36,145 nucleotides of DNA from a bacterium (GTDB lineage Bacteria > Cyanobacteriota > Vampirovibrionia > Gastranaerophilales > Gastranaerophilaceae), in assembly GCA_017505585.1 (NCBI GenBank), contig JAFVOZ010000003.1, positions 1 to 36,145 of the forward strand, given 5' to 3'. The translations under genes were made by a program, and so were the position numbers. Within the stretch, counting starts at the first letter, position 1, and each line of letters starts with the position of its first letter. Positions 1-36,145 of this stretch are shown in pieces. The notes below the pieces were generated by a model. That model searched no databases. It was given only the letters and a program-made list of their open reading frames with translations, and had not been told where the DNA came from.

Positions 1-444
1 AAACAAGGCTGCATTTTGGTCACGGTGCCAAAATATTCAAGCTTTAAACTGGCAAGAGAATTTGCGATTCATAACCTGGATTTGGCAAAGGCTAATTTTA
101 AAGAAAACGAACGCACAAAAAAGGAAACTTCTGATTTAAGAAAAAAAGCTCGCGAAATTCTTACTGAAGAACTAGATAATTGTGCGAAAAAATATGGCTT
201 TAAATATCGAAGCCTTAAAATGTCCAGTGCGAAAAGACGCTGGGGAAGCTGCTCTTACATCAATAACATCAATCTCAACATTGAGCTTGCAAATATTCCA
301 AAACACTTGCGCGAATATGTTATTTTACATGAACTTTGCCACACAAAAATTAAAAACCACAGCGAAAAGTTCTGGAATTTGATGGAAAAATATATGCCGG
401 ACACAAAAAAAAGGCGTACCGAATTAAGACAACTCAAGCCTTAA
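1..444 (+). CDS. YgjP/DUF45-type zinc metallopeptidase, 5' end missing
   Basis: The reading frame is open from base 1, so the gene begins before the window; a TTG at base 16 is not needed as a start, because the residues in front of it already continue the fold (G-C-I-L-V-T-V-P). The visible 147 residues match the YgjP-like (DUF45, WLM-related) family: a basic helical middle, a W-G-S-C motif, then I-L-H-E-L-C-H followed by N-H-S-x-x-F-W near the C-terminus. The two histidines of HExxH and the histidine of NHS are the expected zinc ligands and the glutamate the catalytic base. No signal peptide can be judged because the N-terminus is absent. Members of this family are often annotated as M48-like peptidases; the substrate is unknown. 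The next gene faces it on the other strand. Confidence 0.85.
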   Translation, partial: KQGCILVTVPKYSSFKLAREFAIHNLDLAKANFKENERTKKETSDLRKKAREILTEELDNCAKKYGFKYRSLKMSSAKRRWGSCSYINNINLNIELANIPKHLREYVILHELCHTKIKNHSEKFWNLMEKYMPDTKKRRTELRQLKP

Positions 445-484
445 ACGCAAATAAAATTTGAAACAGCAACATTTTACTTGTTCG

Positions 485-721
485 CTATTTCCAAAGATAG
501 CTTATCGGGGCGGTTTTATCTTTAAAAAGTCGAGCCGTGCCCCAAAGAATTGCCATCCCGATTCCGATTGTTGCAAGCATTCTTGGAAGATAATTTACAT
601 TTTTTTCTTTCCCGCTTGTGCTTTCAGGATGAATTGTTGATTTTTCTGCACCCAAAAAATCAAGCCTTACATGCTTCTTTGCTTTGTTTAAATTCAAATT
701 TCTAACAGCACTTACTCTCAT
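485..721 (-). CDS. small tagged membrane protein (F-x-G N-terminal motif)
   Basis: This codes for 78 residues. The start is the ATG at 719-721, preceded by AGGTG about seven bases upstream; an upstream in-frame start at 769 would add 16 residues and break the pattern seen in neighbours. The N-terminus starts M-R-V-S-A-V-R and reaches D-F-L-G at residues 21-24, matching the motif found on five other proteins in the first 10 kb. A single hydrophobic segment lies at about residues 48-68 (from Y-L-P-R-M-L to T-A-R-L-F), so the product is probably a one-pass membrane protein with a short basic tail. I do not recognise a family. It is convergent with the YgjP-like gene and its promoter would lie in 722-900. 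Confidence 0.6.
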   Translation of the reverse strand: MRVSAVRNLNLNKAKKHVRLDFLGAEKSTIHPESTSGKEKNVNYLPRMLATIGIGMAILWGTARLFKDKTAPISYLWK

Positions 722-795
722 AAACAACACCTGTGTACTAATTCTAACAAATCTTACGCATTTCAACAAGTGTTATTTTGAAAAAATTTACAGTT

Positions 796-822
796 TTCAC
801 GATTTATTTAAAATGTCGTGAA
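796..822. repeat. 7-bp inverted repeat, operator-like
   Basis: TTCACGA at 796-802 is repeated in inverse orientation as TCGTGAA at 816-822 with 13 bases between. It sits in the intergenic stretch between the small tagged gene (start 721, minus) and the tRNA-Ser promoter. No T-run follows, so it looks more like a protein-binding site than a terminator. Function is inferred only from symmetry and position. Confidence 0.3.
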
Positions 823-879
823 TTATTGCTCAATTTAGTACATTTTTTTGTTAATCTTTGCTTAAAATTAAATAAAAAG

Positions 880-908
880 TTGACATGCCCTGCAATTTTT
901 AATATCCT
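880..908 (+). promoter_or_regulatory. sigma-70-type promoter of tRNA-Ser
   Basis: A perfect TTGACA (880-885) is followed after exactly 17 bases by TATCCT (903-908), a four-of-six match to the -10 consensus. Transcription would start near 915, about 30 bases ahead of the mature tRNA at 944. Confidence 0.7.
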
Positions 909-916
909 TAATATGT

Positions 917-929
917 AGGCAATTTGCCT
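917..929 (+). promoter_or_regulatory. palindrome at the predicted tRNA-Ser transcription start
   Basis: AGGCAA and TTGCCT are perfect inverse copies separated by one base. The site lies immediately around the predicted transcription start of the tRNA-Ser gene and 15 bases ahead of the mature 5' end. It could be an operator or simply part of the processed leader hairpin; the sequence does not decide. Confidence 0.3.
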
Positions 930-943
930 GATATATTTGACAC

Positions 944-1032
944 GGAGAAATGGCCGAGTGGCTGAAGGCGGCACCCTGCTAAGGTGTTAGGTGGAGTAAT
1001 CTGCCTCGAGGGTTCGAATCCCTCTTTCTCCG
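944..1032 (+). tRNA. tRNA-Ser (anticodon GCU)
   Basis: This is an 89-base class II tRNA. The acceptor stem pairs GGAGAAA (944-950) with TTTCTCC (1025-1031), and G1032 is the discriminator, as usual for serine. The anticodon loop CTGCTAA carries GCT, reading AGC/AGU codons. A long variable arm follows the anticodon stem, and the T arm pairs GAGGG with CCCTC around TTCGAAT. The 3' CCA is not encoded. A promoter lies upstream and a strong hairpin terminator directly downstream, so the gene is a single-tRNA transcription unit. Confidence 0.95.
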
Positions 1033-1038
1033 AATTTT

Positions 1039-1065
1039 AAAACCACCCGACAAGGGTGGTTTTTA
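1039..1065 (+). terminator. rho-independent terminator after tRNA-Ser
   Basis: AACCACCC and GGGTGGTT pair around a five-base GACAA loop and run into a T stretch. The hairpin begins less than ten bases after the tRNA. Confidence 0.9.
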
Positions 1066-1096
1066 TGTTTATAGTAATTATATTTATAAATTTAAA

Positions 1097-1602
1097 CTAA
1101 ATCGAAAAACTTTCAGCAGTTTGGATATCGATTGCCATATTTGCAGGAAGACTTGCTTGCCCACCCTTAACAAAACCAGCTAAAGCCAGAGGAAACAAGA
1201 AAAATATGCTAATTGTTCCTAGAACAATAGGCCAAGTTTTTTCTTCACCTGTTATTTTTTATGATACTCAATTCTTACCATTTCGCCTTTTGTGTTTCTT
1301 GCGTTCCCGCCCATAAGAAGCATATGTCCTGGTCTTCCCCAAAAACGAGCTTTTTGAACATCAGCCACGGATAATGTTGCACTATCACCCTTTTTAAATA
1401 TTTGTTTTCCAGAAACGTAAACGTCATCCGCAATTTTTGCATTTAATCTTTGTCCAACTTCCACATTTTTACTATCGTAAGAATCAGTTAAAGTAATTGT
1501 TAAATTAGTTCCTCTTTGCACATCAAGCGCTAATACTGGGCTTAAACCAGAATACGCAAACACAAAAGAAAACATAATAAAAAAAGTAAAAATTTTTTTC
1601 AT
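1097..1602 (-). pseudogene. exported beta-rich protein with a frameshift at an A6 run
   Basis: The first frame, from ATG 1602 to the stop at 1252, encodes 116 residues: a signal peptide (about 1-26, ending V-L-A), then a domain with G-T-x-L-T-I-T-L, a V-G-Q-R-L-N-A segment and K-A-R-F-W-G-R-P-G, ending E-Y-H-K-K. At the six-A run (1255-1260 on the plus strand, as Ts) the protein-like reading moves to the -1 frame and continues as I-T-G-E-E-K-T-W, a hydrophobic stretch of about 20 residues and a short tail, stopping at 1097. One added A in the run would fuse both parts into one protein of about 168 residues. The upstream half resembles the exported protein at 34405-35088. It may be a true pseudogene, a sequencing slip, or a gene rescued by slippage on the A run. 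It is divergent from the XRE regulator and shares the twin-operator region. Confidence 0.65.
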
Positions 1603-1634
1603 AGCTCAACCTTTCTAAAATTCCAAACCATTTT

Positions 1635-1688
1635 TTGCACGCATGCAAAATTTATAGAAATAATAACATTAAAATTGCATGTATGCAA
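1635..1688. promoter_or_regulatory. twin palindromic operators TTGCA-N4-TGCAA
   Basis: Two 14-base palindromes, TTGCACGCATGCAA (1635-1648) and TTGCATGTATGCAA (1675-1688), share TTGCA-N4-TGCAA and start exactly 40 bases apart, close to four helical turns. They lie between the divergent exported-protein gene (start 1602) and the XRE regulator, and the second overlaps the likely regulator start codon at 1683. This is the classic layout for an autoregulated repressor controlling a divergent gene. Confidence 0.65.
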
Positions 1689-1907
1689 GAAAACAATTTG
1701 GCACTAATAAAACTCGGTGAGCATATAAAAAAATTACGCAAAGCAAAGAAATTAACTCTTGAAGCGCTTTGTTATAAAAATGGATTAGAACCCTCAACAG
1801 TAAGCAGAATAGAAAAAGGGCAAGTTGAGGCAAAATATTTGACACTCAAAAAACTTGCAGAAGCACATAATAAAACTGTAAGCGAGCTTTTAGATTTCAA
1901 AGAATAA
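1683..1907 (+). CDS. XRE/Cro-family helix-turn-helix regulator
   Basis: From the ATG at 1683 this gives a 74-residue protein that is little more than one HTH domain: L-G-E-H-I-K-K-L-R-K-A-K-K-L-T, then E-P-S-T-V-S-R-I-E-K-G-Q as the recognition region, and T-L-K-K-L-A-E-A-H as the closing helix. This is the standard Cro/C1 pattern. An in-frame TTG at 1635 would add 16 residues, but they are encoded by the operator itself, so I prefer 1683; no clear ribosome-binding site precedes either. The two TTGCA-N4-TGCAA palindromes directly upstream, one over the start codon, suggest it represses itself and the divergent exported-protein gene. Confidence 0.85.
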   Translation: MQENNLALIKLGEHIKKLRKAKKLTLEALCYKNGLEPSTVSRIEKGQVEAKYLTLKKLAEAHNKTVSELLDFKE

Positions 1908-1965
1908 AAGCACTCCTTTAGGTATTTTTATTCTAAGAAAATAATCTTCATCGCAACGCAAGAAT

Positions 1966-2220
1966 TTAGCACTTCTTCCTATGGTAATAATAGGCGTCGA
2001 TGTTCATTAAAAGCTCGTCTTTATATTTGCCGTCAGAGTAGCCTTCATGCTTTTGCGAAATGGTTTCTTCTTTAGGCCCGAAAAAATCACAACCCTTGTC
2101 ATAAAAAGGTTTAACTACGACTTTATCATCTTCGGTTAGATATTTTGTTCTTTTGGTGCTTCCAAAACTGAGCGAACAAGGTTTTATTCTGGGAAAAATT
2201 GGTGTAATTTTCATATTCAT
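1966..2220 (-). CDS. small tagged protein of unknown function (S-F-G motif)
   Basis: This codes for 84 residues from the ATG at 2218-2220 (or 82 from 2214). It opens M-N-M-K-I-T-P-I-F and reaches S-F-G at residues 18-20, so it carries the same N-terminal motif as the larger neighbours, with the I-T-P core intact. The rest is hydrophilic and rich in Lys, Asp and Tyr, with a double cysteine-free body and a final Cys. There is no signal peptide and no membrane segment. A longer reading from 2271 adds a hydrophobic leader that I think is accidental. No Shine-Dalgarno is visible. I do not recognise the family. Confidence 0.55.
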   Translation of the reverse strand: MNMKITPIFPRIKPCSLSFGSTKRTKYLTEDDKVVVKPFYDKGCDFFGPKEETISQKHEGYSDGKYKDELLMNIDAYYYHRKKC

Positions 2221-2378
2221 ACAAAAAAACAATATTTTATGCGAAATTATAGATAAGTAAAAAATTATCACATCTACAACAAAAGCTGTTTTTTAAGTTT
2301 AAGTACAACGAGTCTTCCGCCAATCAACTTTCAATTACATTTGCTATGAAATTACCAGCTTTTCTACAATGCTATAAA

Positions 2379-3596
2379 TTATTTCAAATAAGACTGCTTA
2401 AATGTGGATTTTTTGGGCATAAAATCATTAATTGAGCGAACGTCAATTTCATCGTTATTATTGATTGTTACAACCAAAGATTCATTATCTTTATCTATCG
2501 CTTTTATTCTGCCAAGTGTTCTTATGCTAACTATACCATCATCCACAACGGCGTTCTCGCATTTAGTTTCATTATCGCCATAATAAGCAATAATTTCAGG
2601 TGTCACAAATTTATTAAAATCCTCGATTGATTTTGCAATCGCGAATTCAACAGGCTCAACAAACCAACGTTTTGACCAATCAACCTTTGAAGCAGTGTAA
2701 AATTTGCCGTTTACCGAAATTCCCGCACCAATTTTTTGATTTGAAAAAGAGGTGAATTCATCTTTTGTGTAAGCATTTTTTGCCTCTTTTAACGTATTTA
2801 AAATATTTTCGTTTGTTATACCTTTTTCATCCATAATTCTTTTTGCATCATCCGTGAAAACAAAAGGCATTTCATCGAGTTCAATATCTGCTTTTGAGTC
2901 AATTAAATCAATCCCTCTCATTGGCAAAATATCTTTTAAGGTTTTGAACTCTAAAAAGAGTTTGTTTGTTTCTTTATCTTTTGTAAAGAATGCAATTTTT
3001 GTTTCATCATCAAGAAAACGAGCGGTGTTCAGCCAACTGAGGCAATCTGCGCAAGGCAGCGAAGCATTTGAATCTTCACCTATATTCTTTGCGCTAGACA
3101 TAGCTAAATATTTAATTTTAAAATCATCTTGCGTGGTTTCTGTGTCGTTATCTTTGATTAGTTTTTTCAAAAAATCATTATATGCAACAACAATTGCAGA
3201 CCTTTCTCCACATATTGAAGAGATATCATTTCTTGTGTTATTGAAATTTGTTGCTAAATGCCAAGTGTTATCAGAAAGACATAAATTACTTGCAAAACCA
3301 AGCTGCACAATGTTGCCTGTTTCAACATTTTTCTTTGCAAGCTCATGCGCCTCAAGCAATTTTTCAACAAAAAGAGCTTTTTGCTTGTCGCTTATAGCAA
3401 TTGGGTTTGTAGATTTTACCTCAATATCTTGAATATTCAAACCATATTTTTTAGTTAAAGGAAATTCACAAGGTACGCTTTTCTTCTCAAAAGAGTCCTC
3501 TGTTTTGCCACTTCCGCGAAAAATCGGAGAATTCTTTAGAGAATATTTAAAATTATTTCTATTAGGTTGAAAAATTTTTATCGGACTTATGTTCAT
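2379..3596 (-). CDS. tagged protein with tandem cytidine-deaminase-fold domains
   Basis: This codes for 405 residues. The N-terminus M-N-I-S-P-I-K-I-F leads to I-F-R-G at residues 25-28, the recurring tag. Residues about 70-225 look like a zinc-dependent cytidine deaminase: S-S-I-C-G-E-R-S-A (Cys129, catalytic Glu131) and L-P-C-A-D-C (Cys182, Cys185) provide the expected C-x-E and P-C-x-x-C motifs. Residues about 262-345 look like a second, degenerate copy: K-I-G-A-G-I-S-V-N-G-K-F-Y then E-P-V-E-F-A-I-A-K-S with no zinc ligands, as in two-domain deaminases such as E. coli Cdd. A beta-rich tail follows. Whether the substrate is free cytidine, nucleic acid or something else is unknown. No signal peptide and no clear ribosome-binding site. 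Confidence 0.7.
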   Translation of the reverse strand: MNISPIKIFQPNRNNFKYSLKNSPIFRGSGKTEDSFEKKSVPCEFPLTKKYGLNIQDIEVKSTNPIAISDKQKALFVEKLLEAHELAKKNVETGNIVQLGFASNLCLSDNTWHLATNFNNTRNDISSICGERSAIVVAYNDFLKKLIKDNDTETTQDDFKIKYLAMSSAKNIGEDSNASLPCADCLSWLNTARFLDDETKIAFFTKDKETNKLFLEFKTLKDILPMRGIDLIDSKADIELDEMPFVFTDDAKRIMDEKGITNENILNTLKEAKNAYTKDEFTSFSNQKIGAGISVNGKFYTASKVDWSKRWFVEPVEFAIAKSIEDFNKFVTPEIIAYYGDNETKCENAVVDDGIVSIRTLGRIKAIDKDNESLVVTINNNDEIDVRSINDFMPKKSTFKQSYLK

Positions 3597-3636
3597 ATAT
3601 GATATGAAACATGAACAAAAATATTATTGCTAATTT

Positions 3637-4671
3637 TTAATCTTTTTGAAATTCTGACAAGCTCTTAACCCTTAACGCTAAAAAAGGATTTTCTTTTTCT
3701 TTATCTATAAGAAACATTACAAAAGTTTTATCAAAATTAAACTCTCTTGGCGGTTCGTTTTCGCTTGGAGATATCATATTGCATTTTGACATCAACAAAG
3801 CTTCCGATTTTACTTTCCCGCCTTTGTTATCAAGCTCAAGCTGAAGAGTTTCAATCGCTTCAGAAAAATACAAATTCGCAGTTCCTTCAATTGTTCTGTC
3901 TGTTAAAGTTGGATATTTTCTTATTTCATTAATTTTTAAATTCGGAACTTTAATTGTGTCCTTTACATTAAATTCTCTTTCGCCTTCATATTTTTCTGTT
4001 TTAACTAACATTTTTTCGTAAATCTTATCAAACGGAGCACTTGAATTTGTTCTGTATAAATAAATAATATCCCCGCTTACAGTCAAAAGTTGAACAGCGT
4101 AATCATTTTTATTGTTGTGGAACAAAACTTGAACATTGTTGTCCAATGTTTCTTTTGATTCATTTGTTATACCGAAATATTTGAATTCACCTTTATTATT
4201 AAAAGTGCCTTTTTCTAGTTCTTCAAACTCTTCAAGAAATTCAAATTCTTTTTTAAGCATAGCATATGCGTAGTATTTTCCCTCGCCTTCAGACCAATCA
4301 GCCATATCTAAAACATCTGATTTTTCTTCAAATTTCTTATAGACATCTTTTTTGATTTTTTCTTTTGCAAAAGGAGATGTTTTGCCATAGCTTGTATAAT
4401 AACTTGATTTATTCAACATAGAAGAATTAAATTCCTCTGAATTTAAACCAATTAGTTCGCTCGTTGGTTTTTCACCTCTGAAAATAATATCGTGCCCAAT
4501 AATATTATTTTTCATATCATTCCAAACAAGCTGAAAAGTGCCTACCCAAGCTTTATTTGTTGAATGAGATTTTGTTGAAAAGAGTGTTAAAACATCTGTC
4601 TTATCTTGTTCCCAAAAAGCGCAGCCGCTGAGCAAAAACGAACAAAGTATTGCAGATATTATTTTTTTCAT
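3637..4671 (-). CDS. lipoprotein, possibly serpin-like
   Basis: This codes for 344 residues and starts with AAGGGG spaced before the ATG. A lipoprotein signal peptide ends L-L-S-G-C (Cys17), so it is exported and lipidated. The C-terminal 75 residues resemble the end of a serpin: an A-I-E-T-L-Q-L-E-L-D-N-K-G-G segment where serpins have the conserved hinge, a short loop, then F-N-F-D-K-T-F-V-M-F-L-I-D and a final beta strand N-P-F-L-A-L-R-V, like the serpin tail. The N-terminal two thirds (F-Q-L-V-W-N-D-M near residue 50, Y-G-K-T-S-P near 95) is only loosely consistent. If correct this would be a surface or periplasmic protease inhibitor; otherwise it is an unassigned lipoprotein. Divergent from the GspF-like gene. 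Confidence 0.6.
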   Translation of the reverse strand: MKKIISAILCSFLLSGCAFWEQDKTDVLTLFSTKSHSTNKAWVGTFQLVWNDMKNNIIGHDIIFRGEKPTSELIGLNSEEFNSSMLNKSSYYTSYGKTSPFAKEKIKKDVYKKFEEKSDVLDMADWSEGEGKYYAYAMLKKEFEFLEEFEELEKGTFNNKGEFKYFGITNESKETLDNNVQVLFHNNKNDYAVQLLTVSGDIIYLYRTNSSAPFDKIYEKMLVKTEKYEGEREFNVKDTIKVPNLKINEIRKYPTLTDRTIEGTANLYFSEAIETLQLELDNKGGKVKSEALLMSKCNMISPSENEPPREFNFDKTFVMFLIDKEKENPFLALRVKSLSEFQKD

Positions 4672-4746
4672 ATTAAACCCCTTTTTTAAACTTATTTTAA
4701 CAGAAATTTCATCTCAAGAAAACTTACGACATTTTACCTATCTTTA

Positions 4747-4782
4747 TAGCAAAAAATGAAACAATAATATATAATAACTTTA
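4747..4782 (+). promoter_or_regulatory. candidate promoter giving a leaderless gspF-like mRNA
   Basis: A perfect TATAAT (4770-4775) ends six bases before the ATG at 4782, which puts the expected transcription start on or beside the start codon. A weak TAGCAA lies 17 bases upstream (4747-4752). There is no Shine-Dalgarno. In such AT-rich DNA a chance TATAAT is possible. Confidence 0.4.
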
Positions 4783-5969
4783 TGGCTAATTTCTTTTACA
4801 AAGTTAAGAATTCAAAAAATGAAATCATCGAAGGTGCTTTTCATGCTGAAAGTTTATCCGCAGCAGCTGCTATTCTTGAACAAAAAGGCTATGTTGTCCT
4901 TGAAGTCAAAGAAGAAAGCGGAAATATTCCTGTTGATTTTTTAAGTCTTGATTTTTCAGGCAAAATGACACTAACAATCCAAGAGAAAAAAGATTTCTTT
5001 AATTCATTTTATTCTCTTTATAAATCAGGGCATTCAATACTTGAAATTTTTAACTTGATGCACGGCTCAACAAAATCCGCAAAAATAAAAGTGCTATGCG
5101 GAAAAATCTTGCAAGGCGTGAGCCAAGGGCAATCTTTAAAAGAATCCATGAAAAATTGCTCCGAAGCACTTGGCAAAGCATATTCAATGCTTATTGTCGC
5201 GGGTGAAGAATCAGGAAAATTAGAAGAAGTTTTATCTGATATCAATAAAAATGTACTGATGCAAGAGAAAATCAAAAACGATATAATCTCAAAAATAACT
5301 TATCCTATAGTAATGATATTCCTTGCGATATTTGTTGCTCTTTTATTTAAAACGTTTATTATTCAAGTTTTTAATGCAAGCATAATGGGTGCAAAGGTTT
5401 GCTTGGTGACTCTTGCAATCAAATCCATACTGCAAATAGGCGCGGTTTATGCAGTAATTGGTATTGCGATTTTCCTAATGTATAAAAATAAAAGTCTTAT
5501 GGCAAAAATTATATCTAAATTTACTGCGTTTGCCCCAATTGGCAATTTAGTAAAAAGCTATACATACGCAAACTTCTTTTCAGTGTTGTCGCTTGCATAT
5601 TCAGCAGGAATTTCACTTGCGGAAGCCCTATATCTATCAAGCACCGTTGTTAACCTGCCTGAAAACACAGACAGATTGAGACAAGCAACATTTAGGGTCC
5701 AACAAGGTTGCGAATTAACAACTGCGCTTAGTGCAACATCACTATTTTCAGAATATGCAATTTCCCAAATTGCAGCAGGTGAAAAAGCAGGCGAGCTCGA
5801 TAAAATGCTTCAAGCAGTAGCCCATGATTATGAAACAAAATTAAGAGTTGCGTTAGATGTAGCATTAAAGCTTTTAGAACCAGCTATGATTATTTTTGTC
5901 GGAATTATTGTATTATTTGTTGTGCTGAGCGGTTATAAAGCATATTATTCTTATTTATTCTCTTTTTAG
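4782..5969 (+). CDS. GspF/PilC-family inner-membrane platform protein
   Basis: This codes for 395 residues, the usual length for this family. It has the typical N-terminal extension (F-Y-K-V-K-N-S, then A-A-A-I-L-E-Q-K-G-Y-V-V) and two repeated GspF domains. The first covers about 70-190 (F-F-N-S-F-Y-S-L-Y-K-S-G, then V-A-G-E-E-S-G-K-L). The second covers about 260-385 (F-F-S-V-L-S-L-A-Y-S-A-G, then I-A-A-G-E-K-A-G-E-L). Three hydrophobic segments sit near 172-195, 210-230 and 365-388. These proteins link the cytoplasmic assembly ATPase to the pseudopilus of type II secretion or the type IV pilus. No other pilus genes adjoin it; the only related gene here is the degenerate ATPase at 23781. 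The start is the only sensible ATG. Confidence 0.92.
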   Translation: MANFFYKVKNSKNEIIEGAFHAESLSAAAAILEQKGYVVLEVKEESGNIPVDFLSLDFSGKMTLTIQEKKDFFNSFYSLYKSGHSILEIFNLMHGSTKSAKIKVLCGKILQGVSQGQSLKESMKNCSEALGKAYSMLIVAGEESGKLEEVLSDINKNVLMQEKIKNDIISKITYPIVMIFLAIFVALLFKTFIIQVFNASIMGAKVCLVTLAIKSILQIGAVYAVIGIAIFLMYKNKSLMAKIISKFTAFAPIGNLVKSYTYANFFSVLSLAYSAGISLAEALYLSSTVVNLPENTDRLRQATFRVQQGCELTTALSATSLFSEYAISQIAAGEKAGELDKMLQAVAHDYETKLRVALDVALKLLEPAMIIFVGIIVLFVVLSGYKAYYSYLFSF

Positions 5970-5979
5970 GCTAAGTCTA

Positions 5980-7368
5980 TCACAATAAACATTTTTCAAT
6001 ATCATCTTCAATTGCATAGATTTCGTCTTGTTTGAAACCGATAGCGTCTTTAAAATAAATTCTGTTGTTAAACTCCGGAGTCCCGCCAAGAAGCCCGTAA
6101 ACCCTAAGTAGAATTTTAAATTCATCGGGCGTTATTGAACATTCATTTAAATCTTCGTTTATATATGTTGTTTTTATAGAATACAAAGCATCGTCCGTTT
6201 TTTCGCTTTTACAAACACCAATCACCCCTTGCCTCATCATAGAGCCAACTTCTGCAATATATTCGGTTGCATTTGTTGCAGCGTAAACCGAAACTTTATC
6301 CTCAATTAATTCTTTTAGTTTCTCGTCTTTGATGACTATATTTTCGCCATCTTTTTCAATTTTATCCGCAAGAATTTGACCATCGCAGTCGCGCAAAATT
6401 TTATTACCGCAAATAAGTGCTAACCCAGAATTAGACTGCCCCAAGGACTTCCCTGTTAAATAATCTTTTTGGTGCTGGATTTCATGATAAAGTCTTCTTG
6501 TGAGAAAATCCTTATTTTTTGTCGGTCTAACAACAACTGCATCACCTTGGCAATATACGCCCTCTGTGTTATCTTCCAAAAAATTAGTAACTAAAATTGA
6601 CTGCGGTATTTCATTGAATGGAGTTTCTTCGAGGATATCAATACAATCCAAAATAATTTGAGGCTCAACATTGTGGTCAACATATATTTTTTTGCCTTCA
6701 AATTTTGCTTCGTATTCTTCCACTGCGGCGCGCAAATTTCTTGGCATTTTACCATACACTACATTGTTAATTGAGTCGAAATGGTCCAAAATGTGCCCAT
6801 CTCTAAATTTTCTTGAATTAATGTCGCCAATTAAAATACCTGTATTTAAATCAAAATCACTCGAGAGCAAAAATGCCTTTTCAAAATCCGGTGATTTTGT
6901 ATTTAACTTGATTTTTTTGCCATTCAAGACATAAGTCGCACCAGAAAGTTTTTCCTTATCAAAATCAAGTTTCAAAGATTTTGTATCATCTTTTGAATTT
7001 TTTATAAACACATGTTTTAGATTTTTATCCTCGTCAAGCACCATTTCGGTTTCTTTATTGAGAGTATAAATATCAAATTTCGTAAAAAGCGAATCTCTTT
7101 CAGCACGCGTTACTTTGTGCTCCTTGCAAATTTCATCAAATTCGCGGTTATATCTGTGAAAAATTGTGTTTTTTGCACTTAGCCCACCCGAGGTTTTAAG
7201 AAATTTATCTCCTGCATAGTTTTTAAGCTTGTTTGCGCCAGATATAAAAGGGTTGGTTTTGCGCGTTGGCTTTTTCTCTGTGCCTGTAAAATAAACTGGT
7301 GCAACTGAATAACCAGATAACACAGAAAGCAATTTAGTAGAATAAAATTTTGCAGGAGTAATTTTCAC
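5980..7368 (-). CDS. tagged HExxH zinc metallopeptidase-like protein
   Basis: This codes for 462 residues from a GTG at 7366-7368. It begins M-K-I-T-P-A-K-F and reaches V-Y-F-T-G at residues 25-29, the recurring tag. The catalytic region is R-L-Y-H-E-I-Q-H-Q-K-D-Y at about 292-303, with HEIQH at 295-299 and a likely third ligand in N-A-T-E-Y-I-A-E about 70 residues later (Glu369 or Glu373), as in gluzincin-type proteases. A basic, low-complexity linker follows the tag and residues 70-260 form an unassigned N-terminal domain. There is no signal peptide or membrane segment. The ends of this gene and of the GspF-like gene are only ten bases apart and convergent. Substrate unknown. Confidence 0.7.
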   Translation of the reverse strand: MKITPAKFYSTKLLSVLSGYSVAPVYFTGTEKKPTRKTNPFISGANKLKNYAGDKFLKTSGGLSAKNTIFHRYNREFDEICKEHKVTRAERDSLFTKFDIYTLNKETEMVLDEDKNLKHVFIKNSKDDTKSLKLDFDKEKLSGATYVLNGKKIKLNTKSPDFEKAFLLSSDFDLNTGILIGDINSRKFRDGHILDHFDSINNVVYGKMPRNLRAAVEEYEAKFEGKKIYVDHNVEPQIILDCIDILEETPFNEIPQSILVTNFLEDNTEGVYCQGDAVVVRPTKNKDFLTRRLYHEIQHQKDYLTGKSLGQSNSGLALICGNKILRDCDGQILADKIEKDGENIVIKDEKLKELIEDKVSVYAATNATEYIAEVGSMMRQGVIGVCKSEKTDDALYSIKTTYINEDLNECSITPDEFKILLRVYGLLGGTPEFNNRIYFKDAIGFKQDEIYAIEDDIEKCLL

Positions 7369-7488
7369 AACATTATAAAACTTCTAAAAAATAAATTTTC
7401 ACAAAAAAATCCTATTCTTGTTTTATTCTCTAGTTGAATAAATGGCTGTATAATCACAATGAGAGCCACAAAACAAAAGAAAGCTTGC

Positions 7489-8211
7489 ATGATAATTTTC
7501 AATCTTGATGAAAAAAAGTTATTTAAAAGCATTGAACTACTTCCAGATGCTATCAAGATTAATTCTAACTATCGCTCGCATAATCTTAGCTATTCTTATT
7601 CAGAAATTGAAAGTTTTAGACTAGATATAGAAACTGTTTGGTTTCAAGGGCGCTACAGGGGCTACTATGTTTGCAAGAAATTTATACTGCATTTTAAAAC
7701 AAAAGAAGGCAGAATTTTCACAGTTGAAAAACATCCGCTCATCAGGGTTATAAAACCGATTTATGATATTATAGACGCCACAAGAAAAATAGAGAATTTT
7801 GAGTTCCAAATTGTTGGAGGTGGCGAACCTTATGACCTGAGTGAAAAAATAGAAAAATATAGAAAACTTGGATACAAAGACTCTCTTGGGGAAAAGGCGA
7901 AAAAAGAAGTACATATAACGAGCTCAATTATTATTGCACTTCCGTGTCTGCTATTTATAACATCTCACATATTAAAACTTTTCGTTTTAGAATCTGATTT
8001 CTCTTATGTGCTAACACGAGAAGGCGCACAAGCTACGAGCTTCTTTTTGCCTATAGCATTAGCTGTTGAAGCCTGCGTTTTATACGACACAATACAAGAT
8101 AATGTTATTCAAAAAACAGTTTACGAAAACAGGGTTACAATTCGGAGTGCAATGCTTGAGTTTTTAATTAAAATTATTGTAAGCATTATCACTTACGTAG
8201 TTGTGTTTTAA
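7489..8211 (+). CDS. membrane protein of unknown function
   Basis: This codes for 240 residues from the ATG at 7489 (M-I-I-F-N-L-D-E). An ATG at 7459 would add ten basic residues, but a TATAAT at 7449-7454 would place the transcription start at or after it, so I prefer 7489. The first 150 residues look soluble and beta-rich, with a segment around Y-S-E-I-E-S-F-R-L and R-I-F-T-V-E-K-H that recalls small PH-like membrane-associated domains. Three hydrophobic segments follow at about 143-163, 180-200 and 222-240. No family recognised. Its stop codon overlaps the stop of the convergent deiminase-like gene by three bases. Confidence 0.65.
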   Translation: MIIFNLDEKKLFKSIELLPDAIKINSNYRSHNLSYSYSEIESFRLDIETVWFQGRYRGYYVCKKFILHFKTKEGRIFTVEKHPLIRVIKPIYDIIDATRKIENFEFQIVGGGEPYDLSEKIEKYRKLGYKDSLGEKAKKEVHITSSIIIALPCLLFITSHILKLFVLESDFSYVLTREGAQATSFFLPIALAVEACVLYDTIQDNVIQKTVYENRVTIRSAMLEFLIKIIVSIITYVVVF

Positions 8212-9404
8212 TCTCCCATCTCTTCTGCACACAGACAGTGGATACCGCCGTTTCCATTTCCTAAATAATACATTATACTGTTACTTTTTTTCTCGTATTT
8301 GCCACCATCAACATAATGGATTCTTTTAATTTTAGGATATTTTTCAAATAAATCTTTTTCGAAATTCTCTTGCATTGCCGCGTATATTTTTGCGCCATGT
8401 TTTGTTGAATTTGTTATATAAACCAAATCTTCACCATTTTTGTGCACTATCGCATTTATGAAATTGACAGGGTTTCTGCCAAATGCGCCCGCAATTTTAA
8501 TTGGCACAAAACCGTTTGCTTCAAGCTTTGCGCAAATATCATCAGATAAACAATAATCCTTGCGATGATTTTGAAGAATCCCTTTAAATCTTTTCAGTTC
8601 ATTTCTTTCTTGAATATTGAATTTAAACTGTTCATCCAATTTTTCAACAAGTTTGTCGACCTCTGTATCATCGTTTACCAAAACATAAGGGTATTCCAAA
8701 GGGCGAATTACCATATCAACATGAAAGTCAGCCTCCGGCAAAAAAATCATATTTTCTCTTTTGACATCAAAATCTTCAGATGCTATTTTTATTGCTTTCT
8801 TTGTCCAATATTTCCAATTGTCGTCATACTCTTGCTCATCAGCAATTAATTCACCTTGCTCGTTAAAGTATTTACCTTTTTTGAAAAACTCTTCCAGCGC
8901 ACTATACTCCGCTTTGGTTTCAAATTTATCTTGAAAATACAGATATTTCCCGCAAAGATACATATTTGCGGCAGAGGTTATAAAATAGTTTTCGCCATTA
9001 TCTTTTTTACCAAGAAAAACATTTCCGCCCTCAAACATTAACTCCGAAAAATATCCGTCCATTTTTGTCTGTTCGCAAAAATCAGCAACTTCTGCAAGTT
9101 CAGGTTTGTTATAAAATTCAGGAGCAACTGCAACAGTTCTGCCTTCTTTTTTAATTAACAATTTATTGTCTTGCGCCCAAATACCCCAAGGATTTTGTTT
9201 TTTATTTACTTCAGTCAGCTTTTCACTTTTGATGTCTTGATTATCATGAATAAAAACGTCAAATCCTTCGCTTTCGCCAATTGTTTTCATTTGGTTATAA
9301 ATATGGACTTGAGTCGGATAATTTGAATTTTGCATATAAAGGGCTTTGATTTTACCTGCATCGTGTCCTTTAAAATTAAAATTTTTGATTGGGGATGTTT
9401 TCAT
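8208..9404 (-). CDS. tagged agmatine/peptidylarginine-deiminase-fold enzyme
   Basis: This codes for 398 residues from the ATG at 9404; an upstream TTG at 9440 would add 12 residues and bury the tag M-K-T-S-P-I-K-N-F-N-F-K-G (residues 1-13). The motifs of the guanidino-group-modifying (agmatine deiminase/PPAD) superfamily appear in order: W-A-Q-D (76-79, where the family usually has W-x-R-D), F-E-G-G-N-V (124-129), F-H-V-D (227-230, catalytic His and Asp), N-F-I-N-A-I-V (314-320) and G-N-G-G-I-H-C (384-390, nucleophile Cys390). An insertion of about 50 residues lies near 160-210. The expected chemistry is hydrolysis of a guanidino group (arginine to citrulline, or agmatine-like). No signal peptide; free agmatine and protein arginine both remain possible. 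Confidence 0.8.
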   Translation of the reverse strand: MKTSPIKNFNFKGHDAGKIKALYMQNSNYPTQVHIYNQMKTIGESEGFDVFIHDNQDIKSEKLTEVNKKQNPWGIWAQDNKLLIKKEGRTVAVAPEFYNKPELAEVADFCEQTKMDGYFSELMFEGGNVFLGKKDNGENYFITSAANMYLCGKYLYFQDKFETKAEYSALEEFFKKGKYFNEQGELIADEQEYDDNWKYWTKKAIKIASEDFDVKRENMIFLPEADFHVDMVIRPLEYPYVLVNDDTEVDKLVEKLDEQFKFNIQERNELKRFKGILQNHRKDYCLSDDICAKLEANGFVPIKIAGAFGRNPVNFINAIVHKNGEDLVYITNSTKHGAKIYAAMQENFEKDLFEKYPKIKRIHYVDGGKYEKKSNSIMYYLGNGNGGIHCLCAEEMGD

Positions 9405-9533
9405 ATTTTCTAAAAACTTCTCAAAGTTTTTTTTGAACAATTCAAGACTAATATTTATTAAGAAAATTCAATAAAGCATGCAACTTTTATTCTTCAGTTG
9501 TTTTGTAGCTTTGTAAAGATTTTGGAGAAAGAA

Positions 9534-10085
9534 ATGGAAATTAGATTTAACACAAATATCTATGCAAAACCAAGTTTTGGTATGGCGCAACTTACCGAAA
9601 TAGGTGAAAATGCAGTGAAAGATTACCAAGGTGAACTCAAGGAGTCAAAGCAAGGCGGTCCATATAGCACAAAGAATATGACACTTGAAATTTTAAAGGA
9701 AGCAACAGACCCGAAAGATAAAAGTGCCGACGAAATTCTTGATAATTTTTTCAAATATGGTTCAGGTCCTTTTGATGGTGATAATGCCACTTTTGTTGAA
9801 ATGCAGATTTTGCCCACAACAAGTTACCATTCGCTCAAAAAATTCTTAAAAGGCCAACACGAAGACGCTGTTAAATTGAAAGAAGGAGCTGACTACAAAG
9901 CACAAACACCATTAGGTGAAAAAGTTATTGAAAATCTTGTCAAAATATTCGACCAAAATATCAACAATATGCATCTTTCCAGAAAACAATGTAAGGACAT
10001 TTTAAGCCTTGCGGAACCTTATATGGAGCCTTCTGCTGTTGCACCAAGAGCTTTGGTTGTTTCTGGTAAACTTTACTCAAAATAA
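9534..10085 (+). CDS. tagged hypothetical protein (S-F-G motif)
   Basis: This codes for 183 residues. The ATG at 9534 follows TTTGGAGAAAGAA, a good ribosome-binding site; a TTG at 9498 is in frame but unsupported. The protein starts M-E-I-R-F-N-T-N-I-Y and reaches P-S-F-G at residues 13-16, a looser form of the tag found upstream. The body is hydrophilic and mostly helical in character (D-E-I-L-D-N-F-F, L-G-E-K-V-I-E-N-L-V-K-I-F) with no membrane segment and one Cys. I do not recognise a family. It is divergent from the deiminase-like gene. Confidence 0.65.
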   Translation: MEIRFNTNIYAKPSFGMAQLTEIGENAVKDYQGELKESKQGGPYSTKNMTLEILKEATDPKDKSADEILDNFFKYGSGPFDGDNATFVEMQILPTTSYHSLKKFLKGQHEDAVKLKEGADYKAQTPLGEKVIENLVKIFDQNINNMHLSRKQCKDILSLAEPYMEPSAVAPRALVVSGKLYSK

Positions 10086-10106
10086 AATAACAAACGTAAC
10101 AATTTT

Positions 10107-10169
10107 AAAACTCCAGTTTACAAATATATTTAAAATGTAATAAAATATATGTGGAATAATTGGAGTTTT
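10107..10169 (+). promoter_or_regulatory. inverted repeat that can mask a ribosome-binding site
   Basis: AAAACTCCAGTT (10107-10118) can pair with AATTGGAGTTTT (10158-10169) over 12 pairs with one G-U. The second arm contains the GGAG ribosome-binding site of the gene at 10174 and ends in a T run. On read-through RNA from the upstream gene it could act as a terminator or close the site. A promoter-like TTTACA...TAAAAT (10117-10146) lies inside the loop and would make RNA lacking the first arm. Confidence 0.4.
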
Positions 10170-10173
10170 TATT

Positions 10174-10458
10174 ATGAAAAAAGTATTAACAGTAGCACTT
10201 TTAGGGGCGATACTTTCAATGACTGCACCATGTTTTGCGGGAACTCACGGGAAAGCCGGAGAGGTTTCAAACAGAAGTATTGGAGCTTCTCTTTGCTCAC
10301 TCATCATTTGGCCGGGAATCGGTCAATTTGTTAACGGCGAAAGCACAGAAAAAAATGTGACACATGCTGTTCTTGGGCTTACAGGTGTCTTCAGATTTTG
10401 GTCTTTCTATGATGCACTTGTGGATAGAAAAGGCGGAGTTTGGCACAACAGAATTTAG
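10174..10458 (+). CDS. small exported protein, unknown
   Basis: This codes for 94 residues starting 8 bases after GGAG. A clear signal peptide (M-K-K-V-L-T-V-A-L-L to C-F-A-G, about 1-23) is followed by two short hydrophobic stretches, L-C-S-L-I-I-W-P-G-I-G-Q-F and T-H-A-V-L-G-L-T-G-V-F. The P-G-I-G-Q-F-x-N-G segment recalls the P-G-x-G-Q-x-Y pattern of small DUF5683/TM2-like membrane proteins, but this is weak. It ends in a shared hairpin terminator with the convergent gene at 10505. Confidence 0.65.
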   Translation: MKKVLTVALLGAILSMTAPCFAGTHGKAGEVSNRSIGASLCSLIIWPGIGQFVNGESTEKNVTHAVLGLTGVFRFWSFYDALVDRKGGVWHNRI

Positions 10459-10489
10459 CACTAATTACAAAACCTAAATTTTAATTCAA

Positions 10490-10520
10490 AAATAGCTATG
10501 TTGTTTAAACATAGCTATTT
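10490..10520. terminator. bidirectional hairpin terminator
   Basis: AAATAGCTATG (10490-10500) and CATAGCTATTT (10510-10520) form an 11-pair stem around nine bases. It lies just after the plus-strand gene ending at 10458, and the stop codon of the minus-strand gene (10505-10507) is inside the loop, so it can serve both. Confidence 0.65.
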
Positions 10521-11086
10521 ATATAATTTAGATTTATTTGTTTGTAAGCATTTGCCGCTGATTTTTGAAAAAAGGATTGAGTACTTTCTTTGGTTTCCCC
10601 AAAGGGATCTTCCTTGTTTAAATTAATTGTTTGAGCAACATTCGAAAGTGCCTCATCAGCGTTTTGTGCAAAATATTCTGATGTGTATCCCGAAAGAATT
10701 TCCTCGTATGCGTTTGAATTTATTTCATTAATATTTTCTTGTGTATAATATTCGTCTTCATCTGCATTAGAATTACTTACTTGTGTCGGATTTGGGAAAA
10801 AATCAGCACCGCCCAAATTTACGGTAATTTTTGCAGGAGTTTCCGCCATACCGCCTATATCAAGCCCTGTTGGCATGCCAAGTTCATTGCTCACAGCCCT
10901 GTATAACCAACGAGAATCGCTTTCTGTCGAACTCTTGAGAGGTTGGACGGTATCTGAAACACTATAATAAGAACTTGCAATAGAGGAAAGTTCCCTCAAA
11001 TCTTCTTGAGGAGAAGTTATCTTCTGGGTGTTATAAACGCCGGAAGTTGGTTGATAATGGGAAAAACCGCTAATTGCTGATATCAC
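10505..11086 (-). CDS. hypothetical Ser/Asn/Glu-rich protein
   Basis: This codes for 193 residues from a GTG at 11084-11086, preceded by AAGG at a usable distance. There is no signal peptide, cysteine or membrane segment. The N-terminus M-I-S-A-I-S-G-F-S-H-Y-Q is reminiscent of the neighbouring tagged proteins but has no F-x-G. The body is acidic and rich in Ser, Asn, Gln and Tyr, with a helical C-terminal third (A-D-E-A-L-S-N-V-A-Q-T-I, then F-F-Q-K-S-A-A-N-A-Y). Such composition is seen in secreted or surface-structure proteins, but no family is recognised. Confidence 0.55.
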   Translation of the reverse strand: MISAISGFSHYQPTSGVYNTQKITSPQEDLRELSSIASSYYSVSDTVQPLKSSTESDSRWLYRAVSNELGMPTGLDIGGMAETPAKITVNLGGADFFPNPTQVSNSNADEDEYYTQENINEINSNAYEEILSGYTSEYFAQNADEALSNVAQTINLNKEDPFGETKESTQSFFQKSAANAYKQINLNYINSYV

Positions 11087-11166
11087 GTACTCGACCTTAT
11101 ATTATTCCATTCCTACATTATAAGTTTCGCATTTTATACTCGTTTTATCATCATACATGTAGTTGA

Positions 11167-12468
11167 TTAAGAGTTTTTGATAATATCTGCAAGTTCTTTA
11201 AAACTATAAAAATCTTTTATAACAAAAATTTCAACTCCGCACTCGCTCTTTATATCAGAAATATCAAGCCCATCAATAAATTGCTCCGTGCCTTCTTTTA
11301 GCATAACAGAAGGAAGCACGATGTTTTTCGGTGGGTTTTTCATATTTTTTAATGTATAGATAATATCTCCTGCCGTGATTAAACCTGTTACTGTTATTCT
11401 TTCACCAAAAAACCTGTTTTTAATCTCAAGTACGGAAAGTTCAAGATTTTCAATTTTTAAATCACACGCAATATCATCAAAAATAAATTTTGAAATTGAA
11501 CCTGTAATAATCCCAAGTTCAAGTGGTTTTTTTAACTTTTTAGGCAAAGTTTTTTTTCTTTTTGCAAAATCATCAAGATAAAGTCTTATTGCCCCAACTC
11601 CGTCTTCTATTTGCAAAAACTTGCCATAATATTTTTTTGGCGGAATTTCTTTTTCAGCAAGCAAGAAAATTTCATCTGATGCCATTGCAATATTTTTTTT
11701 CATATCAGAATTAAATTTGTCCAACTGCTCAATAATATCAATTGCACCTGCCTTATCTAGCTTTTCAAGCTGATTTGCATGATGCATCGATATTCCAACA
11801 GGAACAACCGCGAGAGATTTTAAATGTTTTTTATATTTTTTAAGGTCAGATAATGTCCTTGTAAGTTCTTCTTTGTCGTTAATTCCTGGACACAGAACAA
11901 TTTGCGCGTGAAAATCTATCCCGATTTTTGAAAGCCTGTCTAAATTTTCAAGAATTTTACCTGCATTCTTATTTTTCATCATAGAGATTCTAAGCTCTGG
12001 GTTTGTTGTGTGAACCGAAATAAAAAGCGGCGAAAATTTAAATGTTTCAAGCCTTTGCCAATCTTGTTCGCGAAAATTTGTGGTCGTTACATAAGTCCCT
12101 TGAAGATAAGAAAGACGCCAGTCATCATCTTTTACGTACAAACTATCTCTTAAATTATCAGGTTGCCCGTCAACAAAGCAAAAAATACACTTATTGGCGC
12201 AAGGTATAACTCTGTCAAAAACGGCACTTTCAAACGAAAGTCCAAGGTCTTCTCCATAATCTTTTTCGAGCTCAATAACTTCCTCTTCACCATTTTTCTT
12301 TTTAACAAGAATTTCAAGTTCCTCGTCTTGAACTAAAAAGCTATATTCAATAAGGTCGGATGGCACACTTGAATTTATCTCAAGAATTTCATCACCTGCT
12401 TGAAGCTCAAGTTCGTCTGCAATTGAATTTGGAACAACAGAGGATATAACAGCGCCCAATCTTTTCAT
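11167..12468 (-). CDS. DUF512 radical-SAM-like protein with N-terminal PDZ domain
   Basis: This codes for 433 residues, full length for the family (COG1625). Residues 1-60 form a small PDZ-like domain (G-A-V-I-S-S-V-V-P-N-S-I-A, then A-G-D-E-I-L-E-I-N). The radical-SAM cluster motif C-x3-C-x2-C is C90-A-N-K-C94-I-F-C97-F. The middle has F-S-P-L-F-I-S-V-H-T-T-N-P-E-L-R and A-Q-I-V-L-C-P-G-I-N-D, typical of this group, and the DUF512 part fills the C-terminal half (R-L-Y-L-D-D-F, L-P-S-V-M-L-K-E-G). The reaction is not established as far as I know; a [4Fe-4S]/SAM cofactor is expected. Its start codon overlaps the PadR-like gene's stop by four bases (ATGA), so the two are translated together. 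Confidence 0.9.
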   Translation of the reverse strand: MKRLGAVISSVVPNSIADELELQAGDEILEINSSVPSDLIEYSFLVQDEELEILVKKKNGEEEVIELEKDYGEDLGLSFESAVFDRVIPCANKCIFCFVDGQPDNLRDSLYVKDDDWRLSYLQGTYVTTTNFREQDWQRLETFKFSPLFISVHTTNPELRISMMKNKNAGKILENLDRLSKIGIDFHAQIVLCPGINDKEELTRTLSDLKKYKKHLKSLAVVPVGISMHHANQLEKLDKAGAIDIIEQLDKFNSDMKKNIAMASDEIFLLAEKEIPPKKYYGKFLQIEDGVGAIRLYLDDFAKRKKTLPKKLKKPLELGIITGSISKFIFDDIACDLKIENLELSVLEIKNRFFGERITVTGLITAGDIIYTLKNMKNPPKNIVLPSVMLKEGTEQFIDGLDISDIKSECGVEIFVIKDFYSFKELADIIKNS

Positions 12469-12968
12469 TTCACCTCATCCAATTGCAATATAAGATCTTG
12501 AACATGGGTTTTTATCGAAGACAAAACTGAAAGCTGGCTATTTGCAAGCGCAAGGTATGGATTATCCAACGTTTCATTTAGCTTGTTTCTTAAAACCAAA
12601 AGATTATCCTTTAGCTTTAATTGCAATTCTTTTTTGTCTTCGCCCGTAAATGCTTCTGCCATAATCATAAAAGTTGAAACTTCCCTGATGACATTTGCAA
12701 GCCCTGTAAATTTATAATTTGTTATTGATTCTCTAAAATACTTCAAGCCTTCTTGTGTTATAGAAAACTTTTTAGATAACATTCCGCCTTTAGAGAGTTT
12801 CTCGTCGCACGCGAGAAAACCTTTTTCCTGCATTTTGTCTAAAATTGGCGAAAGTGAACCAACGGAAGGTTTATAGTATGGAAAAAATATTTCCTCTATC
12901 GCTTTTTGCAAGCTGTAAATTGTTAAATCGTGCCTTTTTAAAATATATAAAACCAAAATCTCGTTCAT
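12465..12968 (-). CDS. PadR-family transcriptional regulator
   Basis: This codes for 167 residues from the ATG at 12966-12968 (M-N-E-I-L-V-L-Y-I-L). The frame is open further upstream, but that part runs through tRNA-Cys and is not coding. The first 80 residues are a winged helix of PadR type: L-V-L-Y-I-L-K-R-H-D-L-T, S-V-G-S-L-S-P-I-L-D-K-M-Q-E-K-G as recognition helix, then the wing and F-S-I-T-Q-E-G-L-K-Y-F. The C-terminal half is helical and probably a dimerisation or ligand domain. A GAGAAGAG stretch serves as ribosome-binding site only 21 bases after the tRNA 3' end, so it may be co-transcribed with tRNA-Cys. It probably regulates, or senses something related to, the downstream DUF512 gene. 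Confidence 0.8.
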   Translation of the reverse strand: MNEILVLYILKRHDLTIYSLQKAIEEIFFPYYKPSVGSLSPILDKMQEKGFLACDEKLSKGGMLSKKFSITQEGLKYFRESITNYKFTGLANVIREVSTFMIMAEAFTGEDKKELQLKLKDNLLVLRNKLNETLDNPYLALANSQLSVLSSIKTHVQDLILQLDEVK

Positions 12969-12989
12969 AGGCACTCTTCTCACAAAAAA

Positions 12990-13060
12990 AGGAGACACCC
13001 AGATTCGAACTGGGGATAAGAGCTTTGCAGGCTCCTGCCTTACCACTTGGCCATGTCTCC
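12990..13060 (-). tRNA. tRNA-Cys (anticodon GCA)
   Basis: The 71-base tRNA reads GGAGACA at 5' and TGTCTCC at 3' on the minus strand, followed by discriminator U (12990), which is the identity base of tRNA-Cys. The anticodon loop is CTGCAAA (anticodon GCA), on a five-pair stem GGAGC/GCTCT. The T arm pairs CCCAG with CTGGG around TTCGAAT, and the variable loop is short. CCA is not encoded; a T run follows directly. Confidence 0.95.
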
Positions 13061-13073
13061 AAATACATCTATT

Positions 13074-13102
13074 ATAATATATAAGACAAAGCTTATTGTC
13101 AA
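13074..13102 (-). promoter_or_regulatory. promoter of tRNA-Cys, inside the end of rsgA
   Basis: On the minus strand a perfect TTGACA (13097-13102) is followed after 17 bases by TATTAT (13074-13079). The -35 box contains the rsgA stop codon TGA. Transcription would start about 13067, a few bases before the tRNA. Confidence 0.75.
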
Positions 13103-14079
13103 TTAAGCTCGTCCAAAATTGTTTGTTTAACTTTCCTTCTTGAATCTTCTCTTTTCTTTGTTGAAATTTTAGGCGCAAATTTCCCTTGGTGTTCTTTGAA
13201 ATTCGCCTCTTTTTTAATACTTATGGTTTTAATTTTTTCCCTATATTCAAGTGCTTCTTCAAGGAATTTCAAATAGCTTTCATATCTTAAAGTACCGATT
13301 TTATCTTTATTTTCGATAACCGCGCAATTAACTTCATTCCTATGCAGACAATTTGAGAATTTGCAACCGCTTGTATAAACATATATATCATCAAAAAGTT
13401 TGACCAATTCTTCAGGTGTTAAAAAATCAAAAGGCACTTGTGAAAACCCAGGAGTATCAACGATTTTCATATTGTCTTTTTCAACAATTTCAACATGGCG
13501 AGTTGTGTGCGTGCCTCTTTTTGTTTTGTCACTCACAACATTTGTTTTCCTTAAATTTTCACCCGTTAAAACATTTATTAATGTTGATTTTCCAACGCCT
13601 GATGCACCCGCAAACGCCGTCAGCTTCCCCTTTAGATATTTTCTGAGCGGTAAAATCCCGGTTTCTTCTTTGGCGGAAGTGAAGAAAATATCATACCCAA
13701 GATCAGAATAAAGTTTCATTATATCTTTTTCAAAACCTAGATTTTCTTCTAAATCTTCCTTATTGAAACAAATTGCCGTTTGAACATTGTAATATTTTGC
13801 AAAAATCAAATATCTATTCAACTGAATCAAATCAAGCTCAGGTTCTTTAAGAGCAGAAACTACAAGCAGAGTGTCAATGTTTGCCACGTGTGGTCTTCTA
13901 ATTTGATTTTTTCTTTTAACAAGTGAAGTTATCGCGCCGTCTTCAAATTCAACATTATCACCCACCCAAACATCAATTTTTTGCTTTTTGATGTTTTCTC
14001 GAAGTTTACATTCATATGTAGTATTATTGCTATTCACATAATAAAAATCAGAATGTATTTTAAAAACTTGCCCCTGCAT
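13099..14079 (-). CDS. rsgA: ribosome small-subunit-dependent GTPase A
   Basis: This codes for 326 residues from the ATG at 14077-14079 (M-Q-G-Q-V-F-K-I); the longer reading from 14142 runs into the upstream gene and is rejected. RsgA is a circularly permuted GTPase that helps mature the 30S subunit. All parts are visible: an N-terminal OB fold (to about 65), G4 F-N-K-E-D (105-109), G1 P-loop G-A-S-G-V-G-K-S-T (158-166), G2 near T190-T193, G3 D-T-P-G-F (208-212) and the C-terminal zinc knuckle C239-x4-C244-x-H246-x5-C252. A GAGAAG precedes the start, which is one base after the stop of the TPR gene, so the two are probably one transcript. Its 3' end carries the tRNA-Cys promoter. Confidence 0.97.
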   Translation of the reverse strand: MQGQVFKIHSDFYYVNSNNTTYECKLRENIKKQKIDVWVGDNVEFEDGAITSLVKRKNQIRRPHVANIDTLLVVSALKEPELDLIQLNRYLIFAKYYNVQTAICFNKEDLEENLGFEKDIMKLYSDLGYDIFFTSAKEETGILPLRKYLKGKLTAFAGASGVGKSTLINVLTGENLRKTNVVSDKTKRGTHTTRHVEIVEKDNMKIVDTPGFSQVPFDFLTPEELVKLFDDIYVYTSGCKFSNCLHRNEVNCAVIENKDKIGTLRYESYLKFLEEALEYREKIKTISIKKEANFKEHQGKFAPKISTKKREDSRRKVKQTILDELN

Positions 14080-14080
14080 A

Positions 14081-16141
14081 TTAATACACTTCTCTTGTAA
14101 GCACTTCAACGCGTTCCAGTGCGTATGAATTATGTTCTTCAAGCTGAGTGTTTTTACTCAAAAATGTTTCAAACGCCTCTAGTGCTTTTCTTTTTTGATT
14201 TATTTGCTCATACAAAATACCAAGCCTGTAATACGACATTGTAAATTCAGAATTTACTTTAATTGAACTTTCGTACTCCCTAATTGCAGATAGCAGCTCA
14301 CCTGCATCTTCTTTGTTTTTACCTTTAAAATAATAAAGCTCGGCATTATCAGGAATTTTTTTAAGTCCTGCTTCAATTATTTCATCTGCTTTTTTGTAAT
14401 TTTTTAAGTCATTTTGCTCAAATGCAGCGTTTAAAATGTCATCTGTTTGTTTTTGAACAACAAGATTTAACAAAGTTTTTGCAGGGACATTTTTAGAATC
14501 AATTTTGAGTGACTTTTGAAGATATATGCGAGCATTATCTAAATCGCTTTTATCATAATAAGCCATTGCAAGAGCGTATGTTGCAGCAAAATTATTTTTA
14601 TTTATCTCAAGTGCTTTTTTATAATTTTCAATCGCAAGCTTATTGTCACCTGCCATTTTCATGCAATTTGCCATTGCAAAATAAATTTCATCTGTTTTCG
14701 GGGCAATTTGATTATATGTATCAAATGCTTTTTTATATTGTTTTTCGTTGATATATACAAGTGCTTGCGCCACTTTTTTGTCAATCAAGCTCTTGTTCGC
14801 AAGTGCATAAAATTCAATAACTTTTTTATCTGTCGGATAGAGAGAATAAGCTTTTTCAATAAAACCTTCAGCGATATTGTCTTTGCCTTGGAGTGCGTAG
14901 AAATTATACATTTTAACAAGCACCTGCTTACTTTTTTCATCAACCGAATATGCAAGTTTGTAATATTTTTCCGCTTCGCCCATTTTCTTTAAAATTAAAA
15001 GTTCGTCAGCAAAATTTGCAATAAATTCAGCACTCGGACGGAAAGCATTATTTAATGGATAAAAAGCGTGCATAATTTGCAGCGGCTCTTTTTTATCTTT
15101 TAGAATTTCATAAATTCCATATTTTGCCTCGAGCGAATTTGGGTAAAACAAAAGAATTGATTGATACTCTTTCATCGCTTCTTTTTGTCTGTTTAATTTC
15201 ACAAGACATTTAGCTTTACCTGCCCGAATTTGTTGTTCGTAAATATCGTTGTCTAAAATTGAATCATAAATTTCAATCGCGCGTTCAGATTGCCCAATAT
15301 TATGCAAAAAATTCGCCAAAATATATCTCAAAAAAACATCATCAGGCTTAATTTCAAGAGCCTTAGAATAAAGAGAATAAGTTTTTGCATTTTCGCCAAC
15401 GAGCGCGTACGCCGTGCCTAAAATTTCGTATGCATTTTGATTATTTGGTTCGCGCGAAATTTTATCTTCAAAAATAGAAATTATGGTTTTGATTATGTTT
15501 GCATCTTGCGTGGCAACAAGTGCTAATCTATATTGCTCGCAAGCCTTCGCTTGCTCGCCTCTAAAATCATAAAAAAGTGCAAATTTTAAATTCAAGAAAT
15601 TATTTTTATCATTCAAAGTAAGTGCTTTGTTGTAGCTTTCTTCTGCTAAATTGTAATTTTTGATTGCAAAATTAACATCGCCTGAAATTTCATGGAATTT
15701 ATAATTATCCAGTTGCGCTTCGCTTATTTTAGACAAAACATATTTTGCAGGATAGTTATTATTCTCTTTATTTAACACCCAAGCTAAGTTTAATTTTGAA
15801 TCGTCCGTATCAAAAATTATATCCGCCTTGCTTAGTGTTTCCTCTAATTTTTTTTCATATTTTATATATTCACGAGTATCTGGTTTCATAAAAGCTAAAG
15901 CACCCATAAGGCTTTTTACGGCATTATCATAGTCACCTGCTTTTTTATAATATGAATATTTTTTTAAATACAATTTTTTACAATCATTTCTATATTTTAC
16001 AAGTTGTGCATTATCTTCAGCTTGCATAAAGCCATCCTGCGCAACTTTTAATTGTGCGTCATATTTTGTTTGTGCAAAAGCAGTGTTTGTGCAAACAAAA
16101 AACGATATAATAAATGCTATTTTAAAAATCTTACTCAACAT
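14081..16141 (-). CDS. exported tetratricopeptide-repeat protein
   Basis: This codes for 686 residues. A signal peptide (M-L-S-K-I-F-K-I-A-F to T-A-F-A-Q, about 1-23) is followed by TPR repeats over essentially the whole length, each with the small-residue and aromatic pattern of the 34-residue unit. Examples are A-Y-E-I-L-G-T-A-Y-A-L-V-G, A-N-C-M-K-M-A-G-D-N-K-L-A, A-L-A-M-A-Y-Y-D-K-S-D-L and S-Y-Y-R-L-G-I-L-Y-E-Q. TPRs are protein-binding scaffolds; a periplasmic role in assembly is plausible but not shown. A strong terminator separates it from the TpsA gene upstream, and the stop lies one base before rsgA. Confidence 0.85.
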   Translation of the reverse strand: MLSKIFKIAFIISFFVCTNTAFAQTKYDAQLKVAQDGFMQAEDNAQLVKYRNDCKKLYLKKYSYYKKAGDYDNAVKSLMGALAFMKPDTREYIKYEKKLEETLSKADIIFDTDDSKLNLAWVLNKENNNYPAKYVLSKISEAQLDNYKFHEISGDVNFAIKNYNLAEESYNKALTLNDKNNFLNLKFALFYDFRGEQAKACEQYRLALVATQDANIIKTIISIFEDKISREPNNQNAYEILGTAYALVGENAKTYSLYSKALEIKPDDVFLRYILANFLHNIGQSERAIEIYDSILDNDIYEQQIRAGKAKCLVKLNRQKEAMKEYQSILLFYPNSLEAKYGIYEILKDKKEPLQIMHAFYPLNNAFRPSAEFIANFADELLILKKMGEAEKYYKLAYSVDEKSKQVLVKMYNFYALQGKDNIAEGFIEKAYSLYPTDKKVIEFYALANKSLIDKKVAQALVYINEKQYKKAFDTYNQIAPKTDEIYFAMANCMKMAGDNKLAIENYKKALEINKNNFAATYALAMAYYDKSDLDNARIYLQKSLKIDSKNVPAKTLLNLVVQKQTDDILNAAFEQNDLKNYKKADEIIEAGLKKIPDNAELYYFKGKNKEDAGELLSAIREYESSIKVNSEFTMSYYRLGILYEQINQKRKALEAFETFLSKNTQLEEHNSYALERVEVLTREVY

Positions 16142-16164
16142 AGATTAATTATATATGAAAAAAC

Positions 16165-16199
16165 AAAATAAAAAAAGCAGGGAATTAATCCCTGCTTTT
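16165..16199 (-). terminator. rho-independent terminator of the TpsA gene
   Basis: On the minus strand AAAAGCAGGG and CCCTGCTTTT (16190-16199 and 16173-16182) form a ten-pair stem around seven bases, followed by a T run. It begins 15 bases after the TpsA stop and ends the transcript before the TPR gene. Confidence 0.9.
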
Positions 16200-16214
16200 G
16201 TCATCTTTGTTAGT

Positions 16215-19200
16215 TTATTCAACCACTCTTATAAGTTCTTCAACTTCTTCGCCGTCTTCATCGAATGTGATTGCTGCCGCTGCTGCCACCATTCCAACTG
16301 TTGGGTCTGTAATTGAGTTTGTAATTGGTTCAGGAAGCCCGTGGATTTCGGTTGGTCTTGGGATTTTAATTACATCGATGTCATTTGAAGTCACATCAGG
16401 TGATACACCAGGGTTTGGATTTGGGTCTGGAAGAATCGGAGCCGGTGGTACATCATCAAATCCGTTGATTTTTGTGTAAACTAATAAGAATTTTTCATTT
16501 CCAGTTTGACCTGCCAAGTCGATGAAGTGTTTTGCGTGAGCATCAGCACCTTCGTATGTTGTTGGCAAATAGCTTGCTGTATAGAAACCTACATAGTTGC
16601 CATTTTCATCGATTGAGTATGGAGTTTTATCTAAGTTGAAACCGTCAAAGTCTTTAACTTCGATATATGCTCTACCTTCAGCATTTCCGCCAGGTTGAGT
16701 TTCAGGGTTAGTGTTTTGAGCAGGTTGGTCAAGTCCCGCGATATCATCAGCTGTAAGAGTTGTTGCTGCAGCGATGAATTTATCATTTGCATCAAGATTT
16801 AATTTGTTTGATACGATTCTTGAGATTGAAAGAACATCATCTTTAGCGTCAAGTGTAACAACTTTACCACCAATGTTTACGCCTGCATTGCGGTTAGCAA
16901 CATTTGATAATTGAAGGTTAACATTATTGTTGAAGTTTTTAGTTGCAAGGATTTCTGCATCAGTTTTGCCTTCACCAACACCAGCGTATGCCAAGAATGC
17001 ACCGTTGTTAGTGTTGATATCGCCTTTAATATCGCCTGCTTCAGTGATGATTGTATTTGCTTTTGAGTTCATTGAACCATTGTTCATTGTAACTGCTTTT
17101 GCGCCGTATACTCTAACAACGCCGTTTTTAGCTGTTAAGTTTGCGTTATTTAAAGTTAGGTCTTTTGTTGCATTAACCTTGATGTTTGCTTTTTCAGAGT
17201 TTAGTGCAAGTGAATTTGTGTGTTTAATTGCTTCAATTGGTTCTTGAGCAAATTCGATGTTACTTGCATCGCCTCTTGTTGTGATTGCAACATTTTGAGC
17301 GTTCATTTCAGCAGTTGAATCCATTGAAATACCTGTGCGGTCTGCTGCATTTTTAGCGATGAATGCATTTTTAATATTTACTGCAATGTTGTTTGCTGCA
17401 TTTAATTTAGAATCAAAGAAGTGGAAACCTTCGTTTTGAGAAGTGATATTGATGTCTGATTTTGAAGTTACATTTGAATTATTAATTACATCAACATCTT
17501 TTGTAGCAACTAAAGTAAGTTTGTCTTGATTATCAGCTTCAGCTGCCCAAGTGCCTGTTCCTGCTTCTGTAACAACCGCTTTTTTCATTGTTGCTTTATC
17601 AAGAGTTAATTTACCTCTTACATCAATTGTTACGCCTTCGCCTGCTGCTGCGTTTCTTTTTTCAAATGTAGAGTCATCTTTAACTGTTACATTGTTTTCA
17701 GCAGTTGTGTCTGCGTCATATAAAGCTAAGTTGTTGTAGCTTAAGTTTGTATTTTGGATTAATGTATCTTCAGCAAGTAAGCTGATATCTTTTCCTGCAT
17801 ACATAATTGAACGATTACCGTTAACGCCGTTTGCATCTCTGTATACATTAAGTTTTTTAGCTGCTTTAACTTTAATATTACCCATTGCAGCATCAACTAA
17901 AGTGTTGCCAATATTAACATTATTGCCTGATTCAATTGTGATATCTTTTGCAATGTTTGCTTGTGGGTTAGAAGCAATCATATTAGAGTTAGTAACATTT
18001 GAATTAAGGGCAGATTTAACTCTGATATTACCTCTTGAGAAAAGGTTTGAAGTGTTAATATCGGTATTGCCATATACTGAGTTAATTTGGATGTCACCAG
18101 GTTTTTGAGTTCTGCCGATTGCAGCTGTGTCTTGTGTTGAAAATGCTGTTTGAAGAGTTGATTTTTCAATCAATACATTTCCGCCACCGATAATGTTAAT
18201 TTCGCCACCTTTTTGGTCGTTAGTGTTAACATTTGGATTTAATTCTTCGTGAGTGTTATATGTTTTTAATAAAGAATTTTTGATTTTTACATGGTTGTTA
18301 CCTGTGATATCAATGTCACCTGTTGCATTATTTAATAATTTATTACCAACAAGAGATGAGTTTTGAACTAAAATATTTGAACCTTCGGTGCCAGCCGGAA
18401 TTTCCATTGTTTTGTCATAAGTTACACCGCGGTTTTTAAGCAAAATGTTGCCTGATTCAATGTAAGTGCCATCTGCTACATCAGTGCTGCCAATCGTGAT
18501 ATTGTAGTCAACACCGTCTAAACCTTTAGCAACTGAAAAATCTTCATTGTAAACATAACCATTTAATTTATAGCTAGCTTCAGCACCACCACCTGTTGCA
18601 AGTTTTACGTTGCTGAATGATTGGTTGTAGTCAAGCGGTTTGTTTGCTAAATCTGAAGAGAAGTTGTAGTCAATATTTGTAATGATTTCAGAACCGTTTA
18701 CAACTTCAATATCCTTAGCGGCAATGATTGCTGTTTTATCGATATTAAATTTAGCATTATCCAATTTAATTAGCGCGCCGATTTTGTCATCAGTGCTTGA
18801 GAATTTAATATTAATATCTGGGCCAAAGTAATTTTTAAGATTATTTGTATATGTATTTAATTGAGAAGATGTTAAATCACCAAGATTTTTAAGTTTTTCA
18901 GGCTTAAATGTTGTTGCGGTAAATGCATTTAAATTAACATTTGCACCTTCGCCAAATAAAATACCATTTGGGTTGATTAAAAATATCTTACCTGTACCTG
19001 CATAATCTTTAGCAGCATTTGAAGATGTTTGTTTCAAAGTACCATATATTTGAGATGGGTTTTTATCTAAGACATTGTGGATAAAAGTTTGAGACCAGTT
19101 TGTAAAAATATGGTTTACTTCTTTATCTGAACCCAAGTTGAACGAATTCCAATCACCTTGAACAACGCCATTTTTACCTGAAGTTGCTTTAATGTCTAAC

Positions 19201-19337
19201 CCGTTAACAGTATCTGTTACTGTACCACCTGTAATTTTGTTTAAATTAGGAACTACTCCTTCAAGTGCAGCAAATGTTGGAAGCTGGCATGACATGAAGG
19301 CGGTGATTAAAAATAGTCCAAAAATCCTTTTTTTCAT
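16215..19337 (-). CDS. two-partner secretion exoprotein (TpsA, haemagglutinin-like)
   Basis: This codes for 1040 residues. A signal peptide (about 1-23, ending T-F-A) is followed by the TPS secretion domain recognised by the partner pore: W-N-S-F-N-L-G (63-69) and I-N-P-N-G-I-L-F-G (121-129) are its hallmark motifs. Residues about 180-860 are Asn/Ala/Lys-rich imperfect repeats with patterns such as N-V-N-I-G-N-T and K-D-V-D-V-I-N-N-S-N-V, predicted to stack into a right-handed beta helix. The last 100 residues differ: a proline-rich segment (P-D-P-N-P-N-P-G-V) and an acidic end. There is no cysteine after the signal peptide. An AAGGGG ribosome-binding site precedes the ATG. The partner pore gene is divergent, not downstream as in the usual operon. 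Adhesion or biofilm is the usual role; not shown here. Confidence 0.92.
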   Translation of the reverse strand: MKKRIFGLFLITAFMSCQLPTFAALEGVVPNLNKITGGTVTDTVNGLDIKATSGKNGVVQGDWNSFNLGSDKEVNHIFTNWSQTFIHNVLDKNPSQIYGTLKQTSSNAAKDYAGTGKIFLINPNGILFGEGANVNLNAFTATTFKPEKLKNLGDLTSSQLNTYTNNLKNYFGPDINIKFSSTDDKIGALIKLDNAKFNIDKTAIIAAKDIEVVNGSEIITNIDYNFSSDLANKPLDYNQSFSNVKLATGGGAEASYKLNGYVYNEDFSVAKGLDGVDYNITIGSTDVADGTYIESGNILLKNRGVTYDKTMEIPAGTEGSNILVQNSSLVGNKLLNNATGDIDITGNNHVKIKNSLLKTYNTHEELNPNVNTNDQKGGEINIIGGGNVLIEKSTLQTAFSTQDTAAIGRTQKPGDIQINSVYGNTDINTSNLFSRGNIRVKSALNSNVTNSNMIASNPQANIAKDITIESGNNVNIGNTLVDAAMGNIKVKAAKKLNVYRDANGVNGNRSIMYAGKDISLLAEDTLIQNTNLSYNNLALYDADTTAENNVTVKDDSTFEKRNAAAGEGVTIDVRGKLTLDKATMKKAVVTEAGTGTWAAEADNQDKLTLVATKDVDVINNSNVTSKSDINITSQNEGFHFFDSKLNAANNIAVNIKNAFIAKNAADRTGISMDSTAEMNAQNVAITTRGDASNIEFAQEPIEAIKHTNSLALNSEKANIKVNATKDLTLNNANLTAKNGVVRVYGAKAVTMNNGSMNSKANTIITEAGDIKGDINTNNGAFLAYAGVGEGKTDAEILATKNFNNNVNLQLSNVANRNAGVNIGGKVVTLDAKDDVLSISRIVSNKLNLDANDKFIAAATTLTADDIAGLDQPAQNTNPETQPGGNAEGRAYIEVKDFDGFNLDKTPYSIDENGNYVGFYTASYLPTTYEGADAHAKHFIDLAGQTGNEKFLLVYTKINGFDDVPPAPILPDPNPNPGVSPDVTSNDIDVIKIPRPTEIHGLPEPITNSITDPTVGMVAAAAAITFDEDGEEVEELIRVVE

Positions 19338-19469
19338 TGTTTTCCCCTTCTTTATTTCTTCTAATATAATTTGCGTGAGATTAATTCTACACTAAAAAAA
19401 CAGGTGAAGGCATTTTTTTGCCAAAAAAGAACAAAAATAGTTACAAAGTTTAACATTTTGTTACGGGGC

Positions 19470-19498
19470 TTGCTTATTTAGCATGTGTATTCTATTAT
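19470..19498 (+). promoter_or_regulatory. promoter of the TpsB gene
   Basis: TTGCTT (19470-19475), 17 bases, TATTAT (19493-19498). The predicted start near 19505 leaves a leader of about 30 bases that includes AGGGAGAAGGA. This decides the TTG at 19536 over any start near 19485. The 200-base divergent region also holds the TpsA promoter. Confidence 0.6.
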
Positions 19499-19535
19499 TT
19501 ATATTAAGAAAAACTATTCCAGAAGGGAGAAGGAA

Positions 19536-21308
19536 TTGAGAAATACGCGTTTTAAACTATTATTATGCGCTCTTGCGCTAGGCGTAAGTGCCCATACATC
19601 AACTACTTTAGCTGCTCTTACTTCACACTCAGGCGGTGGCATAGGCGCATTTGACCCAGGTGTTATTGACCAAAAAAACGTTATTCAAATGCAACAATAT
19701 GAAGAAAATAAACGTATCGAACAAGAGCAAACTGCTGACGAAGCAATAACAATGGAAAAGAAAGTTTCAGACGAAATGGATAATATTCCAAACGCCGAAA
19801 AAGCTTTTATTCTCAATTCTGTTCGTTATAAGGGAAACACTATATTTACAGAAGACGAACTTCTTCACCTTGTTTGCGATATTATCGAAACTGAAGTTAC
19901 ATTATCAGATGTTATGCAAATTGCTGCAAAAATTACAGATATGTACCATTCAGCAGGATACATCACATCTTTTGCTTATGTTCCTCCTCAAAGAATTGAT
20001 ACAGGCGACATCGAAATCAATATTATCGAAGGTAAATACGGAAACGTAACACTTGATGGCAACAAATGGGCTCGCGATAAATATATTACAAAGCAATTCC
20101 TGGAAGACAATAATATTATCCAAGGTAATATATTAAATATTAAGGATTCTCAAAACGCATTAAGCGAAATTAACTCTATCGGCTACATTAAAGGCGCGGT
20201 TACCCTTCAAGATAACGAAGAAAGCGTTGAATATACCGATATGAATTTTACCGCAAAAGATAGATTCCCGCTCGATTTTGGCTTAAGATTCGACAACCAA
20301 GGGCAATCATCAGTTGGTTTAAACAGATTTACAATCTTTGGCGGCCTATATAACTTAACAGGTTTTGGCGACCAATTGCTATCAATCACTTCACTTGCTC
20401 GCAGAACAACAAGCCAAGCTGTTTTATACACAATCCCGATTGCTAAAAAAGAAACTAAATTAAACCTTGGCTACACATATTCAGGCACTCGCTTGGGTGA
20501 TTTTTATGGAATCGAAGATATCAAAGGTAAGTCGCACTCATTCTTCGCAGGTATTTCAAGAAGATTAATTGAAACAGAAAACTACAAAATGTACGGCGAT
20601 ATTTCATTTGATATGAGAGACGTAAAAACAACCTTCCTTAACGCAGGGCATAGAGAAAAACTCGGCAAACCTTATAAAACCAGAAATATCCGTTTGAGTT
20701 TATCAAATATCAAGGATGATTTTTACGGAAAATGGTTAGGAAACGTTGGCGCAAGCTTTGGTGTACCTTGGTTTGACGCTGAATCAACATATTACAATTA
20801 TGAAGATGACAAAAGTTCACCATGCAACAAGGCCATTAAGTTAACAGGTAATTTAACAAGACTACAAGTACTCCCATGGCGTTCTCTTGGTATCCTCCAA
20901 CTTAACGGACAATGGGCAAACAGAGATATATGGTACAGTGAAAAATTACAAGTTGGCGGTATAGCTTCAGTTAGAGGTTATCAAGAAGCTGCATTACTTG
21001 GCGATTATGGTATTACAGCATCAGCTGAAGTCAGATTCCCGATTCCATTCTTAAGAAGAATACTTCCTGAAAAAGCGCACTTTGTAGATGACGCGATAAG
21101 ACTTGCTGCTTTCTATGACCTTGGCTGGTATGGCGACAGATATTCTTCACTGGATTCAGACTACGTAATGAGCGTTGGTGGCGGTTTGGTATTAAAACTC
21201 ACTAAATACTTATCAGGCAACGTATACTTCGGTGTTCCCATCGGACAAAAACCTGAAGAGCACTCAAATATGAGAGTTCACTTCAGTATTACTTCAAATA
21301 TATTATAG
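19536..21308 (+). CDS. two-partner secretion outer-membrane pore (TpsB, ShlB/FhaC family)
   Basis: This codes for 590 residues from a TTG at 19536, preceded by the strong AGGGAGAAGGA site. A signal peptide covers about 1-26. A linker and a helical segment (Q-K-N-V-I-Q-M-Q-Q-Y-E-E-N, as in the plug helix of FhaC) lead to the POTRA domain at about 90-170 (S-V-R-Y-K-G-N-T-I-F, then Y-H-S-A-G-Y-I-T-S and I-N-I-I-E-G-K-Y). The C-terminal 350 residues form the ShlB-type beta barrel, with V-R-G-Y (479-482) as the loop-6 motif that enters the pore, and an aromatic-poor last strand. It should recognise the TPS domain of the divergent exoprotein and pass it across the outer membrane. A histidine-kinase gene follows after 55 bases. 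Confidence 0.93.
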   Translation: MRNTRFKLLLCALALGVSAHTSTTLAALTSHSGGGIGAFDPGVIDQKNVIQMQQYEENKRIEQEQTADEAITMEKKVSDEMDNIPNAEKAFILNSVRYKGNTIFTEDELLHLVCDIIETEVTLSDVMQIAAKITDMYHSAGYITSFAYVPPQRIDTGDIEINIIEGKYGNVTLDGNKWARDKYITKQFLEDNNIIQGNILNIKDSQNALSEINSIGYIKGAVTLQDNEESVEYTDMNFTAKDRFPLDFGLRFDNQGQSSVGLNRFTIFGGLYNLTGFGDQLLSITSLARRTTSQAVLYTIPIAKKETKLNLGYTYSGTRLGDFYGIEDIKGKSHSFFAGISRRLIETENYKMYGDISFDMRDVKTTFLNAGHREKLGKPYKTRNIRLSLSNIKDDFYGKWLGNVGASFGVPWFDAESTYYNYEDDKSSPCNKAIKLTGNLTRLQVLPWRSLGILQLNGQWANRDIWYSEKLQVGGIASVRGYQEAALLGDYGITASAEVRFPIPFLRRILPEKAHFVDDAIRLAAFYDLGWYGDRYSSLDSDYVMSVGGGLVLKLTKYLSGNVYFGVPIGQKPEEHSNMRVHFSITSNIL

Positions 21309-21363
21309 ATTTAAGTTATATTACAAATGTGCCAATCGGCACCATGACGGATAGAATATAATT

Positions 21364-23409
21364 ATGTCTAATATATTTATAATAACCGAAGAAACCAAAA
21401 AGCTTTTTAATTGCACAAATTCTCTTGAAGATAAGGGGCACTGCTGTCTGTTTTCACACGGAAGTGATAATTTGATATTCACGCAAATTCAAGAATTTAT
21501 GCCTGATATCATAATTATCGATACAAAATTCCCGCAAGCAGGTCTTATCACAAGAAAAATTAAGGCTGATTTCAAAGGCTTTAACATTCAACTTCTTCTT
21601 GTAATCGGAGCTTTCGATGAACCGGATTACTTAGACCAAGTGGATGGCTTTGTGCTTGAACCCATAAGGGAAAACATACTGGAAGGCACGATTAATTCTC
21701 ATTTGAAAATCAAAAATTCACTCGACGAACTTGATAAAAACAATAAGGAAATTTCAAGAAACTTATATTCGCTAAATGCGCTGTATAACACAAGTTCACA
21801 ACTTGCAGGTACCTTGAACAGAGAAAAATTATGCAAAATCATGCTCGAAGGCTTAGAAAAAACTCTAAATTTCGATGTCGCTACCTTACTTGTATTCAAT
21901 AAAGATAAATTTGCAGATATTTATATAAATTCCCTTCACCAACCAACAGAAAGCCTGAAAGACGCACTTCAATTAAGATTATTGCTTGAATATAAAAACC
22001 TATATTCAACAGACTCCCTTCCTTATGAAATCGAATTAAAAAATGTAAATTTAATTCAAAACACAGGGAATTCAGCACAAATTTACGACCTCAAAGTATT
22101 TAACTTTGATAAATTAACATCTGAAATTAAAGTTGGGGAAGATTTCTTTGGGATTATTGAAATATATAGACAAAAACCATTCACAACAGAGGATAAAACC
22201 TGTTTTCAAACAATTGCAAATCAAATTCCACTACCACTTCGAAGTGCGAAACTTTACGAAGAAATTATTGAAAAAAATGCAATGCTTGAAAAGCTGGAAA
22301 AAATTAAATCAGAGTTTGTTTCGATTGTATCCCATGAATTAAGAACTCCGCTCACGCCGATTAACAACAGCTTAGCAATTGTACTCTCCGGTGAAGCGGG
22401 CGAAATAAGCAAAGATGCAGAAAACTTTATCAAAATGGCAAAAAGAAATATGCTTCGCTTATCTGATATCATTGAAGATTTGCTTGATTTATCAAGAGTA
22501 CAAACGGGGAAAATGGATATTGATTTCAAAAAATGCGAAATTCTGCCTTCGCTCGAGCTCGTCAAAGAAACATTTACTAAAAGTGCAGAAACTGCAGGAA
22601 TTGAGCTTAAGTTCCATTTTGAAGAAAACTTGCCAAAGCTTTACGCTGATTCAAGAAGGATAGAGCAGATTTTATCAAACCTTTTATCAAATGCTCTTAA
22701 ATTCACTCAAAAAGGCGGCAAAATTGAAGTTAGCGCAAGCAAAATAAACGCAAATTGCATTGACAAAAATAATTTGATAATGCCAAAAACAAAAATTATC
22801 AGAGATTATGTAAAAATCTCCGTAAAAGACACAGGGGTCGGCATAGAAAAAGAAAATATTGCAAAAATCTTCGATAAGTTCTCACAAATTGAAAACACAT
22901 TATCAAGAAAAGTTGGCGGAATCGGGCTTGGATTATCAATTTCGAAACACTTGATAGACAGCCACTTCGGCGCAATTGAAGTGATTAGCGAAAAAGATAA
23001 AGGTGCTGATTTTTGCGTATATTTACCTATAATGACAGATATTTTAAAATTTGAAATTGATACAACACGAGGGCTTCAAGAAGCTAAAAAATATTGTCTT
23101 GCGTATTTTAAAGAAACAAAAGATTGTGGCTTTTATGATGAAATTACAAAACTTGGTTTCATCAAAAATACAAAGCAAACAACAAGCCTAACTCTTGAAG
23201 ATGAAAAATTTATACACAGGTGGTTTTTCACACCGGAAATTGATAAAAATGTAACAATGTTTACACAAAAAGCAATTGAAAATGAACTCAAAAGCAATTT
23301 TTCAAAATGGGAAAAGTGTGATATAGTGTATAAAAAGGCTGACTTTGAAGACAGCAAAGATGATTTTGGAAAAATATTTAATTTAATTAATAAGATTTGG
23401 GAGTTATAA
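21364..23409 (+). CDS. hybrid-like sensor histidine kinase (pseudo-receiver, GAF, HisKA, HATPase)
   Basis: This codes for 681 residues with no membrane segment, so a cytoplasmic sensor. Residues 1-115 resemble a receiver domain (I-I-I-I-D-T-K-F-P with Asp53) but lack the N-terminal acidic pair. A GAF-like domain spans about 140-295. The dimerisation domain contains the phospho-acceptor H324 in S-I-V-S-H-E-L-R-T-P-L. The ATPase domain has the N box (N-L-L-S-N-A-L-K-F, 439-447), D-T-G-V-G (489-493), F-D-K-F (503-506) and G-I-G-L-G-L (519-524). About 120 residues after the kinase core (560-681) match nothing I know. A CheY-like regulator starts two bases after the stop, making that the likely partner. 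Confidence 0.9.
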   Translation: MSNIFIITEETKKLFNCTNSLEDKGHCCLFSHGSDNLIFTQIQEFMPDIIIIDTKFPQAGLITRKIKADFKGFNIQLLLVIGAFDEPDYLDQVDGFVLEPIRENILEGTINSHLKIKNSLDELDKNNKEISRNLYSLNALYNTSSQLAGTLNREKLCKIMLEGLEKTLNFDVATLLVFNKDKFADIYINSLHQPTESLKDALQLRLLLEYKNLYSTDSLPYEIELKNVNLIQNTGNSAQIYDLKVFNFDKLTSEIKVGEDFFGIIEIYRQKPFTTEDKTCFQTIANQIPLPLRSAKLYEEIIEKNAMLEKLEKIKSEFVSIVSHELRTPLTPINNSLAIVLSGEAGEISKDAENFIKMAKRNMLRLSDIIEDLLDLSRVQTGKMDIDFKKCEILPSLELVKETFTKSAETAGIELKFHFEENLPKLYADSRRIEQILSNLLSNALKFTQKGGKIEVSASKINANCIDKNNLIMPKTKIIRDYVKISVKDTGVGIEKENIAKIFDKFSQIENTLSRKVGGIGLGLSISKHLIDSHFGAIEVISEKDKGADFCVYLPIMTDILKFEIDTTRGLQEAKKYCLAYFKETKDCGFYDEITKLGFIKNTKQTTSLTLEDEKFIHRWFFTPEIDKNVTMFTQKAIENELKSNFSKWEKCDIVYKKADFEDSKDDFGKIFNLINKIWEL

Positions 23410-23411
23410 AA

Positions 23412-23780
23412 TTGGCTAAAATTTTAATCGTAGATGACGAACAAGATATTGTTGAAACAATGGTATTTATGCTCAAACAAAAAGGGTATGACTGCATTTG
23501 GGCGTATGACGGAGAAGAAGGTTTAAGGCTTGCAAAAGAGGAAGCACCGGACCTTATCATACTTGACGTTATGATGCCAAAAATTAATGGTTATAAAATT
23601 TGCAGACTTTTAAAATTTGATGCAAGATACAAACAAATTCCAATCATTATGATTACTGCTCGCGGTCAAGAGCAAGATAAAGCAATCGGCGAAGAAACCG
23701 GAGCAGATGAATATATCACAAAACCATTTGAGTTTTCAACAGTATTTGAAAAAATAGAACAACACTTAAAGGCGGTTTAA
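23412..23780 (+). CDS. single-domain (CheY-like) response regulator
   Basis: This codes for 122 residues from a TTG at 23412, preceded by GGGAG and two bases after the kinase stop. It is a lone receiver domain: I-L-I-V-D-D-E with the acidic pair, L-I-I-L-D-V-M-M-P with the phospho-acceptor Asp, I-M-I-T-A-R with the switch Thr and Y-I-T-K-P-F with the conserved Lys. With no output domain it must act by binding another protein; the ATPase-like gene that starts on the very next base is the obvious candidate. Confidence 0.94.
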   Translation: MAKILIVDDEQDIVETMVFMLKQKGYDCIWAYDGEEGLRLAKEEAPDLIILDVMMPKINGYKICRLLKFDARYKQIPIIMITARGQEQDKAIGEETGADEYITKPFEFSTVFEKIEQHLKAV

Positions 23781-25157
23781 TTGGATTTTGTCAGCAATAA
23801 AACAATCGAAAAACTAAAATATGATTTAGTTCGAGATAAATATGTAAGCTTCGAAGATATTGAGCATGCTCAAGAACTTGCTTACGCGCAAAATATTAAC
23901 ATTGGTCAAGCTCTCATAAACTCAGGCCTTATGAGCGAAGAAACCCTTTTGAAGTTCTTGGAAGATAAGCTTCATATTCCATACGTTGACCTTGACGGGT
24001 ATGAAATTGACAAAAGATGTTTAGATTTTATCAGCTTTAAGGAAGCACTTGCATACAAAATTTTGCCGTTATTTGAAATTGAAGACACTTTGACGGTTGC
24101 GATGAGCGACCCGCTCGACCTTTTTGCAATTGAAAATATAATTGAGCGAACCCAAAAGGTAATCGAACCCGTAATCACAAGTGAAAGTGGAATTTTAAGA
24201 AAAATCAATGAATATTATGAAACATCAAGCAAGGTAAAAGACATTGATTTTGCGGGCGACGCTGATTATGATTGGCGAGAAGAGCTTCATGCAAACGACC
24301 TGAGCGAAGAAAACATTCAAAATATTTTAAGAGCAATTCTAAAAACTGCAATCGTGAAAAATGTTCACGAGCTTTATTTTGAGCAAAATGAAGAAAATTT
24401 AGCCGTGAAAGTTAAAATAGGATATGATTTTCAAGATATCGGGGCGATTCCAAACCTTCTTGCAAACTCGTTTATCACAAAATTAAAAACAATCTCAGGG
24501 CTTGACCCGACGGTTAACGAAATTCCACAACTCGGAAAACTAAATTTTAATGTAGATAATAAAACATTAACAGCAAGCGTTTCAGCTTTCCCAACAATTG
24601 CTGGCGAAAGAATTGCGCTTAAAATTTACCACCCGCCAAGAAATATTGGCACAATTTTTGAACCAGAAAAAGCAAGCTACATCAAAGAGCAATTAAATAA
24701 ATCCGGTATCGTGCTTGTTTGTGGCGGCTCTTTAAGCGGAAAAACACACTTGATTTATTCAATGTTGACAGATTTAATTCCTGAAAACAAAACCGTTATG
24801 ACGCTTGAATCCATTGCAAAATACAAAATTCCAAACATTTATCAGTGCGAATTAAGCGAAAACATTGGCTTCAACCTTGATAAAGCAATGCGCTTCATTG
24901 AATTTCAATCACCTAATATTATTTATTTTGAAGGCATTTCAACAAAAGAAGGTTTTGACTATTTCACCTCGCTTGCACTCAAAGAAAAAACTGTTCTTAC
25001 AGAGTTTTACGCAGAAAATATTGAAGATTTGAGAACAAAATTCTCGCACCCTGAATTTTCTTTGTTTAAATCCGTTATTAACACTTTAATCTTTATCCAC
25101 AACAAAGATAGTATTGAAATTTTTGATAAAGAAAATTTAAAAAGGTATTTAATTTAA
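23781..25157 (+). CDS. degenerate GspE/PilB-type assembly ATPase
   Basis: This codes for 458 residues from a TTG that directly follows the previous stop, with AAGG upstream inside the response-regulator gene. Residues about 25-150 form the N-terminal MshEN/GSPII_E_N domain (I-G-Q-A-L-I-N-S-G-L, then I-P-Y-V-D-L and L-T-V-A-M-S-D-P). The ATPase part keeps Walker A as G-G-S-L-S-G-K-T (315-322) and the P-T-I-A-G-E-R-I-A-L-K-I segment. The rest has drifted: the usual A-S-D-I-H is V-H-E-L-Y, Walker B P-D-x-I-L-x-G-E-I-R-D is P-N-I-I-Y-F-E-G-I-S-T, and the histidine box T-L-H-T-N is T-E-F-Y-A-E-N. The zinc C-x-x-C pair is absent. It may bind ATP but be a poor motor, perhaps a regulatory or signalling relative controlled by the adjacent CheY-like protein. 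Confidence 0.82.
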   Translation: MDFVSNKTIEKLKYDLVRDKYVSFEDIEHAQELAYAQNINIGQALINSGLMSEETLLKFLEDKLHIPYVDLDGYEIDKRCLDFISFKEALAYKILPLFEIEDTLTVAMSDPLDLFAIENIIERTQKVIEPVITSESGILRKINEYYETSSKVKDIDFAGDADYDWREELHANDLSEENIQNILRAILKTAIVKNVHELYFEQNEENLAVKVKIGYDFQDIGAIPNLLANSFITKLKTISGLDPTVNEIPQLGKLNFNVDNKTLTASVSAFPTIAGERIALKIYHPPRNIGTIFEPEKASYIKEQLNKSGIVLVCGGSLSGKTHLIYSMLTDLIPENKTVMTLESIAKYKIPNIYQCELSENIGFNLDKAMRFIEFQSPNIIYFEGISTKEGFDYFTSLALKEKTVLTEFYAENIEDLRTKFSHPEFSLFKSVINTLIFIHNKDSIEIFDKENLKRYLI

Positions 25158-25178
25158 TTTAATTTGCATAAATTCTGA

Positions 25179-26024
25179 TTATTTCTTTTTGCAAATTGAA
25201 TTAAAAGCTTCTTCACCTGCCATTTGAACAAGCACTTGCCTTGCGCTCCAAAGTTCTGTGCTCACAGAAGTTAAATCATTTTGCGCATTTCTTAAGTAAA
25301 CATCTGCAATAATTTGTTCTTCTCTTGGAGCATTTTTTGAGGCTTCGAAAATTTGTTCTCTTTTTTTCAAATTATCCAATTGCATATTATAAGTTTTTTC
25401 TTTTTTCTTGTAGTCAAAATAAGAAATAAGCAAGTTTTCCTGCAGTGCATCTATTTTTCTAACAAGCAAAACCATTGCGGTATCTGTTACTTTGGTGAAT
25501 TTATAATTTGCTTCATTAGGGTTTTGAGAAAGCGCGTTAATCAAACTGCCGCCCGCAAGTGCGCCTGACGCTAAATACGGATTAGAACTGAATGCGGTGC
25601 CTGCAATTGTTGAAAAACTTGCAATCGGCTTAATTATTTTTTTAAGCATTGTGTCATTAGGTTTATTTTCATCAGGGTTTGAAAGCTTGTAAATCGCATA
25701 TCTTACTGTTTCACTTTTACTTGCAACGCCATGCCACAAGGTTTCTAAATCAGAAAGAACAACATCTTCTTCAAGTTCTAAGTCATATAAAATATCATCG
25801 GCAATTTTTTTCAGACTCAAATCCGCATAAGTTAATGAATTATCTATTTTTTTATCAGAAACGGCTTTCACCTCTTGAACAGTTTTTGCAGTGCTCTCAA
25901 TTGGCGTTTCAGGAGTGTCAGATAACCCCATTCTGTTTTCAGGTGACATCGGGTAATCAAGTTCAGTAGCAAAAGCGCAAGTAGCAATAAACATCGACAA
26001 CAAAACTGCAAAAAACTTTCTCAT
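25179..26024 (-). CDS. exported protein, paralogue of the next gene
   Basis: This codes for 281 residues with a signal peptide (M-R-K-F-F-A-V-L-L to C-A-F-A, about 1-19). After a Thr/Pro-rich linker comes a segment, L-S-D-L-E-T-L-W-H-G-V-A-S-K-S-E, that aligns with the neighbouring protein's V-K-D-L-E-K-L-W-A-A-T-A-E-K-N, followed in both by K-L-x-x-P. A small hydrophobic G/A/S-rich region lies near 140-165. The C-terminal 100 residues are a long helix or coiled coil (D-A-L-Q-E-N-L-L-I-S-Y-F-D-Y-K-K-K). The helical C-terminus superficially recalls outer-membrane-efflux coiled coils, but no family is recognised. Start and stop of the pair overlap by four bases. Convergent with the ATPase gene, 21 bases apart. 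Confidence 0.7.
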   Translation of the reverse strand: MRKFFAVLLSMFIATCAFATELDYPMSPENRMGLSDTPETPIESTAKTVQEVKAVSDKKIDNSLTYADLSLKKIADDILYDLELEEDVVLSDLETLWHGVASKSETVRYAIYKLSNPDENKPNDTMLKKIIKPIASFSTIAGTAFSSNPYLASGALAGGSLINALSQNPNEANYKFTKVTDTAMVLLVRKIDALQENLLISYFDYKKKEKTYNMQLDNLKKREQIFEASKNAPREEQIIADVYLRNAQNDLTSVSTELWSARQVLVQMAGEEAFNSICKKK

Positions 26025-26881
26025 TTTTGCACCTCATTTATGTTTTTTACCTTGGTTTTTAAATCTTTAACATCAACACCTGTCATATCCAGATTATATT
26101 GAACAAGTTCAAGCTCTTTAACTGTTTTTTGACCCGCATATCTTTCGAGCAACGCCTGATATTTTTTAACATTTTCAATCTCAGCAGCTTCTTTTATTTT
26201 AACGCTGTCCCAAAGGGCTGACGCGACCGCAATTTCCAAAGTGTCATTCATATTAAGCGCAGTATTGTAATTCTTATTGTAAAGCAACATCTGGCTTCTG
26301 ATTTCTTTTAGACGAAGCAGACTCCCCTTGTAACCATAATAGCTGTTTACAATATTATCTTGAAGTTCTTCAATAAGCGTCGCAAGCTCAAGCATTTCGG
26401 TGTCCGTAAGCGGCGAATCTTTTAATTTATTATAATTTTCACGGTTTATTAAATTGTTTGCAAGTCTTGCGCCCGCATAAGAAGCTGATTGAATCGCATA
26501 ATTTGACCCCATAAAAGAAGGTAACATTGAAGCACCCGAGATAAGCGCGGACAAACTTTTTGCCATTAAAGAAGAATGAATTCTTCTTTGCTCCTCAGGA
26601 ATTGCAAGCTTTTGGAGTGAGAATTTTATAATTTGATTTTTCTCAGCTGTTGCAGCCCATAATTTTTCCAAATCCTTTACGTCGGATTCTTGCTGCTTAT
26701 TTATTACCATCTGAGCATCTTCGGCATTGTTTATAAAAAGGCTACCCGTAATTTTTCGAGGTTTTTCGGAATAAATAATCTCGGGTTTTTGAACATTTTC
26801 GTCAAGCGTAATTTCGCCTTCAAAAGCAAATGCGGGCAAAGCCAACGAACAAATTAAAAATGTCGCAAAAAACCTCTTCAT
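26021..26881 (-). CDS. exported protein, paralogue of the preceding gene
   Basis: This codes for 286 residues from the ATG at 26879-26881 (M-K-R-F-F-A-T-F); a TTG at 26899 would add six residues. The signal peptide ends A-F-A-F at about 19. The body has the shared D-L-E-K-L-W motif near 72, a G/A/S-rich hydrophobic region near 115-140 (S-A-L-I-S-G-A-S-M-L), and a long helical C-terminus including E-L-Q-D-N-I-V-N-S-Y-Y-G-Y-K, which matches E-N-L-L-I-S-Y-F-D-Y-K in the paralogue. It overlaps its paralogue in ATGA style, so they are made together and may form a heteromer in the envelope. Function unknown. Confidence 0.7.
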   Translation of the reverse strand: MKRFFATFLICSLALPAFAFEGEITLDENVQKPEIIYSEKPRKITGSLFINNAEDAQMVINKQQESDVKDLEKLWAATAEKNQIIKFSLQKLAIPEEQRRIHSSLMAKSLSALISGASMLPSFMGSNYAIQSASYAGARLANNLINRENYNKLKDSPLTDTEMLELATLIEELQDNIVNSYYGYKGSLLRLKEIRSQMLLYNKNYNTALNMNDTLEIAVASALWDSVKIKEAAEIENVKKYQALLERYAGQKTVKELELVQYNLDMTGVDVKDLKTKVKNINEVQK

Positions 26882-26905
26882 AATAATTTTATAGCACAAG
26901 CAAGC

Positions 26906-27439
26906 CTAATAATCGAATGAAGATTGATTATCTTCTTCATCATCTAAAGATGACAAATCTTTCGCGTAAGTTGTATCGAATTCATCGGGCAATTTATCGT
27001 TATCAGGCCAAATTGTACCGTCATCAAATCTTGTTGCATTCAATGTTTCGCAATTTGAAAAATCGCTATCAGTCAAGTCCGCTTCATTCAATTGTGCGCC
27101 GGTCATATCAGCTTCTGAGAAATTGCAATAATTAACAACAGAATAGCTTAAATCTGCGCCGGTTAAATTTGCACAAGTAAAATCGCATTCGGTGAAATTT
27201 GCTCTTGAAAAATTCACGCCTGATAAATCAGCTTCCGCAAAATTAACTTCAGTCAAATTACTTTGAGAAAAGTCTGAACCCGTTAAATCGCAACCCGAAA
27301 AATCTGCTTGCGAAATTTCAGCATCACCAAGTTCAAGCTCAGATAAATCAAGGCTTCCTTGTGAATTTTTAATTTCATTAAATTCAGGAATATTAGTTAA
27401 TAACAATTTAAAAAGTTCATCTTTTGAATATTTAGCCAT
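26906..27439 (-). CDS. pentapeptide-repeat protein
   Basis: This codes for 177 residues from the ATG at 27437-27439, with AAGG upstream. Residues about 37-137 are some twenty tandem A(D/N)LxX/xF units (A-D-F-S-G-C-D-L-T-G-S-D-F, A-D-L-S-G-V-N-F), predicted to fold as a right-handed quadrilateral beta helix. They end in the common A-T-R-F-D-D-G-T-I-W-P cap. A helical N-terminus (Y-S-K-D-E-L-F-K-L-L-L) and an acidic, Asp-rich tail flank them. There is no signal peptide, so it is cytoplasmic. Some members mimic DNA and inhibit gyrase; nothing here shows that. It sits in a minus-strand run between the NarL-type regulator and the exported paralogues. Confidence 0.92.
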   Translation of the reverse strand: MAKYSKDELFKLLLTNIPEFNEIKNSQGSLDLSELELGDAEISQADFSGCDLTGSDFSQSNLTEVNFAEADLSGVNFSRANFTECDFTCANLTGADLSYSVVNYCNFSEADMTGAQLNEADLTDSDFSNCETLNATRFDDGTIWPDNDKLPDEFDTTYAKDLSSLDDEEDNQSSFDY

Positions 27440-27449
27440 ATCTTTTCCC

Positions 27450-28076
27450 TTATAATATACCAATTTGTTGAGCAAGAAGTATTGCTTGCACCCTATTTTC
27501 TACATTTAATTTTTTATAGATGTTATTAAGATGTGATTTAACAGTCACTTCTTTTATAAATAGTTTAGCAGAAATATCAGCATTTGTTGCGCCCTTTACA
27601 AGTAATTTCAAAATTTCCGTTTCTTTATTTGTGAGCGAATTGGACATTTCAAGCGTCGCTTTATTTGGGGCTTTTGGTTCTTTTGCACTTTCTTTGCCCC
27701 ATTTAGTGCGCCTCAAACATGCCTCAATTCTTGCAAGAAGATTAGGGAGAACAAAAGGCTTCACTATGTAATCATCTGCACCAAATTTCAAGCCAGAAAT
27801 TTGTTTTTGAACTTCATCAACCGAAGTTAGCATAATGATTGGAATTTTGTTATATTTTTCCTGACTTCTAATGAGTTTCAATGTTTCCCAGCCGTCCATA
27901 ATCGGCATAACAACATCAAGCAAAATAATATCAAATTGAATGTCTGATTTAGCAAGGGTTTTAATAGCATCTTTGCCATTTTCTGCAACGCGAACTTCAT
28001 AGCCATACATAGGAAGTGCATCCGCTAAAAGCTTTGCATTATCATCAACTATCAAAATATTACCTAAACCACTCAT
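27450..28076 (-). CDS. NarL/FixJ-type response regulator
   Basis: This codes for 208 residues. The receiver domain (1-120) has I-L-I-V-D-D-N, D-I-I-L-L-D-V-V-M-P with the phospho-acceptor Asp, I-M-L-T-S-V and Y-I-V-K-P-F. The C-terminal LuxR-type HTH runs from L-T-N-K-E-T-E-I-L-K-L-L to V-K-S-H-L-N-N-I-Y-K-K-L-N-V, the DNA-recognition region. Its start lies eight bases after the previous regulator's stop, and no kinase gene is adjacent, so both are orphan regulators in the window. Confidence 0.93.
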   Translation of the reverse strand: MSGLGNILIVDDNAKLLADALPMYGYEVRVAENGKDAIKTLAKSDIQFDIILLDVVMPIMDGWETLKLIRSQEKYNKIPIIMLTSVDEVQKQISGLKFGADDYIVKPFVLPNLLARIEACLRRTKWGKESAKEPKAPNKATLEMSNSLTNKETEILKLLVKGATNADISAKLFIKEVTVKSHLNNIYKKLNVENRVQAILLAQQIGIL

Positions 28077-28084
28077 TTTCCACC

Positions 28085-28735
28085 TTAAATATTATCGTTT
28101 ATTGCCTTAATTGCCGCTTGTGTTCTATCTTCAACGCCTAACTTTTGAAGAATAGAGCACACGTGAACCTTTGTTGTATTTACTTTTATATTTAATTTTT
28201 TTGAAATTTCGTTATTTGAATTGCCTTCTTTTATAAGCTCGAGCACCTTTTTCTCTTTTGCGGTTAAGTTGTAAACATTTTTATTAACTTTTAGCTCGCG
28301 CCCGCCATTAACCGCACGCATTGCCTGTTGTACATATTCAGAAACAACAGGGTCAAACCACATAGAACCATCCCGAACATCTTTAATTAATTCGATTAAT
28401 TTTTCCGGCCTGATGTCTTTAGAACAATAAGCACTAATCCCTGCTTCCAGACACTTTGTAACTTCAACTTTTTCACTGTGCGAAGTGATGATTATAACCC
28501 TTATATCTTTATGGATTTTCTTGATTTCTTGAGTAGCACGAACCCCGTTTATTCCTGGCAAACCCAAATCCATAAGAACAATGTCAATTTTATGGTTATT
28601 TAAAATATCGTACCCAATTGACGCATCAGGTGCTTCAAAAATCTCGCCGATAAAATCTTGATCACGAAGAGATGTTTTAAGAGCAAAACGCGTAAGTGCG
28701 TGGTCTTCAACTATGAGTACATTAATTTTTTCCAT
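28085..28735 (-). CDS. NarL/FixJ-type response regulator
   Basis: This codes for 216 residues. Receiver features are V-L-I-V-E-D-H, I-V-L-M-D-L-G-L-P-G with the phospho-acceptor Asp, I-I-I-T-S-H and Y-C-S-K-D-I. The LuxR-type HTH starts L-T-A-K-E-K-K-V-L-E-L-I and ends T-T-K-V-H-V-C-S-I-L-Q-K-L-G-V. It is the first gene of a five-gene minus-strand run (regulator, regulator, pentapeptide protein, two exported paralogues) with gaps of at most 24 bases. There is no ribosome-binding site; a promoter ends six bases before the ATG. Confidence 0.93.
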   Translation of the reverse strand: MEKINVLIVEDHALTRFALKTSLRDQDFIGEIFEAPDASIGYDILNNHKIDIVLMDLGLPGINGVRATQEIKKIHKDIRVIIITSHSEKVEVTKCLEAGISAYCSKDIRPEKLIELIKDVRDGSMWFDPVVSEYVQQAMRAVNGGRELKVNKNVYNLTAKEKKVLELIKEGNSNNEISKKLNIKVNTTKVHVCSILQKLGVEDRTQAAIKAINDNI

Positions 28736-28741
28736 AAAAAA

Positions 28742-28770
28742 ATTATAGTCATATTGTGCCCATATTGCAA
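28742..28770 (-). promoter_or_regulatory. promoter placing transcription start on the regulator's ATG (leaderless)
   Basis: On the minus strand TTGCAA (28765-28770), exactly 17 bases, TATAAT (28742-28747), then six Ts and the ATG at 28735. The expected start of transcription, about seven bases past TATAAT, is the A of the start codon. No Shine-Dalgarno fits in between. Confidence 0.6.
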
Positions 28771-28782
28771 GCGTTTTAAGTT

Positions 28783-29538
28783 CTAACGAACAGAAATTCC
28801 AGAGCTTTTCAATTCTGCCTTAAGTTTTTCTACGGGCAAAGTATTGTAATGAAAAATTGAAGCTGCAAGAGCAGCCGAAACATTTGTTTTTTCAAATACT
28901 TCAACAAAATGCTTGTAATCAGCCCCAGCACCACCCGATGCAATAACGGGAATTTTAACAATATCTGCCACAAGTTTGTTCATCTCTATATCAAAACCCG
29001 AGTTTGTGCCATCTTTATCCATTGAAGTAAGCAAAATTTCGCCTGCGCCCAATTCTTCAACTCTCTTTGCCCAATCTGCAAGTTTTAACCCTGTGTTTAC
29101 CTTGCCCGCGTTTATAAAAACATAGTAATCACCGTCAATAAATTTTGCGTCGATTGCAACCACAATGCATTGCGAGCCAAAATAAGAACTTGCTTCTTTG
29201 ACCAAATCAGGATTTTTAACAGCCTCTGAGTTTATTGAAATTTTATCTGCACCAGAAGCCAAAATTGCCTTAATATCCTCAACTGTTTTTATGCCACCGC
29301 CGACGGTGAATGGGATATGAATTCTTTGAGCAATTTTATCAACAAGCTCAATAATTGTTTTGCGTTTATCAATTGTTGCCGTAATATCAAGAAAAACAAG
29401 TTCATCCGCGCCTTGTTCGGAATACTTTTCAGCAAGTTCAACCGCATCACCTGCGTGTTTGAGGTTTAAAAAATTAACCCCTTTAACACAAACTCCGTCT
29501 TTAACATCAAGGCAAGGTATAATTCTTTTTGTTATCAT
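28783..29538 (-). CDS. hisF: imidazole glycerol phosphate synthase cyclase subunit
   Basis: This codes for 251 residues, the normal length. HisF uses ammonia delivered by HisH to convert PRFAR to imidazole glycerol phosphate and AICAR, in histidine synthesis. The (beta/alpha)8 barrel is complete: C-L-D-V-K with catalytic Asp11, E-L-V-F-L-D-I-T-A-T near 46, the phosphate-binding F-T-V-G-G-G-I (77-83), A-I-D-A-K with Asp130, and A-S-G-G-A-G-A near 200. No other his gene is in the window. Its ATG shares one base with the stop of the diguanylate-cyclase gene (TAATG), so the two are translationally coupled. Confidence 0.97.
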   Translation of the reverse strand: MITKRIIPCLDVKDGVCVKGVNFLNLKHAGDAVELAEKYSEQGADELVFLDITATIDKRKTIIELVDKIAQRIHIPFTVGGGIKTVEDIKAILASGADKISINSEAVKNPDLVKEASSYFGSQCIVVAIDAKFIDGDYYVFINAGKVNTGLKLADWAKRVEELGAGEILLTSMDKDGTNSGFDIEMNKLVADIVKIPVIASGGAGADYKHFVEVFEKTNVSAALAASIFHYNTLPVEKLKAELKSSGISVR

Positions 29539-30413
29539 TAGAAATCCAAATTCATTTTAGAGAATTGCACGATTTGGTTTTTGCCTTTTTGTTTAGCATT
29601 ATATAGCGCGTGCTCTGCATATCTGATGATTGAGTTTGCATCTTCTTCCATATTGTCCAAATATGGGTATGCGCTAATTCCGCCTGAAATTGTAACAGGG
29701 TGCGCTTCTTCTTCGTTTGCAGGAATAAATTCCATTTTTTCAATATCTTTTCTAAATCTTTCAGCAAAAATGAAAGCATTTTTCTCATCTGTATTTGGCA
29801 AAAGAAGCATAAATTCTTCATCGCCATAACGAGTAAGCACATCTTCTTTTCTTATTAAACCTTCAAGCATTTGAGCAATCTTTTTAAGCAACACATCGCC
29901 CCAATCGTAGCCATACATGTCGTTTACGGTCTTGAAGTAGTCAATGTCAAACAAAATGCAAGAAACTGAACCACCATATCTTCTTGCGCGAGAAATTTCA
30001 CTTTCAAGCCTGTGGTGAAGATATTTTCTGTTATATAGCCCTGTAAGCTCATCTGTCATCGAAATTTTCTTCGCAATGTTTCTGTAGCGAATAATTTTAG
30101 ACATCGCCTTAACGCGAACCTCAAGTTCTGTTTCATTAACAGGTCTTTTAATAAAATCATAAGCTTCCGCCCTAATTGTCATATTGGCAGGAATTTCATC
30201 CACAACACATAAAAGCGAAGTTTCGAATTTAGTAACTTCTGTCACTTGTTTAATTTTATCTATGCTTGTGTCTAAAATCACAACCGCAGGATTTAATTCT
30301 TTATATCCTAAAATATTATCATCAGAAAATACTCTAACATCAAAATCATCGAGATTTGAAAGAGCATCTACTAAGGTGCTTTTACCGTCGCGTGCATAGA
30401 TTATAACATTCAT
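29538..30413 (-). CDS. diguanylate cyclase with degenerate receiver domain
   Basis: This codes for 291 residues, with AAGGAG before the ATG. Residues 1-105 resemble a receiver (V-V-I-L-D-T-S with a possible Asp, D-F-I-K-R-P-V with the Lys) but the N-terminal acidic pair is missing, so phosphorylation is doubtful. The cyclase domain is otherwise standard: D-E-L-T-G-L-Y-N-R-K (121-130), F-D-I-D-Y-F-K-T-V-N-D (155-165) and an inhibitory R-K-E-D site (188-191). The signature, however, is G-D-E-E-F (197-201) where G-G-D/E-E-F is usual. The metal-binding acidic residue is kept; the second Gly is Asp. It should make cyclic di-GMP if that change is tolerated. A membrane segment is absent. Confidence 0.93.
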   Translation of the reverse strand: MNVIIYARDGKSTLVDALSNLDDFDVRVFSDDNILGYKELNPAVVILDTSIDKIKQVTEVTKFETSLLCVVDEIPANMTIRAEAYDFIKRPVNETELEVRVKAMSKIIRYRNIAKKISMTDELTGLYNRKYLHHRLESEISRARRYGGSVSCILFDIDYFKTVNDMYGYDWGDVLLKKIAQMLEGLIRKEDVLTRYGDEEFMLLLPNTDEKNAFIFAERFRKDIEKMEFIPANEEEAHPVTISGGISAYPYLDNMEEDANSIIRYAEHALYNAKQKGKNQIVQFSKMNLDF

Positions 30414-30441
30414 AACTTACTCCTTCATAAAGACACTTGTC

Positions 30442-30450
30442 ATTATACCA
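30442..30450 (-). promoter_or_regulatory. extended -10 promoter of the cyclase-hisF unit
   Basis: On the minus strand TGG-TATAAT (30442-30450) is an extended -10 element, about 30 bases before the ATG at 30413, with AAGGAG between. No convincing -35 box is seen, as expected for this type. Confidence 0.6.
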
Positions 30451-30557
30451 TATTTTTATAAAAAAAATTAGAATATATCCTCTATTTACACCATTTATTT
30501 CACTTTCAAAAGTTTTAAACTAATAATACAGAATTTTCCCCATAGGAGACAATAAAT

Positions 30558-31718
30558 TTGGCAACCCCATTAAGAAGCCAAAGTTCATTGGAATATTCTA
30601 ATGTTCGCACGCGAAAAAGTGCAATTATTAGAAGATTTCCAAAAAAGAAGGTAGTAAAAAAGAAGAAATTCAGCATTCTTGGTGCAGTAAAATTTTTAAT
30701 TAGCACTGCGTTTGTTGGTGCCGCTGCGTACTATACAATCCCGTATAATTATTATCATTTTATTGAACCAATGTTTGTGAATCACGTTTTAAACGCAAAA
30801 ATAAACTATGACGTGGCTCCGCTTGTTGCGCCCACAACTTCTTACATATCAAATGCAGTGATTAACCAAACTCCGATTTTGTTGCCGATTAAGCACGCTT
30901 CATACGGACTTGCCCCAATTATTCCTATTGCACAGAATGTTAAACTTACCAAACATCTGGAAAATATAATTAAAAACTATCCTCAGTTTGAAACTTCGGT
31001 TTTTGTTTTTGATTTCACAACCGGCACAACAGTTGAAATCAATTCAGACAAAGCAATTCCATGTGCCAGTATGATAAAAATCCCGATTTTATTTGAATTA
31101 TTCAGACAAATTGAAAACAATAAAAATATGGAAATAACTGACAAAGTTATTTTTGAAAAACTTTATAAAACCTCAGGCTCAGGTAATCTTCAATATTATC
31201 AAGATGATTTTGAGACCACGTTTAATAAAATGGCAGAACTTATGATAACAGATTCTGACAACAGTGCAACAAATCTACTTCTTGACTATATTGGCGGGAA
31301 AGATAATATGAACCGCGCTTTCAGATATTGGGGTTTAAAAAATTCCGAAATGCCCCATTTTCTCCCTGACCTTGAAGGCGGAAATAAAATGAGCACAAGG
31401 GACTTGGGAACTCTAATGTATAACCTCGATAACCCTAATTTTTTAAGCGTCAGAAGCAGAGAATACATAAAAGATTATATGGGAGCAGTTAAAACCAACA
31501 CACTTCTCCCACAAGGGCTTGAAGAAGGTTCTATCATCTACCATAAAACAGGTGATATCGGAACATACGTGGGTGACACCGGCGTTATCTATACAAAAAA
31601 CGGTAAAAAATACATTGCTTCAATTATCGTCAAAAGACGATATAACGACCACGCAGCAAAAGGCTTTATACAAAAAATATCGAGCACAATTTACAAAAAC
31701 ATTGAATACGGAATTTAA
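30558..31718 (+). CDS. membrane-anchored class A beta-lactamase-fold serine hydrolase
   Basis: This codes for 386 residues from a TTG at 30558, behind AGGAGA. A strongly basic head (P-K-K-K-V-V-K-K-K-K) precedes one membrane segment (about 40-60), leaving the enzyme outside. The hydrolase domain (about 125-385) has all three motifs of the class A/PBP-like fold: S171-M-I-K174, S-D-N (233-235) and H-K-T-G (329-332). The omega-loop glutamate that deacylates penicillins is not in a recognisable R-x-E-x-x-L-N, so I would not call it a resistance enzyme. A role on peptidoglycan or a related peptide or ester bond is more likely. No ORF overlaps the 140-base upstream region, which holds promoters in both directions. 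Confidence 0.85.
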   Translation: MATPLRSQSSLEYSNVRTRKSAIIRRFPKKKVVKKKKFSILGAVKFLISTAFVGAAAYYTIPYNYYHFIEPMFVNHVLNAKINYDVAPLVAPTTSYISNAVINQTPILLPIKHASYGLAPIIPIAQNVKLTKHLENIIKNYPQFETSVFVFDFTTGTTVEINSDKAIPCASMIKIPILFELFRQIENNKNMEITDKVIFEKLYKTSGSGNLQYYQDDFETTFNKMAELMITDSDNSATNLLLDYIGGKDNMNRAFRYWGLKNSEMPHFLPDLEGGNKMSTRDLGTLMYNLDNPNFLSVRSREYIKDYMGAVKTNTLLPQGLEEGSIIYHKTGDIGTYVGDTGVIYTKNGKKYIASIIVKRRYNDHAAKGFIQKISSTIYKNIEYGI

Positions 31719-31720
31719 TT

Positions 31721-32371
31721 TTAATGTTTGAAATCAGGAAATAACATAAGCTCGCCGTTATCAGTGCGCCAACGGAGCCAGCCGGTTTTTTGCACATTAT
31801 CATAATTTAATAATTTCACCATAACAAAATTCCCGCTAACATACCAAGGTGAAATATGTTTTGGATATTCAAACTTATCAACAGACTGCGAACCCGAAAA
31901 AGGTTGTGCAAAAAGAATTTTATCTTTCTTTTTCACATCTTTAAACAAATAAAGCCCGTGACGCCTGCCAAATAAATTCAAAAACTTTGCCCAAGTGTAA
32001 AAAATAGTATCTTCATTAAGCTTCACCCAACCAAAGCTACTATCGGGCTGATTACAATAAACTTGCGCCCAACCTTCTTGCTCATCTTCCGCCACCAAAA
32101 AAGCGTATTTCTTTTCAGGGTAAAAAGCAACGAAGGGACTGTTTTCACACTCTTTGGAGTCACATAAAATTTTGTTGCCCTCTGTTTTTATCTCAAAAAT
32201 AATCTCAGAAAAAACATTTGGCTCGCGGTGCACCAAAATTTCACCAGGCACTTGCACAACCCCAATCCCCCAGTGCTTTTGCGCAAGAGAAGTTGTCGGA
32301 AGTTGATAAAAGGCACTTGCCACATTTTGGAAAAATAAATAAATCAGGAAAAACAGAGCTATTTTTTTCAT
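31721..32371 (-). CDS. exported protein with SH3-like domain
   Basis: This codes for 216 residues with a signal peptide (M-K-K-I-A-L-F-F-L to V-A-S-A-F, about 1-20). The mature part begins with a segment where strands alternate with short loops (G-E-I-L-V-H-R-E-P-N, E-G-W-A-Q-V-Y, F-G-W-V-K-L), the usual look of a bacterial SH3 domain, and a second similar stretch (S-G-N-F-V-M-V-K-L-L, T-G-W-L-R-W-R-T). Two cysteines, C74 and C79, could form a small disulphide. Such proteins often bind the cell wall. The start overlaps the dxr stop by four bases (ATGA), so it is translated together with dxr; the link to isoprenoid synthesis is unclear. Confidence 0.72.
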   Translation of the reverse strand: MKKIALFFLIYLFFQNVASAFYQLPTTSLAQKHWGIGVVQVPGEILVHREPNVFSEIIFEIKTEGNKILCDSKECENSPFVAFYPEKKYAFLVAEDEQEGWAQVYCNQPDSSFGWVKLNEDTIFYTWAKFLNLFGRRHGLYLFKDVKKKDKILFAQPFSGSQSVDKFEYPKHISPWYVSGNFVMVKLLNYDNVQKTGWLRWRTDNGELMLFPDFKH

Positions 32372-33513
32372 ACAGACATTATAACATTTTTTCTAATTTC
32401 TTCATCAACCATAAATATTTCATCTAAAGTCGGATTTTCAATTAAATTATGTTTAGACATTTCTCTTTCAACAATGCAAGCAATATCTAAAATATTAATC
32501 TTTGATTCTAAAAATAAGCCTACCGCAACCTCGTTTGCAGCATTCAAAACAACAGGCATTGTGCCACCTATTTCTCCTGCATTAAACGCAAGGCTAAGAC
32601 AAGGAAATTTTTCTAAATTCGGCTCAAAAAAAGTAAGTGTCTGATTTAAGAAACTGAAACTTTTGCTCTCAATTCCTTCCAGGCGAGTGGGGTATGTAAA
32701 CGCGTATTGAATCGGAATATGCATACTTGGATTGCCAAGTTGCGCAAGGGTAGAGCCGTCTTTATACTCGACTGCGCTGTGGATTATGCTTTGCGGATGA
32801 ACCACAACATCAATTTTATTGTAGGGAATACCAAACAAATGATGGGCCTCAATCACCTCTAGGCCTTTGTTCATAAGGGTTGCACTGTCTATTGTAATTT
32901 TTTTACCCATAGACCAATTTGGGTGGTTAAGCGCGTCTTGCACTCTTGCGGTTTCAATTTTTTCTTTTTCCCAATTGAGGAAAGGTCCGCCACTTGCAGT
33001 TATTACAATTTTTTCAACAAAATTAAATTTGCCGTCCGAGCACTGAAAAATCGCACTATGCTCACTATCCACAGGAAGCACTTTAACATTGTGCTTTTTT
33101 GCAAGCGGCATAACGATATCGCCTGCCATAACAAGAGTTTCTTTGTTTGCAAGCGCAATGTCAATTCCACATTTAATGGCTTCAATTGTTGGTTTCAAGC
33201 CAGCCTTGCCGTTTGTTGCAGTAAGGAGCATATCTGCTTCTTTGTTTGTTGCAATTTCAAGCAGACCTTCATCTCCTGATACAACTTTAATTTCAGGAAA
33301 TTCTGATTCCAAAACTTTAGCATCTGAATAATCCGAAACACAAACCATTTTAGGCTTAAACTTTTTAATTTGTGCTCTTAATTTTTCGATGTTTTTAGCA
33401 CAAGCAAGCCCCAAAACCTCAATTTCACCTTCAAGCTTTTCAACAACCTCAAGCGCTTGAGTGCCGATTGAACCGGTTGAACCCAAAATTGTAACTTTTT
33501 TCTTGAAATCCAT
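32368..33513 (-). CDS. dxr: 1-deoxy-D-xylulose 5-phosphate reductoisomerase
   Basis: This codes for 381 residues, full length. Dxr converts DXP to MEP with NADPH, the second step of the non-mevalonate isoprenoid pathway. The NADPH-binding loop is G-S-T-G-S-I-G (11-17). L-A-N-K-E-T-L-V, V-D-S-E-H-S-A-I-F-Q (metal-binding Asp and Glu), A-S-G-G-P-F and M-N-K-G-L-E-V-I-E-A are all intact. The start is the only sensible one. A promoter with an extended -10 ends eight bases upstream of the ATG. It is divergent from the YhaM-like gene and overlaps the exported SH3-like gene at its end. Confidence 0.98.
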   Translation of the reverse strand: MDFKKKVTILGSTGSIGTQALEVVEKLEGEIEVLGLACAKNIEKLRAQIKKFKPKMVCVSDYSDAKVLESEFPEIKVVSGDEGLLEIATNKEADMLLTATNGKAGLKPTIEAIKCGIDIALANKETLVMAGDIVMPLAKKHNVKVLPVDSEHSAIFQCSDGKFNFVEKIVITASGGPFLNWEKEKIETARVQDALNHPNWSMGKKITIDSATLMNKGLEVIEAHHLFGIPYNKIDVVVHPQSIIHSAVEYKDGSTLAQLGNPSMHIPIQYAFTYPTRLEGIESKSFSFLNQTLTFFEPNLEKFPCLSLAFNAGEIGGTMPVVLNAANEVAVGLFLESKINILDIACIVEREMSKHNLIENPTLDEIFMVDEEIRKNVIMSV

Positions 33514-33521
33514 AAGTTTAT

Positions 33522-33550
33522 TTTATACCAAAAACTTTGACAGAAGGCAA
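33522..33550 (-). promoter_or_regulatory. dxr promoter with extended -10
   Basis: On the minus strand TTGCCT (33545-33550), 17 bases, then TGG-TATAAA (TATAAA at 33522-33527). The ATG lies eight bases further (33513), so the leader is at most one or two bases and no Shine-Dalgarno is present. Another candidate leaderless transcript. Confidence 0.5.
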
Positions 33551-33571
33551 AATTTTTGGTTAAATGAGGGT

Positions 33572-34393
33572 ATGGACTTGAATGCAAATTACGAAATTAT
33601 AACTTTTTCAATTGGGGACACAAAAGCAGGAACAAAGATGGGCAAGATGCAAATTCGCAACCTATCTGATAATTCCACACTAAATTGTGTTCTTTGGGAA
33701 GAAGCAATAAACAGAATTGATGAAAAAAAATTCCGCACGGGAAATATTATTAAACTAAAATCAGCAACGTTTAATGAAAAGTTTAACAATTGCAACGTTG
33801 TTTCTTTTGATTTGGTTGAAGAAGCAAAACTCGGCGTCCCCGAAGATGTACGGGAAAAAATGTTTGCGGATTTAATCTCTGAAATTGAAAAATTTAAAGA
33901 TGAAAAAATCAGAGATTTTGTGAAAAATTTACTCACTCAAAACGCAGAATTATTCAAAATTATGCCTGCAGCAAAAGCAATGCACCATAATTATTTAGGC
34001 GGGCTTTTAGTGCATACAACAGAATGCTATGAATTTGCCAAAATGCTTTATCCAAAATTAAAAAACATCAATGAAGATGAGCTTTATGCAGCTTGCATTT
34101 TGCACGATTTAGGAAAAATATACGAATATTCAATCAACACCGAAACAGGCGCGATTGAATATAACGATAAATTCAAAAAAGATTGGATAACACACTCGCA
34201 ATACGGGTTCACAATTTGTATGTCAAACGGTTTTGATAAAATTGCAAAAATGATTGCAGCTCACCACGGAAGAGCGGACTGGGGTGCACTCATCGACTTG
34301 AACGAAAAAGATTTAGAACCGTTTTATTATATAGTGCACCACATTGATGACTTAAGTGCAAAATTCGGAAAAATTAACGTTAAAGACATTTAG
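33572..34393 (+). CDS. YhaM-like OB-fold/HD-domain 3'-5' exoribonuclease
   Basis: This codes for 273 residues from the ATG at 33572, just after GAGGG; the longer reading from 33461 would overlap dxr and is rejected. Residues about 10-85 are an OB-type nucleic-acid-binding domain (G-K-M-Q-I-R-N-L-S-D, C-V-L-W-E-E). The HD domain follows with all metal ligands: H-H-N-Y-L-G-G-L-L-V-H-T, I-L-H-D-L-G-K-I-Y-E-Y, H-S-Q-Y-G and I-A-A-H-H-G. This order is that of YhaM/CBF1, an RNA- and DNA-processing 3'-5' exonuclease best known from Bacillus. It is probably the first gene of an operon with the two that follow (gap 11 bases, then an 8-base overlap). Confidence 0.9.
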   Translation: MDLNANYEIITFSIGDTKAGTKMGKMQIRNLSDNSTLNCVLWEEAINRIDEKKFRTGNIIKLKSATFNEKFNNCNVVSFDLVEEAKLGVPEDVREKMFADLISEIEKFKDEKIRDFVKNLLTQNAELFKIMPAAKAMHHNYLGGLLVHTTECYEFAKMLYPKLKNINEDELYAACILHDLGKIYEYSINTETGAIEYNDKFKKDWITHSQYGFTICMSNGFDKIAKMIAAHHGRADWGALIDLNEKDLEPFYYIVHHIDDLSAKFGKINVKDI

Positions 34394-34404
34394 AGAGGTT
34401 TTTT

Positions 34405-35088
34405 ATGAAAAAACTTTTTGGAATAATTTTATTCGGCTTACTTGCAACAAGTAGCGCATTTGCATATCAATTTCAAGCAGGCACCGGAACGCAAAGACTG
34501 GAGCGCGGAACAATTATCGAGCTTGAAATGGCAGAACCTATTACAACAAGAGATTATTCTACGGGAGATCTTTTCACGGCAACCGTTGTTGAAAATGTTA
34601 AACAAAACAAAAAAACAATTCTTCCCTCAGGAACACTTGTTCGCGGAAGTATTGGCGAAGTTCAGCCTTCAAAAAGACTCTCTCGCGCTGCAAAAGTGGC
34701 ATTCACTTTTGATCACATTGTAACACCTCAAGGAAGACAGCTTCCAATGCGTGCAGCATTATGTTCTTATTTTAAAATCACACCTGAAGGTTTTGTGACA
34801 TCAGGCGGAAACTATGGAACAGCAATTGCTCATAATTGGGAAAAAAGCGGAGAATACGTTCAAAAAGCAACCAAATGGGGGCTAAACTCTGGTGAAAAAT
34901 TATTCACAGGGGCGCAAATTATAACCGTGCCCGTGGGCGTTGCAGGTGGCTTGGTTTATAGCGCAGGCTATTTTGTGTTCGAAGCAATAGCAGACCTTAT
35001 CAGAAAAGGTGACGAAGTCATTATTAACCAAGGTCAAAGGTTTAACATCATGTTGCTTGATTATTTAGACGTGCCTGCCAATGAATAA
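34405..35088 (+). CDS. exported beta-rich protein of unknown function
   Basis: This codes for 227 residues, with GAGAGG before the ATG. A signal peptide (M-K-K-L-F-G-I-I-L to S-A-F-A-Y, about 1-20) is followed by a beta-rich domain: R-G-T-I-I-E-L-E-M, T-G-D-L-F-T-A-T-V-V, L-P-S-G-T-L-V-R-G-S-I and A-A-K-V-A-F-T-F-D. This layout (G-T, G-D/Q-x-F/L-x-A, then a G-D/G-T turn) matches the frameshifted protein at 1097-1602 and vaguely the soluble part of TrbI/VirB10. A glycine-rich hydrophobic stretch (V-P-V-G-V-A-G-G-L-V-Y-S) lies near 175-195. It ends eight bases inside the CinA-like gene. Function unknown. Confidence 0.75.
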   Translation: MKKLFGIILFGLLATSSAFAYQFQAGTGTQRLERGTIIELEMAEPITTRDYSTGDLFTATVVENVKQNKKTILPSGTLVRGSIGEVQPSKRLSRAAKVAFTFDHIVTPQGRQLPMRAALCSYFKITPEGFVTSGGNYGTAIAHNWEKSGEYVQKATKWGLNSGEKLFTGAQIITVPVGVAGGLVYSAGYFVFEAIADLIRKGDEVIINQGQRFNIMLLDYLDVPANE

Positions 35089-35581
35089 AACCAAAATTAA
35101 TCTAAAAATTAAAGAAATAGGCGAGTTTATAAATTCAAAAGGACTAAAACTTGCAATTGCAGAAAGTTGCACGGGCGGGCTCATTAGTTCGTATTTTACA
35201 GATGTTTCAGGTGCTTCAAGCTATATTGAAAATTGTTTTGTTGTGTACTCTGAAAGCGCAAAAAACAAAATTTTAGGGGTAAAACCCGAAACACTTGAAG
35301 AAAATGGAGTTATAAGTGAAGCTGTGGCACTTGAGATGCTAGAAGGGTTAAAGGAACGTCACGGCGCAGATTACGCCATTTCAACCACAGGAATTTTAGG
35401 GCCTGATGATATTTTATTTAAGGACAAACTCTTGCCAAAAGGCTTGGTTTTCATTGGACTTATGACACCAAACAAAACAACTTGCATTAAATATATCTCA
35501 AATTACGCAAGCCGTGAAGAAGTTAAAGTTAATATCGTCTGCAAGGCTATTCAAGAGTTTCATAATTTTATTTCAAAATAA
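35081..35581 (+). CDS. pncC: CinA C-terminal-type nicotinamide-nucleotide amidase
   Basis: This codes for 166 residues, i.e. the C-terminal domain of CinA alone, as in E. coli PncC. It deamidates NMN to nicotinic acid mononucleotide for pyridine-nucleotide recycling. The family motifs are L-A-I-A-E-S-C-T-G-G (with the catalytic Ser), Y-S-E-S-A-K, E-N-G-V-I-S-E-A-V-A and S-T-T-G-I-L-G-P. In the last motif the family usually has T-G-I-A-G-P, so the Leu is a mild deviation. No N-terminal molybdopterin-binding domain is present. Translated from an ATG eight bases inside the previous gene. Confidence 0.9.
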   Translation: MNKTKINLKIKEIGEFINSKGLKLAIAESCTGGLISSYFTDVSGASSYIENCFVVYSESAKNKILGVKPETLEENGVISEAVALEMLEGLKERHGADYAISTTGILGPDDILFKDKLLPKGLVFIGLMTPNKTTCIKYISNYASREEVKVNIVCKAIQEFHNFISK

Positions 35582-35622
35582 TTATTCTCTTTTCATTAAC
35601 TTTTGTAACAGCTATTTCAAAA

Positions 35623-35660
35623 AACCTCAAGTTTCAAAAAAAAGAAACGATATAGGGGTT
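35623..35660 (+). promoter_or_regulatory. imperfect hairpin in the leader of the last gene
   Basis: AACCTC (35623-35628) can pair with GGGGTT (35655-35660), and GTTTC (35631-35635) with GAAAC (35644-35648), across an internal loop. It sits between the CinA-like stop and the ribosome-binding site of the last gene. I cannot assign it to a known class; it may be a terminator remnant or chance. Confidence 0.2.
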
Positions 35661-35699
35661 ATTGAAGGTTACACATTTTTTTGAAAGGAGACAATTATT

Positions 35700-36145
35700 G
35701 TGTCGGTTGGCGAAAACATTAAAACATTTTTTCAAGGATTTTTACATCATGGTTTAAAAGCAGGTAAAGCTGCAATTCAAACAGACGGGATTATTGGCGG
35801 AAAAGCTGCATTAATCAAATCAAAAGAAGCAAAAGAATTAGCGGAAGCCAAAACCAATGAAAACGAACAAGTTGAAGTCTCGCTCGAAAAAGAAGTTATA
35901 GACACAAAACTTGAAACAATCAATGCAAACCAAAGCTCGTCAATTGTTGCACCGCAGAAACCTGGCGAAGATAATACAGCTATGGTCCTAGAAGAAATCG
36001 GAAAAGAAGTAGGAGAGCTACTAGAAGAGAATACAGCCGCCGAAAGCACCACAAAGGGCCCAATAGGTAAATTTTTAAAAGGTGTAATAAACTTCTTCAA
36101 AAAAGCTGAAGAAACAATGCCGGATATAAAATTAGAACCACCAGT
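35700..36145 (+). CDS. hypothetical protein, 3' end cut by the window
   Basis: The frame runs from a GTG at 35700, after AAAGGAG, without a stop to the end of the window (148 codons). It starts M-S-V-G-E-N-I-K-T-F-F-Q-G-F. An amphipathic N-terminal region rich in Gly, Lys and Ala (L-K-A-G-K-A-A-I-Q, G-G-K-A-A-L-I-K-S-K-E-A) leads to a long acidic middle (E-V-S-L-E-K-E-V-I, E-E-I-G-K-E-V-G-E-L-L) and a basic hydrophobic patch near 125-135. There is no signal peptide. I do not recognise the family. Confidence 0.65.
   Translation, partial: MSVGENIKTFFQGFLHHGLKAGKAAIQTDGIIGGKAALIKSKEAKELAEAKTNENEQVEVSLEKEVIDTKLETINANQSSSIVAPQKPGEDNTAMVLEEIGKEVGELLEENTAAESTTKGPIGKFLKGVINFFKKAEETMPDIKLEPP

What the first reader, a model, noticed from the sequence alone, without database searches (positions are those of the whole stretch)
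485..10085. A shared N-terminal tag on six unrelated proteins
Six proteins clustered in 10 kb begin with a common short motif: M-[K/N/R]-[I/T/V]-[S/T]-[P/A]-[I/A/V]-[K/R], a variable stretch, then F-x-G or F-G between residues 13 and 29 (at 485-721, 1966-2220, 2379-3596, 5980-7368, 8208-9404 and, loosely, 9534-10085). The clearest cores are N-I-S-P-I-K, K-I-T-P-A-K, K-T-S-P-I-K and K-I-T-P-I-F. What follows differs completely: a deaminase fold, a zinc peptidase, a guanidino deiminase, a small membrane protein and two unknowns. None has a classical signal peptide. A conserved start on unrelated folds suggests a sorting, export or processing signal used by a dedicated machinery. I recall similar starts on hypothetical proteins of gut Melainabacteria but know no description of function. 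The tag holds only when the start codons chosen here are used, and it was seen by eye.
Basis: partly seen in the sequence, partly recalled or inferred. Interest (0 to 1): 0.85.

Follow-up and report, generated by a model that had tools for sequence, protein, structure and literature searches.

The report
Order-wide N-terminal tag on effector-like proteins
Gut bacteria of the order Gastranaerophilales start many otherwise unrelated, effector-like proteins with the same short peptide, and often switch them on from the same promoter; the peptide is probably an export address, perhaps for a flagellum-derived secretion machine that every genome checked in the order carries.

Summary
The tag is real and much larger than the window. 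Its consensus is M-[N/K]-I-[S/T]-P-[I/V/L]-[N/S], a short N/S/T/Q-rich linker, then [S/T/N]-F-x(0-1)-G. On held-out stretches, a profile trained elsewhere finds it on about 0.7-2.8% of genes (threshold 10), against 1 in 6,924 at internal methionines. A scan of 84,980 species genomes gave 13 credible hits, all Gastranaerophilales or their close gene relatives. The codons are ordinary, so the peptide is selected, not the DNA. What follows is unrelated: kinase, ankyrin, phosphatase, deaminase, guanidino deiminase, HEXXH peptidase, GNAT. None of 62 tagged proteins has a Sec-like core.

A second, unpredicted feature supports one class: a promoter-like element TAGCAAWWWWWWN10GTTTTATAT (106 matches in the order, 1 in a neighbouring family, 0 reversed-control). 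It co-occurs with the tag in held-out genes (odds ratio 23, P=3.5e-11).

Best explanation: an uncleaved N-terminal export signal of a regulon. The likeliest machine is a second, flagellin-free type III apparatus present in all 29 relatives examined, ten of which lack flagellin; earlier papers read it as an incomplete flagellum. Tag and regulon are shown. Export is inferred. The link to that machine is the weakest step: no strict co-occurrence and no assay.

The parts
485..721 (-). Small protein MRVSAVRNLNLNKAKKHVRLDFLGAEKS... with a hydrophobic segment; weakest tag
   Evidence: Matches the loose pattern only; no Pfam hit; no promoter element seen
1966..2214 (-). 82-aa protein MKITPIFPRIKPCSLSFGSTKR...; strong tag, no known family
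   Evidence: Tag score 27.2; no promoter element (score -7.9)
2379..3596 (-). 405-aa protein MNISPIKIF...SPIFRGSG...; cytidine-deaminase-like motifs CGE and PCADC; strong tag
   Evidence: Tag 24.3, promoter 23.7; ortholog L010 60.9% identical with its own tag; weak NCBIfam match to cytidine deaminase
3600..3633 (-). Promoter-like element TTAGCAATAATATTTTTGTTCATGTTTCATATCA, ending just before the ATG at 3596
   Evidence: Score 23.7, best in the window
5980..7368 (-). 462-aa protein (GTG start) MKITPAKFY...VYFTGTEKK...; HEIQH (HEXXH) metallopeptidase-like; strong tag
   Evidence: Tag 18.8; HEIQHQKD seen in the sequence; no Pfam or PDB sequence match
7371..7404 (-). Variant promoter-like element TTGTGAAAATTTATTTTTTAGAAGTTTTATAATG
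   Evidence: Score 11.0
8208..9404 (-). 398-aa guanidino-deiminase-fold protein MKTSPIKNFNFKGHDAGKI...; strong tag
   Evidence: Tag 19.0; AlphaFold2 mean pLDDT 84 with residues 1-11 disordered; Foldseek best hits agmatine deiminase, DDAH, PAD; Pfam PAD_porph matches 11 of 26 family members at E<=1
9407..9440 (-). Variant promoter-like element TTGTTCAAAAAAAACTTTGAGAAGTTTTTAGAAA
   Evidence: Low profile score (3.6), but the same layout as the variant before the tagged gene L059:15257
9477..9510 (+). Promoter-like element CATGCAACTTTTATTCTTCAGTTGTTTTGTAGCT
   Evidence: Score 19.4
9534..10085 (+). 183-aa protein MEIRFNTNIYAKPSFGMAQLTE...; partial tag (second half only)
   Evidence: PSFG at residues 13-16; promoter element upstream; no family

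Best explanation
The tag is an uncleaved, disordered N-terminal export signal. It marks a lineage-specific regulon of effector-like proteins in Gastranaerophilales (non-photosynthetic cyanobacterial relatives of animal guts), often transcribed from a shared order-specific promoter. The most likely exporter is a second type III secretion apparatus of flagellar ancestry (FlhA2, FliP2, FliQ, FliR, FlhB2, FliE, FliF, FliH, a FliM/N-like ring protein, rod proteins and a hook-like protein), found in every relative checked even where flagellin and the flagellar FlhA/FliP are gone. Proposed working: the cell makes the proteins under the shared promoter; the export gate, possibly helped by a soluble FlhA-cytoplasmic-domain paralogue found only in this order, recognises M-[NK]-I-[ST]-P-[IV] and the F-x-G; the protein then leaves unfolded through the rod and short hook to act on neighbours or the host. 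Shown: the tag, its N-terminal and order specificity, its protein-level conservation, the promoter, the absence of Sec-like cores, the apparatus and its conservation. Inferred: export, and that this apparatus does it.
For: Tag: held-out gene sets of the order give 0.7-2.8% of genes (group figures) against 1/6,924 internal methionines at score 10; 64 matches against 13 reversed-pattern controls in the order for the tag with F-x-G (my count); 62 tagged proteins align only at MNIxPIxxxxxxxFxG. Taxonomy: among 84,980 species genomes, 13 of 19 exact-pattern hits are credible starts, nine labelled Gastranaerophilales and the rest belonging to or resembling the same gene families. Protein-level selection: P, I, F and G codons follow genome usage. 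Promoter: 107 matches against 0 control; tied to the tag in held-out genes, 12/35 against 36/1,649; promoter-selected proteins have N/S/T/Q/P-rich starts (0.457 against 0.241, P=1.8e-14) and 0 of 25 a Sec-like core against 23% of background. Cargo: ankyrin, kinase, DSP-PTPase, 5'-nucleotidase, GH77, RHS matches. Machine: FlhA2 and FliP2 in 29/29 relatives while flagellin is in 19/29; FlhA2 74-92% identical across genera but about 38-41% to FlhA1, so conserved, not decaying. In flagellin-free G007 a tag-like 5'-nucleotidase-family gene lies between the hook-like gene and FlhB2 (L184). Soluble FlhA_C paralogue confined to the order.
Against: No secretion assay exists. Tagged genes are not enriched near the apparatus (14/607 genes at its loci, against 2-3% elsewhere), and the promoter element was not found convincingly in front of its operons. 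Other families of the class (f9-f14) mostly keep a FliP but show little or no tag, so the apparatus does not predict the tag; no genome of the order clearly lacks it, so loss cannot be tested. G003 has the tag but lacks the soluble FlhA_C protein, and family f15 has tags without it. No outer-membrane pore for the apparatus was identified. Some tagged proteins have a transmembrane segment after the tag.
Confidence: 0.5

Rival explanations
1. The tag is an export or sorting signal, but for another machinery (an unknown Sec-independent exporter, type IV pilus/type II apparatus, two-partner secretion) or for a place in the cell such as the inner face of the membrane.
For: Same tag and promoter evidence; other secretion genes exist (a TpsA/TpsB-like pair and a PilC/GspF-like gene in the window, by eye); some tagged proteins have a membrane segment 30-60 residues in; the type III apparatus reaches further than the tag.
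Against: Known substrates of those systems carry Sec signals or prepilin leaders, which none of 62 tagged proteins has. N/S/T/Q/P-rich disordered starts are typical of type III substrates (established knowledge).
Confidence: 0.27
2. The tag acts inside the cell: a docking or chaperone-binding handle, or part of a regulatory assembly, without export.
For: F-x-G is invariant next to the folded domain in 26 deiminase-family members, so it could pack on the domain or bind a partner.
Against: AlphaFold2 leaves residues 1-11 disordered; the domains look like effectors rather than one pathway.
Confidence: 0.13
3. The likeness comes from a mobile 5' cassette (promoter plus start of gene) captured by new open reading frames, with no selected function for the peptide.
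For: Promoter and tag occur together on unrelated genes.
Against: Synonymous codons are as varied as in the genome; the linker varies freely while both ends are kept; many tagged genes lack the element and many promoter-bearing genes have only part of the tag.
Confidence: 0.05
4. Chance or composition: AT-rich coding gives many MNI/MKI starts.
For: MKI and MNI starts are common in AT-rich genomes.
Against: Internal-methionine null 1/6,924, reversed-pattern controls, and no such genes in f8 or f9 samples.
Confidence: 0.01

Closest known systems
Type III secretion N-terminal signals (injectisome effectors and flagellar substrates)
   Same: Uncleaved, disordered, N/S/T/P/I-rich start on unrelated effectors; no Sec signal; a type III export gate in every genome checked
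   Different: Known type III signals have little primary-sequence consensus; here both ends of the signal are conserved across unrelated proteins and genera. Export not shown
Flagellar type III export apparatus (FlhA/FlhB/FliPQR, rod, hook)
   Same: All core parts by profile; FliP above its flagellar cut-off
   Different: FlhA2, FlhB2, FliR, FliQ and FliF fall below the flagellar equivalog cut-offs and, where such models matched, below the injectisome ones; coexists with a separate true flagellum in 19 of 29 relatives; present without flagellin in ten
Flagellar gene set described as incomplete in gut Melainabacteria (PMC3787301, PMC4040986)
   Same: The same genes: MEL.A1 and koala genomes were reported to hold flagellar subsets without filament, cap, or L and P rings
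   Different: Those papers read it as flagellum loss; here it is a separate, conserved paralogous set
N-terminal markers of other effector sets (MIX of type VI, LXG of type VII)
   Same: A shared N-terminal marker joined to diverse toxin-like domains (recalled, not tested)
   Different: Those are folded domains of 50-200 residues; this is a short disordered peptide

Membership tests
Type III secretion substrate | N-terminal, disordered, non-Sec signal | tested here: met
   0 of 62 tagged and 0 of 25 promoter-selected proteins have a Sec-like core; N/S/T/Q/P enrichment; residues 1-11 disordered in the AF2 model
Type III secretion substrate | Genome encodes a type III export apparatus | tested here: met
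   FlhA2 and FliP2 in 29/29 relatives including the window's genome
Type III secretion substrate | Secretion depends on the apparatus and on the N-terminus | not testable with these tools
   Needs an experiment
Type III secretion substrate | Distribution of substrates tracks the apparatus | tested here: inconclusive
   f8 has no FliP and no tag excess, but f9-f14 mostly have FliP with few or no tags; no genome of the order clearly lacks it
Non-flagellar injectisome (SctV class) | Export gate above the SctV/SctR cut-offs | tested here: not met
   SctV 594.7 against 692.25 bits; SctR 194.6 against 208.6
Non-flagellar injectisome (SctV class) | Secretin, needle and translocators | not tested
   No dedicated search was made
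Functional flagellum | Flagellin | tested here: not met
   Absent from ten relatives that keep the second apparatus
Functional flagellum | FlhA above the flagellar equivalog cut-off | tested here: not met
   705.8 against 772.1 bits for FlhA2 of G007
Sec/Tat secreted protein | Hydrophobic signal core near the N-terminus | tested here: not met
   0 of 62 against 23% of background proteins
Guanidino-group-modifying enzyme superfamily (8208-9404) | Deiminase fold and conserved D, H-x-D and Cys | tested here: met
   Foldseek top hits agmatine deiminase, DDAH, PAD; invariant QD, GGN, HxD, GGxHC columns

The most novel reading that the evidence does not exclude
Gastranaerophilales run a flagellum-derived type III secretion system, universal in the order and previously taken for a broken flagellum, that exports a diverse regulon of effectors addressed by a short sequence-conserved N-terminal tag, with a soluble FlhA-cytoplasmic-domain paralogue as a candidate tag reader and a dedicated promoter controlling the cargo. 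This would be a sequence-defined type III signal that allows the secretome of an uncultured gut lineage to be read from genomes.
Probability: 0.35. Interest if true: 0.93.

Novelty: new variant of a known kind. Interest (0 to 1): 0.8.

Why it matters
If true, it gives a readable address label for the secreted proteins of a widespread, essentially uncultured gut order, naming many candidate host- or neighbour-acting enzymes (kinases, phosphatases, deaminases, arginine-type deiminases, acetyltransferases, peptidases). It would turn an 'incomplete flagellum' reported since 2013 into a working secretion system. It also offers a type III signal with a real consensus, which could make the long-standing question of how type III gates recognise substrates directly testable with a short peptide.

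Tried and rejected
(2) Pfam and NCBIfam on the six proteins gave nothing useful; PDB sequence searches of three of them also failed. (3) Flagellin-linked export was considered first and dropped as the general answer: tags occur in genomes without flagellin or the flagellar FlhA/FliP. (4) Enrichment of tagged genes around the second apparatus: none found. (5) Tag-like starts of the apparatus' own FlgB (MYTPLDS, MYNPIDS, MGYTPVN): suggestive but inconsistent, not used as evidence. (6) The soluble FlhA_C protein as an obligate tag partner: contradicted by G003 and family f15. (7) The promoter as a flagellar sigma-28 or sigma-54 site: by eye it matches neither consensus. (8) The DNA-cassette explanation: disfavoured by codon variety. 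(9) The pattern search for flagellin genes in the fetched loci returned none, so their promoters could not be compared. (10) Literature searches for type III secretion in this class returned no paper describing the tag or such a system.
Full report
Checking the observation. The window is contig C41 of a 1.22 Mb, 99-contig, 73%-complete genome. All six starts exist. A mechanical search at candidate starts returns five of them: 721-, 2214-, 3596-, 7368- (GTG) and 9404-. The sixth, 9534+, has only the second half, PSFG. Four are strong, 485-721 is weak, and 9534-10085 is supported by its promoter (see below).

Is it more than chance? A DNA pattern for M-[N/K]-I-[S/T]-P-I gave more matches than its reversed control in 29 relatives. 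Reading the matches showed true gene starts with good Shine-Dalgarno sites and a later F-x-G that the pattern had not asked for. A pattern with both halves was run on 289 genomes of the class: 64 matches against 13 control in the order by my count of the table, and about 11 against 5 in the other families. A profile trained on those loci was tested on stretches chosen without regard to the tag. At score 10, hits are 11/389 genes in G028, 1/105 in the window's own genome, 1/152 in G001 and 2/183 in G007; 3/70 in family f15; 0 of 112 in f8, 0 of 99 in f9, 0 of 38 in f14 and 0 of 63 in f12; and 1 of 6,924 at internal methionines. A stricter DNA pattern over 84,980 species genomes gave 19 hits. 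Thirteen are credible starts; nine are labelled Gastranaerophilales and the others, labelled only 'uncultured bacterium', belong to or resemble the same gene families. Six are short or out of frame. At this stringency the tag is order-specific; looser forms also occur in f15 and perhaps f9.

What the tag is. Sixty-two tagged proteins aligned blindly share only MNIxPIxxxxxxxFxG. Codons at P, I, F and G follow the genome's own usage, so the peptide and not the DNA is conserved. In the deiminase family (66 genomes have a match), 26 members keep M-[KN]-I or a near variant, a linker of free length and sequence, and F-x-G; F11 and G13 are invariant together with catalytic columns. AlphaFold2 on the window's member gives mean pLDDT 84 with residues 1-11 disordered and the fold starting at residue 13; Foldseek places it with agmatine deiminase, DDAH and PAD. 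The window's genome has further relatives on contigs C58, C76 and C32, those on C58 and C76 with NFKGY near the start.

What the tagged proteins are. Pfam finds ankyrin repeats, a protein kinase, a polymorphic-toxin DSP-phosphatase, a 5'-nucleotidase, a GH77-like protein and an RHS repeat, one member each. By eye there are also GNAT-like proteins (three in a row in L042), HEXXH peptidases (window 5980-7368, L059, L040), possible cysteine proteases (L070:18719, L030:8205) and a LysM-like protein (L118). None of the 62 has a Sec-like hydrophobic core within residues 3-38, against 23% of background proteins.

A shared promoter. Printing the upstream DNA showed a common element. In a profile built from tagged loci outside the test set, its landmarks are GCAA and, 20 bases later, GTTTTAT. 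In the window it abuts the start codon of 3596-, and variants precede 7368- and 9404-, which would explain their missing Shine-Dalgarno sites if the messages are leaderless (inference). In held-out genes the element scores above 9 in 12 of 35 tagged against 36 of 1,649 untagged genes (odds ratio 23, P=3.5e-11). Many of the best-scoring 'untagged' genes turn out to hold variant tags such as MIRAVNNSSLSFKS or MAVNLSDTNISFGS. An exact version of the element occurs 106 times in the order and once in f15, with no reversed-control match anywhere in 289 genomes. Its downstream proteins, found without using the tag, have starts rich in N, S, T, Q and P (0.457 against 0.241, P=1.8e-14), and many end that stretch with SF[G/K] or F-x-G. 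So tag and promoter define one overlapping class from two directions. The overlap is partial: many tagged genes lack the element.

Which machine? Every one of 29 relatives, the window's genome included, holds a second FlhA and a second FliP. Flagellin is in 19. Ten genomes have the second set only; G024 has flagellin but no flagellar-type FlhA or FliP hit. The second FlhA is 74-92% identical across genera and about 38-41% identical to the flagellar FlhA of the same genomes, so it is conserved and not decaying. In flagellin-free genomes the set includes FliE, FliF, a FliG-position protein, FliH, FlhA2 (L074), a FliM/N-like protein, FliO, FliP, FliQ, FliR (L119), FlgB, FlgC and two FlgG-like rod proteins (L178), and FliJ, FliK-like and hook-like proteins with FlhB2 (L184). 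FlhA2, FlhB2, FliR, FliQ and FliF fall below NCBIfam's flagellar cut-offs and also below the injectisome models they match. Di Rienzi et al. (PMC3787301) and Soo et al. (PMC4040986) reported incomplete flagellar sets in such genomes and inferred loss of the flagellum; the paralogy found here argues for a separate apparatus. A protein made of a DUF4177-like start and the FlhA cytoplasmic domain, without the membrane part, is found across the order and not as a full-length match outside it. In known systems that domain docks substrates (established knowledge), so it is a candidate tag reader.

Links between tag and machine, and their limits. In G007 a tag-like 5'-nucleotidase-family gene lies between the hook-like gene and FlhB2 (L184), and a small protein starting MISSVSS-[IV]-[NS]-F-[KR]-G or MLQSVSGVNFRG lies close to the FliM-FliR operon in G007, G014 and G015. 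But tagged genes are not enriched around the apparatus overall, the promoter element was not convincing at its operons, most class families outside the order keep a FliP with few or no tags, and G003 has the tag without the soluble FlhA_C protein. The type III assignment therefore rests on the kind of signal, the kind of cargo and the presence of the apparatus, not on a direct link.

Conclusion. Shown: an N-terminal, order-specific peptide tag under protein-level selection on many unrelated, effector-like proteins, and an order-specific promoter element associated with it. Likely: an export signal. Plausible: the exporter is the second, flagellum-derived type III apparatus. The window holds an unusual cluster of at least five tagged genes in 10 kb (P about 2.6e-5 at a 3% rate).

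Noticed in passing
L072:1431-2885 (G000:C91); L070:13538-15019; relatives in nearly all genomes of the order: Soluble protein of about 490 residues: DUF4177-like start fused to the FlhA cytoplasmic domain without membrane helices; full-length matches only inside the order (G003 lacks it).
   Followed up: partly
G007, G008, G014 and others; L074, L119, L178, L184: A second flagellar-type export set with rod and hook-like genes in genomes without flagellin, earlier reported as an incomplete flagellum.
   Followed up: yes
window 16215-21308: A large haemagglutinin-like repeat protein beside an outer-membrane transporter-like gene (two-partner secretion look, judged by eye); a weak promoter-element match (11.9) lies upstream of the large gene.
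   Followed up: no
L230, L231, L232 (G000:C58, C76, C32): Further relatives of the window's guanidino-deiminase-fold protein in the same genome, those on C58 and C76 with NFKGY near the start: a lineage-specific family expansion.
   Followed up: partly
window 10505-11086 (-): Protein starting VISAISGFSHYQPTSGVYNTQ (GTG start), N/S/T/Q-rich like the regulon, but no promoter element and no clear F-x-G; possible further member.
   Followed up: partly
L154 (G080, family f15) 4346-6360 and 10346-11215: Three tag-like starts (MKISPIVHSPQRAPRFAG, MKIAAVST...LRFDG, MNIAAVST...IRFGE) within 7 kb outside the order, without the promoter element upstream.
   Followed up: partly
G006:C2:45319-45771, G013:C21:34284-34919: Fragmentary FlhA copies with internal stop codons, apparently decayed.
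   Followed up: no
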